A DNA stretch of 64,000 nt from Thermomonas carbonis (GTDB lineage: Bacteria > Pseudomonadota > Gammaproteobacteria > Xanthomonadales > Xanthomonadaceae): contig NZ_CP060719.1 in NCBI RefSeq assembly GCF_014396975.1, forward strand, positions 1,398,001 through 1,462,000. The letters are read 5' to 3'. The position numbers and the translations under genes are program-made. Positions 1-64,000 of the stretch are shown here, in pieces; the stretch's first letter is position 1, and each line of letters begins with the position of its first letter. The notes below the pieces were generated by a model. The model searched no databases, was not told the origin of the DNA, and saw nothing but the letters and a program-made list of their open reading frames with translations.

Positions 1-701
1 CGTTCGCACCAGGCGAACAACACGCGGGCGTCGCTGCGTGCGGCAAGCCGGCCGAGCAGGGTCATCGTCAATGCCGGCTTGCCGAAGAACCGCGCGAACT
101 CGCCCTCGCCGGCCTTCGGCTGCTGGTCGGGCAGGATCCCGACCACGCCGCCCTTCTGCAGCCGTTTGAGCAGGGTGCGCACGCCGGCGGCTTCGGCGCG
201 GACCTGTTCGACATCGCCACCCGCATTCGCCCGCACGCGGCGCAGGAAGGCCTCGCCGATGGCGGATTCCGGCGGCCGGTAGAGGATCGCCAGCGCGGTC
301 TTCATCGCCAGCCACTGGTTCAGCAATTCCCAGTTGCCCATGTGCGGCGCGGCGACGATCAGTCCGCGCGGATCGTCCAGGGCGGCATCGAACAGCACCT
401 CGCCGTGGACTTCGGCGATCTCGGCCAGGTTGCGCGCGACCGGTCGGGTCCACAGACGCATCGTCTCGAAGGCCTGGCGCGCGGTGGTGCGCAGGATCTC
501 GCCCAGCAAGCGCTCGCGTCCCGTCGCATCGAGGTCCGGGCGGATCAGTTCGAGGTTGCGCCGCGCCACCCGGGCTTCGCGCGCATTGGTCGCGATCCAC
601 AGCCGGGCCACGCCATCCGCCAGCAGGCGCAGCAGCGTCCATGGCAGGCGGGCCACGGTCCAGGCCAGGGCATACAGCAGGGCGGCGGCGAGTTCGCTCA
701 T
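1..701 (-). CDS. Lipid A biosynthesis acyltransferase (LpxL/HtrB family), 3' part beyond window
   Basis: Inner-membrane acyltransferase that adds a secondary acyl chain to the lipid A precursor. Reading leftwards from the ATG at 701, 233 codons stay open to the window edge, so the C-terminus is missing (family length about 300). A hydrophobic N-terminal segment (residues 4-30) is followed by the family's HX4E catalytic motif in the context APHMGNWELLN, with His near residue 120 and Glu five residues on. The gene is divergent from dtd, with 40 bp between starts. Whether it is the lauroyl (LpxL) or myristoyl (LpxM) enzyme cannot be told from this part. Confidence 0.87.
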   Translation of the reverse strand, partial: MSELAAALLYALAWTVARLPWTLLRLLADGVARLWIATNAREARVARRNLELIRPDLDATGRERLLGEILRTTARQAFETMRLWTRPVARNLAEIAEVHGEVLFDAALDDPRGLIVAAPHMGNWELLNQWLAMKTALAILYRPPESAIGEAFLRRVRANAGGDVEQVRAEAAGVRTLLKRLQKGGVVGILPDQQPKAGEGEFARFFGKPALTMTLLGRLAARSDARVLFAWCE

Positions 702-741
702 CCGGTTCAGTCTATCCGGCACCACGGGTTAGGCTTGCCGG

Positions 742-1182
742 ATGCTTGCCCTGATCCAGCGCGTGACCTCCGCCTCGGTGGCCGTGGACGGCACCGTTAT
801 CGGCGCCATCGGCCCGGGCCTGCTCGCGCTGGTCGCGGTCGAGCCGGGCGATACCGACGCGCTGATCCAGCGCATGGCCGAGCGCCTGCTGGGCTATCGG
901 GTGTTCGCGGACGCCAACGGCAAGATGAACCGCTCGCTGGCTGATGCCGGCGGCGGCCTGCTGCTGGTCAGCCAGTTCACCCTGGCCGCCGACACCCGCA
1001 GCGGCATGCGCCCCAGCTTCACCACTGCCGCCCCGCCCGCCGACGCTGAACGCGGCTTCGACCGGCTGGTCGAACTGTGCCGGCAACGGCACCCGCCGGG
1101 GGTGGAAACCGGCCGCTTCGGTGCCCATATGGTGGTGAGCCTGGTCAACGACGGCCCGGTGACGTTCCTGCTGCGCCCCTGA
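742..1182 (+). CDS. dtd: D-aminoacyl-tRNA deacylase Dtd
   Basis: Cytoplasmic proofreading enzyme that hydrolyses D-aminoacyl-tRNA and glycyl-tRNA(Ala). The 146 aa match the usual family length. Both active-site motifs are present: SQFTLA at residues 77-82 and NDGPVT near 136-141, with GAHM just before the second. A TAGGCT hexamer at 730-735 ends 6 nt before the ATG and there is no Shine-Dalgarno, so the transcript may be leaderless. The gene lies between a divergent lipid A acyltransferase and rpoD. Confidence 0.95.
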
Positions 1183-1252
1183 GCGCACGGGGCGTGACGC
1201 CAGTGGCGGCCGCCGTTCAGGCGGGCCGCAAGCCAAGCACCCGGCAGCGCAG

Positions 1253-1258
1253 TATAAT
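1253..1258 (+). promoter_or_regulatory. Candidate -10 box of rpoD
   Basis: A perfect TATAAT lies 53 nt upstream of the rpoD start in the dtd-rpoD gap. No convincing -35 hexamer is seen 16-18 bp upstream, as is common in this group. Confidence 0.5.
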
Positions 1259-1311
1259 GCTGGGTTCCCTAGCGTCGTCCGCGACGCATCCTCGAAACGG
1301 TAGCCCGATAC

Positions 1312-3171
<1,860 letters not shown>

Positions 3172-3195
3172 TCGAAGCCGTTTCGCCAGTTCGCA

Positions 3196-3217
3196 AAACC
3201 CCGCTCCGGCGGGGTTT
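3196..3217 (+). terminator. Rho-independent-like terminator of rpoD
   Basis: A perfect 9-bp stem (AAACCCCGC / GCGGGGTTT) with a 4-nt TCCG loop starts 25 nt after the rpoD stop. A short T-containing stretch follows. Confidence 0.8.
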
Positions 3218-3281
3218 CGCGTTTCTGCCGACACGGCGTCGCGTGCTAGCGTTTGGCCTCACACGTGGATTGGGGCATGGC

Positions 3282-5624
3282 ATGCATAACGCTTCGTGGA
3301 CCCTGCTCGCCGGCATGGCGATGCTGTTGTCGTTCGGTGCACAGGCCGCGGATGCGCGCGATGCAGGCCATCTCGCCTTCACTGCGGTCGATCCCTTCAT
3401 CGGTACCGGCGGCGAGGGCCACACCTTCCCCGGCGCGACGGTGCCGTTCGGGATGGTCCAGCTCAGCCCGGACACGCGCATCCAGGCGCGCAAGGACGCC
3501 TACGGCTGGGCGGCGGGCTACCGGTATTCGGACAGCACCATCGTCGGGTTCTCGCATACGCATTTCTCCGGCACCGGTCATTCCGACCTCGGCGACGTCT
3601 TGCTGATGCCGGTGGCCGGCGAAGCGAAGATCGAACGCGGCGACCCGGACGTCCCCGGCAGTGGTTACACCTCCCGTTTCAGCCATGCCAGCGAACGTGC
3701 GGAGCCCGGCTACTACGCGGTCACCCTCGACGATGCCGGCGTGCGCGCCGAACTCACCGCAAGCGCGCGGGTCGGGGTGCATCGCTATGCCTTCGCGCCC
3801 GGCAAGCCGGCGCACGTGCTGCTCGACCTGCGTACCTCGATGTACGACTACCCCGGCAAGGTGTTGTGGTCGCGCATCCGCGTGCGCGCCGACGGCACCG
3901 TGACCGGCTTCCGCGAAACCCGCGGCTGGGCACCGGGGCGGCAGCTGTATTTCGCGATGCGCTTCTCGCAACCACTTGTTGGCCACGCGCTGCACAACAC
4001 GGAAACCGACATCGCCTACAAGGGCTTCCCGCCGCCGGGCGAAAAGGATCCGACCCGGCGTGCTCAGATCGAGGGCCGGCAACTGGTCGCCAGTTTCGAT
4101 TTCGGCACGGGCCTGCGCGCGCCGCTCATCGCCAAGGTGTCGATCTCGTCGGTCGACGAAGCAGGTGCCATCGCCAACCTCGATGCGGACATGCCGGGCT
4201 GGGATTTCGATGGTGTGCGCACGGCGGCGAAGGCGCAATGGGCGCAGGCCCTGGGCGTGGCCGACATCGATGCGCCGGAACCGATGCGCAAGGCCTTCTT
4301 CACCGCGCTGTACCACACGCTGCAGGCGCCCAGCCTGTTCATGGACAGCGACGGCCGCTATCGCGGCCCGGACAACGCCGTGCACCAGGCCAAGGGCTGG
4401 ACCAACTACTCCACGTTCTCGCTGTGGGATACCTATCGCGCGCTGCATCCGCTGCTGACCATCGTGCAGCCGGAGCAACGCAACAACGACATCGTGCAAT
4501 CGCTGCTCGCCGCGCGTCGCGAAAGTCCGTACGGCGTGCTGCCGGTGTGGGCGTTCCACGGCCAGGAGACGTGGTGCATGATCGGCTACCACGCGGTGCC
4601 GGTGATCGCCGACGCGTACATGAAGGGCATCCGCGGCTACGACGCCAACGAAGCGCTCGATGCGATGGTGGCCAGCGCGAACTACGGTCCCTACGATGGC
4701 ATCGCCCAATATCGCGAACTCGGTTACGTGCCGATCGACGAAGAAGGCGAAGCGGCATCGAAGACGCTGGAGTACGCCTACGACGACTGGACCATCGCGC
4801 AGGTCGCGAAGTCGATGGGGCGAAAGGACATCGCCGCGGAATTCGGCAAGCGCGCGGCGAACTGGAAGCACGCCTTCGATGCCGAAACCGGCTTCATGCG
4901 CGCACGCAAGCGCGATGGCAGTTTCCGCGTTCCGTTCGATCCGGATGCGAGCGGTTACGGCACCGACTACACCGAAGGCAACGCCTGGCAGTACTCGTGG
5001 TACGTGCCGCAGGACGTGGCCGGGCTGGCCGCTGCGCATGGCGGCACCGACAAGCTCCTGAAGCGGCTCGACGATGTCTTCGACGCCAAGGTCGATCCGA
5101 AGGTGTTTGCGCACATGGAAGACATCACCGGCCTGATCGGCTGGTACGCGCACGGCAACGAACCCAGCCACCACGTCGCGTATCTCTACTCGCATGCTGG
5201 CCAGCCGTGGCGCACGCAGGCGCGGCTGAAGCAGGTCATGGACACGCAATACAAGCCCACACCCGATGGCTTGGCCGGCAACGACGACCTCGGCCAGATG
5301 TCCGCCTGGTTCGTGTTCACCTCACTGGGCTTTTATCCGGTTGCGCCGGGCAGCAACGAATACATCCTCGGCCGCCCGTTCGTGCGCAGGGCCAGCCTGA
5401 ACCTGCCCAACGGCAAGCGCTTCACCGTGCTCGCCGACGGCCTGGACGATGGGCACACCTACGTGGACAGCGTGATGCTGGACGGGAAGCCGCTGGATCG
5501 CGCGTTCATCACCCACCAGGAATTGATGGCCGGCGGCGAGTTGCGCTTCAAGATGCAGGCCGCGCCGAACAAGGAATGGCCGGGCAACGGGGCGAAGTCG
5601 CCCTATTCGATGTCGAACGAATGA
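3282..5624 (+). CDS. Exported GH92 family alpha-mannosidase
   Basis: Glycoside hydrolase family 92 enzyme, a calcium-dependent exo-acting alpha-mannosidase. 780 aa. An N-terminal signal peptide (residues 1-24, ending GAQAADA) points to the periplasm or outside. The family N-terminal signature follows at once (FIGTGGEGHTFPGATVPFG). The catalytic-domain signature GNEPSHH, which carries the general-acid Glu, is near residue 625. The start is the ATG at 3282, the first that puts a signal peptide directly before the conserved domain. It stands alone between rpoD and a tRNA, so its substrate (for example N-glycan or yeast mannan) cannot be inferred from neighbours. Confidence 0.92.
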   Translation: MHNASWTLLAGMAMLLSFGAQAADARDAGHLAFTAVDPFIGTGGEGHTFPGATVPFGMVQLSPDTRIQARKDAYGWAAGYRYSDSTIVGFSHTHFSGTGHSDLGDVLLMPVAGEAKIERGDPDVPGSGYTSRFSHASERAEPGYYAVTLDDAGVRAELTASARVGVHRYAFAPGKPAHVLLDLRTSMYDYPGKVLWSRIRVRADGTVTGFRETRGWAPGRQLYFAMRFSQPLVGHALHNTETDIAYKGFPPPGEKDPTRRAQIEGRQLVASFDFGTGLRAPLIAKVSISSVDEAGAIANLDADMPGWDFDGVRTAAKAQWAQALGVADIDAPEPMRKAFFTALYHTLQAPSLFMDSDGRYRGPDNAVHQAKGWTNYSTFSLWDTYRALHPLLTIVQPEQRNNDIVQSLLAARRESPYGVLPVWAFHGQETWCMIGYHAVPVIADAYMKGIRGYDANEALDAMVASANYGPYDGIAQYRELGYVPIDEEGEAASKTLEYAYDDWTIAQVAKSMGRKDIAAEFGKRAANWKHAFDAETGFMRARKRDGSFRVPFDPDASGYGTDYTEGNAWQYSWYVPQDVAGLAAAHGGTDKLLKRLDDVFDAKVDPKVFAHMEDITGLIGWYAHGNEPSHHVAYLYSHAGQPWRTQARLKQVMDTQYKPTPDGLAGNDDLGQMSAWFVFTSLGFYPVAPGSNEYILGRPFVRRASLNLPNGKRFTVLADGLDDGHTYVDSVMLDGKPLDRAFITHQELMAGGELRFKMQAAPNKEWPGNGAKSPYSMSNE

Positions 5625-5660
5625 GCGGCGTGCACGCCCGGTAGAATTGCGAACTGATGC

Positions 5661-5736
5661 GGGCCTATAGCTCAATGGTTAGAGCAGAGGACTCATAATC
5701 CTTTGGTTCCAGGTTCGAGTCCTGGTGGGCCCACCA
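5661..5736 (+). tRNA. tRNA with CAU anticodon, probably tRNA-Ile2 (lysidine type)
   Basis: 76 nt fold into a full cloverleaf: acceptor stem GGGCCTA/TGGGCCC, D arm GCTC/GAGC, anticodon stem GAGGA/TCCTT around CTCATAA, T arm CCAGG/CCTGG with TTCGAGT, and encoded CCA. CAU could be elongator Met or Ile2. The C4-G69 and C5-G68 acceptor pairs are among the known determinants for the lysidine synthetase TilS and favour Ile2. A TAGAAT -10-like hexamer lies at 5642-5647. The gene marks the left edge of the accessory block. Confidence 0.95.
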
Positions 5737-5837
5737 CACTGCACCGCCCGGTTTGCGAGCTTCCGCTAAGGCTGCGCTGTCGATTCTTCCGGGGACGCCG
5801 GCTCAGCGGCGTGTGTCGGATTCACCGGAGCAATCCA

Positions 5838-6038
5838 CTAGCTGGTCGACCGCGTCGTTTTCTTCGCAGTTTTCCGGGCAGCCTTTTTCTTGCCGCCACC
5901 ATCCTGTTTGTTGACGGTCGCCCAGGCGATGCGCTCTGCCGCGTCGGTGGAGCGACCTTGGGCTTTCTCGCTCTCTTCGATATGCGCAGCCTCTCGCTTC
6001 TGCTTGTCGGTATAACTGGATTTGTCGCCACGGGGCAT
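5838..6038 (-). CDS. Small basic 'plasmid stabilization'-type protein
   Basis: A 66-aa, very hydrophilic protein starting MPRGDKSSYTDKQKREA, followed by AERIAWATVNK and a Gly/Lys-rich tail of AKK/RKT repeats. This layout matches a widespread small protein family that databases name plasmid stabilization protein, whose function is not established. The start has a good Shine-Dalgarno (AAGGAG) 7 nt upstream. Its 5' leader overlaps the start region of the divergent GIY-YIG gene, so the two probably share a control region. Confidence 0.75.
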   Translation of the reverse strand: MPRGDKSSYTDKQKREAAHIEESEKAQGRSTDAAERIAWATVNKQDGGGKKKAARKTAKKTTRSTS

Positions 6039-6060
6039 GATTCTTCTCCTTGGGACAACG

Positions 6061-6684
6061 GTGACTCAGGATTTCAGGCACGTCGTGACGAACACGCCAA
6101 AAACAGAAACGCGACGCGGGAGTGGATACCGTGGAAGGGCCTTCCTTTATGTCCTTTTGGCCCGCGGTCCGGAAGATATCCTCAAGGTGGGCATGACCCA
6201 TGATCCGCTTGAACGCTGGTCGTCTTTCCATCCTCGCTGGTTCAGGACGTTCGACCTCGATCACAGCCTTCTGGTCGAAACCGAAACGCGCGCGGACGCA
6301 CAGGCGCTTGAGACTTCGCTGCATCGAAGCCTGGCCGCGCATCGGTGTCCCATGCCCCTTGCGATGTTTGCCCCTGCTGGAGGCGCAACAGAGTGGTATC
6401 GGGGTGCATACGACACGGCCGTTGGCTTCGTACTTCACTGCGAACAACAGGGGTATGTCATCCACCAGCAGGTCCGGGAATGGCTGGCCCCGGCAATGTC
6501 GGAGGAACGTGCCCGGTTGGATGGGATTGTTCGTGAAGCCTTCGAACGCCAGTGCGCAGGCTTGCTGAGCCCGGATCAGCTGGACCTCGTGCGTGCGCTT
6601 GTCGAGTCGCATCGTGAATTCGCTCCTGACATTCAAAACATGTTCCCGTCCGTGCTTGTCGAAGCCCTGCGCCTCAACGGTTGA
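6061..6684 (+). CDS. GIY-YIG / T5orf172-like domain protein
   Basis: A protein of about 207 aa with an N-terminal GIY-YIG-like fold: FLYVLLARG (strand), then LKVGMTHDPLERW (equivalent of YIG plus the catalytic Arg region), then a Glu in ALETSLHRSL. The C-terminal half is helical with no recognised domain. GIY-YIG folds usually cut DNA, but no target is shown. The chosen start is GTG 6061, 5 nt after GGGA. In-frame ATGs at 6022 and 6037 would overlap the divergent small gene. Codon use is less GC-biased than in core genes, suggesting acquisition near the tRNA. Confidence 0.7.
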   Translation: MTQDFRHVVTNTPKTETRRGSGYRGRAFLYVLLARGPEDILKVGMTHDPLERWSSFHPRWFRTFDLDHSLLVETETRADAQALETSLHRSLAAHRCPMPLAMFAPAGGATEWYRGAYDTAVGFVLHCEQQGYVIHQQVREWLAPAMSEERARLDGIVREAFERQCAGLLSPDQLDLVRALVESHREFAPDIQNMFPSVLVEALRLNG

Positions 6685-6705
6685 GCGAGGGGCCCGCCAC
6701 AATGA

Positions 6706-6731
6706 AAACAGGCCCCCGAAGGAGCCTGTTT
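6706..6731. terminator. Bidirectional terminator hairpin
   Basis: AAACAGGC / GCCTGTTT arms (8 bp, extended by two inner C-G pairs after a mismatch) lie between the convergent GIY-YIG gene and the glycine-zipper repeat gene. A runs on the left and T runs on the right let it serve both strands. Confidence 0.7.
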
Positions 6732-6757
6732 GTGTGTCGCCATGGTGGTAGTGCGGC

Positions 6758-7522
6758 TTAGCGACCGTCGCGGTCGGCATCCCCAGGCAAAGCACGCTCG
6801 ACGCCATGCCATGCGTCACGCACGGCGTGCTTGGCGTCGTTCCATGCCAAGCGAGAGGTGCCCTTGGCACGATCCCAACCGCGTTCGAGATCGCCCTCGC
6901 TGGCATCCCATGCCTTTCCGGCACTGTTGCTGCGAGCCTGGGTGCCGTAGCGGTAAGCAGGCTTGTAGTCCTGGTCGTAATCGTAGACGGGCTTGTAATA
7001 GTCAGTGCCCGCGTAGCTATCGGCGTAATAGCGATCGGTCGCGTTGTAGGTGCGATAGGTGCGATCCGTGCGATCAAACGCATCGCGCACCGCATCCTTC
7101 GCCTTCTCCCACGTCAGGCCAGACTCGGCCTTGACGTTCTCCCAACCGTCTCGGGCGCGCGATTCCAGGGAGTCATCCCAGGCCAAGGCACCGGAGGAAG
7201 CACGCAGATCGCTGCCGTACTCGTAGGCCGGAGCGTAGTCCTCGTACCTGTAGTTGCGGTCGTAGTACGGGCGAGCGGCGTATTCGGTGCGCCAGTAATC
7301 CGCCTCGCCGGTGGGATCGACCCGTTCGGCGACGCCCTTGCCAACCGCCGCGCCGGCAAGCGTGCCCACCGCGCCACCTACCAAGGTGCCGATCGGTCCA
7401 AGCAGCGAGCCAATGGCTGCGCCCGCCACGGCACCGCCGGTTCCGCCCAAACCAACGCCCACGGGATGGGCACCGGGCGCGCCAGAGATGGGATCGAGAT
7501 TCATGTCGTTCGTGTTGGCCAT
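6758..7522 (-). CDS. Glycine-zipper protein with two Tyr-rich/helical repeats, unknown function
   Basis: A 254-aa protein I cannot name. Residues 20-63 are a glycine-zipper hydrophobic segment (GGTGGAVAGAAIGSLLG and on), likely membrane-inserting. Two copies of a repeat of about 80-90 residues follow. Each has a Tyr/Asp-rich arm (YYDRNYRYEDYAPAYEYG; YYKPVYDYDQDYKPAYRYG) and then an amphipathic helix (GWENVKAESGLTWEKAKDAV; GWDRAKGTSRLAWNDAKHAV). No signal peptide precedes it. AAAGGA lies 7 nt before the ATG. Glycine-zipper stress proteins with YsnF- or LEA-like helices have a similar look. It sits with other stress-type genes. Confidence 0.72.
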   Translation of the reverse strand: MANTNDMNLDPISGAPGAHPVGVGLGGTGGAVAGAAIGSLLGPIGTLVGGAVGTLAGAAVGKGVAERVDPTGEADYWRTEYAARPYYDRNYRYEDYAPAYEYGSDLRASSGALAWDDSLESRARDGWENVKAESGLTWEKAKDAVRDAFDRTDRTYRTYNATDRYYADSYAGTDYYKPVYDYDQDYKPAYRYGTQARSNSAGKAWDASEGDLERGWDRAKGTSRLAWNDAKHAVRDAWHGVERALPGDADRDGR

Positions 7523-7611
7523 GATGATGTCCTTTTCAATGAGCTGGTTCGTTCAACGAGCTGGTTCGGCCGTGAATGAGGCATTCGTTTCCGAGCGGAA
7601 CCAAGCAGTAA

Positions 7612-7640
7612 GCGAAAGGTGCGCCACGCGCACCTTTCGC
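7612..7640 (-). terminator. Hairpin downstream of the Gln/Asn-rich gene
   Basis: A perfect 12-bp stem (GCGAAAGGTGCG / CGCACCTTTCGC) with a 5-nt loop begins 19 nt after the stop of the small gene at 7660. No long T tract follows, so it may instead act as an mRNA-stabilising structure. Confidence 0.6.
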
Positions 7641-7659
7641 ACCCACACCAAAGCGCAGT

Positions 7660-7815
7660 TCAGCGGTTCTGCTGATCGTCGCGCTGCGGCGCATCCTTGC
7701 GCTGCTGGGACTGATCGCGATCACCGGTGGCCTGCTGCTTGTTGCCATCTTCGTTCTGCTGCTTCTGTTGATCGCGCTTCTGATTCTGGTTGTTCTGGTT
7801 GTTCTGATTCGCCAT
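7660..7815 (-). CDS. 51-aa Gln/Asn-rich hydrophilic protein
   Basis: A very small protein, MANQNNQNNQNQKRDQQKQQ at the start and QQNR at the end, with no hydrophobic residues between Met1 and the end other than a few Ala/Pro. It should be disordered. AAGGAA lies 7 nt before the ATG and a perfect hairpin follows the stop, so it looks like a genuine single-gene unit despite its size. It resembles small KGG/QNQ-type stress-induced hydrophilic proteins, but I do not assign a family. Confidence 0.6.
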   Translation of the reverse strand: MANQNNQNNQNQKRDQQKQQNEDGNKQQATGDRDQSQQRKDAPQRDDQQNR

Positions 7816-7958
7816 GTCGAAATTCCTTCTTCAAGTTGGGAGGGCGGCCATCCGACCGCGGGAAGAGAGTGCCTCGGCGTCTGTCGATACCAAGCGAAAA
7901 ATTCGTAGTCGATCGGTGAATTGGAAACACTTGTCGCATTCACCCTGAATAGTTCAGG

Positions 7959-8567
7959 TCAGAGTGACGATGTCAGGGCGGTCTGGGGTGAGGCAGGCGC
8001 ATCCGGAAAAAGCGTGCGTATTGCACGAGTGCCGCGGATATCCCCGCCGAGAGATGCCTTGATCAGCGACAAGGCCTTTGCTTTGCGATCCCGAGTGATC
8101 GCTGCAACGGCATCCCCAGGAATCCACAACTCCATTTCCCGCATGTTGGCATCGGTCGCCGTGGACAGGATGCAGGAATCGGCCGAGATGCCAGTAAGCA
8201 CCAACCGCTGGACGCCAAGCTTCGTCAGCAAGATAGCCAAGGGTGTGCCAAGAAAAGCGGAATGCTTCGGTTTGAGGATGTGGTAGTGCCCTGCACGTGG
8301 CGACAGTGCACGCGAGATGGTGGATGAGGGGCCGTCGGATGTCTGGCAGGCCGCGATCAATTCGCGGAAGTCGCCTTGCCAGTTCGAAAAGTTGTCGTTG
8401 ACATAGATGACTGGGGCACCGGCTTTGTCGAAGCGATCGCGAAGTCGGCGAATCGCGCGGCTACACGTGATTGCCGACTTCGCCAGCGCGGTGCCCCCGT
8501 CGAAATCGAACAAGTTCATCATGTCGATGACGAGAAGCGCGGTCTCGGATGGCGGGGATGGGTGCAT
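7959..8567 (-). CDS. Isochorismatase-family cysteine hydrolase
   Basis: 202-aa alpha/beta hydrolase of the isochorismatase/nicotinamidase superfamily. The catalytic triad is visible: Asp15 in ALLVIDMMN, Lys in LKPKHSAF near residue 100, and the nucleophile Cys in GISADSCILSTA near residue 131, after the usual cis-peptide region. There is no signal peptide, so it is cytosolic. The substrate is unknown: the family includes nicotinamidases, carbamoyl hydrolases and isochorismatases, and no siderophore or NAD genes are nearby. It is divergent from the ferritin-like gene. Confidence 0.86.
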   Translation of the reverse strand: MHPSPPSETALLVIDMMNLFDFDGGTALAKSAITCSRAIRRLRDRFDKAGAPVIYVNDNFSNWQGDFRELIAACQTSDGPSSTISRALSPRAGHYHILKPKHSAFLGTPLAILLTKLGVQRLVLTGISADSCILSTATDANMREMELWIPGDAVAAITRDRKAKALSLIKASLGGDIRGTRAIRTLFPDAPASPQTALTSSL

Positions 8568-8679
8568 CGGAATAGCGTGAGTGATGGACTGGCTCGCAAG
8601 TATTCATGGGCGATGTCATCACGCCGTCTTTTCGCGCCACTGGGTTAAAAAAATGCCCCCCCAGAGGAGATTGCCCAAG

Positions 8680-9282
8680 ATGGCCAAGCAAGCCGATAGC
8701 GCGCAAGTCACCGAACTCCTGCTGCAGGCTCTGGAAACGGAGCGCGGTGGGATCAAAATCTATACAGCCGCAATTCAGGCCGCCCAGAACGACGACCTGC
8801 GCGCGGAATGGGAGGAGTACCTCGAAGAAACCCGTACACATGAGCAGGTTCTCACACGGGTGTTCGAAGCGATGGGCCTGGATACCGAAGCCAAAAGCCC
8901 GGGGCGAGATGTCGTCGCCCATCAAGGAGCTTCTCTGGTGGCGGCAATCCAGATGGCGATGGCAAACGCGACCGCCGAGGCGGCGGAGCTGGTCGCCGCT
9001 GAATGCGTTGTGCTGGCCGAGACGAAGGATCACCAAAATTGGGAACTGATCGGCAAGGTGGCCGAACAGGGTGGTCCAAGTGCCAAGGTGCTGAAGGCCG
9101 CGCATGAAGCGGTCGAACAAGACGAGGATCATCACCTCTACCACACGATGGGATGGTGCCGGGAACTCTGGATCCAGAGCCTGGGGATGCCTGCAGTCCT
9201 TCCGCCACCGGAAGAGATCAAGAAGGTGGAGACCGCCATTGGCGCATCGCGTGCGGAACAGGCACGCGAGGAGTACCTCTGA
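8680..9282 (+). CDS. Ferritin-like di-iron domain protein
   Basis: A 200-aa four-helix protein with carboxylate/His ligands spaced as in ferritin-like proteins: Glu in ALETERGGIKIY, EETRTHE (E-x3-H), EAAELVAAE, and a final EQDEDHH. Members store iron or act as oxidases or stress proteins. The start ATG 8680 is chosen because AGAGGAG lies 10 nt upstream and the domain begins directly after it; an upstream ATG at 8581 would only add a low-complexity tail. It lies in a run of stress-type genes. Confidence 0.82.
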   Translation: MAKQADSAQVTELLLQALETERGGIKIYTAAIQAAQNDDLRAEWEEYLEETRTHEQVLTRVFEAMGLDTEAKSPGRDVVAHQGASLVAAIQMAMANATAEAAELVAAECVVLAETKDHQNWELIGKVAEQGGPSAKVLKAAHEAVEQDEDHHLYHTMGWCRELWIQSLGMPAVLPPPEEIKKVETAIGASRAEQAREEYL

Positions 9283-9393
9283 CTCCCCAGGCAAGTGGCG
9301 CGCCTTTTGGCATGAAAGGGGCAGCCAGGCGGGTCGATGTCACCCCGCGGGTCCGCGCTGACGCAAACGTTCTGCACGATTCGGAGCGACGCG

Positions 9394-9984
9394 ATGGAAA
9401 CAGACTTCCGGCCGTTCGACTGGCATCGCATCCTGCTGGGAGAGCAGCCTCCCGCATACCTGCTCGAAGTCGCCATCAAGTGCGTGCTGGTGTTCTGCCT
9501 CCTCTTGCTCGTCATGCGGCTGATGGGCAAGCGAGGGCAGAACAACCTCAGCCCGATGCAGCAGATGCTGCTGATCGCTCTTGGCTCTGCCGCAGGTGAT
9601 GTCCTTCTCTATCCATCGGTAGCCCTTTCCTATGCGGCGCTCGTGTTGGTGGGGATCACGATGCTCACGGTGGGACTGGAAGCGTGGACTCAGCGCTCCA
9701 AGCGGGTACGCGAGCACACCGAATCGCGTCCCAGTGTGCTTGTGGTGAATGGCGTCATTGACCATGACGCACTTAGGCGAGAACGCACGACGCTTCGGGA
9801 ATTGCATGCGGAACTGCGCGTGGGCGGGGCGCGTTCCTTGTCGCAAGTCAGGTATGCAATTCTGGAGATGACAGGGGAGTTCAGCGTGTTCCTCAACGAT
9901 CGTGAGCCGGAAGACGAAGATCTCCTGGCGATCGCATCCGATGAGCAGACGAATGTCGATTCCAGGCGTGCACCTGGGACTTGA
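9394..9984 (+). CDS. DUF421/YetF-family membrane protein
   Basis: 196-aa membrane protein. Three hydrophobic segments lie in the first 90 residues (LLEVAIKCVLVFCLLLLVMR; the MLLIALGSAAGDVLLYPS region; YAALVLVGITMLTVGLEAW), with the conserved MGKRGQNNLSPMQ between TM1 and TM2. A cytosolic DUF421 domain follows (PSVLVVNGVIDHDALRRERTT, then LSQVRYAILEMTGEFSVF). The function of this family is not established; YetF-type proteins are linked to sporulation and acid or envelope stress in other bacteria. The start ATG 9394 has CGGAG 8 nt upstream. Confidence 0.85.
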   Translation: METDFRPFDWHRILLGEQPPAYLLEVAIKCVLVFCLLLLVMRLMGKRGQNNLSPMQQMLLIALGSAAGDVLLYPSVALSYAALVLVGITMLTVGLEAWTQRSKRVREHTESRPSVLVVNGVIDHDALRRERTTLRELHAELRVGGARSLSQVRYAILEMTGEFSVFLNDREPEDEDLLAIASDEQTNVDSRRAPGT

Positions 9985-10108
9985 TGCGCAGAGAGGCCAG
10001 CGCAGTTCCCGCATTGTGGTTTAGCGAAATTTTCACTCGGGTTTGCTAGATTTCCGGTGCGCCGATGCAGGGGCGCGGCGCAGCCTGAACCAAGATGCGA
10101 GGCTGCCG

Positions 10109-10396
10109 ATGAAACTAGCGGTGTACGTTCCCGATAGTCGTCCCTACCCTTATGTCCTGACACCGGACTGCTTGCAGCCCTCCATTGCGTGCGAGCACGA
10201 ACATGGACGACTTCACCTGGAAGGTGTCGTGAAGTTGGACGAAGGGATGTTGCCGGCGATTGCTCACTCGATATCAAGCGAGCCTGACTTCGAGTACGTG
10301 ATCTACAGCGGATACGGGATGTGGACGATCGAAGCCCTGTTGGGTCACGCGCCCCGGCGCGTTCCCGAGGAAAATCAGGATTCTCAATGCCGGTGA
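10109..10396 (+). CDS. Hypothetical protein with a DFEYVI motif
   Basis: 95-aa soluble protein of unknown family. It begins MKLAVYVPDSRPYPYVL and contains SSEPDFEYVIYSGYGMWTIE near residue 60. GAGG lies 6 nt before the ATG. The same DFEYVI segment recurs immediately downstream in the same reading frame after this gene's stop, so the pair looks like a tandem duplication. Less GC-rich codon use is visible here. Confidence 0.55.
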   Translation: MKLAVYVPDSRPYPYVLTPDCLQPSIACEHEHGRLHLEGVVKLDEGMLPAIAHSISSEPDFEYVIYSGYGMWTIEALLGHAPRRVPEENQDSQCR

Positions 10397-10456
10397 GTGC
10401 GCGGAACCGGGGCGCTCGGCCATCCGAGACCGCTATGCGAGTGTGCGGTGTTGTCG

Positions 10457-10789
10457 ATGTCTCCCGAGACCGATTTCGAGTATGTCATCCACGACGATGT
10501 CGGCATCAGGATCGTGGATGCGCTGATGGCGCGCCCGGATGGGTTCCAACATCACGCCGTGATGGCGTGGCCGACGGCTGAAGCGCGCGCGTACGGTGAA
10601 GACGCGTTGCTGAAACCTTCATGCCGCGATGCGGCGACAGTGGATAGGATTCTTCCCGATCCAAACTCGGAGGACGCCCGATGCCGATCCGGATTTACAC
10701 CACCGCGCCGGCGCGCGACCTGTCGGACGACAGATCCTTCGGCATCGTGGCGTGGGAGGATGGAGGTGCCAGTGGCGACGCTTACCTGA
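10457..10789 (+). CDS. Possible diverged tandem paralogue (fragment) of the preceding gene
   Basis: Starting at ATG 10457 (or GTG 10397, directly after the previous stop and in the same frame), the reading frame encodes MSPETDFEYVIHDDVGIRIV, which resembles the C-terminal third of the gene before it. Identical residues use different codons, so the copy is old. The last ~110 nt overlap the next gene in another frame and look non-coding, so the true end is uncertain and the gene may be decaying. Confidence 0.3.
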   Translation: MSPETDFEYVIHDDVGIRIVDALMARPDGFQHHAVMAWPTAEARAYGEDALLKPSCRDAATVDRILPDPNSEDARCRSGFTPPRRRATCRTTDPSASWRGRMEVPVATLT

Positions 10790-11093
10790 TCGTGTACCTC
10801 CCCGACGGCACGCCTGTCCTTCGCGGCGCTCGCGTCGAGTTGACGCAGGACGAATGTCCCGGAAGCGTCGAGCACGCGATGCGTATCCGTCTGCAACGAC
10901 TTTGGGATGTTCCGCCGCAAGCGCAGGGACGACCTTTCGAAGAACTGCGCGAAAAGAACTGCGCGAAGAGATTCCGGTTGAGGAGTTCGTGCTGACGCAG
11001 CGCGACAAATCGATCCTCAAGGGACTGGTCGGACAAATGAGCATCGAGGCGCAGACCGAAGAACTCGCGAAGGCGTTCCTCGAATTCCGGTAA
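10681..11093 (+). pseudogene. Small hypothetical protein gene broken by a 14-bp tandem duplication
   Basis: The frame from ATG 10681 (GGAGG 7 nt upstream) encodes MPIRIYTTAPARDLSDDRSF and runs to residue 104, where it ends in an atypical tail (KNCAKRFRLRSSC). The adjacent frame carries a natural C-terminus, EEIPVEEFVLTQRDKSILKG onwards, to the TAA at 11091. The switch coincides with an imperfect 14-bp direct repeat at 10939-10966. Deleting one copy joins both halves into one protein of about 132 residues. Family unknown. A programmed -1 shift is less likely, as no canonical slippery heptamer is seen. Confidence 0.6.
10939..10966 (+). repeat. 14-bp imperfect tandem duplication causing a frameshift
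   Basis: Units GAAGAACTGCGCGA (10939-10952) and AAAGAACTGCGCGA (10953-10966) match at 13 of 14 positions and are directly adjacent inside a coding region. Fourteen is not a multiple of three, so the frame changes here. Confidence 0.85.
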
Positions 11094-11177
11094 GCACGGA
11101 GGCTGGAGATACCTGCAAAAGGCAGTGATCCGCTGACCGGCCATTCGTGACATCGGCATGACCCTGCACATGCTTGC

Positions 11178-11702
11178 ATGGGGCTTTCGGAACTGGACAG
11201 CCCGATGGACAGGATCCTCGACGCGCTGGCAGCGGAGTTCGCACTGCCCGAGATGGAACTCCTGGTGGCCGCCTTGGTGCGACTGGCCATGGCGGCGCTG
11301 CTGGCGGCGGTGATCGGTTGGGAACGCGAGCAGAAGGGGCGCGCTGCCGGGCTCAAGACCCACATCCTGGTCTCCACCGGATCCGCGCTTTTCATCCTTG
11401 CGCCCGTCATGGCCGGTATTCCTGGTGCCGAAAACACGCGGGTGATGCAGGGCATCGTGTCCGGGATCGGCTTGCTGGGCGCGGGTGCGATCCTGCGCAA
11501 CCGCGAGGGCACGCAGGTCGAGGGCCTGACCACGGCGGCGAGTATCTGGATGACGGCGGCGATCGGCATGGCCGCAGGCATGGGCCTGGAGGTGCTGGCG
11601 ATCACCGCCACGGTTTTGACGTGGTTGGTGGTCGCCGCGATCCCGAAGCTGATCGGCAGCACGCCGGCGCACCGCGGTGGCCCGGGGCCGGATCAGCGCT
11701 GA
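11178..11702 (+). CDS. MgtC/SapB-family membrane protein
   Basis: 174-aa inner-membrane protein with four to five hydrophobic segments and the MgtC signature GWEREQKGRAAGLKTHILVS, followed by SGIGLLGAGAILRN and GLTTAASIWMTAAIG. MgtC proteins in pathogens aid growth at low Mg2+ and inhibit F-type ATPase. This short form lacks the C-terminal ACT-like domain of Salmonella MgtC, so its physiological role is open. Start ATG 11178; an internal ATG at 11205 is the alternative. It is convergent with the PQQ dehydrogenase gene. Confidence 0.87.
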   Translation: MGLSELDSPMDRILDALAAEFALPEMELLVAALVRLAMAALLAAVIGWEREQKGRAAGLKTHILVSTGSALFILAPVMAGIPGAENTRVMQGIVSGIGLLGAGAILRNREGTQVEGLTTAASIWMTAAIGMAAGMGLEVLAITATVLTWLVVAAIPKLIGSTPAHRGGPGPDQR

Positions 11703-11715
11703 TTTTTGCCTACAT

Positions 11716-13032
11716 TCAGGGATCGCGCGCAGGCGCGGCACGCCAGACCGCATTCCCCACGTCATCGGCGACCAGGATCGCGCCGTCCGCCTGCACCGCG
11801 ATGCCAACCGGTCGACCGCGTGCATTGCCATCGGCATCTAGGAAGCCGGTGAGCAGTGATTGCATCGGTCCAGCGGGTCGTCCATCGCTGAATGGAACGA
11901 ATACGACTTCGTAACCGGTAGCGGGCCTGCGGTTCCACGAGCCATGCAGGCCGATGACGGCACCGGCGCGTCCGCCGCTCCAGACGCCTCCGGGCGAGAA
12001 CGCCAAACCCAAGGGTGCGACGTGGCTGCCGAGTGCGTAGTCCGGCTTGATCGCCTTGGCAACCAAATCGGGCTGCAGCGGCTTGACCCGCGGATCGAGA
12101 TTCTGTCCGTAGTAACTGTACGGCCAGCCGTAGAAGCCGCCTTCGCGCACTTCGGTCAGGTAGTCCGGAACCAGGTCGTTGCCGAGTTCGTCGCGCTCGT
12201 TGACCACGGCCCACAACGCACCACTACGCGGTGCGAACCCCAACCCGACCGGGTTGCGAAGTCCCGATGCGAATACCCGCATCGTGCCTGCGACCGGATT
12301 GACTTCAAGGACGGCGGCGCGGTTCGTTTCGACGGCCATGCCGTTCTCGCCGACATTGCTGTTGCTGCCCACGCCCACATACAGCAGCCGGCCATCGGCG
12401 CTGGGGATCAAGCTCTTGGTCCAGTGGTGGTTGAGTTCGTCGCCCTTGCCCGGCAGTGCGACAACGCGCCTGGGTTGCGCGGTGATCCGCGTGTCGCCGG
12501 CGCGATACGGAACCACCACCAGCGCATCGGCATTGGCCACGTAGAGGGAGTCGCCGATGAGGGCCATGCCGAACGGCGAATGCAGGCCGGTGAGGAAGGG
12601 TCGGGCGATTTCGGCGATGCCGTCGCCATCGACATCGCGCAGCAGGGTGATGCGGTCGGCACTGGGAACGCCCGCGCCGGCGCGTTTCATCACCGAGCCC
12701 ATCACCTTGCCCTTGATGCCCTTGACGCCACTCTTGCCGGGTGGCGCATTGGATTCCGCCACCAGCACGTCGCCATTGGGCAACACAAGCAGCCAGCGTG
12801 GATGCTGAAGGCCGGTGGCGAAACGGGTGACGCGCAGCCCTGCAGCGGGGATCGGTGCCGCATCGGCGGGCCAGCCGGTGGCGGGCGCGATCCTGACCGT
12901 GGGAAAGAGATTGCGTTCCGGCGGCGGCAGCATGGGATCCGGGCCGGTGCGCGCTTCCGGTGCCACCGATTGGCCAACTGCGCAGGCGGACGTCGCAAGA
13001 ACGAACGCGATCACTAGCGCCAGGGCACGCAT
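11716..13032 (-). CDS. PQQ-dependent sugar (L-sorbosone-type) dehydrogenase-like protein, exported
   Basis: 438-aa beta-propeller protein. The N-terminus MRALALVIAFVLATSACAVG is a signal peptide, possibly of a lipoprotein. Propeller motifs include LQHPRWLLVLPNGDVLVAES, LPGKGDELNHHWTKSLIPS, ASGLRNPVGLGFAP and GWPYSYYGQNLDPR, typical of sorbosone/soluble-glucose-dehydrogenase-like enzymes. Start 13032 is preferred over an in-frame ATG at 13089 because GGAG lies 10 nt upstream and the signal peptide starts there. The substrate is not known, and no PQQ biosynthesis genes are in the window. Confidence 0.87.
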   Translation of the reverse strand: MRALALVIAFVLATSACAVGQSVAPEARTGPDPMLPPPERNLFPTVRIAPATGWPADAAPIPAAGLRVTRFATGLQHPRWLLVLPNGDVLVAESNAPPGKSGVKGIKGKVMGSVMKRAGAGVPSADRITLLRDVDGDGIAEIARPFLTGLHSPFGMALIGDSLYVANADALVVVPYRAGDTRITAQPRRVVALPGKGDELNHHWTKSLIPSADGRLLYVGVGSNSNVGENGMAVETNRAAVLEVNPVAGTMRVFASGLRNPVGLGFAPRSGALWAVVNERDELGNDLVPDYLTEVREGGFYGWPYSYYGQNLDPRVKPLQPDLVAKAIKPDYALGSHVAPLGLAFSPGGVWSGGRAGAVIGLHGSWNRRPATGYEVVFVPFSDGRPAGPMQSLLTGFLDADGNARGRPVGIAVQADGAILVADDVGNAVWRAAPARDP

Positions 13033-13214
13033 GCTCAGGTATCTCCATGCAGCCGGTTGTTCCGGCCGCTTGTCATGCGAGAGCATCATTCACGCCGTGT
13101 CGCCCCGGGGTGAACTGGCCTGCACGACAGCATTCGACGGGCGATGCGCATGCCGGGAGGCTCATTCACGGATCGATGATCGAGACCGGCCCAATCTGGA
13201 CTCAACGCAGCCGG

Positions 13215-15791
13215 ATGACCGCGAAACGGATGGCACTGGACGACTATCGAGGCAAGCGCGAGTTCAAGTCGACGCCGGAACCCGTCGGGCGAGCGCGCAA
13301 GCGCACCGGCGCGCGACCGATCTTCGTGGTCCAACTGCACCACGCAAGTCATCGCCACTACGACTTCCGCCTGCAGGTGGGTGGCACGCTGAAAAGTTGG
13401 GCGGTGCCGAAAGGGCCGAGCTTGGATCCCCAGGTCAAGCGCATGGCGGTCGAGGTCGAGGATCATCCGCTCGACTACGCGGGCTTCGAAGGCGACATTC
13501 CGAAGGGCAACTACGGAGGCGGTCACGTCGCCGTCTTCGATCGCGGGACATGGACCACGGATCTGGATGTCGAGGCACAACTGGCGAAGGGACATCTGCG
13601 CTTCGAACTGCACGGCGAAAAGTTGAAGGGCGGTTGGCATCTGGTGCGATCGGGCAAGCCTGCGCGCCAGCCGCAGTGGCTGTTGTTCAAGCAGGACGAT
13701 GCGTGGGCCGGTTCTGGCGAGGCAGATGACATGCTGGACGATGTGGCACCCGCGCCAGCCGAAGACGCCAAGCGCGCGCGACGTCCGGGCACGAAGACCA
13801 AGACAGTGCGCAAGCCCCCTGCACCCACCAAGAAGCGAGCGCGCTCAGCGAACAGCGGCAAGAGCGATTGGCATGCCGAAGCACTCGAGCTGCCGGGCGC
13901 ACGCAGGCGCAAGCTGGCGGCAACACCGCCGGTACCCCAACTCGCCAAGCTGGTCGACGATCCACCCGACGGCGACGACTGGCTCCACGAACTCAAATGG
14001 GATGGTTACCGCCTGGTGTGCGCGATTCGCGCAGGCAAACCCAGCCTGTTGTCGCGCAATGCGCTCGACTGGAGCGAACGCGTTTCCGAAGTTCGCGATG
14101 CCATCGAACTGCTCGGATTGCAGGAGGCGGTGCTGGATGGCGAACTGGTGGCGGGACAGGGCAGTCGCGAGGATTTCAACGAACTCCAGCAGATCCTGTC
14201 CGGCGAAATACAGGGCACGTTGCGCTATGTCGTGTTCGACCTGCTGCATCTGGAAGGCGTGGATCTGTCGGAGGTGCCATTGCTGCGGCGCAAGCAGTTG
14301 CTCGAACGATTGCTGGCCACGGCACCGACGCGGTTGGCGTACAGCTCGCATGGCATCGGCAACCCGAGCGACGCGTTCAAGGCGGCGGTCGATGCCGGGT
14401 TCGAAGGCATCGTGTCCAAGCGCATCGACGCGACCGTGCATCCGGGTCGCAGCGATGCCTGGCGCAAGACCAAGGCGCTCGGCAGCGACGAATTCGCGGT
14501 GGTCGGCTACACGCCGCCGAAGGGGTCGCGAACCGGCATTGGTGCGCTGCTGCTGGCGACGCCCGACGAACAGCATGGCTGGCGCTACGTCGGGCGGGTC
14601 GGCAGCGGCTTCAACGACGCGCAACTCGCGTCGTTGGGCAAGCGCTTGCAGGGAAAGGGCTCCACGAAGCCCAGCGTGCATGTGCCGGAGAACGACACCG
14701 ACCTGCGGCAGGCGCGCTGGTTTCCGAAGCCGGCCTTCGTGGTGGAAGTGTTCACCCGCGGACTCGGCGGGCGCGGCTTGCTGCGGCAGGCAAGTTTCAA
14801 GGCTATGCGTGCTGACAAGACCGTTGCATCGCTGCATGACAGCGATCTCGGCACGGCGAGTGACAGCAAGACAACCGAGGCGAGGTCCGTGGCGAAAAAA
14901 CCGACCAAGTCCGTCCGCAAGACCGGCAAGGCCCGGCAGGCACCGGAACTGAGCAGTCCAGGCAAGCTGCTGTTTCCCGACAACGGCATCAGCAAGCAGA
15001 GCCTGGCCGACTACTACAGCGCCGTCATGGACTGGCTGTTGCCGGAGATTCGCGACCGACCGCTGTCGCTGGTGCGCTGTCCCAGCGGCATCGGTGCGCA
15101 GTGCTTTTTCCAGAAGCACGCCACGCCCGGCTTCGAACTGGTGTCGCTGGTCCCGGTCACCGAATCCGACGGCGGCAGTGAGGACTACTTGGCCGTCACC
15201 GATGCCGCCAGTGCCATGGAACTGGTGCAGTTCAACGCGATCGAGTTCCATCCGTGGGGCTCGAAGGTGGCCGATCTCGAGCATGCGGATCGGTTGGTCT
15301 TCGACCTCGATCCCGACGAGGCGGTGGCGTGGAAGGACGTCATCGTCGCGGCGCGGCAGCTGCGCGATTTCTTGGAACAAGCGGGCCTGCAGTCGTTCGT
15401 GCGCACGAGCGGCGGCAAGGGCCTGCACTTGGTGGTGCCGCTGGCACCCGCCGCACCGTGGGAACGTGCGCGCGCCTTTTCGCAGGCGGTCGCGGAGGCC
15501 GCCCGCGAGATGGATCCGCTGCGCTACATCGCCACCGCTTCGAAGCAGAAGCGCAAGGGCAAGATCTTCATCGACTGGCTGCGAAACGGGCGCGGTGCGA
15601 CCAGCATCGCCAGCTTTTCGGTGCGCGCACGCCCGGGTGCACCGGTGGCGATGCCGCTGCGCTGGGAGGAACTCGGCAAGGTCGCCAGCGGCCATGCCTT
15701 CGACATACGCAATGTGCCGGCACGATTGAAGCGGCTGAAGTCGCATCCCTGGGAGGGCATCGAGAAGGTACGCCAGTCGTTGCCGGACTAA
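13215..15791 (+). CDS. ligD: ATP-dependent DNA ligase LigD (PE-LIG-POL) for NHEJ
   Basis: Multidomain end-joining enzyme of 858 aa. The order is phosphoesterase (residues 30-160; FVVQLHHASHRHYDFRLQVG and PKGNYGGG), a Lys/Pro-rich linker, ATP-dependent ligase (240-540; adenylated Lys261 in ELKWDGYR, then LDGELVAG and EGIVSKR), linker, and archaeo-eukaryotic primase-like polymerase (570-850; LLFPDNGISKQ, metal Asp697/Asp699 in FDLDPDEAV). This is the Pseudomonas domain order, not the mycobacterial one. The start may be ATG 13176, 13215 or 13230; 13230 begins the conserved MALDDYRGK. It is directly upstream of ku. Confidence 0.94.
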   Translation: MTAKRMALDDYRGKREFKSTPEPVGRARKRTGARPIFVVQLHHASHRHYDFRLQVGGTLKSWAVPKGPSLDPQVKRMAVEVEDHPLDYAGFEGDIPKGNYGGGHVAVFDRGTWTTDLDVEAQLAKGHLRFELHGEKLKGGWHLVRSGKPARQPQWLLFKQDDAWAGSGEADDMLDDVAPAPAEDAKRARRPGTKTKTVRKPPAPTKKRARSANSGKSDWHAEALELPGARRRKLAATPPVPQLAKLVDDPPDGDDWLHELKWDGYRLVCAIRAGKPSLLSRNALDWSERVSEVRDAIELLGLQEAVLDGELVAGQGSREDFNELQQILSGEIQGTLRYVVFDLLHLEGVDLSEVPLLRRKQLLERLLATAPTRLAYSSHGIGNPSDAFKAAVDAGFEGIVSKRIDATVHPGRSDAWRKTKALGSDEFAVVGYTPPKGSRTGIGALLLATPDEQHGWRYVGRVGSGFNDAQLASLGKRLQGKGSTKPSVHVPENDTDLRQARWFPKPAFVVEVFTRGLGGRGLLRQASFKAMRADKTVASLHDSDLGTASDSKTTEARSVAKKPTKSVRKTGKARQAPELSSPGKLLFPDNGISKQSLADYYSAVMDWLLPEIRDRPLSLVRCPSGIGAQCFFQKHATPGFELVSLVPVTESDGGSEDYLAVTDAASAMELVQFNAIEFHPWGSKVADLEHADRLVFDLDPDEAVAWKDVIVAARQLRDFLEQAGLQSFVRTSGGKGLHLVVPLAPAAPWERARAFSQAVAEAAREMDPLRYIATASKQKRKGKIFIDWLRNGRGATSIASFSVRARPGAPVAMPLRWEELGKVASGHAFDIRNVPARLKRLKSHPWEGIEKVRQSLPD

Positions 15792-15862
15792 GGACGTCGA
15801 CAAGGCCGTGACACCGCCCGGTGCAGGCTCGGGATCCTGTCCCCGTCAATGAGTCCCTCGCC

Positions 15863-16714
15863 ATGGCCCGACCCATCTGGACCGGAAACCTGTCGTTCGG
15901 CCTGCTCAACGTCCCGGTGTCGCTGATGTCGGGCACGCGCAGCACCGACCTGTCCTTCCGCATGCTCGACGCGCGCGATCGCAAGCCGATCCGCTTCGAG
16001 CGGGTGAATGCGGACACCGGGGAGGAAGTGCCGTGGAAGGAGATCATCAAGGCCTTCGAGTACGACAAGGGCAGCTATGTCGTCATCGAAAAGGAGGACA
16101 TCGCCTCCGCCGCGCCGGAAACCCATGAATCGGTGGAGATCGAGACCTTCGTCGACGAGGACGCGATCGACGTCCGCTTCTTCGAGAAGCCGTACGTGCT
16201 GGTGCCGGGCAAGAAGGCGGAAAAGGGCTATGTGCTGCTGCGCGAGACGTTGAAGAAGGCGAAGAAGATCGGCGTGGCGCGGGTGGTGATCCGCACGCGC
16301 GAATATCTTTCGGCGGTCATGCCGCTGGGCGATGCGCTTGTGCTGGTGCTGATGCGCTATCCGCAGGAACTGGTGGATCCCGTCGAGTACAAGCTTCCGG
16401 CCGGCAAGGCCAGCACCTACCGGATCGCGCCCAAGGAACTGGCGATGGCCACCCAGCTGGTGGATTCGATGGCGAGCAAGTGGAACCCGGAGGATTACCA
16501 CGACGAGTTCCGCACGCGGTTGTCGGAGATCATCCGCAAGCGCATCAAGCAGAAGGGCAAGACCACCAAGGTGCTCGACGAGGCGGAGGACGCCGCGGAA
16601 GGGACCGCGACGAACGTGGTCGATTTCGTCTCGCTGCTGCAAAAGAGCCTGGGCGAGAAGGGCGGCAAGTCCACGAAGCCCGCGAAGTCGGCCAAACCAC
16701 GCAAGAGCGCATGA
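15863..16714 (+). CDS. ku: Non-homologous end-joining protein Ku
   Basis: 283-aa bacterial Ku, a ring-forming homodimer that binds DNA ends and recruits LigD. It begins MARPIWTGNLSFGLLNVPVS, the canonical Ku N-terminus, and contains GEEVPWKEIIKAFEYDKGSY and ALVLVLMRYPQELVD. The C-terminus is a Lys-rich tail (KGGKSTKPAKSAKPRKSA), typical of bacterial Ku extensions that interact with DNA. It sits 71 bp after ligD in the same direction, so the NHEJ pair is complete. Its stop overlaps an ATG (ATGA at 16711) in frame with the next gene. Confidence 0.95.
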   Translation: MARPIWTGNLSFGLLNVPVSLMSGTRSTDLSFRMLDARDRKPIRFERVNADTGEEVPWKEIIKAFEYDKGSYVVIEKEDIASAAPETHESVEIETFVDEDAIDVRFFEKPYVLVPGKKAEKGYVLLRETLKKAKKIGVARVVIRTREYLSAVMPLGDALVLVLMRYPQELVDPVEYKLPAGKASTYRIAPKELAMATQLVDSMASKWNPEDYHDEFRTRLSEIIRKRIKQKGKTTKVLDEAEDAAEGTATNVVDFVSLLQKSLGEKGGKSTKPAKSAKPRKSA

Positions 16715-16725
16715 GGACAAGCCGC

Positions 16726-17733
16726 ATGGCCAAGAAAACGAAGAAGGTCGCACCCTCTCCCGGCAACGTGCGAGCGGATCGCGTTGCGGCCAAGCAGCGC
16801 GCGTTGCAGCAAGTGATCGATCGCGAGGATGGCGCGCGTGGAAATGTGGAAAAGCCTAAGACGGTCGTGCAGGCAGGCGTCCGCCCGCAGCCTTCGCGGA
16901 TGCCTGCGCAGCACCTGGCCAAACCGGGGAAGGAAGCGGATCTGGCATTGGCACCGCGCTTCGAGGCACCCGGTTATCAGGGCAGCGAGAAACTGCAGGG
17001 CATGAAGGCGATCGTGACCGGCGCGGACTCGGGCATCGGTCGAGCTGTGGCTGTGTTGTTCGCCCGCGAGGGTGCTGATGTCGCGATCTTCTACCTCAAT
17101 GAGCACAAGGACGCACGCGAGACGGCGCGTTGGGTCGAGAGGGAGGGCCGCGAGGCGATCCTCGTGCCGGGCGATGTGTGCGATCCCGCGTTCTGCAACC
17201 GCGCCGTGAAGCGCATCGCTAGGCGCTTCGGCCACATCGATGTGCTGGTCAACAACGCCGGTTTCCAACTGCATGCGGGTTCGCTTGAAGACATCAGCGA
17301 TGCGCACTTGCAGCTGACCCTGCAGACCAATATCGCCGGCTACTTGCACATGGCGCGCGCCGCCCTGCCTCACATGCAGGCGGGCGCTTCGATCGTGAAT
17401 TGCGGATCGGTGACCGGCCTGTTCGGCAGCCCCAAGCTGATCGACTACTCGACCAGCAAGGGGGCCGTCCACGCCTTCACCAAGGCGCTGGCGGCCAACC
17501 TGCTCGACCGCGGCATCCGGGTGAATGCGGTGGCACCGGGGCCGGTGTGGACACCATTCAACCCCGCCGACAAGCCGGCGGACGAGGTGGCGGAATTCGG
17601 CAAGGACAGCGCGATGAAACGGCCCGCGCAACCGGAGGAACTGTCTCCCGCTTTCGTGTTCCTGGCATCTCCGGTGACTGCGTCCTATATCAACGGCATC
17701 GTGCTGCCGGTGATGGGTGGCCCAAGGGGCTGA
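16726..17733 (+). CDS. SDR-family oxidoreductase (YghA/YdaD-like)
   Basis: 335-aa NAD(P)-dependent short-chain dehydrogenase. A basic N-terminal extension (about 80 residues) precedes the Rossmann motif TGADSGIGRA, then NNAG and catalytic Ser plus YSTSK. The extension and layout match the YghA/glucose-and-ribitol-dehydrogenase-like subgroup, often near stress genes. Start ATG 16726 has GAGGA 8 nt upstream; ATG 16711, overlapping the ku stop, is the alternative. Co-direction and tight spacing suggest cotranscription with ligD-ku, although a direct role in repair is not implied. Confidence 0.88.
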   Translation: MAKKTKKVAPSPGNVRADRVAAKQRALQQVIDREDGARGNVEKPKTVVQAGVRPQPSRMPAQHLAKPGKEADLALAPRFEAPGYQGSEKLQGMKAIVTGADSGIGRAVAVLFAREGADVAIFYLNEHKDARETARWVEREGREAILVPGDVCDPAFCNRAVKRIARRFGHIDVLVNNAGFQLHAGSLEDISDAHLQLTLQTNIAGYLHMARAALPHMQAGASIVNCGSVTGLFGSPKLIDYSTSKGAVHAFTKALAANLLDRGIRVNAVAPGPVWTPFNPADKPADEVAEFGKDSAMKRPAQPEELSPAFVFLASPVTASYINGIVLPVMGGPRG

Positions 17734-17922
17734 CACGGTCAGATCGCTGTCTGGGTCGACAACGCCGGCATGCCGATGCGGGACGCGACCCTGTCTTGCC
17801 TGTGACGAACGGTTCCACGTGCGGGGCGAACCGCATCGATTGAGCGGCGACTTGCGAACGGGCACGACGACAGGACTAGGATCCTCGACCGTCATCCACG
17901 TCATCCGTGTAGGTTCGTCCAC

Positions 17923-18753
17923 ATGCTCAAGCCGCTCGCAGCCCTCTGTTTGCTGTCGCTCGCAACACCTGCCCTCGCCGGCGAATGCGAGGCGAACTTC
18001 AAGAAGTCCGGCAATCCGCTGGTGATGACCACCTGGAGCAGTGCGGTCACTGTGCCGAACCTGTCCACCCGCGATGCGCTGGCACAGATGCGCGGGATCC
18101 TGGTGGCCGAGAAGATGGACGTGATGGCCGAGGATGCCGACGGTGGCACCTTGCTGGTGGAGCAGCGCCAGGACAAGGCCGCGCGACCGATCCCGACCAC
18201 CATCACGGTGAGCGAGGTGGCCTCCGGCACCCGCATCGAGATGGCGGTGAAGATGGAGCGCGGCGTGTTTTCCAAGGCCGAGCAGATCCAGCCCTACATG
18301 TGCGGCCTGTTCGCCAAGGTCAAGGGCGGCAAGGAAGGGATTGCAGCGGCCAGGAAGGGCGCGGGTGCGTCCAACAACGAGGCCACCGGCAACCAGGACG
18401 TCTTCATCTTTTCGCGGATGATCGCGGGCGAGGCCAACAAGAACGCGATCGCGGTGAACGCGCGCCACAAGGGTCGCAAGTACACACTCACCGGGCGTAT
18501 CGAAATCCTGATGGAGGATGGCGAGGACTACAACCTGATTTTCGACATTCCCGAGATCAGCGAGATGGCACTCAAGCCGTTGCCGTTCGATGCGCAGTTC
18601 AAGGTCAGTGTGTCCTGCCTGTTCAAGCCGAACCAGCTGACCACCGTGCTCGCCTTGCGCGAAGGCCAGAAGGTGACCCTGACCGGGACCGTGAAGCGCT
18701 ATGACGACATCAGGCGGGTGATCTGGCTGGAGAACTGCGTCAAGGCCAAATGA
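17923..18753 (+). CDS. Exported protein with C-terminal OB-fold (tRNA_anti-like)
   Basis: 276-aa protein with a signal peptide (MLKPLAALCLLSLATPALAG). The mature N-terminal half is a mixed alpha/beta domain of unknown type. The C-terminal part resembles the OB-fold tRNA_anti-like domain found in exported proteins: KVTLTGTVKRYDDIRRVIWL ends in ENC. Cys residues near the mature N-terminus, at PYMCG, at SVSCLF and at ENC could form disulfides. A TAGGAT -10-like box lies near 17876. It stands alone between the SDR gene and the convergent DoxX gene. Function unknown. Confidence 0.7.
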   Translation: MLKPLAALCLLSLATPALAGECEANFKKSGNPLVMTTWSSAVTVPNLSTRDALAQMRGILVAEKMDVMAEDADGGTLLVEQRQDKAARPIPTTITVSEVASGTRIEMAVKMERGVFSKAEQIQPYMCGLFAKVKGGKEGIAAARKGAGASNNEATGNQDVFIFSRMIAGEANKNAIAVNARHKGRKYTLTGRIEILMEDGEDYNLIFDIPEISEMALKPLPFDAQFKVSVSCLFKPNQLTTVLALREGQKVTLTGTVKRYDDIRRVIWLENCVKAK

Positions 18754-18771
18754 CCTGCAGCGGCAGCGGCC

Positions 18772-19275
18772 TCAGCGCCGATGGCGCCGTGCCAGGAAGT
18801 GATCCAGGCTGGCCTTGCCGGGGCCGGCCATCAATAGCCAGAACAGCACGGCGACGTACAGCACTTCGTCCAGTTCGACGAATTCGTTCACCGTGGAAAT
18901 GGTCGGCAGCACCACCACCGCCAACGCCACCAGCATGTTCACGATCATCGGCACTGCAGCCAGGCGCGTCCACAGGCCGACGATCAGCAACCCGCCGCCG
19001 ATGAGGTCGGTGGCGCCGGACAGGGTGGCGCTGAGCAGCGGGAACGGGATGCCCCACTCGACGAAACGGGCGGAAAAGAACTCGAGGTTGTGCAGCTTCG
19101 CCCAGCCGGTTTCCAGCCAGAAGTAACCGAACACCAGCCGCAGCAGCAGCGGACCCAGCCACTCGTACGCAAGCATGCGGTCATGGAGCATGTCGAGCAT
19201 GCGCATCGCGGGGCTGGACGGTGCCGTCCCGGCGGCGCGTGCGCGCCGGTTCGCATAAGTGGCGCAACCTTGCAT
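18772..19275 (-). CDS. DoxX-family membrane protein, last gene of the bufferin operon
   Basis: 167-aa membrane protein with four hydrophobic segments and DoxX hallmarks (LLLRLVFGYFWLETGWAKLH, then GIPFPLLSATLSGATDLIGG). DoxX-type proteins are frequent fourth members of MNIO/bufferin (gig, hvf) operons, where they are thought to take part in membrane redox or export steps; this is inferred. Start ATG 19275 has GAGGA 8 nt upstream; an internal ATG at 19206 is less likely. It begins 10 bp after bufC ends. Confidence 0.85.
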   Translation of the reverse strand: MQGCATYANRRARAAGTAPSSPAMRMLDMLHDRMLAYEWLGPLLLRLVFGYFWLETGWAKLHNLEFFSARFVEWGIPFPLLSATLSGATDLIGGGLLIVGLWTRLAAVPMIVNMLVALAVVVLPTISTVNEFVELDEVLYVAVLFWLLMAGPGKASLDHFLARRHRR

Positions 19276-19285
19276 GGGTGTGTCC

Positions 19286-20080
19286 TCAATCAGGATGGGA
19301 GTGGAAGACGTCGGCAGCGAGCACGCCGTCGGCAAGCCAGCGCTTGAGCAGGCTGGCGGCACGCAGGGCGCCGTCGGCGTGGCGTGCGTGCGATCGTTCG
19401 CACAAGCGGGCGAAGGTGTCGCCGCACTGGATGGCCTGCAGGGCCTCGGCTTCGTCGAGGTCGAGCCTCCGCCAGTGCACGTCGGCCGCGTTGCGCCACA
19501 GCAGCCAGTGCGTGGTCGCGCGATCACGCAGTCGCGGCAGCGGCAGGCCGCGCGCGCGTGCATCGACCACGTCGGCTGCATTGGTGCGCAGTGCGAGCAG
19601 GCGTGTTGCGGGATGCAGTTTCAGCTGCAATGCAGGCCAGGACTGTGCGGGCAGCGTGGCGATGGCATCGAACCCGAGCGCATCCGCATCCGCGGCATCG
19701 AACACCTCGCCCTGCTGCCATTCGAAACGGGCGAGATCGCTGATCTTGCGCGGCACCTCGCGACGCGACGCCAGCCAGTCGGCGAACGCGTGTCCGAAGT
19801 GCCGAACGGACGGTCGCGTGGAGGGATGCGCGCGCAGGTACGCATCGGCGAGCGCATCGAACCGCGCGTCACCGAGTACGGCCTGGGTTGCCGGATAGTC
19901 CTGGCCGAGGACGTCGGCCAGGCGCAGTCGATAGGCATCGGCGTAGATGCGCAGGCGATCGTCGCGGGTTTCGCCATGCAGGCGCGCTGGGTCGATGGCA
20001 CCGGCGAAGCCGGCATCGCCATGCAGCAGCCAGGCCTGCATCGCCGACTGGCGCTGCTGCAAGGTCGGCACCGCGTTCAT
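19286..20080 (-). CDS. bufC: BufC/HvfC-type protein (DUF2063), partner of the MNIO enzyme
   Basis: 264-aa protein of the DUF2063 family. The N-terminal region contains LQQRQSAMQAWLLHG and LRIYADAYRLRLADVLGQDY; further on it has RFEWQQGEVFDAADA and the family's LWRNAADVHWRRLDLDEAEA. In characterised systems the partner forms a complex with the DUF692 MNIO enzyme and helps bind the precursor's leader. Its ATG overlaps the bufB stop (ATGA at 20077-20080), implying coupled translation and roughly equal amounts of the two proteins. Confidence 0.86.
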   Translation of the reverse strand: MNAVPTLQQRQSAMQAWLLHGDAGFAGAIDPARLHGETRDDRLRIYADAYRLRLADVLGQDYPATQAVLGDARFDALADAYLRAHPSTRPSVRHFGHAFADWLASRREVPRKISDLARFEWQQGEVFDAADADALGFDAIATLPAQSWPALQLKLHPATRLLALRTNAADVVDARARGLPLPRLRDRATTHWLLWRNAADVHWRRLDLDEAEALQAIQCGDTFARLCERSHARHADGALRAASLLKRWLADGVLAADVFHSHPD

Positions 20081-20928
20081 GCGGCGATTGCCTGCCGCGC
20101 ATCGCTGGCGATGCGGCGGGCGATGTCGAGTTCCTGCAACAGGTCGTGCAGCGGCGGGATATCGTCGTCGCGCTCGATCATCGTCGGTACTTCGCCGAAG
20201 CGACGCAACGCGTGCGCATACAGCGCCCACACGCCGTCGCAGACCGCGGCGTCGTGGGTATCGATCAGCAGGCCGGAGCCGAGCGCGTCCTCGCTGTGCC
20301 CGGCAAGATGGAGTTGTTTCACTGCGTGTCGCGGCAAGGCATCGAGATAGGCGGCCGCATCGATGCCGTGGTTGTGCGCGTTGACGTAGACGTTGTTGAT
20401 GTCGAGCAGCAGGCCGCAGCCGCTCGCTTGGACGAGCGCGCACAGGAATTCGGCTTCGCCCAGGGTGTCGCCGGCGAAGCGCAGGTAGCTGGACACGTTC
20501 TCCAGCACCAGTTGCCTGCCCAGCGCGTCCTGCACCTGCTGCACGCGCGCGGCGACATGGGCGAGGGTTGCCTCGTCGCGCGGCAGTGGCAACAGGTCGT
20601 GCAGTTGCACGCCGTCATGGCGCGACCAGCACAGGTGATCGGAGATCAAGGCGGGCCGCACCCGCTTCGCGAGTGCCGACAGCGCACGCAGGTACTCGCG
20701 GTCGAGCGGGTCGCTGCCGCCGATGTTCAGCGCCACCCCGTGCATCGCCAGTGGCCAGCGTTCGGCGATGCGGTCGAGCATCGCGAGCGGGCGGCCGCCA
20801 TCGACCAGGTAGTTCTCGCTGACGATCTCCAGCCAGTCGACGACGTTGCGGTCGGCCGACAGCAAGGCGTCGTAGTGCTGCGGGCGCAGGCCCAGGCCAA
20901 AGCCTTGCAGGGGGCTATTCATCGGCAT
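20077..20928 (-). CDS. bufB: MNIO-family RiPP-modifying enzyme (DUF692, BufB/HvfB)
   Basis: 283-aa multinuclear non-haem iron oxidase with a TIM-barrel fold. Candidate metal ligands are present in the expected order: Glu in WLEIVSENYL, His in AMHGVALNIGG, Asp-His in ISDHLCWS, Glu in LVLENVSSYL, Asp/Asn/His in LLLDINNVYVNAHNHG, His in QLHLAGH, Asp-x-His in IDTHDAAV, and Glu in MIERDDDIPP. Known homologues oxidise Cys of the precursor to copper-binding heterocycles such as oxazolone/thioamide or thiooxazole. The start may be 20928 (MPMNS) or 20922 (MNS). It lies directly downstream of the Cys-rich precursor. Confidence 0.92.
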   Translation of the reverse strand: MPMNSPLQGFGLGLRPQHYDALLSADRNVVDWLEIVSENYLVDGGRPLAMLDRIAERWPLAMHGVALNIGGSDPLDREYLRALSALAKRVRPALISDHLCWSRHDGVQLHDLLPLPRDEATLAHVAARVQQVQDALGRQLVLENVSSYLRFAGDTLGEAEFLCALVQASGCGLLLDINNVYVNAHNHGIDAAAYLDALPRHAVKQLHLAGHSEDALGSGLLIDTHDAAVCDGVWALYAHALRRFGEVPTMIERDDDIPPLHDLLQELDIARRIASDARQAIAA

Positions 20929-20942
20929 GTCCGGTGAGGTGG

Positions 20943-20967
20943 GCGCGCCCGTTCGGCACGGGCGCGC
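20943..20967 (-). promoter_or_regulatory. Intercistronic GC-rich stem-loop between bufA and bufB
   Basis: A perfect 10-bp stem (GCGCGCCCGT / ACGGGCGCGC) with a 5-nt loop occupies most of the 49-bp gap between the precursor stop and the enzyme start. No T tract follows. Such a structure would be expected to attenuate readthrough or protect the upstream mRNA, so that more precursor than enzyme is made. Inference only. Confidence 0.7.
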
Positions 20968-20977
20968 TGGCGGAGGC

Positions 20978-21268
20978 TCAGGCCTTCTTCGCTTCCGGCT
21001 TGGCCGGCTTGGGCATCTCGAACTTGCCGCCGGCGACCTTGCAGTCCTTGGCATTGGTTGCGGTGAAGCCCTGGCCCTTGCAGGCGTTCTGGCCCTTGCA
21101 CGCATTCGCGGCGCTCTTGCATGCGCCGTGGCCCTTGCAGGCGTTGGCACCCATGCAATGACCGGTCTTGGCGGTGCCGGTCTCGCCGGCATTGGCGATG
21201 GGCGCACCCATGAACAGCGCGGCGGCGGCGATGGCGAGCGACAAGCCGGAAACGGTGGTGGTCTTCAT
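20978..21268 (-). CDS. bufA: Bufferin-type metallophore precursor (BufA2-like), exported Cys-rich peptide
   Basis: 96-aa RiPP precursor. A signal peptide (residues 1-27, ending PIANA) is followed by a Cys/Gly/Lys/Asn repeat region with six Cys (38, 44, 50, 57, 63, 76). Its pattern is CMGANACKGHGACK then NACKGQNACKGQGF, and the tail is rich in Lys/Pro/Ala. This is the periplasmic bufferin layout: the signal peptide doubles as leader, and Cys are modified by the adjacent MNIO enzyme before export. Modified bufferins bind copper and protect against metal excess. It is the first gene of the operon, divergent from an AraC regulator. Confidence 0.88.
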   Translation of the reverse strand: MKTTTVSGLSLAIAAAALFMGAPIANAGETGTAKTGHCMGANACKGHGACKSAANACKGQNACKGQGFTATNAKDCKVAGGKFEMPKPAKPEAKKA

Positions 21269-21354
21269 GCGGGGATCCTCGGTTCGGAAGGGAGTTGGGG
21301 CGCCGCAGGGGGAGGTCCGCGGCGCCTGTGTATTCCATCCGGATGCGGGCAAGC

Positions 21355-21393
21355 GGAATATCCCGCGAGTCCGGGGGATATGCCCCGCGTCCG
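21355..21393. promoter_or_regulatory. Tandem 19-bp operator-like direct repeat between bufA and the AraC gene
   Basis: GGAATATCCCGCGAGTCCG (21355-21373) and GGGATATGCCCCGCGTCCG (21375-21393) match at 15 of 19 positions and start 20 bp apart, about two helical turns. AraC-family dimers often bind such half-site pairs. A TACACA -10-like hexamer for bufA (21327-21332 on the minus strand) places the repeat next to its -35 position, as in class II activation. Binding is inferred. Confidence 0.55.
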
Positions 21394-21481
21394 CAGGTGC
21401 GATGCGTTCCAGCGGTCGTGGACGCGCGCGCATGAAACACCGGGCGAACGGTCATGGCCGGCAACGCGGGGCTGGCCTAGG

Positions 21482-22411
21482 ATGCAAGCCGTGGACACCC
21501 TTCCCGACAGCGCGGCCCTCGACATCGATCGCGACAACGTGCTCGAGACCGTGCTCGGCGCATATCGCATGCGCGTCGAGATCACCGCCGACGTGCGCTA
21601 CTGCGGCACCTGGTACGACCAGGAGCCGGCCACGCGCCATGGCCAGTTCCACCTGCTCACCGAGGGCACGTGCTGGGTCAGTGGCGCCGCGCTGGACACG
21701 CCGGTGCAACTGCATCGCGGCGACCTGATCGTGTTCCCCGCCGGCGTGCGCCACCTGCTGTCGTCGAGCGCGGATGCGCACCTGCCCACGTCCAACGAAA
21801 TCGAGCCGGACGACACCGCGATGCTGTGCGGCGAACTGGAATTCATCACCGGCACCAGCAACCCGATCTTCAACGCGCTGCCCGCGTATTTCGTGGTGCG
21901 ATCCGACGCCAGCAGCGACGGCTTCCGCCAGCTCGCGGCGATGCTCACCGAAACCAGCCGCGACCGCCGCTGGGGCCGGCAACTGGTGCAGAACAAGCTG
22001 GCCGATTCGCTGTTCACCATGGCCGTCTGCGAATACGTGCGCTGCGCCGATCGCCCGCGCGGCTTGCTTGCCGCGCTGACCGATGCGCGGTTGTCGCGCG
22101 CGCTGGCCGCGGTGCACGAACGCCCCGGCCAGGACTGGACGATCCAGTCGATGGCGCAGCAGGCCAACATGTCGCGCACCGCCTTCGCCGAACTGTTCAC
22201 CGCCACGGTCGGCGTGCCGCCGATCCAGTACCTGGCGCAATGGCGGGCGACCGAGGCGCGTCGACTGCTGCGGAACCGGCGTTTCTCGGTGGGCGCGATC
22301 GCGGAGATGCTGGGCTATCGCAGCGAGGCCGCATTCCGGCGTTTCTTCAAGCGCATGGAAGGGATCGGCCCGGGCAAGGCGCGCAGCGGCGGCGATGACG
22401 CGGATCCCTGA
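21482..22411 (+). CDS. AraC-family transcriptional regulator (cupin_6 sensor), likely regulator of the bufferin operon
   Basis: 309-aa regulator. The N-terminal AraC cupin_6 domain (about 15-195) includes TWYDQEPATRHGQFHLLTEG and HRGDLIVFPAGVRHLL. The C-terminal AraC DNA-binding domain has two helix-turn-helices (WTIQSMAQQANMSRTAFAEL and FSVGAIAEMLGYRSEAAFRR). It lies back to back with bufA across a 213-bp control region holding a tandem repeat. An alternative GTG start at 21491 lies 7 nt after a TAGGAT -10-like box, which would make the mRNA leaderless. The ligand is not evident; a role in metal or redox response is inferred from position. Confidence 0.88.
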   Translation: MQAVDTLPDSAALDIDRDNVLETVLGAYRMRVEITADVRYCGTWYDQEPATRHGQFHLLTEGTCWVSGAALDTPVQLHRGDLIVFPAGVRHLLSSSADAHLPTSNEIEPDDTAMLCGELEFITGTSNPIFNALPAYFVVRSDASSDGFRQLAAMLTETSRDRRWGRQLVQNKLADSLFTMAVCEYVRCADRPRGLLAALTDARLSRALAAVHERPGQDWTIQSMAQQANMSRTAFAELFTATVGVPPIQYLAQWRATEARRLLRNRRFSVGAIAEMLGYRSEAAFRRFFKRMEGIGPGKARSGGDDADP

Positions 22412-22561
22412 GTCGCTTCAGCAGTGAAGGCATGCGGCGGCCGGTGAATCACGCGCGGCAGGCGTGACCTGTTTCGCGTTTCCGCGCTGTGCCATCCGGC
22501 CAACATCGCGCTGTCATGATCCCGCGGCAGGCTCCCTCGACTTTCCACGGGGGAACGGGTC

Positions 22562-23569
22562 ATGCACCACCTGCACCGCGCCGGCGCGATCGCGCTGGCC
22601 ACTCTTCTGCTTGCCGCATGCGGTGCCGCGCCGGGCCCGGACGCCGCCATCTCCTCGGCATCGCCCGCGGCCAACGCATCGGCGGACGCGCAGGTGGCGG
22701 ATGATGCCGATGCATTGCGCGAACGCGCGCGCCAGGCGATGCAGGCCTCGCGGATGTTCGCGCCGGCGGGCGACAACGCGCTGGAGCATTACCTCGCCCT
22801 GCGCGCCCAGGCAGCGGACGATGCGAGCGTGCGCGCCGCATTGGTCGACCTGCAGCCGCAGCTGGTGATCGCGATCGAGCAGGCGATCGCACGCGGCGAA
22901 TACCCCGAAAGCCGTCGATTGCTGGACTTGCTGGCGCGCGCGGATACGCAAGCGCCCGCGTTGCCGCGGCTGCGCGAAACCGTGGCCAGCGCCGAGACCG
23001 CTGCGCGCGATCGCGAGCTCGCGGTGGACGCCGAGACACGCGCCGAGGCCGAGCGCGCCGAAGCGGAACTCCGCCGCGTCGCCCAGGAAAATGCCACCCG
23101 CCTGGCCACAGAACGCGGCAACGCACCGGTGCGTCCTTCGCAGCCATCGGCGACCGGCAATCCCGCACCGTCGCAGCCCACCGCGACCAGCGTCGTGCCC
23201 GCTGCAGATGCACCCGCCCGCACCGTGGCCACGCCGCCGGCAAGACCGGTGGAAGCACCGCGTCCTGCGCCGCCACCGGTCCAGCAGGTCGCGGCATCGA
23301 TGCCAGCACCGTCGCCGGCGAAACTGCTGCGCGACGTCGCCCCGCGCTATCCGGAGGGCGCGTTGCGCCAGCGCCAGTCCGGGCAGGTGCAGGTCGCGTT
23401 CACCATCAATGCGCAGGGCGGCGTGGAGTCGCCGCGAGTGGTGTCATCGGATCTGCCGACTGCGTTCGATCGCGCGGCACTCGCTGCGGCGTCGCGCTGG
23501 AAGTTCGAGGCCACCGGCGGCAGCCAGCCGGGTTCGCGCACGGTGCGTTTCGATCCGCCGGGCGGCTGA
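22562..23569 (+). CDS. TonB C-terminal domain lipoprotein
   Basis: 335-aa periplasmic protein. The signal sequence ends in a lipobox (LLAAC, Cys20), so it is lipid-anchored rather than carrying the single TM helix usual for TonB. A helical, Ala/Glu/Arg-rich stretch (about 55-185) and a long Pro/Ala linker (about 190-255) follow. The final part is a TonB-C-type domain (LLRDVAPRYPEGALRQRQSG, then VQVAFTINAQGGVESPRVV and FDRAALAAASRWKF). No ExbB/ExbD genes are nearby, so energy transduction is doubtful. GGGGGAAC precedes the ATG. Confidence 0.82.
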   Translation: MHHLHRAGAIALATLLLAACGAAPGPDAAISSASPAANASADAQVADDADALRERARQAMQASRMFAPAGDNALEHYLALRAQAADDASVRAALVDLQPQLVIAIEQAIARGEYPESRRLLDLLARADTQAPALPRLRETVASAETAARDRELAVDAETRAEAERAEAELRRVAQENATRLATERGNAPVRPSQPSATGNPAPSQPTATSVVPAADAPARTVATPPARPVEAPRPAPPPVQQVAASMPAPSPAKLLRDVAPRYPEGALRQRQSGQVQVAFTINAQGGVESPRVVSSDLPTAFDRAALAAASRWKFEATGGSQPGSRTVRFDPPGG

Positions 23570-23583
23570 GCCGCTCAGGCGAT

Positions 23584-24018
23584 TCAGGGTTCGACGATGT
23601 CGCCGTGCATCGGCGCGAGCCGCTTGAGCAGGCGGTTCTGCGTGCCCACCGGAACCTTGCGCACGGTCATCACCTCGATGAGGTCTTCGACCAGTGCGTT
23701 GAATTGCGCGTCGTCGATGTTGCGGCCGGCGTGCGATTCCTGCATCGACAGGCCACTGTAGGTGCACGGCCCATCCGACTCCGCGCAGAACTGCTCGATC
23801 AGCATGCTGCGCAGGCGGACGATGTCGGCATCGGCGAACTGGAAGTTGATCCGCTCGTCCTCGACGATCTTTTCCAGCAGGGCATCGACGATGCCTTCGA
23901 TGCCGGATGCGCCGCCGAGTTGGTCGTAGGTGGTGGCCTTGGGCGAGGTGGCACAGGCGGCCAGGAAGACCGACAGTGCCAACATCAGCCCAGCGCGATG
24001 GAGTGGATGCCGTGCCAT
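23584..24018 (-). CDS. Group 1 truncated haemoglobin, lipoprotein form
   Basis: 144-aa globin of the 2-on-2 type. A lipobox (FLAAC, near residue 22) makes it a predicted envelope lipoprotein, unusual for this cytosolic family. The globin domain starts YDQLGGASGIEGIVDALLEK, and the proximal His is in ESHAGRNIDDAQF. It is the last gene of an overlapping four-gene operon; its ATG shares a base with the DUF3034 stop (TGATG). Haem/O2/NO binding is expected but not shown. Confidence 0.8.
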   Translation of the reverse strand: MARHPLHRAGLMLALSVFLAACATSPKATTYDQLGGASGIEGIVDALLEKIVEDERINFQFADADIVRLRSMLIEQFCAESDGPCTYSGLSMQESHAGRNIDDAQFNALVEDLIEVMTVRKVPVGTQNRLLKRLAPMHGDIVEP

Positions 24019-24902
24019 CAGAACGACGCCTGCACGGAGAGGTAGGGGCCGCGCTGCTTGTCCAGCGTGGCGATCGAGCCGAGGTCGGCATACGCGGCGA
24101 CCACCGCGACATGCTTGTTCGGGAACCACGCGACGAAGGCGTCCTTCCAGTCGTCCTCGCGGGCGAAGCCGAGGTTGTCCGGCTTCTGCCGATACTCCAC
24201 GCCGACTGCCCACTGCGGATCCAGCAGCAGTGCCACCGAGGATTCCAGCACCAGCGAACGGCCGGCCCTGCGGTCGCCGCCGAAGCCGAGCAGGCCTGCC
24301 TGGTTCGCGCTGGTGCTGCGCAGGGTCGCGTTGACCAGCAGATGCCGATCGAAGGCCGCGGCCAGGAACAGCTTGCTGGCCGCGAGGTACACGTCGGTGC
24401 CACTGTCGTCACGCGCGCCGACCGCGGACGGGATCGCGAAATCAAGCTGGCGCTTGTGCTGAACGCCGAAGGAAATTTGCGGCATCGCGGTGTACAACAG
24501 GTCGCCGCCGAGGCGGACCTTGGCACCGATCACCTCGGCATCGAAGCGTCCCGTCGGCAAAGAAAGCCGACGTTGCAGTTCGCCCAACCCGAAGCGCTGC
24601 CGCGCATACGAGAGTTCGACCCGGTTGCGGAATGTGTAGGCGACACCCGCGGCATCCAGCGAGTAGTCGCCGGTATCGACGCGAGTCGCGAACGCGGTGC
24701 CGCCGTTTTGCGCATCGGTGCCGTAGCCGGACAACACCGCCCATGGCACCAGCCCGCCGCCCGCACTGCCCTCGAACTGGGTGGCACCGCCGGTCGCCAG
24801 CAGGCGGCCATCGGCGGCGATGGCGCAGGCCGGCATCGCGATCAACGCGGCAAGCGCGATGGCGAAGCGACGATGGCGCGGCAGGTGGTGGGCACGTGTC
24901 AT
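24018..24902 (-). CDS. DUF3034 family outer-membrane-type protein
   Basis: 294-aa exported protein with an N-terminal signal (to about residue 29, ACAIAADG). The rest is beta-rich, with alternating strands and a C-terminal Phe (GPYLSVQASF), the usual signature of outer-membrane barrels. Family hallmarks include LLATGGATQFEGSAGGGLVP at the mature N-terminus and FAREDDWKDAFVAWFPNKHV near the end. Function unknown. ATG overlaps the EAL gene stop (ATGA). Confidence 0.8.
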   Translation of the reverse strand: MTRAHHLPRHRRFAIALAALIAMPACAIAADGRLLATGGATQFEGSAGGGLVPWAVLSGYGTDAQNGGTAFATRVDTGDYSLDAAGVAYTFRNRVELSYARQRFGLGELQRRLSLPTGRFDAEVIGAKVRLGGDLLYTAMPQISFGVQHKRQLDFAIPSAVGARDDSGTDVYLAASKLFLAAAFDRHLLVNATLRSTSANQAGLLGFGGDRRAGRSLVLESSVALLLDPQWAVGVEYRQKPDNLGFAREDDWKDAFVAWFPNKHVAVVAAYADLGSIATLDKQRGPYLSVQASF

Positions 24903-27276
24903 GCGATCTGTTCGCTCCGCGTCGATGCGTTGGCCTGGAAGTCGTCATGCCAGCGACGGAAATCCTCCGCAGGCACCGGCTTCGAGAAGAAATAGCCCTG
25001 CACCATGTCGCAGTGCAGGCGTTGCAGGATTTCCAGCGAGCCGGACTGCTCCACGCCCTCGGCGATGACCACCAGGCCCATGTTGTGACCGATCTCGATC
25101 GCCGATCGCACGATCACGGTGTCCTCGGGGTTGGTGTCCAGGCGCATCACGAAACTCTTGTCGATCTTGATCTCGTCCACCGGCAGGCTGCGAAGTTGCG
25201 CCAGCGACGAATGGCCGGTGCCGAAGTCGTCGATCGACAGACGCACGCCCAGCGCGCGCAACGCGCGCATGGTGATCAGCGCCGACTGCACATCGCGCAT
25301 CACCGTGCTTTCGGTGATTTCCAGGATCAGTTCCTGTGCCGGGAAGCGATGCGCCTGCAGCAGGCCGGCCACGCGATCAGGCAAGCGCGCATCGAGCAGA
25401 TCCATCGGCGACAGGTTCACCGCCAGGCCGATCTCCAGTCCGTCCTCGCGCCACGCGGAGGCCTGCTGCAGGCCGGCAGCGAGCACGAAGGCGGTGATCT
25501 CGTGGATCAGGCCGCAATGCTCGGCCAGCGGGATGAATTCGTCCGGCGAGATCGTGCCCAGCGCCGGGTGCTGCCAGCGCAGCAGCGCTTCCGCATGGGC
25601 CACGCGGCCGCTGCGCAGGTCGACCTTGGGCTGGTAGAACACCCGCAGTTCGTCGCGCTCGCGCGCCCTGCGCAGGTCGCTGATCAGTCCGATCCGGCGC
25701 AGGTGGGTTTCGTCATGGCCGGTCTGGTAGACCGCGACCCGCCGCTGTGCCTGCTTGGCCTCGTACATGGCGATGTCGGCGCGGCGCAGCAGCGCATCCG
25801 CACTGGTCGCATGCAGCGGATACAGGGTCAGGCCGATGCTCGCGCCGATGCTGACCTGCGCCTGTCGTTCGCTGAGGTCCAGCGGCGCTTCCAGCGCGCG
25901 GATGATCGACCACGCGCGTTCCTGCGCGCTCGCTTGGTCGGTATCGCCGATCAGCACCAGGAATTCATCGCCGCCGAGCCGGGCCAGCCGGTCATCGCTG
26001 TCGATCGCATTGCGCAGGCGCCGCCCGACTTCCTCCAGCACGCTGTCGCCGAAGGCATGGCCCAGGGTGTCGTTGATTTCCTTGAACCTGTCGAGGTCGA
26101 GCAACAGCACCGCGCATCGGGTGTCGCTGCTGCGCGCGTGTTCGAGAGCGGCTTCGAGCAGGGACAGCGCATGCACCCGGTTGGGCAGGCCGGTCAGGGT
26201 GTCGTGCTGGGCCTGGTGGCGGATCCGCTGTTCGCGTTCGGCGATGCCGCCCTGCATGCGATTGAACGCATTGGCGAGGTCCGACAACTCATCGTCGCCC
26301 GCGACGGCCAGGTTTTCCGCGTAGTCGCCGGCTTCGATCCGCCGTGCGGCATCGGCCAGCCGCGCCACCGGGCGGGTCACGCTGCGGCCCACGACCACAG
26401 ACACCACCAGCGCCAGCAAGGCGGCCAGCGTGGCCAGCAGCATGATTTGCCGCTTCAGCTGCTGGTACGGCTGCATGGCTGCGTCCACGCCGGCCAGCAA
26501 GAGCACATCGATCCTGCCCGGGTGCGCGGGTCGGCCGGGGTGATGCCGGCGTGGAACTGCTGCTCGCCCAGCGCGATGCGGGTGCGCTCGCGCGGCAGTG
26601 CGGGCAGTTGCGCTAATGCGTTTGCGGATTCGATGTCCAGGCTGCTGGCGACCAGCCGCCAACCTTGCGCCTCGCGCGCGCCGATCGCCGCATCCAGTCC
26701 GGTCAGCGAGTGGTAGTCGCGTGCTTCGCGCGCGCCGAACAAGCGGCCCATCGCCACCCAGCCGATCAGCCGCGGCGCCAGGACCGGCACCACCACCAGC
26801 GAATACGGTTTGTCGCCGAGTTCGACCACGCCCGCGCTGCTGCCTTGCGTGCGCGCCGCCTCCAGCAACGGTGCCAACGCGACGGCTTGCGCGGTCTCGT
26901 CGCCGTCCAGTGTGCTGGTCTGCAGCTTGCCGTCGACATCCAGCAACAGCGACGCATCCGCACCCATGCGTTGCCCGTGGTTGAGCAAGGCGGACAGCAC
27001 GGTTGAGGCATCGCCGGTGGCCAAGGCCTCGCGGAAGGCGAAGTCCGATGCCAGCGCACCGACCGCCAGCGTCAGTTCCTGTCCGCGGTCGCGTTGCAAT
27101 TGCCGCCAGACCTTCTCGCCCACGTCGATGCGTTCGGCCAGTTGCCGATGCACGTCGCGATTCACCGCGACATCGACGATCAGCAGCGTGGCCAGCTGCA
27201 TCAGCACCAGGATCGCGACCAGCACTACCACGATCCGCGCACCGAAGCTGAGCCGGCCGATCCCCGGCACTCTCAC
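24899..27276 (-). pseudogene. Membrane GGDEF/EAL c-di-GMP protein, frameshifted in this sequence
   Basis: Would encode about 790 aa. It has TM1 (residues 10-32), a periplasmic sensor domain, TM2, HAMP (VTRPVARLADAARRIEAGDY), GGDEF with intact RLGGDEF, and EAL with AEALLRW and DDFGTGHSS. Both catalytic motifs look complete, so cyclase or phosphodiesterase activity is possible. The frame breaks near 26517-26522, where one C (plus strand) appears missing from a C/G run. Restoring it joins ITPADPRT to RIDVLLLAGVDAA. The GTG start (27276) overlaps the cupredoxin gene stop as GTGA. A sequencing error is plausible. Confidence 0.8.
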
Positions 27277-27968
27277 CGATTGTCCTTGAGCTTGCGGAAT
27301 TTTTCCTGCAGCGCGCGCAGCTTGTCGTCGGCCGGCGCGGTCGCTTCCGGGGTGGCCACCAACGACAGCGACACGGCCCGCTCGAGCGGTGCATCCGCCA
27401 GCACGATGCGCTCCTCGTGCAAGGTGCCGCCTTTCAGTCCCGGGTGCCAGACCCGCAAGGTGTAAGTGCCGGCGGGCGCGTCGATGCGGCCCAGGCCACG
27501 GGCATCGGTGATCGCGTGATGCGGCGTGTCCAGCACGACCACGTAGGCCAGCATCCAGTCGTGGATGTTGCAGCCCAGTTCGACCACGCCCGGCGTGGCG
27601 AACACCACCGGCGCGGCGGGCTTGCCCGAGTACAGCGGCAACTCGAAGCGCTTGGCAGGCGAGAACGAATACACCTGGTGGCGCACGTTGTCGCTGTTGG
27701 GGAACACCACCGGCGTGCCCACGGTGACCACCGTGACCCGCGGCACGAACTGACTCTCGCGCTGGTCGATGGTGCCGCGTCCGGCGCGGGTCGCTGCCAC
27801 CGCCGCCGGCGAATGCAGGCTGACCACCGCATCCGCGGCCGGCGCGCCCTGGCCGGTGACCACGACCTGCAACCTGGCTGCGTGCACGCTGCCGGCGAAA
27901 CCGCACGCCAGCGTGCACAACGCAGCGATGCTGCGTGCGTTGCGCACGGATCCATTGTTCGATGCCAA
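27273..27968 (-). CDS. Exported cupredoxin-like protein ('methylamine utilization' type)
   Basis: 231-aa periplasmic protein with a signal peptide (to about residue 30) and two beta domains. The cupredoxin part has the type 1 copper ligand order: His in DNVRHQVYSFSP, Cys and His in VELGCNIHDWM, and Met. A carboxypeptidase-regulatory-like Ig fold follows (AGTYTLRVWHPGLKGG). No methylamine dehydrogenase genes are nearby, so the database name should not be read as function. It is the first gene of the operon with GGDEF/EAL, DUF3034 and globin, so it may deliver a copper or redox signal. Confidence 0.8.
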   Translation of the reverse strand: MASNNGSVRNARSIAALCTLACGFAGSVHAARLQVVVTGQGAPAADAVVSLHSPAAVAATRAGRGTIDQRESQFVPRVTVVTVGTPVVFPNSDNVRHQVYSFSPAKRFELPLYSGKPAAPVVFATPGVVELGCNIHDWMLAYVVVLDTPHHAITDARGLGRIDAPAGTYTLRVWHPGLKGGTLHEERIVLADAPLERAVSLSLVATPEATAPADDKLRALQEKFRKLKDNR

Positions 27969-28035
27969 GCCGATGCCCCCTGCACGCGGTGCTTGCAGGA
28001 GTCGTCATCGCGACTCCCATCCCGGATACTTAAGC

Positions 28036-28062
28036 ATGATCCTCGCCAACTCACGAAGATGA
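28036..28062 (+). other. Possible 8-codon leader ORF coupled to the esterase gene
   Basis: ATG 28036 opens MILANSRR and its TGA (28060-28062) overlaps the esterase ATG. A GATACT -10-like box (28025-28030) ends 5 nt before this ATG, so the leader peptide would be at or very near the transcript 5' end. Weak evidence from sequence arrangement alone. Confidence 0.25.
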
Positions 28063-28742
28063 ATTCGACAATCCTGCTCGACGCGATCGAACACGAAACC
28101 GCCGCCGATCCACGCTGGTGCGTGCTGTGGCTGCACGGCCTGGGTGCCGACGGCAACGACTTCGCGCCGATCGTGCCCGACCTGGTGCGCCGCGACTGGC
28201 CGGCGATCCGCTTCGTGTTCCCGCATGCGCCGGTGCGCGCGGTGACCATCAACAATGGCGCGCGCATGCGGGCCTGGTACGACATCCGCGACTTCGACCT
28301 GGCCAATCGCGCCGACCACGAAGGCGTGGCCGAATCGGTGGCGCAGGTCGATGCGCTGATCGCCCGCGAAGCCACCCGCGGCATCCCGCCGGAGCGGATC
28401 CTGCTGGCCGGTTTCTCGCAAGGCGGCGCGGTCACGCTGGCCGCGGGACTGGCGCGCAGCAAGCCACTGGGCGGGCTGGTCGCGCTGTCCACTTATATGC
28501 CGATGGGCCTCGAACAGGCGCGGGCATCGCTGCAACCCGCCGCTAGCGCGCAACCGGTGTTCATGGGCCATGGCGTGTTCGATCCGGTGGTCCCCGTCGC
28601 CGGTGGCGAGGCCGCAGCGCGCGCGTTGCGCGACTTCGGGTTCGAGGTGCTGTGGCGGCGCTATCCGATGCAGCATTCGGTCTGCGCCGAGGAGATCCAG
28701 GACCTCGGCGACTGGATGACCGCGAGGTTCGTCGCCGGCTGA
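28059..28742 (+). CDS. Carboxylesterase (alpha/beta hydrolase, phospholipase/carboxylesterase family)
   Basis: 227-aa cytosolic serine hydrolase. The oxyanion region is LWLHGLGADGNDF, the nucleophile elbow is GFSQGG, the catalytic Asp is in GHGVFDPVVP and the His in YPMQHSV, all in order. It matches the EstB/acyl-protein-thioesterase-like family of about 220 aa. Substrate unknown. Start ATG 28059 is preferred because the conserved domain begins within 20 residues. Confidence 0.9.
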   Translation: MNSTILLDAIEHETAADPRWCVLWLHGLGADGNDFAPIVPDLVRRDWPAIRFVFPHAPVRAVTINNGARMRAWYDIRDFDLANRADHEGVAESVAQVDALIAREATRGIPPERILLAGFSQGGAVTLAAGLARSKPLGGLVALSTYMPMGLEQARASLQPAASAQPVFMGHGVFDPVVPVAGGEAAARALRDFGFEVLWRRYPMQHSVCAEEIQDLGDWMTARFVAG

Positions 28743-28832
28743 GATGGCCGGCCCGTGCTGGCGGGGCTACTATCCGCCGGGACGGGCAGCGTGCTCATGC
28801 TGCCGGGGAGCGTCGCGATGGGAGCCGAGCCG

Positions 28833-29567
28833 ATGCGTGTGCTGATCGCGGACGACGAGCCGCTGGCGCGCGAACGCCTGCGCGCGATGCTCGCCGCGCA
28901 ACCCGGCGTGGATGTCGTGGCCGAAGTCGGCGATGGCCATGCGGCCCTGCACGCCTGCGCCGAGCACCACCCGGACATGATCCTGCTGGACATCTCCATG
29001 CCCGGCATCGACGGGCTGGAAACCGCGCGCCACCTGGCCGAGTTCGATCCGCGCCCGGTAGTGGTGTTCTGCACCGCCTACGACCAGCACGCCTTGTCCG
29101 CGTTCGATGCGCAGGCGGTCGACTACCTGGTCAAGCCGGTGCGACCGGAACGCCTGGCTGCTGCGCTGGAACGCGTACGCATGTTCACTGCCGGACGCGC
29201 GCCGACGGTGGCGGCCGAATCCGATGCCGTCCGCAAGCGCACGCATCTGTGCGCCCGCCTGCGCGGCAGCCTGCGACTGATCCCGATCGAGGATATCCGT
29301 TACCTGCAGGCGGAAGAAAAGTACGTGGTGGTCCACCACGCGCGCGGCGAGGACCTGATCGAGGAATCGCTGAAGGCGCTGGAGTCCGAATTCGGCGACC
29401 GATTCGTGCGCATCCATCGCAATTGCCTGGTCGCGCGCGGCGAGATCGTCGAGTTGCGCCGTGGCGGCGATGGCCATACCCAGGCGGTGCTGCGCCATGG
29501 CGCGCATCCGCTGGAAGTCAGTCGGCGCTGCGTGGCGCAGCTGCGCGAGACCCTGAAACACCTGTGA
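28833..29567 (+). CDS. algR: AlgR-type LytTR response regulator
   Basis: About 244 aa. The receiver domain (1-120) contains the acidic pair in [10 protein letters not shown], phospho-acceptor Asp in [10 protein letters not shown], and Lys in DYLVKPV. The LytTR DNA-binding domain (about 145-240) contains [20 protein letters not shown] and [11 protein letters not shown]. Start ATG 28833 is preferred from homologues; ATG 28818 also has a good Shine-Dalgarno. It is upstream of hemC, as algR is in pseudomonads, but no AlgZ/FimS sensor kinase lies in the visible neighbourhood. Confidence 0.88.
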
Positions 29568-29592
29568 GACCCGCAGGCCGTGGGCAACACGC

Positions 29593-29598
29593 GATAAT
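29593..29598 (+). promoter_or_regulatory. -10 box predicting leaderless hemC
   Basis: GATAAT ends 6 nt before the hemC ATG, so transcription would start at or next to the start codon. No Shine-Dalgarno is seen. Confidence 0.5.
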
Positions 29599-29604
29599 GC
29601 CCGC

Positions 29605-30537
29605 ATGACCACGCTGCGCATCGCCACCCGCAAGAGCCCGCTCGCCCTCTGGCAGACCGAACACGTCGCGGATCGCCTGCGCGCTGCGCATCCCGGCCTG
29701 GTCGTCGAACTGGTGCCGATGAGCACCCGCGGGGACGAAGTGCTGGATCGCTCGCTGGCGGCGATCGGCGGCAAAGGGTTGTTCCTCAAGGAACTGGAAG
29801 TGGCGATGCAGCGCGGCGATGCCGACTGCGCAGTGCATTCGCTGAAGGACGTGCCGATGGAGCTTGAGCCGGGCTTTGCCCTGCCGGCGATCCTGGCCCG
29901 CGCCGACCATGCGGACGCTTTCGTGAGCAATCATTTCGATGGCATCGAATCGCTGCCGCAGGGCGCGCGCGTCGGCACGTCGTCGCTGCGCCGGCAGGCG
30001 CAGTTGCGCGCGCTGCGCCCGGACCTGCAACTCGTCGACCTGCGCGGCAACGTCAACACCCGGCTGGCGAAGCTGGACGCCGGCGACTACGACGCCATCG
30101 TGCTCGCCTGCGCCGGCCTGCAGCGGCTCGGCTTCGATGCACGCATCCGCGCGCGGCTGGATGCGCCGCAGTGGTTGCCGGCACCCGCGCAGGGCGCGAT
30201 CGCGATCGAATGCCGCGAAGGCGCCGATACCGTCATCGCACTGTGCGCGGCACTGGACGATGCCGACACCCGTACCTGCGTCACCGCGGAGCGGGCGATG
30301 AATCGCGCCCTGCATGGCAGTTGCCACGTGCCGGTGGCGGCGTATGCGCGGCTTGATGGCGATGCGCTGTCGCTCGCCGGCCTGGTTGGTTCGGCGGCGG
30401 ATGGGAGTCGTGTACGCGCGCAAGCGCAAGGTCATCGCAACGCTGCTGAAGCCCTCGGCATCGAAGTGGCCGGATTGTTGCTGGAACAGGGCGCGCGCGA
30501 ACTGATCGACGCGCGGGACGACACTCAGAATGCGTAA
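29605..30537 (+). CDS. hemC: Hydroxymethylbilane synthase (porphobilinogen deaminase)
   Basis: 310-aa cytosolic haem-pathway enzyme that polymerises four porphobilinogens. Family signatures are [56 protein letters not shown] and [13 protein letters not shown]. The cofactor-binding Cys is in [13 protein letters not shown], with His in place of the usual Gln after it. It follows the AlgR-type gene. The 3' end overlaps the convergent barrel-like gene by 13 bp. Confidence 0.96.
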
Positions 30538-31160
30538 CGAAGATTGAGTGTCGCGTCGGTCTGGTTGCGGCCGCTGGCGTCGCTGTCGCGCCGGAACTCC
30601 ACGCCGGAACTCAGGGTCAGGTCGGGTTGCAGCTGCAGGTTGAACAGCAGGCTGTTGCGCAGGTAGGTGCCGTGCTGGCCGGTCTCGACGCGGGTGGTCT
30701 GCGACAGTCGCGCGCGTTCGCCCAGCGCCTGCCGCCATTCCAGTTGCCCGCGCAGCACCGGGCCGGTGCCGGCGGTGCCGTCATCGGCATAGGCCTGCAG
30801 GCGATAGGCGGTGTCCACCGAGAACGCCACGGTCGCCTCGTCGGTGCTCAAGGCCTGGACGCCAACCTGCATGCCCACGCGGTCGTTGCTGCCCTGCGGC
30901 TTCATCCAGTCGCTGCGCTTGCGGTCGGCGATGTGCAGCACGGCACCGTTGCCGGGCAGGTCGCCGCCGTCGATGCGGCGCTGGCCGGCGGGAATCTCCG
31001 GCATGCCGGACACCTGCCATTCGCCACGGACGCAGGCGGCGGCCAGACACTGCGGCGGTGCCAGTAAACGCTGCGCCACCATCGGTTCGATGAGTGGCGC
31101 GGGCACATGGTCGAGGGTGATCGGCGGCGCGGTGAACGCCAGCCACAGCAACGGCAACAT
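30525..31160 (-). CDS. Hypothetical beta-barrel-like exported protein
   Basis: 211 aa. A short N-terminal hydrophobic stretch ([13 protein letters not shown]) could be a signal sequence. The second half alternates polar and apolar residues ([45 protein letters not shown]) and ends in Phe (LNLRYAF), as in outer-membrane barrels. Two Cys in CLAAAC near residue 40 may form a disulfide. No family recognised. It is convergent with hemC. Confidence 0.6.
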
Positions 31161-31205
31161 GGGTCAGTCGTCGCGGGAGACAGGACGCGATTCTATCGCG
31201 CGGGG

Positions 31206-32147
31206 TCAGTAGTACAACGTGACCATGTGCTTTGCCTGGGCGAAGAACAGCCAGCGCTCGGCGAACGCTCCAAGCAGTGCGCTTCCGATCGCCAGCGGCA
31301 ACGGCCAACCCGCGCCGGCGGTGGCGTGCCAGGCGAACAGGCACAGCAGCGGGATGCAGGCGAACAACAGCACCGATGCGATCCGCAGCAGGCGGGCGTG
31401 GCGGCGCGCCACCGCGAAGGCCATCTCGCGGGTGATGTAATTGGCTTCGGTATGCGGACGCTCGAACACAGAAGGCTTGCGATGCGGCAGGCCGATGGCG
31501 TCACCACGCGACTGCGGCAGCGGGCTTCGGTCGATGTCGCGCCAGTAGGCCAGCTTCAGCACGAGCAGGACGAGCGCGATGGCGGCCAGCAGCCAGGGCA
31601 GCGTGCCATCGAAACCGCCCGCGCCGGGCCAGGTCGACAACAGCATCGGCAGGCCGCCGGTGAGCAGCGCGAACAGGATGTACCCGGGCACCACCAGCCG
31701 ATGCCGCCAGGCCGGGATCGGCTTGAGCGAGGCATAGATCATCGCGGTGCAGGCGATCGTGGCCAGGCTCAGCAGCGCCACCGCACCGGCCATCACCCGC
31801 ACGCCCATGTCGGTGCGTCCGGGTCCGGTGCCTTCGGACAGCATCAGCAGCAAGGCTGCGGCGGGAACGAAGGTGGCGACCGCCAGCACGCCCTCGCGCG
31901 ACAGCCACGAGGTGCGCCATTGCGAGAACGCGCGCCACGCACGCAGCGGCTTGCCCAGGTGCCAGAACGAGGCCAGCAGGCCCAGCGCCACCGCGATCCC
32001 CGCATAGAACAGCAATAAGATCCAGCCCAGCGCCTGGAAATCGCGCGGCGGTTCGCCCAGCGCAATGCGCAGGCCCAGCCAGGTCCACAGGCCCAGGCCG
32101 GCACCGGACAGGGTGGTGAAGATCAAGACAGAAAAAGCAGGGTTCAT
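31206..32147 (-). CDS. DmsC/SoeC-type membrane anchor subunit
   Basis: 313-aa integral membrane protein with eight or so hydrophobic helices, the DmsC/NrfD-type quinone-interacting anchor of molybdoenzyme complexes (FWHLGKPLRAWRAFSQWRTSWLSRE is the family motif region). With the large and iron-sulfur subunits upstream it completes an A-B-C complex. It is separated from subunit B by the YbjQ gene and lies 139 bp after it. Confidence 0.86.
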   Translation of the reverse strand: MNPAFSVLIFTTLSGAGLGLWTWLGLRIALGEPPRDFQALGWILLLFYAGIAVALGLLASFWHLGKPLRAWRAFSQWRTSWLSREGVLAVATFVPAAALLLMLSEGTGPGRTDMGVRVMAGAVALLSLATIACTAMIYASLKPIPAWRHRLVVPGYILFALLTGGLPMLLSTWPGAGGFDGTLPWLLAAIALVLLVLKLAYWRDIDRSPLPQSRGDAIGLPHRKPSVFERPHTEANYITREMAFAVARRHARLLRIASVLLFACIPLLCLFAWHATAGAGWPLPLAIGSALLGAFAERWLFFAQAKHMVTLYY

Positions 32148-32286
32148 GCGCTGCACGCGTGCGCGGCACTGCCGCGCGCATCGCATGGACGGGCAGGCAG
32201 GACGCCTGCCCCGGGCGTTCCGAAGGCGAGCATGTTGCGCCATGGATGGCTGCGGGATGGCCCCATCGAACGGCGCGGAACGAAGC

Positions 32287-32631
32287 TCACTCGAGCACCA
32301 CCGCCGTGCCCGACACCGACACCATCAGCATCGCGCCACCGTCCTGGACCTGCACGGTTTCGTAGTCCAGGTCCACCCCGACGATCGCGTTGGCGCCGCG
32401 TTCGCGGGCGGACTCGATCATGTCCTCCAGCGCCTGGGTCTTGGCCCCGCGCAGCACTTTCTCGTAGCTGCCGGCGCGGCCGCCGACCAGGTCGCGCAGG
32501 CCGGCGAACATGTCGCGGAACATGTTGGCGCCCAGGATCGCATCGCCGCCGACCAGGCCCTTGTATTCGACGATGCGGCGGCCTTCGACGCTGGGGGTGG
32601 TGGTGACGAGGAGCGGGGTGTCCTTGGCCAT
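32287..32631 (-). CDS. YbjQ/UPF0145 family protein
   Basis: 114-aa protein with the family core [20 protein letters not shown], then [20 protein letters not shown] and [14 protein letters not shown]. YbjQ-type proteins form pentamers and have no settled function; some are linked to heavy-metal or envelope responses. It is inserted between the B and C subunit genes of the molybdoenzyme operon, same strand, 37 bp after B. Confidence 0.9.
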
Positions 32632-32668
32632 GTGGCGTGTCCTTGTGTGGGTTGCGGGTATGGTTCGA

Positions 32669-33412
32669 TCAGCGCTTGAGGATGCGATGCAACCAGCGCG
32701 AGGCGAGGTTGCCCGTGTCGCTCGATGCAGGTGCATCGTCTGCGTCATCCGCGTCGGTGCGTCGCGGGCGCGGAGGCAGGTAGCGATTGACCGGTTTGTA
32801 GTCGAGTTCCGGCATCAGCGTCACGCCGCCGCGATCGGCGACCAGCAGCGAGACCTTCGAGGTCGGATCGCCGAGGTCGCCGAAATGCCGCGCCTTGGTC
32901 GGGCAGGCCTGCACGCAGGCCGGCTGGCGATCTGCCTCGTCAAGCTTGTCGTTGTAGATGCGGTCCACGCACAACGTGCATTTCTTCATCACCCCTTCGA
33001 CTTCGCTGTACTCGCGTGCGCCGTATGGGCAGGCCCACGAACACAGCTTGCAGCCGATGCACTTGTCCTCGTCGACCAGCACGATGCCGTCCTCGGCGCG
33101 CTTGTAGCTGGCGCCGGTCGGGCACACGGTCACGCAGGCGGGCGTCTCGCAATGCAGGCAGGAACGCGGGAAATGCAGGGTCTGCGCGGGCTGCTTCGTG
33201 GCCGCATCCGCTTCGAGTTCGTAGCTGTGCACGCGGTTGAACCACACGCCCTGCGGATCCTTGGCGAACGGGCGCTCGTCGGTCAGCGGCCCGGCGATGC
33301 CGCCCGCATTCCATTCCTTGCAGCTGGTCGCGCAGGCATGGCAGCCCACGCAGGTGTCGAGGTCGATGACCAGGCCGAGCTTTTTCTTCGACGGTGGAGG
33401 CAGTGTCGTCAC
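32669..33412 (-). CDS. 4Fe-4S electron-transfer subunit (DmsB/SoeB type)
   Basis: 247-aa ferredoxin-like protein with four Cys clusters as in DmsB/PhsB/Soe[46 protein letters not shown] and CTLCVDRI...ACVQACPT. It passes electrons between the molybdopterin subunit and the membrane anchor. No signal peptide. It starts with GTG at 33412, overlapping the DsbA-like gene stop (GTGA). The C-terminal 40 residues are an Asp/Arg-rich tail ([18 protein letters not shown]) not needed for clusters. Confidence 0.92.
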
Positions 33413-34046
33413 GCGGGCTTGCGCCTTTGCACCGCTTCCGGAATCGCGTCGACGCGGCGCATCTCCGCATCCAGGGTGTTTTCGTCATCGCGATACGCCA
33501 GCGCGAGTTCGGTCGCGTCATTGCCCAGAACAGTTCGTCGCGCACCTTCAGCGTCGGCACACCGAACACGCCGAGGCGCATCGCTTCCTCGCCATTCGCC
33601 AGCAGCTCGCGCTTGACCTCGTCGCGGGCAATCGCCGCGGCAAGATCCTCGATGCCGAGCGAGCGGGCGACATCGGCCAGTGCCTCGATGCTGTCGGCGG
33701 CGCGGCCGTGTTCCCAGATATGCGCGAACATCGCATCGATCGCCGCCATCCGATCCGGCGCGGCCAGGCACAGGCGCAGCGCCGGCAACGGGTTGAACGG
33801 ATGGGCGGGCGGGAACACCAGCGGGATCCCGGCCTGGCGCGCCTGCCACAGCACGATGCGGTAGGTATGCCGGCGCTTCTGCGGGATTTCCGCCGGGCCG
33901 AGCTGGCCGACATGGTTGAGGATCGCGGCGAACAGGATCGGCTTCGGATTCAACGCCACATCGGCATGGTCGCGGCGGAGGCGTCGCCACTGCAGGTAGG
34001 CGAACGGCGAGATGACATCGAAGTACCAGTCCAGCGATTCGCTCAT
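33409..34046 (-). pseudogene. DsbA-family / 2-hydroxychromene-2-carboxylate isomerase-like gene, frameshifted here
   Basis: About 212 aa if repaired. The thioredoxin-fold start is LDWYFDVISPFAYLQWRRL, with SPFAYL in place of CXXC, as in HCCA isomerase and GST-kappa relatives. LGVFGVPTLKVRDELFW is near the C-terminus. One base is missing from a run at 33524-33526; adding one C (plus strand) turns FWAMTRPN into FWGNDATELALAY and leads to the natural end [16 protein letters not shown]. It lies between molybdoenzyme subunits A and B with ATGA and GTGA overlaps, so it is an operon member. Confidence 0.8.
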
Positions 34047-36943
34047 TTCGAATTCCCCTTGCGCGACATGCGCTCGCGAAGCTGCGCGCCGTAGCGCAGC
34101 GGCGCTTCGTTCGCTTCGGTGAACGCGAGCGGCTTGAATTGCGGTTGGCTTTCGTCGACCTGCGCGCTCGCCTTGCGGATCGACACGCGCAGGTCGAACC
34201 ATGCGGCCTGCCCGGTGACCGGATCGGCATTGGCGTAGTCGCCCTTCGGGGTGACGTCGGAGATCAGGTGATTGAGCAGGAAACCCTTGGTGCTTTCCGG
34301 CGCGTTCTTCGCCAGTTTCCACGCGCCCTTGCGCTTGCCGATCGCGTTCCAGCTCCACACCGTGTCCGGCTGCACGTTGGCGGCGAACTTCGCCTGCACG
34401 GTGATCGTGCCGTTGTGCGAGGTCACCTCGATCCAGTCTTCGTCGGCGATGCCGTACTGCGCGCCAGTGTCCGGATGCAGATACAGGTAGTTGCGCGTGG
34501 CGATCTGCCGCAGCCACGCATTCTGCGAACCCCAGGCGTGATACATGAACATCGGGCGCTGGGTGATTGCGGAAAGCGGGAAACGCGATTCCGTTCGCAC
34601 CTGCCGATCGGGAACGGCTGCATTGACTTGTTCGTGCTCGAACGGCTCGTACCAGATCGGCAGCGGATCGAAATACGTGGCCACGCGCTGGCGATGTTCC
34701 GGCGGCGGTTGGTGCGGGCCGTGGCCCTGTGCGGCGAGCCGGAACTTCTGCAGGGTCTCCGAATACAACTGCAGCACGATCGGCTCGGCGGTGGGCACGA
34801 AGCCGAAGCGCTGCGCCCACTGCAGGTAATCGCGGTTGGCCATCTTGAAGTAGCGCGCCGACGCCGGCACCGGCGAATGCCAGAAGCCGCCGTGCTCGAT
34901 GTAGCGCTGCAACTGATCGGGGTTAGGCGCGCCCTTGCCTTCGCTCTTCCCGTCTTCGCCGCGCCAGCCGGCCAGCAATCCCACTCCGGGCGCGCGTTCG
35001 TGGCGGACGATGTAGTCGGCATAGTCGCGATATTTCGGCGAGCCGTCTTCGTCGAGCAAACCGGGCAGGCCGATGCGCGCGCCGAGTTCGATCAGCACCG
35101 ACTGGAAGCCGCGCACATCGCGCGGCGTGCCGTCTTGGCCGAGTTGCGTTGCCGGATCGAACACCGGGTGACGGATCGCATCGCTGGCGGCGTCGGCATC
35201 GCTGATCGGACGATCGAGCAGGCTGATCGCGTCGAAGCGTTCCAGGTAGGTCGTGTCCGGCAGCACCAGGTCGGCATACGCGACCATCTCCGACGCATAC
35301 GCATCGGAGTAGATGATCCGCGGAATGCGGTACTCGCCAGCCTCGTCCTTGTCGGTGAGCCAGTGCATGGTCTCGCCGGTGTTCATCGCCGAGTTCCAGC
35401 TCATGTTGGCCATGAACATCAGCAGCGTGTCGATCCGGTACGGATCGCCGGCCCAGGCGTTGCGGATCACCGTGTGCATCATCCCGTGCGCGGCGAGCGG
35501 ATACGCCCACGAATACGCATGGTCGATGCGCCGTGGCTGGCCGTGATGGTCGACGACCAGGTCCTCGGGCCCGTGCACGAAGCCGAGCGGCGCGGCATCC
35601 AGCAGGCCATCGGGCTTGCGAAGCTTGCCGGGACGGTTGGCCGGCGGGATCGGTTTCGGGAACGGCGGCTGGTAGCGGAACGAACCGGGCGCATCGATGG
35701 CGCCGAGCAGCAACTGCAGCAGGTGCAACGCGCGGCAGGTGTGGAAGCCGTTGCTGTGCGCGCTGATCCCGCGCATCGCATGCATCGACACTGGCCGTCC
35801 CACCATCTCCGCATGCTCGCGGCCCCAGCTGTCGGTCCAGGCGATCGGCAATGTGAGGTTGGAATCGAACGCGGCCTCGGCGAGTTCGCGCGCGATTCGG
35901 CGAATGGTCGATGCGGGGATGCCGCAGCGTTCGCTGACCGCCTCCGGCGCGTACTGCGGGTCGAGGTAGCGATCGACGATCAGCTGGAACACCGGGCGCG
36001 CGCTACGACCATCGGCAAGTGTGTAGTTGCCGACGACGGCGGGGGAGATGTCGATGCGGCCGGCATCGACAGCGACATTTTTCTCTGCATCCCAGCACAA
36101 CGAACCGCCGTCCGCGTCGCGCGCGAACATGCCATCGTCCGCGCCGCCGGGATTGCCGATCACCAGCCAGTGCGCATTCGCATAGCGCACCAGGTAGTCC
36201 AGGTCGATGCGGTCCATCCGCAGCAATTCGTGGATCAGCGCAAAGGCGAACAGGCCATCGGTGCCGGGACGGATGCCGATCCATTCGTCGGCGATCGCGC
36301 CATAGCCGCTGCGCACCGGGTTGACCGCGATGACCTTGGCGCCACGTTCCTTCAGCTTGCCCAGGCCGAGCTTGAGCGGGTTGCTGTCGTGGTCCTCGGC
36401 CACGCCCCAGAGCATCAACAACTGCGTGTGCTCCCAGTCGGGCTCGCCGAACTCCCAGAAGCTGCCACCGACCGAGTACAACCCGCCAGCGGCCATGTTC
36501 ACCGAGCAGAACCCGCCATGCGCGGCGTAATTGACCGTGCCGAACTGCTGCGCCCACCAACCGGTCAATGCCTGCGACTGGTCGCGGCCGGTGAAGAACG
36601 CGAGTTCATCGGGATTGCGTTCGCGGATCGGCTTGAGCCATGACGTGGCGATGTCGAGCGCCTCGTCCCATTCGATCTCGCGGAACTCGCCCGCACCGCG
36701 TTCGCCCACGCGCAACAGCGGCTTGCGCAGCCGCGCCGGCGAGTAGTGCTGCATGATCCCGGCCGCGCCCTTGGCGCAGAGCACACCCTGGTTGACCGGA
36801 TGGTCGCGGTTGCCCTGGATGTAGCGAATCTTCCCGTCGGCCAGCCAAACCTTGATGCCGCAGCGGCAGGCACACATGTAGCAGGTCGTCGATTTGACCT
36901 CGTCGCCTGGCGAGGGCGAGAGGTTGAGGGCGGGATCGGCCAT
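34043..36943 (-). CDS. Molybdopterin oxidoreductase large subunit, SoeA-like (candidate sulfite dehydrogenase)
   Basis: 966-aa DMSO-reductase-family enzyme. The N-terminal 4Fe-4S site is CYMCACRCGIKVW, with GVLCAKGAAG and a bis-MGD region through AAHGGFCSVNMAAGG, where Cys is a possible Mo ligand. The C-terminal molydop-binding domain includes MYHAWGSQNAWLRQIATRNY. No twin-arginine signal is present, so it faces the cytoplasm like SoeABC sulfite:quinone oxidoreductase. The substrate is inferred; DMSO, thiosulfate or polysulfide relatives cannot be excluded. Start ATG 36943 is preferred over 37009, which would overlap the divergent regulator. Confidence 0.87.
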   Translation of the reverse strand: MADPALNLSPSPGDEVKSTTCYMCACRCGIKVWLADGKIRYIQGNRDHPVNQGVLCAKGAAGIMQHYSPARLRKPLLRVGERGAGEFREIEWDEALDIATSWLKPIRERNPDELAFFTGRDQSQALTGWWAQQFGTVNYAAHGGFCSVNMAAGGLYSVGGSFWEFGEPDWEHTQLLMLWGVAEDHDSNPLKLGLGKLKERGAKVIAVNPVRSGYGAIADEWIGIRPGTDGLFAFALIHELLRMDRIDLDYLVRYANAHWLVIGNPGGADDGMFARDADGGSLCWDAEKNVAVDAGRIDISPAVVGNYTLADGRSARPVFQLIVDRYLDPQYAPEAVSERCGIPASTIRRIARELAEAAFDSNLTLPIAWTDSWGREHAEMVGRPVSMHAMRGISAHSNGFHTCRALHLLQLLLGAIDAPGSFRYQPPFPKPIPPANRPGKLRKPDGLLDAAPLGFVHGPEDLVVDHHGQPRRIDHAYSWAYPLAAHGMMHTVIRNAWAGDPYRIDTLLMFMANMSWNSAMNTGETMHWLTDKDEAGEYRIPRIIYSDAYASEMVAYADLVLPDTTYLERFDAISLLDRPISDADAASDAIRHPVFDPATQLGQDGTPRDVRGFQSVLIELGARIGLPGLLDEDGSPKYRDYADYIVRHERAPGVGLLAGWRGEDGKSEGKGAPNPDQLQRYIEHGGFWHSPVPASARYFKMANRDYLQWAQRFGFVPTAEPIVLQLYSETLQKFRLAAQGHGPHQPPPEHRQRVATYFDPLPIWYEPFEHEQVNAAVPDRQVRTESRFPLSAITQRPMFMYHAWGSQNAWLRQIATRNYLYLHPDTGAQYGIADEDWIEVTSHNGTITVQAKFAANVQPDTVWSWNAIGKRKGAWKLAKNAPESTKGFLLNHLISDVTPKGDYANADPVTGQAAWFDLRVSIRKASAQVDESQPQFKPLAFTEANEAPLRYGAQLRERMSRKGNSK

Positions 36944-36995
36944 CCGCGCATTGTGCCCGCGTGCGCCGGGCACGGCCACGTCGCGCGGCACACGG

Positions 36996-37001
36996 CATAA
37001 T
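36996..37001 (+). promoter_or_regulatory. -10 box predicting leaderless WYL regulator
   Basis: CATAAT ends 6 nt before the ATG at 37008. The 64-bp intergenic region must also carry the divergent promoter of the molybdoenzyme operon. Confidence 0.45.
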
Positions 37002-37007
37002 CGTCGC

Positions 37008-37979
37008 ATGGACCGCTACGAACGCATCATCGGCCTGCATCGCGTGTTGCAGGCTTCCCGCCGCCCGGTGACGGTGGCCCGGTTGCAGGACGAACTCGGC
37101 TGCTCGCGCGCCACTGTCTATCGCGACCTCGCCTTCCTGCGCGACGGCCTGATGGCGCCGCTCATCGGCGATGGCGAGGCCGGCTTCAGCTACGACAAGA
37201 CCGAGTCCGATCGCTTCGAGTTGCCCGGCCTGTGGCTGAACTCCGAGGAGTTGCACGCGCTGCTGGCCGCGCAGCAACTGCTGTCGCGCAGCACCGGCGG
37301 CATGTTGTCGGCGGCGATGGCACCGCTGCAGCAGCGTGTCGAGAAATTGCTGGACGCGCATTCCGGCGGCAAGACCTGGCCGGTCGAGCGCGTGCGGGTG
37401 ATTCCGCATCGCATCCGCCGGATGGACGAGCCTGCGTTCCGCATCGTCGCGTCGAGCGTGCTGGAGCGTCGCAAGCTGGCGTTCGATTACCGCGCCCGGT
37501 CGACCGACGAGAAAACCCGCCGCACCGTCAGCCCGCAACGGCTCACCCACTACCGCGACAACTGGTACCTCGATGCGTGGGACGAAACCAAGCAGGAGTT
37601 GCGCAGTTTCTCCATCGACCGCATCACCGGCGCGCGCTTCGCCGATGGCGTGGCCCGCGACGTCGCCGACGACGAACTCAACGCACACCTGGCCGGTAGT
37701 TACGGGATTTTCTCCGGCGCGCCGAAGGGCTGGGCGACGATCCTGTTCAGCGCCAAGGCCGCGCGCTGGGTCGCCGATGAACACTGGCATTCGCAGCAGC
37801 AGGGCCGTTTCCTGCCCGACGGTCGCTACGAACTGAAGGTGCCGTATTCGGTGCCGCGCGAACTGCTGATGGACGTGCTGCACTACGGCGCGGATGCCGA
37901 GATCGTGGAGCCCAAGGTCTTGCGCGAACAGGCGCGCGCGCACCTGCAGCTCGCCCTCGGCAACTACCAGCAATCGTGA
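37008..37979 (+). CDS. WYL-domain transcriptional regulator (YafY/PafC-like)
   Basis: 323-aa regulator. An N-terminal HTH_11-type DNA-binding domain (RLQDELGCSRATVYRDLAFL) is followed by a WYL domain (VLERRKLAFDYRA, THYRDNWYLDAWD, FSIDRITGARF) and a C-terminal WCX extension. WYL domains bind ligands, often nucleotides or ssDNA. It is divergent from the molybdoenzyme operon, making it a candidate regulator of it, and its stop overlaps the patatin-like gene (TGATG). Confidence 0.9.
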   Translation: MDRYERIIGLHRVLQASRRPVTVARLQDELGCSRATVYRDLAFLRDGLMAPLIGDGEAGFSYDKTESDRFELPGLWLNSEELHALLAAQQLLSRSTGGMLSAAMAPLQQRVEKLLDAHSGGKTWPVERVRVIPHRIRRMDEPAFRIVASSVLERRKLAFDYRARSTDEKTRRTVSPQRLTHYRDNWYLDAWDETKQELRSFSIDRITGARFADGVARDVADDELNAHLAGSYGIFSGAPKGWATILFSAKAARWVADEHWHSQQQGRFLPDGRYELKVPYSVPRELLMDVLHYGADAEIVEPKVLREQARAHLQLALGNYQQS

Positions 37980-38893
37980 TGGGCGGCGTACCGGTCAGCG
38001 CGGCCTCGCGCGACGAACCGATCGCCTTGGCGCTCGGTGCGGGTGGCGCGCGCGGGCTGGCGCAGATCGGCGTGATCGAGGCGCTGCAGGCGCGCGGGCT
38101 GCGCATCGTCGCGATCGCCGGTGCGTCGAGTGGCGCGTTGGTCGGCGGTGCCTGCGCGGCGGGCAAGCTGGATGCGTTGCGCGACTGGCTGCTGGGCACC
38201 AGCCGCGGCTCGATGCTGCGCCTGCTCGATCCCGGCTTCGGCCGGCCCGCGTTGTTCACCGGCGACCGCCTGCTGGAGAAGCTGCGCGAGGTCGTGGGCA
38301 CGCCCCGCATCGAGGACCTGCCGATCGATTTCACCGCGGTCGCGGTCGACCTGATGCGCCAGCGCGAAGTCTGGCTGCGCCGTGGCGACCTGTGGGATGC
38401 GCTGCGCGCGTCGTTCGCGATTCCCGGCATCTTCACCCCGTTCACCCTGGGCGGGCGCGAACTGGTCGATGGCGGCCTGCTCGCGCCGTTGCCGATCACC
38501 GCGACGCGCCTCTCGGGCGCGCATCGCCTGGTCGCGGTCGACATGCACGGCTGGCCGCAATCGCCGCCCGAGGAACTCCCGCAGGAATACGACGACGCGG
38601 AAGGCAAGAGCGCGCCCGGCGTCATCGGCCGCTGGATCGGCAAGCATTTCGGCGGCGATGCCGATGGCGACGGCAAGCCCGACCACCACATCGGCCTGAC
38701 CGAAACCATGTCGCGCTCGCTGGACACCATGCAGGCGCAGATCGCCCGCGTGCAGCTGGCGCTGGATCCGCCGGAACTGCTGATCCGCATCCCGCGCGAC
38801 GCCTGCCAGTTCTACGAATTCTGGCGCGGCGAGGAACTGATCGAGATCGGCCGCACGCAGGCCGACAAGGCGCTGGACGCGGCGGGGTATTGA
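37979..38893 (+). CDS. Patatin-like phospholipase (RssA-like)
   Basis: 304-aa lipid acyl hydrolase. The oxyanion hole GAGGARG (residues 20-26), nucleophile Ser in GASSGA and the catalytic-dyad Asp in LVDGGLL are all present and correctly ordered. No signal peptide. The ATG at 37979 shares a base with the preceding stop (TGATG), so translation is probably coupled with the WYL regulator. GTG 37976 is an alternative start. Substrate unknown. Confidence 0.9.
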   Translation: MGGVPVSAASRDEPIALALGAGGARGLAQIGVIEALQARGLRIVAIAGASSGALVGGACAAGKLDALRDWLLGTSRGSMLRLLDPGFGRPALFTGDRLLEKLREVVGTPRIEDLPIDFTAVAVDLMRQREVWLRRGDLWDALRASFAIPGIFTPFTLGGRELVDGGLLAPLPITATRLSGAHRLVAVDMHGWPQSPPEELPQEYDDAEGKSAPGVIGRWIGKHFGGDADGDGKPDHHIGLTETMSRSLDTMQAQIARVQLALDPPELLIRIPRDACQFYEFWRGEELIEIGRTQADKALDAAGY

Positions 38894-38955
38894 GCGTCGC
38901 AGCCCGTGAGAAGCACGCCTTGCAACCTGTCCTCCACACGACAGGAAGCGCCGCC

Positions 38956-39228
38956 ATGACCCGCGAAGACCTCGATTCCGCCCTCCGTCACGCCGTCATC
39001 CTCGGCACCTTGGCCGTGCTGCTTATTCCCGCTGCGCGCGGCAGTAGCGAGTGGCTGGGCTGGCTGCCATTGTGGCTGGTCGGCATGCCGTTGGCGGCGT
39101 GGTGGAGCCTGCGCGGGTTCCCGCTGCCGGAGATCGCCGTTCGCATGCCGCGGCGGCGGCGCGTGCAGGCAACCCGGCGCTCGCTGCGCCGGCTGCCGCA
39201 GCAGGCGTCGCTGGCACGCCGGGCCTGA
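38956..39228 (+). CDS. Small membrane protein, unknown
   Basis: 90 aa. A hydrophobic hairpin (residues about 10-28 and 34-52; AVILGTLAVLLIPAARG and WLPLWLVGMPLAAWW) is followed by a strongly Arg-rich tail (RMPRRRRVQATRRSLRRL), which should be cytosolic by the positive-inside rule. AGGAAG precedes the ATG. No family recognised. Confidence 0.6.
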   Translation: MTREDLDSALRHAVILGTLAVLLIPAARGSSEWLGWLPLWLVGMPLAAWWSLRGFPLPEIAVRMPRRRRVQATRRSLRRLPQQASLARRA

Positions 39229-39301
39229 GCTTCCGGCACATCGGCTGGGCGTGGGCCCTGTGCTAGCGTTCCGGGTTTCCCGTGACGCCCCGGAGCCGCC
39301 C

Positions 39302-41491
39302 ATGTCCCAGCTGTCCAATGCCTGCCACATCATGAGTGTGGCTGCCGGCCTTGCCCTTGCCGGCGGTGCCGCCGCGCAGAACTCGCCAGCCGGCGATGAT
39401 CCGTACGCTTGGCTGGAAGACGTGCAGGGCGCGAAGCAACTTGACTGGGTGAAGGCACGCAACGCCAAGGCCGAAGCCGAGATCGCCACCACCGCCGAGT
39501 TCAAGTCGTTGGAGGCGGAAATCCTCGCCATCCTCGATTCCGACGCCAAGATCCCCGGCGTGCAGAAGATCGGCGATTACTACTACAACTTCTGGAAGGA
39601 CAAGCAGCACGAGCGCGGCTTGTGGCGCCGCACCACGCTGGCCGAATATCGCAAGGCCAATCCCGCGTGGGAGACCGTGCTCGACCTCGACGCCTTGAAC
39701 AAGGCCGAGGGCACCAAGTGGGTCTGGCACGGCGCCGACTGCCTGCGCCCCGCCTACGAGCGCTGCCTCGTGGCGCTGTCGCCCGGCGGTTCCGATGCCG
39801 ACGTCACCCGCGAGTTCGACCTCACCACCAAGCAGTTCGTGCAGGACGGTTTCTTCCGCGCGGAGGCCAAGGGCGGCCTGTCGTGGATCGACCGCGATAC
39901 CGTCTACGTCTACACCGATTTCGGCAAGGGCACGCTCACCAGCTCCGGCTATCCGAACATCGTCAAGGAATGGAAGCGCGGCACGCCGCTGGCCAGCGCG
40001 AAGACCGTGTACGAGGGCAAGCCGGGCGACATGTACATCGCCGCCGGCCACGACCACACGCCCGGCTACGAACGCGATTTCGTCAACCGCACCCTGGCGT
40101 TCTACAACGACGAGTTGTACCTGCGCGGCGCCGACGGCAGCCTCGCCAAGGTCGACGCGCCGAATTCCGCACAGAAGGGCGTGCACAAGGACTGGCTGGT
40201 GCTGGAACTGCGCGAGCCGTACGAAGCCGGCGGCAAGGCCTACAAGCCCGGCTCGCTGATTGCCACGAATTTCAACGAGTTCATGGCCGGCAAGCGCGAG
40301 TTCACCGCGCTCTTCGAGCCCACCGACAAGTCGTCGCTGGCCGGCTACACGTGGACGAAGGACCACCTGGTCCTGAATGTCATGGAAGACGTGAAAAACA
40401 AGCTCAGCGTGCTGACCCCGGGCAAGGGCGCGTGGGCGAAGCAGGACTTCGTCGGCGCACCGACCATCGGCACCGTTGGCGTCGGTGCGGTGGACGATGA
40501 GGACAGCAATGCGGTGTGGCTGACCGCCACCGATTTCCTGACCCCGACCACGCTGTCGATCGCCGATCTTGGCAAGCAGCCGGAAGTGCTGAAGTCGAAC
40601 CCGGTGTTCTTCGACGGATCGAAGAGCGTCATCGAGCAGCACTTCGCCACATCGAAAGACGGGACGAAGGTGCCGTACTTCCTGGTGCGTCCCAAGGCGC
40701 TGGCGTTCGACGGCAAGGCGCCGGCCCTGCTTTATGGCTACGGCGGTTTTGAAATCTCGATGACCCCCGGCTATTCCGGCGGGATCGGCAAGGGTTGGCT
40801 GGAGAAGGGTGGCGTGTATGCGCTGGCCAACATCCGCGGCGGCGGCGAGTACGGCCCGCGCTGGCACCAGGCAGCACTCAAGGCCAATCGGCACAAGGCC
40901 TACGAGGACTTCGCCGCGATCGCCGACGACCTGGTCGCGCGCAAGATCACCTCGCCGCAGCACCTGGGCACGATGGGCGGCAGCAACGGCGGCCTGCTGA
41001 TGGGCAACATGCTGACCCAGTACCCGGAGAAGTTCGGCGCGATCGTGGTGCAGGTGCCGCTGCTCGACATGAAGCGCTACAGCCACCTGCTGGCCGGTGC
41101 TTCTTGGATGGCGGAGTACGGCGATCCGGACACGTCGGACTGGTCGTTCATCCAGGGCTTCTCGCCGTACCACCTGTTCGATGCGAAGAAGGACTATCCC
41201 GCAACGCTGTTCACCACCTCGACCAAGGACGATCGTGTCCACCCGGCGCATGCGCGCAAGATGATGGCGTTGATGGAAGCGGCCGGTAAGGACGTGCGCT
41301 ATTACGAGAACATCGAGGGCGGCCACGGCGGCGCGGCGAACAACGCGCAGTCCGCGCACATGACCGCGCTGGCGTACACCTTCCTCTGGCAGCAGTTGAG
41401 CCAGCCCGCCAAGACCGCTGCCAGCGGTGATGTCGAGGATGCGAAGCCGCAGCGCCGCCCGCGTGGCGGCATATCGGGATCGCGCCTCTGA
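39302..41491 (+). CDS. Prolyl oligopeptidase family serine peptidase (S9A), exported
   Basis: 729 aa with a signal peptide (to about residue 25, GGAAAQ). The N-terminal beta-propeller starts DDPYAWLEDVQGAKQLDWVK. The C-terminal hydrolase has Ser in GTMGGSNGGLLMG, Asp in TSTKDDRVHP and His in EGGHGGAAN. This is a post-proline-cleaving oligopeptidase, here likely periplasmic. It begins a tandem of two S9A peptidases, 79 bp apart. A TAGCGT extended -10-like box lies near 39264. Confidence 0.92.
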   Translation: MSQLSNACHIMSVAAGLALAGGAAAQNSPAGDDPYAWLEDVQGAKQLDWVKARNAKAEAEIATTAEFKSLEAEILAILDSDAKIPGVQKIGDYYYNFWKDKQHERGLWRRTTLAEYRKANPAWETVLDLDALNKAEGTKWVWHGADCLRPAYERCLVALSPGGSDADVTREFDLTTKQFVQDGFFRAEAKGGLSWIDRDTVYVYTDFGKGTLTSSGYPNIVKEWKRGTPLASAKTVYEGKPGDMYIAAGHDHTPGYERDFVNRTLAFYNDELYLRGADGSLAKVDAPNSAQKGVHKDWLVLELREPYEAGGKAYKPGSLIATNFNEFMAGKREFTALFEPTDKSSLAGYTWTKDHLVLNVMEDVKNKLSVLTPGKGAWAKQDFVGAPTIGTVGVGAVDDEDSNAVWLTATDFLTPTTLSIADLGKQPEVLKSNPVFFDGSKSVIEQHFATSKDGTKVPYFLVRPKALAFDGKAPALLYGYGGFEISMTPGYSGGIGKGWLEKGGVYALANIRGGGEYGPRWHQAALKANRHKAYEDFAAIADDLVARKITSPQHLGTMGGSNGGLLMGNMLTQYPEKFGAIVVQVPLLDMKRYSHLLAGASWMAEYGDPDTSDWSFIQGFSPYHLFDAKKDYPATLFTTSTKDDRVHPAHARKMMALMEAAGKDVRYYENIEGGHGGAANNAQSAHMTALAYTFLWQQLSQPAKTAASGDVEDAKPQRRPRGGISGSRL

Positions 41492-41513
41492 ACCTCGGAG
41501 CACACCTCCCCAA

Positions 41514-41539
41514 CCCTCCCCTGCATTCGCAAGGGAGGG
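41514..41539. repeat. Hairpin between two peptidase genes
   Basis: CCCTCCC / GGGAGGG arms (7 bp) around a 12-nt loop lie 22 nt after the first peptidase stop. Such GC hairpins are often intergenic repeats in this group, and it may tune expression between the two genes. Confidence 0.45.
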
Positions 41540-41570
41540 AGCTTGCACGACGCAACCCAAGGCCCCATCC

Positions 41571-43733
41571 ATGAAGTCCACCACGATCATCGCCGGTCTT
41601 TTCCTCATGAGCAGCATCGCCAGCGCACAAGCCCCGTCCACCCCGCCCGATGCGGCGAAGAAATCGCATGTGGTCAAGGCCCCGCATGGCGCAGAGCGGC
41701 AGGACGAGTACTACTGGCTGCGCGACGACAAGCGCGAGGACAAGGCGATGCTCGGCTACCTCAATGCCGAGAACGCCTACGCCGATGCATTGCTGGCGCC
41801 GCTGAAGCCGGTGCAGGACAAGCTCTACGACGAGATCGTGGCGCGCATCAAGCAGGACGATGCCAGCGTGCCGTTCCGCGAGCGCGGCTGGTTGTACTAC
41901 AGCCGCTTCGAGGCGGGCAAGGATTACCCGATCCATGCGCGCCGCAAGGACGCCGCAGGCATCGATGCGAAGACGATTTTGCAGGCCAACGAATCCGCCG
42001 ACTTTACCGGCGAAGAGGTGTTGCTGGACGTCAACGCGATGGCGACCGGCAAGGACTATTACGCGGTCAGCGGTCGTACGGTGAGCCAGGACAATCGCTG
42101 GCTGGTGTACGGCGACGACACCAATGGCCGCCGCCAGTACACCCTGCGGATCAAGGACCTGCAGACCGGCAAGGTGCTGGACGATGCGATTCCCGGCACC
42201 GCCGGTTACGGCGTGTGGGCCGACGACAACAAGACGTTCTTCTACGTCGAGAACGACCCGGAAACGCTGCTCAGCACCAAGGTGAAGAAGCACGTCGTCG
42301 GCACCGATCCGAAAAGCGACGTGCTGGTCTATGAAGAGAAGGACGATACCTACTACATGGGCATCGGCCGCACCCGCGACGACGAGTACATCGTCATCGT
42401 GCTGGACAGCACCGTGTCCAACGAGACGCGTTACGCATCGGCCGCAACTCCGGCCGAGTTCAAGGTGCTCGCACCGCGCGCGCGCGATGTCGAATACGAC
42501 GCCGACCACCACGGCGGTCGCTGGGTGATCCGCACCAACGATGGTGGCGCGAAGAACTTCAAAGTCGTCACCGCCGCCGACGGCAGCGGCTCGCGCAAGG
42601 ACTGGAAGGACTGGATCGCGCACGACCCGCAGGTCTTCCTCGAAGGCATCGAGTTGTTCGACGGTTTCGCCGCCGTGGCCGAACGCTCCGGTGGCCTGGA
42701 GCGCGTGCGCGTGCTCAAGGACGGCGGTGCCTCCGACTACGTCAAGGCCGACGAGAGCGCCTACTCGATGGGCCTGGACGTCAACGCCGAAACCGACACC
42801 GACTGGCTGCGCTACAGCTACACCTCGCTGGCGATGCCGGCGACCACCTACGAGCTCAACGTGAAGACCGGCGAGCGCCGCGAACTCAAGCGTCAGCCGG
42901 TGCCCGGCTACGACCCCGCCAACTACGCCACCGAACGCCTGTGGGCGACCGCGCGCGATGGCGTCAAGGTGCCGGTCTCGATCGTCTACCGGAAGGGCTT
43001 CGCGAAGGATGGCAAGGGTGCACTGCTGCAGTACGGCTACGGCAGCTACGGCGCGTCGATGGATCCGGGTTTCAGCGTCACCACGGTCAGCCTGCTGGAT
43101 CGCGGCATGGCCTACGCCATCGCCCACATCCGCGGCGGCCAGGAAATGGGCCGCGCCTGGTACGAGGACGGCAAGCTGCTCAACAAGAACAACACGTTCA
43201 CCGACTTCATCGACGTCACCGATTTCCTGGTGAAGGAAGGCTATGCCGCGCCGGACCGCGTGGCCGCGCTGGGCGGCAGCGCCGGCGGCCTGCTGATGGG
43301 CGCGATCGCCAACATGGCACCGGACAAGTACGAGGTCATCCTCTCGCAGGTGCCGTTCGTGGACGTGGTGACGACGATGCTCGATGCCACTATCCCGCTG
43401 ACCACCAACGAATACGACGAATGGGGCAACCCCGAGCAGAAGAAATTCTACGACTACATGCTCAGCTACTCGCCCTACGACAACCTCAAGGCGCAGGCCT
43501 ATCCGGCGACCTTCGTCGGCACCGGCCTGTGGGATTCGCAGGTGCAGTACTGGGAGCCGGCGAAGTACGTGGCGCGGCTGCGCGACCTCAACACCTCCAG
43601 CGAGCCGGTGGTATTCCGCACCAACATGGAGGCCGGCCACGGCGGCAAGTCGGGTCGCTTCCGCCGCTACCGCGAACAGGCGGAGATGTACTCCTTCATG
43701 CTCGACCAGCTGGGTGTCGACGCCGGCAAGTGA
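41571..43733 (+). CDS. Oligopeptidase B-like S9A serine peptidase, exported
   Basis: 720 aa with a signal peptide (MKSTTIIAGLFLMSSIASAQ). The propeller begins HGAERQDEYYWLRDDKREDK, typical of oligopeptidase B, which cleaves after basic residues. The catalytic domain carries GGSAGGLLMG (Ser), an Asp after VGTGLWDSQV, and His in MEAGHGGKSG. PtrB is usually cytosolic, so an exported version is notable but common in xanthomonads. It is followed by a perfect hairpin. Confidence 0.91.
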   Translation: MKSTTIIAGLFLMSSIASAQAPSTPPDAAKKSHVVKAPHGAERQDEYYWLRDDKREDKAMLGYLNAENAYADALLAPLKPVQDKLYDEIVARIKQDDASVPFRERGWLYYSRFEAGKDYPIHARRKDAAGIDAKTILQANESADFTGEEVLLDVNAMATGKDYYAVSGRTVSQDNRWLVYGDDTNGRRQYTLRIKDLQTGKVLDDAIPGTAGYGVWADDNKTFFYVENDPETLLSTKVKKHVVGTDPKSDVLVYEEKDDTYYMGIGRTRDDEYIVIVLDSTVSNETRYASAATPAEFKVLAPRARDVEYDADHHGGRWVIRTNDGGAKNFKVVTAADGSGSRKDWKDWIAHDPQVFLEGIELFDGFAAVAERSGGLERVRVLKDGGASDYVKADESAYSMGLDVNAETDTDWLRYSYTSLAMPATTYELNVKTGERRELKRQPVPGYDPANYATERLWATARDGVKVPVSIVYRKGFAKDGKGALLQYGYGSYGASMDPGFSVTTVSLLDRGMAYAIAHIRGGQEMGRAWYEDGKLLNKNNTFTDFIDVTDFLVKEGYAAPDRVAALGGSAGGLLMGAIANMAPDKYEVILSQVPFVDVVTTMLDATIPLTTNEYDEWGNPEQKKFYDYMLSYSPYDNLKAQAYPATFVGTGLWDSQVQYWEPAKYVARLRDLNTSSEPVVFRTNMEAGHGGKSGRFRRYREQAEMYSFMLDQLGVDAGK

Positions 43734-43743
43734 CGCGTGTCCC

Positions 43744-43767
43744 GCCCCCTGCCTTGCGGCAGGGGGC
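43744..43767 (+). terminator. Stem-loop after the oligopeptidase B gene
   Basis: A perfect 10-bp stem (GCCCCCTGCC / GGCAGGGGGC) with a TTGC loop starts 11 nt after the stop. There is no T tract, so it is a likely 3'-end structure rather than a canonical terminator. Confidence 0.6.
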
Positions 43768-43791
43768 TAGGGGAGAGCCGCTGCGGTTGGC

Positions 43792-43797
43792 GATACT
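43792..43797 (+). promoter_or_regulatory. -10 box predicting leaderless DUF454 gene
   Basis: GATACT ends 6 nt before the ATG at 43804, with no Shine-Dalgarno. Confidence 0.4.
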
Positions 43798-43803
43798 CCC
43801 CGC

Positions 43804-44175
43804 ATGAGATCGCGCTTTCGCCTGCTCTGGTGGTTGCTGGCCTACGCCAGCCTCGGTATCGGCATCGTCGGGATCGTGGTGCCGGGGCTGCCGACGGTGC
43901 CGTTCGTGCTGCTGTCCGCGTTCGCCGCCGCACGCGGCTCACAGCGCCTGCATGCATGGTTGCTGGCGCATCGCCAGTTCGGTCCGATGATCCGCGACTG
44001 GGAACGCGAAGGTGCGGTCAGCCGCCGCGCCAAACGCCTGGCCATCGCGATGATGGCGCTGTGCGCGCTGGTGATGTTCCTGACCGTGCCCAAGTGGTGG
44101 ATGGCGGCCAGCGGCACCGCATTCATGGCCATCGTCGCGACGTGGCTGTGGCGGCGGCCCGAGCCGCGACAGTGA
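43804..44175 (+). CDS. YbaN/DUF454 family inner-membrane protein
   Basis: 123-aa membrane protein with two hydrophobic blocks: residues 8-45 (LLAYASLGIGIVGIVVPGLP, the family signature) and 80-115. A conserved middle reads FGPMIRDWEREGAVSRRAKR. Function not established. It stands between the oligopeptidase and lptM with its own predicted leaderless promoter. Confidence 0.88.
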   Translation: MRSRFRLLWWLLAYASLGIGIVGIVVPGLPTVPFVLLSAFAAARGSQRLHAWLLAHRQFGPMIRDWEREGAVSRRAKRLAIAMMALCALVMFLTVPKWWMAASGTAFMAIVATWLWRRPEPRQ

Positions 44176-44188
44176 GCAGGGCCGCGGG

Positions 44189-44194
44189 TACACT
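44189..44194 (+). promoter_or_regulatory. -10 box predicting leaderless lptM operon
   Basis: TACACT ends 6 nt before the lptM ATG. Confidence 0.4.
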
Positions 44195-44200
44195 GCCGGC

Positions 44201-44377
44201 ATGATCAAGCGCCTCGCATTCGCCACGTTCCTGCTCTGCCTTCTCAGCGCCTGCGGCAACAAGGGCCCGCTGGTGATGCCGGATGCACCGGTCGACCTGC
44301 CGGCCCCGCCTGCGGACACGCCTGCGCCTGCCACCACACCGGAAAGCGCCAGCGGAACGCCTGCCGCGCGCCGCTGA
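44201..44377 (+). CDS. lptM: LPS assembly lipoprotein LptM (YifL type)
   Basis: 58-aa lipoprotein: signal [19 protein letters not shown] with the lipobox Cys at residue 18, followed at once by GNKGPLVMP, the LptM signature. In Escherichia coli LptM helps oxidative maturation of LptD. The rest is a Pro/Ala/Asp-rich tail. It is the first gene before dapF, the conserved order, 7 bp apart. Confidence 0.85.
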
Positions 44378-44384
44378 GGCGTCG

Positions 44385-45254
44385 ATGCCGCTGCACTTCA
44401 CCAAGATGCATGGTGCCGGCAACGACTTCGTCGTGCTGGACCTGCGCGATGGCGCGCCACCACCTGATCCCGCCACCTGCGCCCGCATCGCCGACCGCCA
44501 CATGGGCGTGGGCTGCGACCAGTTGCTGACCGTCGAGGCACCGCGCGAAGCGGGCTCGCTGGCGTCGTACCGGATCTGGAATGCCGATGGTTCGCCGTCC
44601 GGGCAGTGCGGCAATGGCGCGCGCTGCATCGCCGCCTGGCTGGTGCGCGACGGTGCGGCACCCGCGCAGGGCGAGTTCGTCATCGACAGCCCATCGCGCA
44701 GCCATCGCGTCGCGCATGATGACGAGGGTGGCTTCCTCATCGAGATGGGAACACCGCGGTTCGCGCCCGACGAGATCCCGCTGGCCGGTTTCCTGCAGGC
44801 GCAGGACGATTACGCGGTGCAACTCGCCAATGGCGAGCGCATCGAGCACCTGCGCTTCGGCGCAGTGTCGATGGGCAATCCGCATGCGGTGATCGAGGTC
44901 GCCGATGTCGACACCGCCGACGTCGCCCGCATCGGCCCGGCGCTGCAGCGACATGCGGCGTTCCCGGACTCGGCGAACATCGGTTTCGCGCAGGTGTTGT
45001 CGCCGGGCCACATCCGCCTGCGCGTCTTCGAGCGCGGCGTCGGTGAGACCCTGGCCTGCGGCAGTGGTGCCTGCGCGGCGGTGGCGGTGCTGGCGGCGCG
45101 CGGTCGCATCGACGGCGAGCGCGAGGTCGCGGTGGACCTGCCCGGCGGTCGCCTGCGCATCCGCTACGATCGCCACGCAGGAACGATATCCATGGGCGGC
45201 CCTGCTGCCTTCGTGTTTGAAGCAACGATGCAGCAACAAGGGAGTGGCGCGTGA
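44385..45254 (+). CDS. dapF: Diaminopimelate epimerase
   Basis: 289-aa cytosolic enzyme that interconverts LL- and meso-diaminopimelate for lysine and peptidoglycan. The two catalytic Cys are in [10 protein letters not shown] and [10 protein letters not shown]. The N-terminus [17 protein letters not shown] and [12 protein letters not shown] are typical. Start ATG 44385. The stop overlaps the GTG of the DUF484 gene (GTGA). Confidence 0.97.
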
Positions 45255-45940
45255 CGATGGGCCTGGACAACACCAACGAAAAACTCGGCGCGCATGAAGT
45301 GGCCGCATGGCTGCGTCGGCACCCGACCTTCCTGCAGCAGTTTCCCGACCTGGCGCTGACCCTGGTGGTCCCGCGCGAGGACGGCCCGGCCGCATCGCTG
45401 GCCAGCTACCAGTTGGAAGTCCTGCGCGACAAGAACCGCGAGCTCTCGCGCCGCCTGCACGACCTGTTCGCGAATGCGCAGGAGAACGAGCGGCTGGCGG
45501 TGCGCACGCACCAGCTGACGCTGGCGCTGATGAAGCAGGGCAGCGCTGCGGACACGCTGCGCGCAATGGCCGCATCGCTCGCCGAAGATTTCCAGGGCGA
45601 CCTGGTACGCATCGTTGCCTTCCATCCGGTCGATGGCATCGGCGATGTCGACTGGTTGCAGGTGATCGCCCAGGACGACCCGCGCCTGGCCGGTTTCCGC
45701 GACATCCTCGGCAGCGGCGAACCGGTCTGCGGCCGCCTGCACCCCGACAAGAACGCGCTGCTGTACGGCCCGCGCGTCGACGAAGTGCAGAGTTCGGCGT
45801 TGCTGTCCTTGCCCGGCGTTGGCGTGGTCGCGGTGGGCAGCCGCGATCCCAATCGCTTCTTCCCCGGCATGGGCACGCTGTTCCTGCGCATGATGGGCGA
45901 GGCGCTGGCGACGGGGCTGCAGCGGTTCCCGCGCGGATGA
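45251..45940 (+). CDS. DUF484 family protein (YigA-like)
   Basis: 229 aa: N-terminal helical region ([20 protein letters not shown]), a predicted coiled coil (about 55-90), and a GAF-like C-terminal domain. It always sits between dapF and xerC in gammaproteobacteria; function unknown. GTG 45251 is preferred (AGGGAG 7 nt upstream, overlapping the dapF stop); ATG 45257 is possible. Confidence 0.88.
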
Positions 45941-45941
45941 C

Positions 45942-46841
45942 ATGAACGCGACGGGTCCGGTCGAGGCCTTCCTCGCGCACCTGTCGGTCGAGCGGCAAGG
46001 TTCGCCGCACACCCTCGACGCCTATCGTCGTGACCTCGGCGTACTGCAGGCCTGGGCGGACGGCAATGGCCGCGCCTTGCTCGACCTGCAGGGTGATGAC
46101 ATCCGCGCCTTCATCGCATCGGAACATCGTCGCGGGTTGTCGCCGAAATCATTGCAGCGACGCCTGTCTGCCTGCCGCAGCCTGTATCGCTGGCTGCTGA
46201 AGAATGGGCAGGTCGCGGCCAGTCCGGCCGAGGCGATCCGCGCACCCAAGGCACCGCGCAAGTTGCCGCAGGTGCTCGACGTGGACGAAGCCGTGCAACT
46301 GGTGGAAATCGCCACCGATGCCCCACTCGGCCTGCGCGATCGCGCCCTGTTGGAATTGTTCTATTCGTCCGGACTGCGCCTGGCGGAAACCTGCGCACTG
46401 CGCTGGGCAGACCTCGACTTCGAACAAGGCTTGGTCAGCGTGCTCGGCAAGGGCAGCAAGCAGCGCATCGTCCCGGTGGGTTCGCATGCGCGCGCAGCGT
46501 TGCAGGCATGGCGCGAGGCGTCGGGTGGCACGACCGCGTCGCCGGTGTTCCCGGGCCGCGGCGGCAAGCCGATCACCCCGCGCGCTGTGCAACTGCGCCT
46601 GCGCCAGCTGGCGATGCGCCAGGGCGTGTTCAAGCGCGTGCATCCGCACTTGCTGCGCCACAGCTTCGCCAGCCACATGCTGGAGTCCTCCGGCGACCTG
46701 CGCGGCGTGCAGGAACTGCTGGGCCATGCGGACATCGCCACCACCCAGATCTACACGCACCTGGATTTCCAGCACCTGGCCAAGGTCTACGACGCCGCGC
46801 ATCCGCGGGCGAAGCGGAAAATCCAGGGGGCGCACGAGTAG
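45942..46841 (+). CDS. xerC: Site-specific tyrosine recombinase XerC
   Basis: 299-aa recombinase for dimer resolution at dif with XerD. An N-terminal SAM-like core-binding domain is followed by the catalytic domain. Arg is in SSGLRLAE, Lys in GKGSKQR, His-x2-Arg in HLLRHSFASHML, His in LLGHADIATTQ, and the nucleophile Tyr in IYTHLDF. The context dapF-DUF484-xerC supports XerC over XerD. It is followed by a REPIN-like palindrome. Confidence 0.94.
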   Translation: MNATGPVEAFLAHLSVERQGSPHTLDAYRRDLGVLQAWADGNGRALLDLQGDDIRAFIASEHRRGLSPKSLQRRLSACRSLYRWLLKNGQVAASPAEAIRAPKAPRKLPQVLDVDEAVQLVEIATDAPLGLRDRALLELFYSSGLRLAETCALRWADLDFEQGLVSVLGKGSKQRIVPVGSHARAALQAWREASGGTTASPVFPGRGGKPITPRAVQLRLRQLAMRQGVFKRVHPHLLRHSFASHMLESSGDLRGVQELLGHADIATTQIYTHLDFQHLAKVYDAAHPRAKRKIQGAHE

Positions 46842-46855
46842 CTCGGCCTCTGCTC

Positions 46856-46937
46856 GTCATTCCTGCGAAGGCAGGAATCCAGCGTCTTGGCTTTCAACAA
46901 CCTAAAGTCACTGGATCCCTGCCTTCGCAGGGATGAC
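46856..46937. repeat. REPIN-like palindromic repeat, copy 1
   Basis: 82 bp. A 29-bp left arm (GTCATTCCTGCGAAGGCAGG...) and a 29-bp right arm (...CCTTCGCAGGGATGAC) are inverted repeats, 26 of 29 matching, around 24 bp of spacer. Each arm contains its own small palindrome CCTGCGAAGGCAGG. A second copy is at 49257-49336 with identical arms. Typical of paired REP elements spread by RAYT transposases. Confidence 0.85.
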
Positions 46938-46987
46938 AGCCTGTTTGTCCAGGGGCTCCATCGTCATTCCTGCAATTTCAACGTGTT

Positions 46988-47014
46988 CCCGGGTTTCGCT
47001 TCGCTCTACCCGGG
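46988..47014. repeat. Short hairpin repeat
   Basis: CCCGGGT / ACCCGGG arms (7 bp) around a 13-nt loop. Just upstream, near 46964, a broken REP arm (CGTCATTCCTGC) is visible. A worn repeat cluster after xerC. Confidence 0.5.
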
Positions 47015-47035
47015 CTACGATTGGCTACGGTTGGC

Positions 47036-47827
47036 TCAGCCCCAATTCCCCACGCCGCCGAACGGCCGTGGCGGTTGCAGCGGTTGCAGGATGTGCCAGC
47101 TGTCGATGTGCAGGGCGACGTCGTACGTCGCGTCCAGGCCGCGTCGCTTTACCGCATCGACGAACGCGCCGTAGCGCGCCTCGATGCCTTCGGCCCAACG
47201 CGCGATCTCGGGTGCCTGCGGGTGGATGCGACGGCGGTACAAGGCCTGCGGCACGTGCACGATGCCGGCGGTTTCCGACAATCGCAGGCAAAGGTCGTAA
47301 TCGCTGGCATCGGCATGCGCGCTGGCGAAGCCGCCGGCATCGCGACATGCCTGCATGCGCATGATCCGCAGCGGCCCGGTCATGAAATCCAGCAGCAGCG
47401 CGTCCGCCGAATACGGCAATTCGCAGAGAGGACCGGGGCCGAGCACGCGGTTGTTGGCATCGACCAGTACATGTCGGCTGTAGGCCATGCCGGCGGCGGG
47501 ATCGGCCGCCAATGCGTCGAGCAGCGCCGCGAACGCGCCCGGTTCCAGCGCGTCGTTGCCATCAAGCACGCTGACGAAGCCGGCGTTGCTGGCGCTTGCC
47601 GCGTGCGCAAGAGCGCCGGCCTCGGTCATGCCGACGGTTGCGGCGATACGCAGGCGTGGATCGGCGGCGATGGAAGACACCGCGACGACATGCGCCGCCT
47701 CATCGAGCGGGCAGAGCGTGGCCTGCCAATCGGTGAATGCCTGCGTGCACAGGCTCTCCAGTGCGCTTGCAAGAAAGCGTGCGTCGCCACGCACCGGCAC
47801 CAGGACCTGCAACATCGGCGCGGTCAT
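47036..47827 (-). CDS. Glycosyltransferase family 2 protein
   Basis: 263 aa with a GT-A fold: nucleotide-binding N-terminus LQVLVPVRGDARFLASALES, a DXD-like motif in SVLDGNDALEPG, and an acceptor-side YDLCLRLSETAGIVHVPQAL. The DXD is degenerate (DGND). The ATG overlaps the upstream glycosyltransferase stop (ATGA), so the two are coupled. Sugar and acceptor unknown. Confidence 0.84.
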   Translation of the reverse strand: MTAPMLQVLVPVRGDARFLASALESLCTQAFTDWQATLCPLDEAAHVVAVSSIAADPRLRIAATVGMTEAGALAHAASASNAGFVSVLDGNDALEPGAFAALLDALAADPAAGMAYSRHVLVDANNRVLGPGPLCELPYSADALLLDFMTGPLRIMRMQACRDAGGFASAHADASDYDLCLRLSETAGIVHVPQALYRRRIHPQAPEIARWAEGIEARYGAFVDAVKRRGLDATYDVALHIDSWHILQPLQPPRPFGGVGNWG

Positions 47828-48609
47828 GCGTCGCCACCTTTCGACGATGCATCCTTCGGCCGCAGCACATGCCGCGCACGCACGCCCAGCGACAGCGCGA
47901 ACTTGCCCTGCAGGCCGCGGCGCTGCAGCGCGCGCTGGGCGGCGTCGAAGCTCGCGCGCACCTGGCGCAGGCGGCTTGCATGGGAAATCGACTCGTCGCG
48001 CATGCGGTAGCGGTACAGCGACTTCGGCAGATGACCCACCTCGACCCGTTCGGACAGCCGCAGGCAGAGGTCGTAGTCGTAGGCGACCGGCATGCTGGCA
48101 TCCACGCCGCCCACCGCGCGATAGGCGTCGGCGCGGATCAGCCGGAACTGGTAGGTGATGAAATCGACCAACAGGTCGTGCGCGGAATACGGCCTGAGGA
48201 AGCGTCGACCCGGCGCCAGGTAGGTGCCGTCTTCCGCGACCTCAACGTACTCGGAATAGCCCATCCCCAGCCGCGGATTGGCTTGCATGAAGGCCAGCAT
48301 CGAGGACAGCGCGTCCGCTTCCAGCATGTCGTCGCTGTCCAGGATCGCCAGGTACTCGCCGCGTGCATGCGACATCGCGGCGGCGCAACTCGCGCTCACT
48401 CCACGGTTGCGGCCATCGCCGAGCACGCGAAAGCGCGGATCCCGTGCGGCGTAGGCGGCCGCGACCGCGCCGGAGCCGTCGGTCGAACCGTCATCCCACA
48501 GCAGGCATTCCCAGTGCGGATAGTCCTGCGCCAACAGGCTGTCCAACGCCGCCGGCAGGAAGCGGGCGGTGTTGAACATGGGAGTGGCGATGCTGACCAG
48601 GGCAGACAT
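47824..48609 (-). CDS. Glycosyltransferase family 2 protein
   Basis: 261 aa, clear GT2: SIATPMFNTARFLPAALDSL, DDGSTDGSG, DXD in ILDSDDMLEAD, and YDYDLCLRLSERVEVGHLPK. It resembles its downstream neighbour along its length (same YDLCLRLSE block), so the pair probably arose by duplication. No transmembrane segment. The pair is set antiparallel between xerC and hslV. Confidence 0.88.
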   Translation of the reverse strand: MSALVSIATPMFNTARFLPAALDSLLAQDYPHWECLLWDDGSTDGSGAVAAAYAARDPRFRVLGDGRNRGVSASCAAAMSHARGEYLAILDSDDMLEADALSSMLAFMQANPRLGMGYSEYVEVAEDGTYLAPGRRFLRPYSAHDLLVDFITYQFRLIRADAYRAVGGVDASMPVAYDYDLCLRLSERVEVGHLPKSLYRYRMRDESISHASRLRQVRASFDAAQRALQRRGLQGKFALSLGVRARHVLRPKDASSKGGDA

Positions 48610-48685
48610 GCCGCAAGTGTGCCCGAACCGGTCGGCTTGAAGCACGGGGCCGCGACCCCACATCGGGATTTCACAGGAGATGCCG

Positions 48686-49237
48686 ATGGACCCCAGCCAG
48701 AATCCCACCGTGTTCCATGCCACCACGATCGTTTCCGTCCGCCGCAACGGCCAGGTGGTGATCGCCGGCGACGGCCAGGTCACGCTTGGCCACACGGTGA
48801 TGAAGGCCAACGCGCGCAAGGTGCGCCGGCTTGGCAAGAACGGCCACGTGCTGGCGGGTTTCGCCGGTGCCGCCGCCGATGCCTTCACCCTGTTCGAGTT
48901 GTTCGAGGCCAAGCTGGAAAAGCACGGCCAGTTGCAGCGCGCCGCGGTCGAGATGGCCAAGGACTGGCGCACCGAGCGCCGCTTCGGGAAGCTGGAAGCG
49001 CTGCTGGCGGTGGCCGATGCCGAGACCAGCCTGATCATCAGCGGTACCGGTGACGTGATCGAGCCGGAAGACGGCCTGATCGCGATCGGCTCCGGCGGCA
49101 TGTACGCGCTGTCCGCGGCGCGCGCGCTGCTCGCGCATACCGAATTGGATGCCAAGTCCGTCGCCACCGAGGCGCTGAACATCGCCGGCGACATCTGCAT
49201 CTACACCAATCGCAACATCGTCTGCGAAGTGCTTTGA
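48686..49237 (+). CDS. hslV: ATP-dependent protease subunit HslV
   Basis: 183-aa proteasome-like peptidase subunit of HslUV. The catalytic Thr is in [11 protein letters not shown], with GDGQVTLG and [18 protein letters not shown] typical. Start ATG 48686 is preferred because AGGAG is 6 nt upstream; ATG 48680 directly abuts the Shine-Dalgarno. It is followed by a REPIN-like element and then hslU. Confidence 0.97.
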
Positions 49238-49256
49238 AGCCTGTCAGTTTTTTGCT

Positions 49257-49336
49257 GTCATTCCTGCGAAGGCAGGAATCCAGCGACTTTGATTCTCCGA
49301 AACAAGACACTGGATCCCTGCCTTCGCAGGGATGAC
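49257..49336. repeat. REPIN-like palindromic repeat, copy 2, between hslV and hslU
   Basis: 80 bp with the same two 29-bp arms as the copy at 46856; only the middle spacer differs. It lies inside the hslVU operon gap and would form a long hairpin in the mRNA. Confidence 0.85.
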
Positions 49337-49368
49337 GAGCCAGAACAGCAGGGATCACGAGCAAACCC

Positions 49369-50754
49369 ATGCACAAGATCGACAACACCTCCACCAACAT
49401 GACCCCGCGCGAGATCGTCGCCGAGCTCGATCGCCACATCATCGGCCAGCACGCGGCCAAGCGTGCCGTCGCCATCGCGCTGCGCAACCGCTGGCGGCGC
49501 GCGCAGCTTGCCCCCGAGCTGCGCAACGAGGTGATGCCGAAGAACATCCTGATGATCGGCCCCACCGGCGTCGGCAAGACCGAGATCGCGCGCCGCCTGG
49601 CCACGCTGGCGAATGCGCCGTTCGTGAAGGTCGAAGCGACGCGCTTCACCGAGGTCGGCTACGTCGGCAAGGACGTCGAGCAGATCATCCGCGACCTCGC
49701 CGACACCGCGGTCAAGCTGTATCGCGGCCAGGCCAAGCAGCGCGTGCGCACGCAGGCCGAGGACCGTGCCGAAGACCGCATCCTCGATGCCTTGCTGCCG
49801 AAGCGCGAGGCCGCGCCGGCGTTCGGCTTCAACCCCAATGCGACCACCACCGTCGACATCGGCGCCGAGCCGTCGTCGCAGGAATCGACGACGCGGCAGA
49901 AGCTGCGCAAACAGTTGCGCGCCGGCGAACTGGACGAGCGCGAGATCGAACTCGACCTCGCCGCGAATGTCGGCGTCGACATCATGACCCCGCCCGGCAT
50001 GGAAGAGATGGGCCAGCAATTGCGCCAGGTGTTCGGCCAGTTGGCCGGCGGCAAGACCCACAAGAAGTCGATGACGATCAAGTCCGCGCGCCCGCTGCTG
50101 ATTGAGGAAGAAGCCGGCAAGCTGGTCAACGAGGACGAGGTCCGCGAAGCCGCGATCGAGGCCTGCGAGCAGCACGGCATCGTCTTCATCGACGAGATCG
50201 ACAAGGTCGCCAAGCGCAGCGAAGGCATGGGCGCCGATGTCAGCCGCGAAGGCGTGCAGCGCGACCTGCTGCCGCTGGTCGAAGGCAGCACCGTCAGCAC
50301 CAAGTACGGCGCGGTGAAGACCGACCACATCCTGTTCATCGCCAGCGGCGCGTTCCACCTCGCCAAGCCCAGCGACCTGATTCCGGAAATGCAGGGGCGC
50401 TTCCCGATCCGCGTCGAACTCAGCGCGCTGGGCAAGGACGAGTTCGTGCGCATCCTGACCGAGCCGAAGGCCTCGTTGACCAGGCAGTACGTGGAGCTGA
50501 TGGGCACCGAAGGCCTGCAACTGGAGTTCACCACCGATGCCGTCGACCGCCTCGCCGAGATCGCCGCGCATGTCAACGAACGCCAGGAAAACATCGGTGC
50601 CCGCCGACTGCACACCGTGCTGGAACGCCTGCTGGAGACGTTGAGCTTCGAAGCCCCGGACAAGGGCGGCAAGCTGGTGATCGACCGCGCCTACGTGGAT
50701 GCGCAACTGGGCGAGCTGGCGCGGGATCCGGATTTGAGTCGGTACATTCTGTGA
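49369..50754 (+). CDS. hslU: ATP-dependent protease ATPase subunit HslU
   Basis: 461-aa AAA+ unfoldase. Walker A is [15 protein letters not shown], Walker B is [14 protein letters not shown], and the GYVG pore loop is in [11 protein letters not shown]. The I-domain insertion lies between about 110 and 240, and the C-terminus LSRYIL docks into HslV. Start ATG 49369; an internal ATG at 49399 would give a shorter N-terminus. It partners the upstream hslV. Confidence 0.97.
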
Positions 50755-50760
50755 AACCAC

Positions 50761-50790
50761 TGCGCTTGCCTGTCGACGCGGGCGAGCGCA
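50761..50790 (+). terminator. Hairpin after hslU
   Basis: TGCGCTTGCC pairs with GGCGAGCGCA (10 bp, one G-U) around a 10-nt loop, starting 6 nt after the hslU stop. No T tract. Confidence 0.45.
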
Positions 50791-50824
50791 CTATGCGTTG
50801 CAATTGCGATGCATGGAGTCCGCG

Positions 50825-51067
50825 ATGAAAACCGCCACCCTTCCCTCGTTGCGGGTCGAACCCGCCCTGCGCGAAGCCGCCGAAGCCGTGCTCAAGGACG
50901 GCGAGACGCTGTCGGGGTTCGTCGAGGCGTCGGTGCGCGCGCAGGTCCGCCAGCGGCAGTTGCAGGATGAATTCATCAAGCGCGGGTTGGCTGCGCTGGA
51001 ATATGCGCGCATCAATGATGCCTACTTCACCCCGAGCAATCGCTGGCTCGGCTGGATGTCATGCTGA
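50825..51067 (+). CDS. Antitoxin-like protein (YlcI/YnfO-type), TA pair
   Basis: 80 aa, helical, with a ribbon-helix-helix-like N-terminus (PSLRVEPALREAAEAVLKDG) and ETLSGFVEASVRAQVRQRQL. GGAG lies 6 nt upstream. It precedes the RelE/ParE-type toxin by 22 bp, the usual antitoxin-first order. Family membership is by resemblance and position. Confidence 0.75.
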   Translation: MKTATLPSLRVEPALREAAEAVLKDGETLSGFVEASVRAQVRQRQLQDEFIKRGLAALEYARINDAYFTPSNRWLGWMSC

Positions 51068-51089
51068 AGCCGCGCATCTCGGAGATGTG

Positions 51090-51392
51090 ATGGCCTATCG
51101 CTTGCGGATTTCCGCCGACGCTCAGGCCGACATGGAACGGCTCTTTGCATTCTTGGTGGAGAACGACATCGATGCTGCCCTGCGCGCCCGCGCAGCCATC
51201 GAACGCGGATACGTCCAGTTGCAGGAATTTCCCTTCGCTTATCGCAAGAACAGCGAGGGCGGCAACCCGTTTCTGCGCGAGTTGCTGGTGCCGTTCGGCA
51301 CTGCCGGTTACGTGATCCTGTTCGAGATAGGCGGCGATGCCACGGTCACTGTGGCGGCTGTGCGGCATCAGCTGGAAGACGATTACCGCTGA
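51090..51392 (+). CDS. RelE/ParE-family toxin
   Basis: 100 aa with the ParE/RelE fold layout: YRLRISADAQADMERLFAFL, ALRARAAIERGYVQLQEFP, and a C-terminal strand set FGTAGYVILFEIGGDATVTV ending VRHQLEDDYR. The length and Arg-rich core fit the superfamily. Whether it cleaves mRNA (RelE) or poisons gyrase (ParE) is not clear. It is convergent with the type III Res gene. Confidence 0.82.
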   Translation: MAYRLRISADAQADMERLFAFLVENDIDAALRARAAIERGYVQLQEFPFAYRKNSEGGNPFLRELLVPFGTAGYVILFEIGGDATVTVAAVRHQLEDDYR

Positions 51393-51406
51393 GTCTGCGA
51401 GAGATC

Positions 51407-54081
51407 TCAGACGAGTTCGGCTTCGATCTGTCCCCACTGGCGATCGCGGACCATCACGAACCGGCATTTGCCGCTGCTCAATTCCGCCCACAAACCGCCG
51501 ATGTCGCGGTCGTCCTGCGCATCCGTCCAGCCATGCGCGCCTTTGTATTCAACGACCAGGAGCGTCCCGTCTTTCAAGGCGCAGACGAAGTCGGGATAGA
51601 AGCGGCCATTCGCCTTTTGCAGGAAGAACGAACCGCCGCCACGATTGACAAGGTTGCGCAGCCAGAACCGGATCCGCCCCGCCTGCGCCAGCATGTCCAG
51701 CTGGACCGCGCACTCGAATTCTTCTTTGCTGTCGAAGTCGCCGATGCGCCCGTGGAAGTGCTTGCGGAAATCCCAGTGACCGTATTCGCTCTTGCGGGGG
51801 TCGTAGTCCCGGCTGGGCGCATAGCCTTGCGGGTCGAACTCGAAAAGGAACGCATCGTTCACCGCGACTCGATCTTCGCGACCTGGTCCGAACAGGACTT
51901 GCTGATAGGCACGGTTGACGGCTTCCCTGCGCAGACGCTTGATGTTCTCGTCCAGCAGCTTGCGGAGAGTGAACTTCAACTGGTTGGCACGCGCCAGGTT
52001 GAACCCGTCGGTTCCCAGCAACGCGCGCAACCATGCAGTGACGAAGGCCTGCTTGCTGGCGTGCGTCAGCGAGGGTTCCAGCAGGTTGCGGCACAGCCAT
52101 GCGGCCAGTCGGGTTTCGTCCCAGTGCTCCGGCGTATAGCTCAGGCCGAGGTCGCGTTGCAGGTCGGGCAGAAAGCCCACCTTGACCTGTCCCTCCGCAC
52201 TCACGTCGATGGTGCCGCCGCCAGCCACGCGTGATGCCAGCCCCAGCGCGGACAGGTCCTCCGGAGTGGGCGCGGCCTGGTAATACGACAGCGCCCCCGG
52301 GTATTCCAATACCTCGGCGTCATCGAACAATTGCAACTCGCCTTGCTGGTACAGGGCGAGTTGGGGTACGCACAGGCGTTCGCCTGTTTCGGCGGGCGTC
52401 TGAAAAGGCTCGATGGCGGTGGTGCGGCTGGTCTCTGCTGCCTGCACGATCGCCGCACGGACTGCTTCGTCAGAGACCGCTTGCGCCACTTCCTCTGCTT
52501 CCGTTTCGGAAAGCGGAGTGGTGATCGTCAGGGTCTTGCTGCCCTTGTCCCAATGCAACTTGTCCTTCAGCGCATCGGGTATGACCGGCTTCTTCGGTAG
52601 CGCAACAGCCACCGGCGTGAACACGATCTTCGCGCGCCCGCCGAAATCCATGCCCGCCTGGTCGGCTCTCTGCGCGGCGACGAACTGGTTCACGTCCCTG
52701 CGCTCGAACCCCGCGCCACGCACCAGCCCATCGCGCAATTCGCTGGCAACGCGCGCGAAATCGCTGGATCGGATGAAAGCGTACGACTGGTTGAGTGCCG
52801 GCGTGGCGCGCGCCTTGGCATCCGGCTGACGCAACACGCGGCCGATCAGCTGCTCAACCGCCGTGCCGGATTGTTGCGAACTCAGGCCGACGAGCACGTA
52901 TGCGAACGGACAATCCCAGCCTTCGGCCAGCGCCTTCTGGGTGATGACGAACTTCACCGGACAGGTCGGATCGGAAATCCCGAGCTTGTATTGCTTTTCG
53001 ATGGCTTCCAGCCCGCGTTCCTCGCCCGTGGCGATCACGATCTCTGTGGCGGGAATCCGCTGGTTCTCGACCAACTCTTTCTTCACCCGCTCCGCGTCGA
53101 GCGTCTCCATGCCTTGCCGGCGTGGTTCGGACTGGATGAGCGCCAGCGGGCGCAGGTAGGGCGCGCCATTGCGATGCTCGTCGTCGGCGAGCTTCTGCAG
53201 TTCGTCGCGTCGCGCTACCGCATCGCCCAGGCACTGCTGCCAGTCAGGTTCCGCTTCCAGCAGGACCGGCAGCTTGATCATCTGCTCGGCCTTCAGTTCC
53301 GCGGCACCCACGCTGTGCAGCACATTGCTCGGCTGCTTCTCGGTGTCGGGCGTGGCGGTCAGTTCCATCACGCCGCTGGGATGGAAGCGTTCCAGCGTGT
53401 TGAAGCGGATCTCGGTGCGCGCGTTATGCGCTTCGTCGATGACCAGGAACGGGCGACGCATGCGCAGGACGTTGGCCAGCGAATACGGGATGGTGCCGTC
53501 GTCGTTCCTCAGCAGACTCTCGCGCTGGACGGAAGAAAGGTTGTCGAAGTGCTGCATGAGCGAGCCGCTCGACGCATACACCTTGAGGTCCTTGGTCTCC
53601 TCGCGGGCGAAGGCCTGCGCAGTGGCGACGATGACGACGGTCGACGTCTCCAACGTTGCCCGCGTGATCGACTTGGCCTCGTCCAGATCCATTACGGTGA
53701 CCGGGCCGGCCTGTTTCAGCGCGTGGTGGTATGGATGCTCGAGTTGGCGCAGTGCCTTCAGCGTCTGCTCTCGGATCGCGTCGCTGGGCACCAGCCACAA
53801 CACAACGCTGTGCTCGCTGCGCAGCAGGTGGGTGTTGACCAGTACAACCGAGCTTGCCGCCAGGAAGGTCTTGCCGCCGCCGGTGGGCACGCGCAGGCAG
53901 AAGTAGGGCATGTCTGGCGCGAAGCCGGGTAGCGGGTTGAACGGCTGGTGCCTCCCCACAGTTCGCCAGTGAGTTGGTAGAACGCGGTGTTGGCATTGCC
54001 TGTCGCGTTGCAGGCCTCCAGATATTTCCGCACCGATTCCAGCACGCGGGTCTGGTAGTCCTTCGGCGCGAATGCGCTCAC
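51407..54081 (-). pseudogene. Type III restriction endonuclease subunit Res, frameshifted here
   Basis: About 892 aa if repaired. The N-terminus is MSAFAPKDYQTRVLESVRKY. The helicase core follows: Walker A VPTGGGKTF, DEAH box VIDEAHNAR, motif III MELTATPD and motif VI near QLIGRVLRQPDAK. The C-terminal PD-(D/E)XK nuclease is at FYPDFVCALKDGTLLVVEYK. The frame breaks at the C run 53954-53957: one more C (plus strand) gives LTGELWGRHQPFNPLPG and reads on. The GTG start overlaps the mod stop (GTGA). All catalytic motifs are intact, so a base-calling error is plausible. Confidence 0.85.
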
Positions 54082-55802
54082 GGTGAGACGTCCAGCGCAT
54101 AGGGCGTCTGCTTGAACACGATGCCTTCGCGGTTGAGGCGCGGCGTGCCGAGGCGGCAGGCCGCGGCGTAGATCACGCGTGGTCCGTCGTGCTTCGGCAG
54201 TTTGTCCAGCACCACGCCGGTCAGCACGTTGCCGCTGTCGATGGCGAGGTCGTCGAGGATGCCGTTGTAGAGCAGGTAGATGGCGCGGCCTTGGTGCACT
54301 CCGAGCTTCGCGGATTTCTTGCCAGTGGATTTGTAGCCGGTCCCGGTTTCCGAGAACCAGACGAATTCGGCGAGTTGCGCGAACGTCACGTCGTCGCGGA
54401 TCTGGCCGTCGGCGGTGAACAGCGGTTCCTTACTGAGCTTGCAGAACTGGAAGCCGCCGCCGAGTCCGGCGACGTGGACTCGCTTCTTGCCGGCGAGCGG
54501 CGTGTAGCCCTCGATTGCCTTTCGGACGCGCTCGCGCGTCTTGTTCCTCGCAACGTCGTCGTTGAGTTCGACGAGGATGTGGTGAACGGGTTCCTCGAAG
54601 TCCTGATTCAATCTGAGCACAGCGTGCGCCGTTGTGCCCGATCCGCCAAAGCTATCGAGTACGAAGTCACCGGGCTCGACCACCATTCCCAAGAGGTCGG
54701 CAATAACCTCTGAGTCCTTCGGAAACGGAAACGCTCCTGCGCCAAGGATGGCTTCGACCTCCAGCGTGGCTGCCCGCCCGTCCTTGTAGAACACGCTCAT
54801 CATCGGCTCTTCGTCGATCTCGAACAGGTAGCTCTTGCGGTTCGGGATCGTCGTGTGATCCTTGCCGAAATGGATGCGAGGAGGATCCTCAGCCAGTGCC
54901 GCTTTCGTGGTGTCCTCTTCCCATCGCCAGCCGGTCGATGGCATGGCGCAGGGCAGCTGGGTGACGGGGTGCGAGATGGGATAGCGCGGGCGGTTCTCGC
55001 GGCCGTCATCAGGGCCTGCAAAGTCCGCCGCGAAGTAGAGCCCGCGGTTGTCGGACCAGTTGTAGTGCTTATGCCCCTTGCGCGGATCACCCTTCGGCAG
55101 AGCCCGATACCAAGCCATCATCTCCTTGCGGATCGTGGTGTGGCCGTCACCGTGCTTCTTACACAAACTCTCGTAATGCTCGAGTACGGCGTCGACGCCA
55201 GGCTTCTTGCGCCTCCAGCGGACCTTTTTCTCCTTGAGCAGAGCCTTGTTACGCGCGAAGGCGACGATGTACTCATGGGTAACGGAGACCAGCTTCGAAT
55301 CGCCCTTCTTGCCTTTCTCCCAGACGATCGTGGCGACCTCGTTCGCGCCACCAAAGACTTCGCGCATCAGGGCTTGCAGGTTGCCAACCTCGTTGTCGTC
55401 GATGGACACGAAGATCGCACCGTCATGCCGTAGAAATTGCTTCAGCAGCACCAACCGCGGATACATCATGCAAAGCCAGCGGTCGTGCCGGTCGAGCGTC
55501 TCGCCTTCCTTGCCGACGACTTCGCCCAGCCAGCGACGGATCTCCGGGCTGTTGACGTTGTCGTTGTAGACCCAGCCCTCGTTGCCCGTGTTGTACGGCG
55601 GATCGATGTAGATGCACTTCACCTGCCCCGCGTAACGCGGCAGCAGCGCCTTCAGCGCATGCAGGTTGTCGCCCTGGACGATCAGGTTGCCGCTGTCCGG
55701 ATCCCCGCATGACAGCTGGGGCACCGGTTCAAGCAGTCGATAGGGCACGTCCTTGTGATGCTTCACCACCGCGGACTTGCCGATCCAGTTGAGCGACGGC
55801 AT
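54078..55802 (-). CDS. Type III restriction-modification methyltransferase subunit Mod
   Basis: 574-aa DNA adenine/N4-cytosine methyltransferase of beta-type order. The catalytic DPPYNTG motif (about residue 90) precedes the SAM-binding FGGSGTT (about 395). The N-terminus GNLIVQGDNLHALKALLPRY is typical of Mod proteins. The target recognition region lies between the two motifs (about 150-370). It partners the overlapping Res gene. Its promoter region holds two perfect palindromes and a divergent XRE regulator. Confidence 0.92.
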   Translation of the reverse strand: MPSLNWIGKSAVVKHHKDVPYRLLEPVPQLSCGDPDSGNLIVQGDNLHALKALLPRYAGQVKCIYIDPPYNTGNEGWVYNDNVNSPEIRRWLGEVVGKEGETLDRHDRWLCMMYPRLVLLKQFLRHDGAIFVSIDDNEVGNLQALMREVFGGANEVATIVWEKGKKGDSKLVSVTHEYIVAFARNKALLKEKKVRWRRKKPGVDAVLEHYESLCKKHGDGHTTIRKEMMAWYRALPKGDPRKGHKHYNWSDNRGLYFAADFAGPDDGRENRPRYPISHPVTQLPCAMPSTGWRWEEDTTKAALAEDPPRIHFGKDHTTIPNRKSYLFEIDEEPMMSVFYKDGRAATLEVEAILGAGAFPFPKDSEVIADLLGMVVEPGDFVLDSFGGSGTTAHAVLRLNQDFEEPVHHILVELNDDVARNKTRERVRKAIEGYTPLAGKKRVHVAGLGGGFQFCKLSKEPLFTADGQIRDDVTFAQLAEFVWFSETGTGYKSTGKKSAKLGVHQGRAIYLLYNGILDDLAIDSGNVLTGVVLDKLPKHDGPRVIYAAACRLGTPRLNREGIVFKQTPYALDVSP

Positions 55803-55880
55803 CCAGCGCTACCCCGCCTGCCGGCAGTCGTAGGCAACGATCTCCGGCAGTTGTTCGAGCAGGGACTTGGGCAAGCGACG

Positions 55881-55905
55881 TCCGCGAAAGCGAATCTTTC
55901 GCGGA
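55881..55905. promoter_or_regulatory. Palindrome A in the mod/XRE intergenic region
   Basis: A perfect 10-bp inverted repeat, TCCGCGAAAG / CTTTCGCGGA, with a 5-bp spacer. It lies 79 bp upstream of mod and next to a TATAGT -10-like hexamer (minus strand, 55904-55909). Confidence 0.6.
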
Positions 55906-55919
55906 CTATAAAGCAATTC

Positions 55920-55940
55920 TTTGCTTGCTCATCAAGCAAA
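55920..55940. promoter_or_regulatory. Palindrome B, operator-like, in the mod/XRE intergenic region
   Basis: A perfect 8-bp inverted repeat, TTTGCTTG / CAAGCAAA, with a 5-bp spacer, in the only AT-rich patch of this region, 40 bp upstream of the XRE gene. XRE dimers usually bind such sites. Confidence 0.6.
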
Positions 55941-55980
55941 TATTGGGCGTGTGCGGGCGAGCCGCCTCTACGTTTGCGCG

Positions 55981-56367
55981 ATGAAGAGCGAACAGGCCGC
56001 CTTTGGCGAACGTTTCCGTGCCGCGCTGAAAGCGCAGGGGCAGAGCGAGAGCCCGAAGGAGATCGCCGACCTGCTGCCGCGCTACGGCGGCACGCCGGTC
56101 TCCGCGCAGGCCGTGTCCGGTTGGCTCACCGGCAAGAGCGTGCCGCGCCAAGCCAATGTGCGGGCGTTGGCGAAGATGCTGCGGATGGATGCGCATGCCT
56201 TGCAGTACGGGGACGCGGCCGGGCACCAGGTGCGCGAACCGGGCAAGGCATGGAAGATCCCCGCCGCCGATCAGCTCGCCATCGATGCCTTCCTTGCGCT
56301 ACCCAATGCGCAGCGCAAGGCGATCCGCGATTTGATCGCCACCTTGGCGGCCTCTGTCCCCACCTGA
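55981..56367 (+). CDS. XRE-family helix-turn-helix regulator, possible R-M controller
   Basis: 128 aa. The N-terminal XRE-type HTH (FGERFRAALKAQGQ...PKEIADLL, VSAQAVSGWLTGKSVPRQ, ALAKML) is followed by a helical C-terminus (AIDAFLALPNAQRKAIRDLI). Start ATG 55981. It is divergent from mod across palindromic sites, the layout of controller proteins that delay restriction, but this is inferred. Phage-type regulators have the same fold. Confidence 0.8.
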   Translation: MKSEQAAFGERFRAALKAQGQSESPKEIADLLPRYGGTPVSAQAVSGWLTGKSVPRQANVRALAKMLRMDAHALQYGDAAGHQVREPGKAWKIPAADQLAIDAFLALPNAQRKAIRDLIATLAASVPT

Positions 56368-56394
56368 GTCCCTCAGGCATGGGTGTACAGTGTA

Positions 56395-56400
56395 TTGACA
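56395..56400 (+). promoter_or_regulatory. Consensus -35 box upstream of the brnA locus
   Basis: TTGACA, preceded by TGTACAGTGTA. The -10 is weak (CACGAT at a 17-bp spacing). It is one of the few consensus -35 hexamers in the window, suggesting transfer with the module. Confidence 0.45.
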
Positions 56401-56431
56401 AAGTCATTACACGCGAACACGATGGGTGCAC

Positions 56432-56527
56432 ATGGACGAGCGGCACCACATCGGCGGCAGTGATTTGGTCTGGGATGCCGACAAGGCTGGTGCGTATTGG
56501 CAGAAACTATGCTCAATGAGACATTGA
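56432..56527 (+). CDS. 31-aa peptide, possible remnant of a BrnT-type toxin
   Basis: MDERHHIGGSDLVWDADKAG, then AYWQKLCSMRH. The stretch DLVWDADKAGAYWQK is like the BrnT N-terminus (FEWDxxKAxxNxxKHG). It ends at 56527, overlapping the start of the antitoxin gene by 19 bp. Too short for a working toxin; assignment is tentative. Confidence 0.35.
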   Translation: MDERHHIGGSDLVWDADKAGAYWQKLCSMRH

Positions 56528-56790
56528 AGAAGCGCCTGGCCAAGGATCGGCCGGTCACCAGCATCACCCTGCGCATCCCGGTGGACGTGGTCGACAGCCT
56601 GAAGGCGATCGCCCCGCACAAGGGCTTCAGCGGTTACCAGACGCTGCTCAAGTCCTACATCAGCGAAGGCTTGCGCCGGGACGAGGCGATCCATGCGGAC
56701 GATCTGGTCGAGCGCCTGACGCAGGCGCTCAAGAAGCGCGGCGTGTCGGAAAAGGTGCTGGGCGAAGCATTGCGTGACATGGCCGGCTGA
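56509..56790 (+). CDS. BrnA-like antitoxin (CopG/ribbon-helix-helix)
   Basis: 93 aa. The RHH-type core VTSITLRIPVDVVDSLKAIA is followed by HKGFSGYQTLLKSYISEGLR, the BrnA signature, and a C-terminal helical tail. BrnA normally binds and represses with BrnT; here no intact toxin is present, so it may be an orphan regulator. ATG 56509; a TTG at 56497 would add four residues. Confidence 0.8.
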   Translation: MLNETLKKRLAKDRPVTSITLRIPVDVVDSLKAIAPHKGFSGYQTLLKSYISEGLRRDEAIHADDLVERLTQALKKRGVSEKVLGEALRDMAG

Positions 56791-56792
56791 GA

Positions 56793-57614
56793 TCACCCCA
56801 ACCGCTGCATACCCGCCCAGCGTTCGCCGGGTGCAAGCACCACCGGCTGCACCACCTGCGCCGCTTCCACGCAAACGAATCGCCGCCAGTCGTCCGCTGC
56901 GAGGTCGGCGATGCGGGCACACAGCGACGCGCCGGGATTCCACACCACCACATCGCCGAAGCCCTCCTGCTCGATGGCCAGCGTGCCGTTGCCGTCGATG
57001 ACCGCCAGCGGTGCGACCACGTCGCCATAGATGCGGTCGACCTCACCGTCGAACGTCACTTCGTAATTGTGTTCGCGATGCAGGGTGCCGCCGTTGGCGC
57101 TGTCTTCGTAGTCGCAGCCTTGCAGGCCTTCAAGGGTGACGTTGGCGATATCGGCCACGCGCAGGTAGGTGTGCAGGGCGGCGGTGAAGGCGAACGGCTC
57201 GTCGCCGGTGTTGGCGATTTCCAGTGTCACCGACAGCCGCGTTGCGTCGAGATGCAGGCGCAGGCGGGCACGGAACGGATGCGGCCAGCCGGGGAAACGG
57301 GTGCCATCCTCGGCGAGTTCGAACAGGGCCGCGTCGTCGTCGATGCCGTGGAAGGTCCATGGCGTGGTGCGGGCGAAGCCGTGCTTGAGCAGCGGGCCGC
57401 GTTCGGCGAATTGCGGGAAGATCACCGGAACACCACCGCGGATCGCGGCCTGCCCATCGAACACTGCGCGTTCGCTGAGGAACAGGCGTTCGCGGCCGTC
57501 TGCAGGAATCCACGACAGCATGTGCGCGCCATGCAGGGCGACCAGCGCGTTCGCACCGTCGGCGTGCAGTCGGATGCAGGGTGTGTCGCGGAACGTGGTG
57601 GGCTCGGCATGCAT
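56793..57614 (-). CDS. D-hexose-6-phosphate mutarotase (YeaD family)
   Basis: 273-aa aldose-1-epimerase-like enzyme. The fold's LSWIPADGRERLFLSE, GGVPVIFPQF and catalytic His in LKHGFART are followed by TAALHTYLRVADI and a catalytic Glu near the C-terminus. It interconverts alpha and beta hexose-6-phosphate. It is cytosolic. Start ATG 57614; an earlier TTG at 57620 is unlikely. Confidence 0.89.
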   Translation of the reverse strand: MHAEPTTFRDTPCIRLHADGANALVALHGAHMLSWIPADGRERLFLSERAVFDGQAAIRGGVPVIFPQFAERGPLLKHGFARTTPWTFHGIDDDAALFELAEDGTRFPGWPHPFRARLRLHLDATRLSVTLEIANTGDEPFAFTAALHTYLRVADIANVTLEGLQGCDYEDSANGGTLHREHNYEVTFDGEVDRIYGDVVAPLAVIDGNGTLAIEQEGFGDVVVWNPGASLCARIADLAADDWRRFVCVEAAQVVQPVVLAPGERWAGMQRLG

Positions 57615-57638
57615 GCGCAAAGTCTCGCATGTGGTGGC

Positions 57639-58388
57639 TCAGCCCGAGGACAGGGCCTGCAGCCAATGGCGGAACACCGGTTCGGCATCGACCCGCTGGC
57701 GCAGGGCAGCGCGGTGCAGGCGCGCATGTTCCAGTGCGAGGGTCAGTGGCACGGTGTGCTGCGGCGTCGACATCACGGCCGATGCAGCGGAGAGCATCGC
57801 GATGGCCGCCTGCAACGGCATCGGCACCACGTCGACGGGGTTCTCGAACGGATTCGCGCACAACGCCGGATCGGACGTCACCAGGTATTGCCGGCACACG
57901 AACGGGCGCTGCGGATGGATGCTGCAGGCATCGTCCTCCAGGAACGGACAGGCCAGCCCCAGCGCGAAGTAATCGCGGGCGAGGGTGCGTGCACCGTCCA
58001 GCGAGAGGTCGGGATCGCGATGCAGGAACGCATCGGCCAGGCCGGCATCGCGCAGGCGGGCGACGCGGTCGGCGAAGCGGGCTTCGATCTCGCGCCGGCG
58101 CGGCGCGGGCATCGCCTCGACCAGCAGGAGCAGGGCATGCGCCTCGGGCGGAGTGACCGGCACCGGCTGCGCGCGGCAGCAGGCGGAGCAGCCCTTGGCG
58201 CAGGTGACGTAGGCGCCGGTGTTGGCCTCGTTCTTGCGGACCGCGTGGTCGATGGCGGCGTTGTCGATGGCCTGCATCGCCGGCAGCAGCTCGTCCAGGC
58301 GCGCGCGGGACGGCGGTTGCGGGGCGGAGACGCGCAGCGCTTCGCCGTCGATGCGCAGGACCAGTTCGATGCGGCGAGGGGCAGGCAT
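57639..58388 (-). CDS. YkgJ-family cysteine cluster protein
   Basis: 249 aa. The metal-binding Cys cluster is CAKGCSACC (near residue 67), followed by ACPFLEDDACSIHPQRPFVC with the remaining Cys. This is the Fe-S or Zn cluster layout of the CxxCxxCC family (UPF0153/YkgJ). Biological role not established. Start ATG 58388, 66 bp from the divergent ubiE. Confidence 0.86.
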   Translation of the reverse strand: MPAPRRIELVLRIDGEALRVSAPQPPSRARLDELLPAMQAIDNAAIDHAVRKNEANTGAYVTCAKGCSACCRAQPVPVTPPEAHALLLLVEAMPAPRRREIEARFADRVARLRDAGLADAFLHRDPDLSLDGARTLARDYFALGLACPFLEDDACSIHPQRPFVCRQYLVTSDPALCANPFENPVDVVPMPLQAAIAMLSAASAVMSTPQHTVPLTLALEHARLHRAALRQRVDAEPVFRHWLQALSSG

Positions 58389-58442
58389 GCCGGGATGGTA
58401 CGTGCTGGCGGGACGCGGGCGGCCAGCCGCGGCCACCGGTGC

Positions 58443-58448
58443 GATAAT
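58443..58448 (+). promoter_or_regulatory. -10 box predicting leaderless ubiE
   Basis: GATAAT ends 6 nt before the ubiE ATG, with no Shine-Dalgarno. Confidence 0.5.
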
Positions 58449-58454
58449 CCCGGC

Positions 58455-59216
58455 ATGAGCGAATCCGACAACAAGGCCGACACCACCCACTTCGGCTTCC
58501 GCGACGTGCCGGTGGGCGAGAAGCAGAAGCTGGTCGGCGAGGTGTTCTCGTCGGTGGCCGGCAAGTACGACCTGATGAACGATGCGATGAGCCTGGGCAT
58601 CCACCGCGTGTGGAAGCGCTGGTTCGTGGCGACCGCGCAGGTGCGCAAGGGCGACCGCGTGCTCGACCTGGCCGGCGGCACCGGCGACATCGCCGCGCTG
58701 CTGAAGGATCGCGTTGGCGATGCCGGCGAGATCGTCCTCGGCGACATCAATGGCGAGATGCTTCGCGTCGGCCGCGACCGCATGACCGACCGAGGGAATG
58801 TGCGCGGCTTCGAATACGTGCAATGCAATGCACAGTACCTGCCGTTCCCGGATGCCAGCTTCGACCTGGTGACGATCGCGTTCGGCCTGCGCAATGTCAC
58901 CGACAAGGACATGGCCCTGCGCGAGATGCTGCGGGTCTTGCGCCCGGGCGGACAGGCGCGGGTGCTGGAGTTCTCCGAAGTGCAGGCCGAGTGGTTCAAG
59001 CCGATCTACGACTTCCACAGCTTCAAGGTGCTGCCGAAGCTGGGCAAGCTGTTCGCCGGGGATTCGGACAGCTACCAGTACCTGGCCGAGTCGATCCGCA
59101 AGCATCCGCCGCAGGCGCAACTGAAGGCGATGATGGAAGCGGCGGGCTTCGACCGTTGCGAATTCCGCAACCTCACCGGCGGCATCGTCGCCGCGCACAC
59201 CGGCTACAAGGTCTGA
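58455..59216 (+). CDS. ubiE: Ubiquinone/menaquinone methyltransferase UbiE
   Basis: 253-aa C-methyltransferase. The N-terminus TTHFGFRDVPVGEKQKLVGE is followed by SAM-binding VLDLAGGTGDIA, then NAQYLPFPDASFD and the UbiE signature TIAFGLRNVTDKDMALREML. The end HTGYKV is typical. Start ATG 58455. Confidence 0.97.
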   Translation: MSESDNKADTTHFGFRDVPVGEKQKLVGEVFSSVAGKYDLMNDAMSLGIHRVWKRWFVATAQVRKGDRVLDLAGGTGDIAALLKDRVGDAGEIVLGDINGEMLRVGRDRMTDRGNVRGFEYVQCNAQYLPFPDASFDLVTIAFGLRNVTDKDMALREMLRVLRPGGQARVLEFSEVQAEWFKPIYDFHSFKVLPKLGKLFAGDSDSYQYLAESIRKHPPQAQLKAMMEAAGFDRCEFRNLTGGIVAAHTGYKV

Positions 59217-59220
59217 TGCG

Positions 59221-59412
59221 ATGAACGACCAGAAGCCCCTGCGCAGTTTCCGCGAAAGCCCGTGGCGCTATTCGCAATTCGTCGTGCTCGGCCTGATCGT
59301 CGCGGGGCTGGTGAAGTGGCTCAGCCCGTTCGGCTGGGTGCCGGCGCTGGTGGTCGGTGCGGTGGTGGGTGCCGGCTACCTGTTGCTAGAGAAGAAGCGC
59401 GGCGTGATCTGA
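59221..59412 (+). CDS. Small inner-membrane protein
   Basis: 63 aa with two hydrophobic segments (residues 20-34, FVVLGLIVAGLVKWL; 38-55, WVPALVVGAVVGAGYLL) and short charged ends. It starts 4 nt after the ubiE stop, so it is cotranscribed. No family named. Confidence 0.6.
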   Translation: MNDQKPLRSFRESPWRYSQFVVLGLIVAGLVKWLSPFGWVPALVVGAVVGAGYLLLEKKRGVI

Positions 59413-59445
59413 CGCGGTCAAGGCGCATGCCGGGACAGTACTCCG

Positions 59446-60087
59446 TCACCCGGATGCGACCGCTTCGTGTCGGAGATCCGGTCTGACGGCCGGGATCTTG
59501 CGCACGACCGCCCACTCGGCGACCAGCAGGTTCGGGACCCAGCTCAGCCACGCGATGACCGGATAGGCCAGCGCGAACGGAATCCCCGAGATAGCGGACA
59601 CCGGCAGCAGGATGCGCAGGGTCACGGCGGCGAGCGTCAGGGCGAAATTGCGGGTCATCCAGCGGCGGTGTTCGGCGACGTTGCCCGCGCGGATCGCGCG
59701 ATAGGCACGCCACCCGCTGTATAGCCAGGCCAGCGCCAGCGCGGCGAATCCGGATTTCGAGACGAGGCCACCGTAGGCGAATGTGGACATGTACAGGCCT
59801 GCAAGACCGCCAAGCCCGACGCCGGCGCCGAGGTAAATACGCCCCGACGTCCGATGCAGGCGCGGAAACCTGCGACGCAGGCGCTCGGAGAACTGGAACG
59901 GCCCGAGCGCAAGCGCGATCGACGCCGCGAACACGTGGGTGTAGATGCCGAAGCGGTGCACCTGGAAATTCGCGCGCATCTCCGGCCCGACCAGTTGTCC
60001 CAGCGGCAGTGCGCCATAGGCAACGAGCGCGTAGGCGGACACGACCAGCGCGAGCACCACCATGCATCCGAAGGCGAAGCGCTTCAT
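59446..60087 (-). CDS. DUF2306 family membrane protein
   Basis: 213-aa membrane protein with five to six helices. The conserved HRFGIYTHVFAASIALALGP, LHRTSGRIYLGAGVGLG and AEHRRWMTRNFALTLAAVTL carry several His, as in the family, which is related to DUF420/cytochrome-type His membrane proteins. Function unknown. It is 19 bp downstream of the DUF5916 gene, so probably in the same operon. Confidence 0.84.
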   Translation of the reverse strand: MKRFAFGCMVVLALVVSAYALVAYGALPLGQLVGPEMRANFQVHRFGIYTHVFAASIALALGPFQFSERLRRRFPRLHRTSGRIYLGAGVGLGGLAGLYMSTFAYGGLVSKSGFAALALAWLYSGWRAYRAIRAGNVAEHRRWMTRNFALTLAAVTLRILLPVSAISGIPFALAYPVIAWLSWVPNLLVAEWAVVRKIPAVRPDLRHEAVASG

Positions 60088-60106
60088 TCGTGGAGGCCTC
60101 GCTTGT

Positions 60107-62386
60107 TCATGGCTGCCAGCCGTAGCTCAGCTTCACGAACACGCTGCGGGTGCTGCCGAACAGCTCCAGGTTGTCGTCGTCCATGAACGCGCCGTAGGAC
60201 GCGCCGGCGTACAGCGCGGTGCGCGGGTTGACCTTGTACGAGTAGACCACCTGGCCAGCCCAGTCGCGCGCGGTCTCGTTCACCGTGGTGGTGTACAGCG
60301 CCTGGTCGCGCAGCACCTCGCTGCCCTGCAGGGTCAGGCGCAGGCGTTGCTGCGGGGTGAACTGCCAGCCCAGGCGCAGGTCGGCCACGCTGGCGTCGAA
60401 GGCCACGCCGCCGTCGCGGTGCAGGCGCTGGCGGCTCACATCCCATTCCACGTTGATGCCGCGACCGATCGAGGTATTGCCCCAGGTGCCGATCATCTCG
60501 CGACGGCCTACACGCGCAGCGGTCAGGTCGAGCTGGCGGCCGAAGTTCATGTAGGTGCCCAGTTGCAGGCGACCGGTCGGGCGGAAATTGCCCCACAGGT
60601 TGATGTTGTGTTCGTCGAACATGTTGCCGCGCCAGAAGCGCTCGCGCAGCAGCGGGGCGATGCCGAAGTTGCTCTGCTTCGCGCCCTGGAAGCCCAGCTG
60701 GAATTCGAGTTCGCGTTCCAGCAACTGGCCGTCGTAGCGATGGGTGACGTCGTAGTCGCCGTACAGGAAGAAGCGATGGATGGACTTGCCGTCGCGGTAC
60801 CAGGTGCGCTGGCCGCCAATCAGAGATTTGTCCACGCCGACCTGACCGATGAAGCCAAGATCGGCGCGGAAACCGGGGTCGATCTCGACGTGGTTGATGT
60901 CGAAGTTCCAGTTGCGGTTGCTGAAGGTGTAGCCGGCGCGCCAGGCGTTGCCGGTCGGTGTGGCGTCGGAGAAATCGAGATCGGTAGTCCTGTTGTCGAC
61001 AACCCGGTCGATGAACTCTGCGGAATACTCGGACTGGCTGTGCAGAAACTGCGCGGTTGCCGTATGTGCGCCCTTGCGCCAGCGACCGTCGACCCCGACC
61101 AGATCGTTGCCGTAATCATCGCCATGACGGAACGTGCCGATCGCGCCGAGGCTGAGCTGGTCGTTGAAGTCATGGCGATAGCGACCCACGGCCACATTCG
61201 CCTTCTGGTCGATCGACTCGAACCCCGAGCGAAGCACGCCGGGCACCAGCACCAGGGTGGTCGCGTCGCGCGCCACGATCGCGCCGTAGGCACCGCTGCC
61301 AGTGCGGCCGGTGACCCGCAAGCCGAAGTCGGGGTCGGCGATCTGGCGGGTGTAGAGCACATCGAACTGGGTGGTGAAATTGTCCGCGCCTTCCAGGAAG
61401 AACGGCCGCTTCTCCTGGTAGAACAAGGCAAAGCTGCTGTTGAAATCCAGTTGCAGCTGGTCGGTTTCGACCTGCGAGAAATCCGGGTTCAACGTGGCGT
61501 TCAAGGTCATCGCCGGCGATGGCGCCCAGCTCACGTCCACGCCCGGTTCGATGCTGGTGTCGGTGCCGCCCCACGGGGTGCCGGCCGCCGGGCGCGACTG
61601 GATCGTGCCCATGGTCAGCGTGGGCACGACTTCGAGGTTGCGGCCCTGTTTCACCCCGGCGATGCCGGTGTACTTGCCCCATTCGCACTGGAAGCAGTTG
61701 CTGTCGCGCGGAACCTTGTGGCTGGTCATCTGGAAGCGCTTGTCGCGCGGCCAGGTGCGGATCAGCGACACGCCCCATGTCTGATCCTGCGCGCCGGTCG
61801 GGAAGCGCAGGGTGGAGAAGGGGATGCGGATCTCGACATCGAAGCCTTCTGCGGTGAGCTGGCCGGCGCTGGTCCACAGGCCGTCCCAGCTGGCATCTTC
61901 CTGGTTGCTGGTATTGGTCTCGTCGCGGATCAGGTCGCCCTGCACGCCCAGCGGATTGACCACCATCTCGTAGCCGCGGCGGTTGTCGTTGAAGGTGTCC
62001 AGGAACACGCCGACCCAGTCGTCGTTGAACATCGCATCGCGGTCGCGCAGGTTGGCGCGCACCGAAGACGGATCCGGGTCCATCGCCTTGAACGAGACGT
62101 ACAGCGCGTCGTCGGTATAGCCCAGGCGCACCCGGGTCTTGGCCTGCGCGGGGGTGTTGTCGCCGGGACTGATTTCGTAGTCGATCGACTGCTCCAGCGC
62201 ACCTGCCCACCCGGCATCGTCCAGCTTGCCGTCGATCACGATGTCGCCCTGCAGGCGCGGGATCGCACCCGCGGGAATGCGCGACGTGGTCGGCGCGGCG
62301 GGCGTGGCGTCCTGCGCCTGCGCGAACGGCGCGCACAGCAGCAGGGCGATGGTCAGTGCGCGGGGTTTCGGTGCGAACAGATTCAA
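60107..62386 (-). CDS. DUF5916 domain-containing outer-membrane protein
   Basis: 759 aa with a signal peptide (to about residue 25, FAQAQ). An N-terminal carbohydrate-binding-like family 9 domain (IVIDGKLDDAGWAGALEQSI) precedes the large DUF5916 beta-barrel, with SNCFQCEWGKYTGI, NLEVVPTLTMG and the frequent Asn/Tyr/Phe strands. It ends KLSYGWQP. Its cargo or substrate is unknown; homologues are widespread in xanthomonads. Start ATG 62386. Confidence 0.87.
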   Translation of the reverse strand: MNLFAPKPRALTIALLLCAPFAQAQDATPAAPTTSRIPAGAIPRLQGDIVIDGKLDDAGWAGALEQSIDYEISPGDNTPAQAKTRVRLGYTDDALYVSFKAMDPDPSSVRANLRDRDAMFNDDWVGVFLDTFNDNRRGYEMVVNPLGVQGDLIRDETNTSNQEDASWDGLWTSAGQLTAEGFDVEIRIPFSTLRFPTGAQDQTWGVSLIRTWPRDKRFQMTSHKVPRDSNCFQCEWGKYTGIAGVKQGRNLEVVPTLTMGTIQSRPAAGTPWGGTDTSIEPGVDVSWAPSPAMTLNATLNPDFSQVETDQLQLDFNSSFALFYQEKRPFFLEGADNFTTQFDVLYTRQIADPDFGLRVTGRTGSGAYGAIVARDATTLVLVPGVLRSGFESIDQKANVAVGRYRHDFNDQLSLGAIGTFRHGDDYGNDLVGVDGRWRKGAHTATAQFLHSQSEYSAEFIDRVVDNRTTDLDFSDATPTGNAWRAGYTFSNRNWNFDINHVEIDPGFRADLGFIGQVGVDKSLIGGQRTWYRDGKSIHRFFLYGDYDVTHRYDGQLLERELEFQLGFQGAKQSNFGIAPLLRERFWRGNMFDEHNINLWGNFRPTGRLQLGTYMNFGRQLDLTAARVGRREMIGTWGNTSIGRGINVEWDVSRQRLHRDGGVAFDASVADLRLGWQFTPQQRLRLTLQGSEVLRDQALYTTTVNETARDWAGQVVYSYKVNPRTALYAGASYGAFMDDDNLELFGSTRSVFVKLSYGWQP

Positions 62387-62653
62387 GCGGCTCTCTCCAT
62401 GAGTCGTGCGGTCAAGTGGTGCAATCGATGGCGCAATGGGTGGATGGATGCAGGCGGATGCGATCCGGTTGCCATGACCAATGGCAGGGGGCGCGTTACA
62501 TGGCGCGCGTGCTGCGCCTGGCGTTAACGATGCCGATGCGCGATGTCTTGCACGCAGTGCTGCAGGTGGGCCTGACCGATGGCACGGGGCGGTTGCGGCG
62601 GTCTCACGCGGGCGGCGCTAAACTCGCGGCTTTCCGTTGCAAAGGCCTTCCCC

Positions 62654-64000
62654 ATGCGCCCATCGAATCTGAGCCGGCTTGTCCTGAGCCTGTCCATTGC
62701 CGCCGCCCTCGGCCTGCCCATGGCGGCTTGCACCAAGAGCCCCGCACCGGAAGCGGCCGCCACCGCCGCCAAGCCCGCCGCCAGCGTGGAGAAGGTCGTG
62801 GACGAACATTCCTATGCCGAGCCGGACAAGGTGCGCACCACCGACCTGGCGCTGGACCTGAAGGTCGACTTCGCCAGCAAGACCATCAGCGGCACCGCGA
62901 CCTATGCGCTGGAGTGGATCGACAAGGCCGCGACCCAGCTTGCGCTGGACAGCCGCGACATCAGCATCCAGAAGGCCGAAGGGCTGGGCGCAGACGGCAA
63001 GTGGAGCGACCTCAAGTTCGCACTGGGCGGCAAGGATCCGATCCTGGGCAGCAAGCTGACCATCGAGACGCCCAACCGCCCGGCCAAGGTGCGGGTGACC
63101 TATGCGACTTCGCCCGAGGCCTCCGGCCTGCAGTGGCTGGAGCCGTCGATGACCGAGGGCAAGAAGACGCCTTTCATGTTCAGCCAGTCGCAGCAGATCC
63201 ACGCGCGCTCGTGGGTGCCGTTGCAGGACACGCCGATGATCCGCTTCACCTACAGCGCCAACGTCAAGGCACCGGCGGACGCGATGGTGCTGATGAGCGC
63301 GGACAACGATCCGGCCGCAGTGCGCGATGGCGATTACAGCTTCAAGATGCCGCAGAAGATCCCGTCCTACCTGCTGGCGATCGCCGCCGGCGACCTGGTG
63401 TTCAAGCCGATCGGCGCGCGCAGCGGCGTGTGGGCGGAACCGACGATGGTGGACAAGGCGGTGGCCGAATTCATCGACACCGAAAAGATGATCGATACCG
63501 CCGAGAAGCTGTACGGCCCGTATCGCTGGGGTCGCTACGACCTGCTGGTGCTGCCGCCGTCGTTCCCGTACGGCGGCATGGAAAATCCGCGCCTGACCTT
63601 CGCCACGCCCACGGTGATCGTCGGCGACAAGTCGCTGGTCTCGCTGATCGCGCATGAACTCGCGCACAGTTGGTCGGGCAACCTGGTGACCTTCGCCACC
63701 GACAAGGACGCGTGGCTCAACGAAGGCACCACCACCTACGTGCAATCGCGCATCACCGAGTCGCTGTACGGCCGCGACATGGCGGCGATGGAAGAGGTCA
63801 TCGACCGCAACGAGCTCAAGGAAGAATTCAAGGAGCTCGATCCCAAGCTGCAGCGGCTGTCGCTGAAGCCCGGCGACCTGGCCGATCCCGACAATTCCTC
63901 CTCCGCCACCGTCTACACCAAGGGCGCGTGGTTCCTGCAGTTCCTGGAGCAGCGCTACGGCCGCGCCGTGTTCGATCCGTGGCTGAAGGGCTACTTCGAC
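62654..64000 (+). CDS. M1 family metallopeptidase (lipoprotein), 3' part beyond window
   Basis: 449 codons are visible. A lipobox (PMAAC, Cys26) anchors it in the envelope. The aminopeptidase domain has GGMENP (substrate binding), zinc-binding HELAHSW and the third ligand Glu in LNEGTTTYVQ 19 residues later. It resembles leukotriene A4 hydrolase-like and aminopeptidase N-like enzymes of this family. The C-terminal helical domain is outside the window. A TAAACT -10-like box lies at 62618. Confidence 0.93.
   Translation, partial: MRPSNLSRLVLSLSIAAALGLPMAACTKSPAPEAAATAAKPAASVEKVVDEHSYAEPDKVRTTDLALDLKVDFASKTISGTATYALEWIDKAATQLALDSRDISIQKAEGLGADGKWSDLKFALGGKDPILGSKLTIETPNRPAKVRVTYATSPEASGLQWLEPSMTEGKKTPFMFSQSQQIHARSWVPLQDTPMIRFTYSANVKAPADAMVLMSADNDPAAVRDGDYSFKMPQKIPSYLLAIAAGDLVFKPIGARSGVWAEPTMVDKAVAEFIDTEKMIDTAEKLYGPYRWGRYDLLVLPPSFPYGGMENPRLTFATPTVIVGDKSLVSLIAHELAHSWSGNLVTFATDKDAWLNEGTTTYVQSRITESLYGRDMAAMEEVIDRNELKEEFKELDPKLQRLSLKPGDLADPDNSSSATVYTKGAWFLQFLEQRYGRAVFDPWLKGYFD

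Follow-up and report, generated by a model that had tools for sequence, protein, structure and literature searches.

What does the four-gene cluster on the minus strand at positions 21268 to 18772 of the window (the whole 64,000-nucleotide stretch of Thermomonas carbonis DNA that was analyzed) encode, and what controls it? A preliminary description had taken it for a bufferin-type operon that might be set apart as a variant by its cysteine spacing, its long tail, and an AraC-family gene nearby. By its sequence, the operon has the biosynthetic core of an ordinary Buf2 bufferin system, and the divergent AraC-family gene belongs to the bufferin unit. From such comparisons we consider it likely that this operon is of the Buf2 type and is under the control of an AraC-family activator of its own.

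The operon and its predicted products

The four genes lie in the order bufA2-bufB-bufC-doxX on one strand, as had been described (Table 1). The ATGA overlap of bufB and bufC (4 bases) was likewise found, and 10 bases separate bufC from doxX. With HMM E values of 3.4e-24, 7e-115, 2e-22, and 2e-15, the matches to the BufA2, BufB, DUF2063, and DoxX models are not due to chance, and the naming of a DUF692 (MNIO) enzyme, a DUF2063 partner, and a DoxX protein was borne out. BufA2 and BufB (382.8 bits) both exceed the curated NCBIfam cutoffs of 60 and 310 bits, respectively. Together with the gene order and the predicted fold of BufC, these curated models argue for a complete bufferin-type operon, as first proposed.

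Table 1. Genes and predicted elements of the bufferin locus, in window coordinates
Feature	Position	Strand	Size or layout	Basis
bufA2, bufferin precursor	20978..21268	-	96 aa	NCBIfam NF050166, 84.8 bits; alignment of 18 BufA
bufB, MNIO (DUF692) maturase	20077..20922	-	281 aa	NF050167; PF05114; 3BWW match; ERDD motif
bufC, DUF2063 partner (PME type 1), predicted RRE-like C-terminal half	19286..20080	-	264 aa	PF09836; Foldseek 3DEE
doxX, DoxX-family membrane protein, HvfX-like	18772..19275	-	167 aa	PF07681, 57.6 bits
bufA-bufB intercistronic hairpin	20923..20977	-	10-bp GC stem, 5-nt loop, no T run	
araC-family regulator (Cupin_6 + HTH_18)	21482..22411	+	divergent from bufA	PF12852, PF12833
Predicted tandem operator half-sites facing bufA	21360..21393	-	CGGACG..GGCAT / GGAC..GGGAT	
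Predicted inverted operator half-site facing araC	21420..21434	+	GGACG..GCAT	

BufA begins with a Sec-like N terminus (MKTTTVSGLSLAIAAAALFMGAPIANA), read by eye from the sequence, that ends in ANA, as is typical. Its six cysteines (positions 38, 44, 50, 57, 63, and 76) are also found in the full-length BufA of relatives; 1 of the 18 aligned rows ends before the sixth. The preliminary description had placed them in a repeated CxGxNxCKG pattern, of which the number of cysteines holds, but the literal pattern occurs only twice. The constant element is CK, with lysine following C44, C50, C57, and C63 in 18/18 aligned sequences, and these four cysteines are the predicted modified sites. Neither peptide feature offered as the mark of a distinct variant could be upheld: the same six cysteines with the same spacing are the norm in this alignment, and the Lys/Pro/Ala tail, of about 11 residues, varies in length and content across the relatives.

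A search of the PDB with BufB matched 3BWW (E value, 6e-55). The enzyme reads IERDD, with D252 at the catalytic-base position and D253 at the substrate-selectivity position. The MNIOs of the Cys-Lys (BufA2-type) group have Asp where the Lys-Cys group has Phe (FonB Phe250) (PMC13097082). Asp is kept at this position in all 18 BufB sequences aligned, and BufB carries the residue that marks "Cys-Lys" captophorin enzymes.

BufC matches PF09836 (DUF2063) with 79.5 bits. Foldseek matched its predicted model (pLDDT, 90.3) to 3DEE (E value, 9e-7; TMt, 0.76), and BufC is predicted to resemble NGO1945 (3DEE) in fold. Only the fold search gave a PDB match, the sequence search giving none at an E value of ≤1; the Pfam C-terminal model NGO1945_C was absent from the BufC matches at E values up to 1, and the RRE-like half is therefore predicted from the modeled fold only. 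BufC scores 54.5 bits with the HvfC model NF050145, below the cutoff of 142, and the DoxX protein 72.3 bits with the HvfX model NF050144, below the cutoff of 80, so the latter is classed as DoxX family only.

A GC-rich hairpin is found between bufA and bufB in most of the operons examined. Three sets of shuffles gave the hairpin in the window free-energy z scores of -3.36, -3.05, and -2.4. Among the relatives, z was ≤-2 in 30 of the 46 gaps measured (median, -2.53; six loci were unmeasurable), and helix length was matched by ≤5% of shuffles in only 8 of 46. A perfect-stem test was set aside as too strict, with a stem of at least 8 in 25 of 48 gaps and two gaps overlong to measure. The hairpin is predicted to be a leaky attenuator or a protector of the mRNA 3' end. 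A promoter and terminator scan of positions 18700 to 21500 found none, nor was a sigma-70-like promoter found.

The linked regulator and its putative operator motif

The AraC-family gene, the remaining feature suggested to define a variant, proved to be a conserved part of the unit. Among 398 genomes of the order, BufA2 is present in 76 and the regulator in 20, and each of the latter 20 has BufA2 next to the regulator, in one of two arrangements. Six of them are divergent, with a regulator-BufA2 gap of 229 to 285 bp; in the other 14 the regulator lies on the same strand beyond bufC, with a gap of 1,819 to 1,903 bp. BufA2 was found in 6/6 regulator genomes of a smaller set of 79, and a class-level sample, with up to six candidates scored per genome, gave the regulator (E ≤ 1e-60) in 2 of 369 genomes, T. 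carbonis included. Of 16 named loci whose regulators are 69 to 81% identical, 13 have bufABC-doxX divergently beside the regulator. This linkage is not general synteny, since the outer flanking genes of the window were not found by tblastn in loci L018 to L033. Gene content thus compared shows a conserved unit of araC and bufABC, with doxX included in the divergent type.

The motif CGGACG-N4-GGCA is present upstream of bufA in 33/33 regulator-linked operons (19/19 divergent and 14/14 same-strand promoters) versus 0/31 unlinked BufA2 operons examined, a comparison in which the loose motif was composed after both linked groups had been seen and one genus dominates the unlinked set. The 31 unlinked promoters include those of second BufA2 operons in three regulator-bearing genomes (L116, L117, and L121), and the 27 of these 31 operons that were checked have no relative of the regulator in the roughly 4 kb downstream or 1.5 kb upstream. 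Across the promoters compared, the motif is shown to go with the regulator, and it predicts which BufA2 operons fall under this control circuit.

The tandem half-sites of the window precede the bufA start by 91 bp, and each falls 1 bp short of its counterpart in those buf loci of relatives where the pattern is matched. The inverted half-site is predicted to serve the autoregulation of araC. Across 119 genomes, 7 of 8 matches to a two-half-site pattern fall in the bufA-araC gap, with none for the reversed control. In its strict form the pattern is absent at three of the six divergent-type genomes (G775, G791, and G100) and has off-site matches in G102 and G775. A wider regulon in T. carbonis was rejected, because the only exact two-half-site match in its genome is the one within the bufA-araC gap. 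A fixed-gap pattern with up to three mismatches, which did not recover the shortened site of the window itself, gave six matches in this genome against three for the reversed control, and these were taken as noise. A candidate second target in genus g69 (L056 and L077) was read as a coding coincidence, the G102 site lying inside an aminotransferase-like open reading frame. That off-site match is conserved in two species, and the frame adjoins msrAB-like genes, all named from reading the frames without a family search.

Sensing, proposed mechanism, and alternatives

The regulator has cysteines at positions 41, 64, 116, 183, and 188. Its best NCBIfam model is RclR (NF040475), with 99.4 bits against a cutoff of 400, and it is 27% identical to Escherichia coli RclR; by the model cutoff it is not an RclR, and it may work similarly. 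C116 aligns with RclR Cys89 in both alignments, and C41 aligns with Cys21 in one and is three columns off in the other, which suggests that Cys89 is kept and that Cys21 probably is as well. We rejected the idea that this pair sets the bufferin regulator apart, because a paralog in another context of the same genome (L128) has cysteines at the counterparts of both C41 and C116 and the second alignment shifts Cys21 away from C41. C64 and C183 are present in 31/31 regulators and absent from RclR and the paralog and are hence clade specific. RclR-like sensing is weakly indicated by these alignments. According to passages of PMC7464077, RclR uses Cys21/Cys89 to respond to HOCl and has as its target RclA, an enzyme that reduces Cu(II); the two stresses, oxidant and copper, thus overlap.

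In the mechanism that we propose, BufB, together with BufC, would act on pre-BufA in the cytoplasm and oxidize its four central Cys-Lys cysteines, most probably to 5-thiooxazoles (a change of about -4 Da per cysteine and about -16 Da altogether). A disulfide would link C38 to C76, on the model of Buf1. Sec would export the peptide, which would hold excess copper in the periplasm, with DoxX contributing an accessory function. The regulator, proposed to activate bufferin production as a thiol or metal sensor, would detect copper and/or thiol oxidants through its own cysteines. It would bind both the CGGACG-N4-GGCA direct repeats ahead of bufA and the inverted copy close to the araC start, and so activate bufA and itself. 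The hairpin would lower bufBCX expression relative to that of the precursor. For this operon we infer copper binding, thiooxazole formation, and the inducer. It is possible, at slightly less than an even chance, that a distinct RclR-like AraC clade switches one Buf2 branch in Xanthomonadaceae and related families, reading copper and/or oxidants via the RclR-type cysteines plus C64 and C183 and acting through its own operator in both arrangements. If true, this would be a bufferin induction route separate from the one that sigma-F/NrsF provides for Buf1.

The araC gene might instead be a chance or hitch-hiking neighbor that controls itself or other genes, with bufA under other control. Solimonas terrae and Hydrocarboniphaga daqingensis do have regulators 71 to 76% identical with no BufA2 found in either genome, while in L033 only doxX adjoins the regulator and BufA2 lies elsewhere; the regulator is therefore not strictly dedicated to bufferin. 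Self-control would also fit L025 and L033, two of the three nonstandard loci, where the regulator is closely preceded by a half-site on the same strand. Hitch-hiking nevertheless accords poorly with adjacency in all 20 genomes in two gene arrangements and with a motif that, among the bufA promoters compared, is confined to the linked operons. Because the regulator is about 1.8 kb from bufA in the 14 same-strand operons, these have no shared promoter gap, yet the motif is present. We regard hitch-hiking as very improbable.

Alternatively, the regulator could be mainly an oxidant (hypochlorite-type) switch, with bufferin part of the oxidant response and copper binding secondary. The RclR model as best match, the retained Cys89 and probable Cys21, and the overlap of the two stresses via RclR/RclA would suit such a switch, but both cysteines have counterparts in the paralog, the match to Cys21 varies between alignments, and the Buf2 of Caulobacter is reported to be similar in function to Buf1, in copper homeostasis (PMC12452194). 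This alternative seems somewhat unlikely. That copper is only a side substrate of a peptide meant for a different soft metal (gold, cadmium, or silver) appears improbable: the characterized thiooxazole peptides bind copper (PMC13097082; PMC12452194), and nothing in this sequence distinguishes between metals, although passages of two reports describe a Legionella gig promoter that responds to gold and copper (PMC5413113) and a Caulobacter sigma-F regulon, with DUF2282-DUF692-DUF2063-DoxX genes, that responds to chromium and cadmium (PMC3511200).

Comparison with known systems

Over 24,000 loci combine an MNIO with a DUF2063 partner, which makes such clusters very common (PMC13097082); the same paper refers to "transcriptional regulators (Table S1)" without naming them. 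For Buf2 clusters, PMC12452194 reports neither sigma nor anti-sigma genes, and the word AraC is absent from its main text. In the article texts searched, no mention of an AraC-bufferin control route was found. The Legionella gig operon study sought the regulator of that operon and, in the passages concerned, could propose no more than a role for RpoS (PMC5413113). The regulator, its predicted operator, and two candidate sensing cysteines make stress sensing by Buf2 operons directly testable in culturable type strains, for example Pseudoxanthomonas sangjuensis DSM 28345 (L022), which has the complete unit, an exact match to the two-half-site pattern, and the hairpin.

A second cluster of the same genome (L002/L066) resembles the window operon in its MNIO and DUF2063 partner and differs in its EGKCG (oxazolin-type) precursor, which has EF-hands, and its enzyme with ERDF; tblastn of 8.5 kb around it found neither an AraC nor a DoxX related to those of the window. 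With Buf2 (Buf_6/12Cys; BufA2-BufB) the window operon shares the precursor family, the six cysteines, the NACKG-type motifs, the MNIO with its DUF2063 partner, and the order bufABC then doxX, and with the Cys-Lys captophorin group it shares the Asp at the BufB selectivity position. It differs from Buf2 in its linked AraC-family regulator with a motif of its own. The Caulobacter sigma-F/NrsF Buf1 operon has, as described in passages of PMC3511200, the same four-gene core and Cys-dependent stress control, but its precursor is of the DUF2282 type and its control is by an ECF sigma factor and a membrane anti-sigma factor, not AraC. RclR, like the window regulator, combines a cupin-type sensor with an AraC HTH, and its regulon touches copper chemistry, whereas the window regulator has two extra invariant cysteines (C64 and C183) and different target genes.

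Biosynthetic core and predicted product

The biosynthetic core of the window operon is of a known kind. As the preliminary description had held, a complete bufA2-bufB-bufC-doxX operon lies on one strand (see the table), and NCBIfam models assign its precursor to BufA2 (84.8 bits; cutoff, 60) and its MNIO enzyme to the bufferin maturase (382.8 bits; cutoff, 310). DUF2063 in BufC scored 79.5 bits and DoxX in the fourth protein 57.6 bits, and the described ATGA overlap was found where bufC starts (20080) and bufB ends (20077). Because the operon proteins missed the NCBIfam equivalog cutoffs for HvfC and HvfX, those names are avoided here. Among solved MNIO enzymes, BufB is related to 3BWW (E value, 6e-55), the DUF692 chain of TglHI, and MbnB. 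The top PDB match of the BufC AlphaFold model (pLDDT, 90.3) is the NGO1945 partner protein 3DEE (E value, 9e-7; TM-score normalized to target length, 0.76). Chain A in two TglHI entries comes next; as chain D in one of these entries is matched by BufB, chain A is presumably the partner TglI.

Features of the window and of the second MNIO cluster of Thermomonas carbonis
Feature	Position	Strand	Remarks
LigD and Ku	12960-16714	+	Pfam; LigD with primase-polymerase, phosphoesterase, and ligase; adjacent bacterial end-joining pair
Outer neighbor	17923-18753		
doxX	19275-18772	-	Last gene; DoxX
bufC	20080-19286	-	DUF2063; ATGA overlap with bufB
bufB	20922-20077	-	Bufferin maturase by NCBIfam
bufA	21268-20978	-	First of four tightly ordered genes; BufA2 by NCBIfam
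Operator half-sites (candidate)	21360-21393		
araC-family regulator gene	21482-22411	+	Divergent from bufA; Cupin_6 sensor domain and AraC-type HTH
TonB C-terminal domain protein	22562-23569	+	Just downstream of regulator
HAMP-GGDEF-EAL protein	24018-27394	-	Adjoins DUF3034 protein (Pfam)
Second MNIO cluster	L066:3759-5824 (C1:3413758-3415823)		EGKCG-repeat precursor with EF-hands, MNIO, DUF2063 and NGO1945_C partner

The BufB motif IERDD, whose Asp pair is present in 18/18 aligned BufB sequences, has D252 at the catalytic-base position and D253 at the selectivity position, at which Cys-Lys MNIOs carry Asp and the Lys-Cys group carries Phe (PMC13097082). The MNIO of the second cluster, which reads ERDF, is an internal control for the ERDD reading. 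Phosphate-transport-type genes, so named from their open reading frames, adjoin that cluster. In every aligned BufA relative, Lys follows all four central cysteines, never the first, and only sometimes the last. C44, C50, C57, and C63 are predicted to be modified, at about -4 Da each, and C38 and C76 to form a disulfide; for Buf1, a disulfide between the outer cysteines and modification on the central ones have been reported (PMC12452194). We infer that this BufA is modified and exported and binds copper. Elsewhere, two loci (L058 and L059) have two BufB-BufC-like pairs within a few kilobases, beside a BufA2 gene, and L059 has a distant AraC protein nearby (31% identity).

Linkage of the AraC-family regulator to bufA2

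The regulator model (pLDDT, 84.6) matches AraC-family structures. A scan of named genomes gave 19 regulator loci, 16 of which were taken as orthologs (69 to 81% identity) and 3 set aside (22 to 33%). In 13 of the 16, bufABC-doxX divergently adjoins the regulator; the exceptions are Solimonas terrae (L024), Hydrocarboniphaga daqingensis (L025), and a Hydrocarboniphaga MAG (L033), which has doxX only at that place and BufA2 (61.2 bits) away from the regulator. BufA2 was not matched in the genomes of S. terrae and H. daqingensis, where the orthologous regulators adjoin other genes (in the latter, Rieske-type oxygenase and amidohydrolase-like genes, named from open reading frames) and possibly have a second role.

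Among 79 relatives, the regulator (E ≤ 1e-60) was found in 6, all within the 10 with BufA2 over the cutoff. Across 398 genomes of the order (E ≤ 1e-80, with up to five candidates scored per genome), the regulator occurred in 20 and BufA2 over the cutoff in 76 (hypergeometric P of 4e-16, kinship ignored). In 20/20 regulator genomes, BufA2 lies adjacent on the same contig. Six are divergent, with 229 to 285 bp between bufA and the regulator, and in the other 14 the two genes share a strand and bufA lies 1,819 to 1,903 bp upstream; the latter spacing fits the order bufA-bufB-bufC-araC, directly observed in L062. Because the outer neighbors (17923-18753 and the TonB-like gene) had no tblastn match in L018 to L033 (up to 5 kb of flank), the shared regulator-buf block is more than simple synteny. 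Judged from this gene order, the regulator belongs to the bufferin unit.

The best family model for the regulator is RclR, far under its cutoff. RclR is activated by a disulfide between Cys21 and Cys89 and targets RclA, a Cu(II) reductase (PMC7464077). In a first alignment of 31 regulators with Escherichia coli RclR (L126), C41 and C116 match these cysteines and are invariant in 32/32; in a second, C116 stays with Cys89 and Cys21 falls three columns off C41, so that the C41-Cys21 match is uncertain. The sole other Cupin_6 regulator found in the T. carbonis genome has Cys at the C41 and C116 places, which are therefore not particular to the clade. It has none at C64 or C183, which occur in 31/31 regulators, are absent from RclR, and thus mark the clade. 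The regulator may sense copper, oxidants, or both.

Candidate operator and bufA-bufB hairpin

In 16 aligned bufA-araC gaps, conserved mid-gap blocks form two direct repeats toward bufA and an inverted copy toward araC. The tandem two-half-site pattern matched once in the T. carbonis genome and, in 119 relatives, at 8 sites in 7 genomes, 7 of the sites in bufA-araC gaps; the reversed pattern gave no match in the same search. Five of the seven genomes supplied or match alignment sequences (the window, L006, L008, G006 [L018], and G020 [L023]), and G102 is apparently of the same species as L030. G093, outside the alignment, proved to hold the full regulator-bufABC-doxX unit. In the 398-genome set, the pattern occurred in 3/6 divergent gaps (G775, G791, and G100 were missed), with two off-site matches, both in one genus. 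In the window, each half-site lacks 1 bp relative to the pattern-matching buf loci of relatives (34 versus 36 bp overall); either the sequence has truly changed or the assembly carries two short indels within G/C runs.

The same-strand arrangement is a stronger test of the candidate operator. In all 14 such promoters, whose regulators are 47 to 52% identical and lie beyond bufC, the CGGACG-N4-GGCA core recurs ahead of bufA, and inverted copies lie farther upstream. Counted over 300 bp up to about the bufA start, a loose single-site motif, composed once both linked groups had been seen, occurs in 19/19 divergent and 14/14 same-strand linked promoters (G100 and two repeats omitted) and in 0/31 unlinked ones; a stricter form gave 15/19, 8/14, and 0/31. 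The unlinked promoters, a sample of BufA2 loci in which one genus is over-represented, comprise 27 loci of the 398-genome set, in none of which tblastn (E ≤ 1e-5) matched a relative of the regulator between about 1.5 kb upstream and 4 kb downstream of bufA, and 4 of the 79-relative set, among which G042 has a distant AraC protein nearby (31% identity). Unlinked L116, L117, and L121 are a within-genome control for the motif-regulator link, as their source genomes also hold a linked operon with the motif.

When folded, the 55-bp gap between bufA and bufB gives a GC stem of 10 bp (z of -3.36, -3.05, and -2.4 in three computations). A helix of at least 8 pairs is present in 41 of 46 distinct gaps, taken from both linked and unlinked operons, and z is ≤ -2 in 30 of the 46 (median z, -2.53), so that the hairpin looks like a common Buf2 feature; by helix length alone, 8/46 stand out. 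Stem sequences vary between lineages, and L019, L021, and L079 (gaps of 22 to 25 nt) are without it. The hairpin could plausibly set precursor-to-enzyme stoichiometry.

Comparison with known bufferin systems

Literature searches and the main texts covered showed no bufferin-AraC link: the word "AraC" is absent from the main text of PMC12452194 and PMC13097082. The latter refers, without naming them, to transcriptional regulators given in its Table S1. Further conserved genes near bufferin operons are reported at extremely low proportions (PMC12452194). As the core is known and the AraC link was not found there, the operon is a known bufferin core with a new regulatory variant. Whereas sigma/anti-sigma genes are reported with Buf1 and not with Buf2 (PMC12452194), the Buf2 operon of the window is accompanied by an AraC-family regulator.
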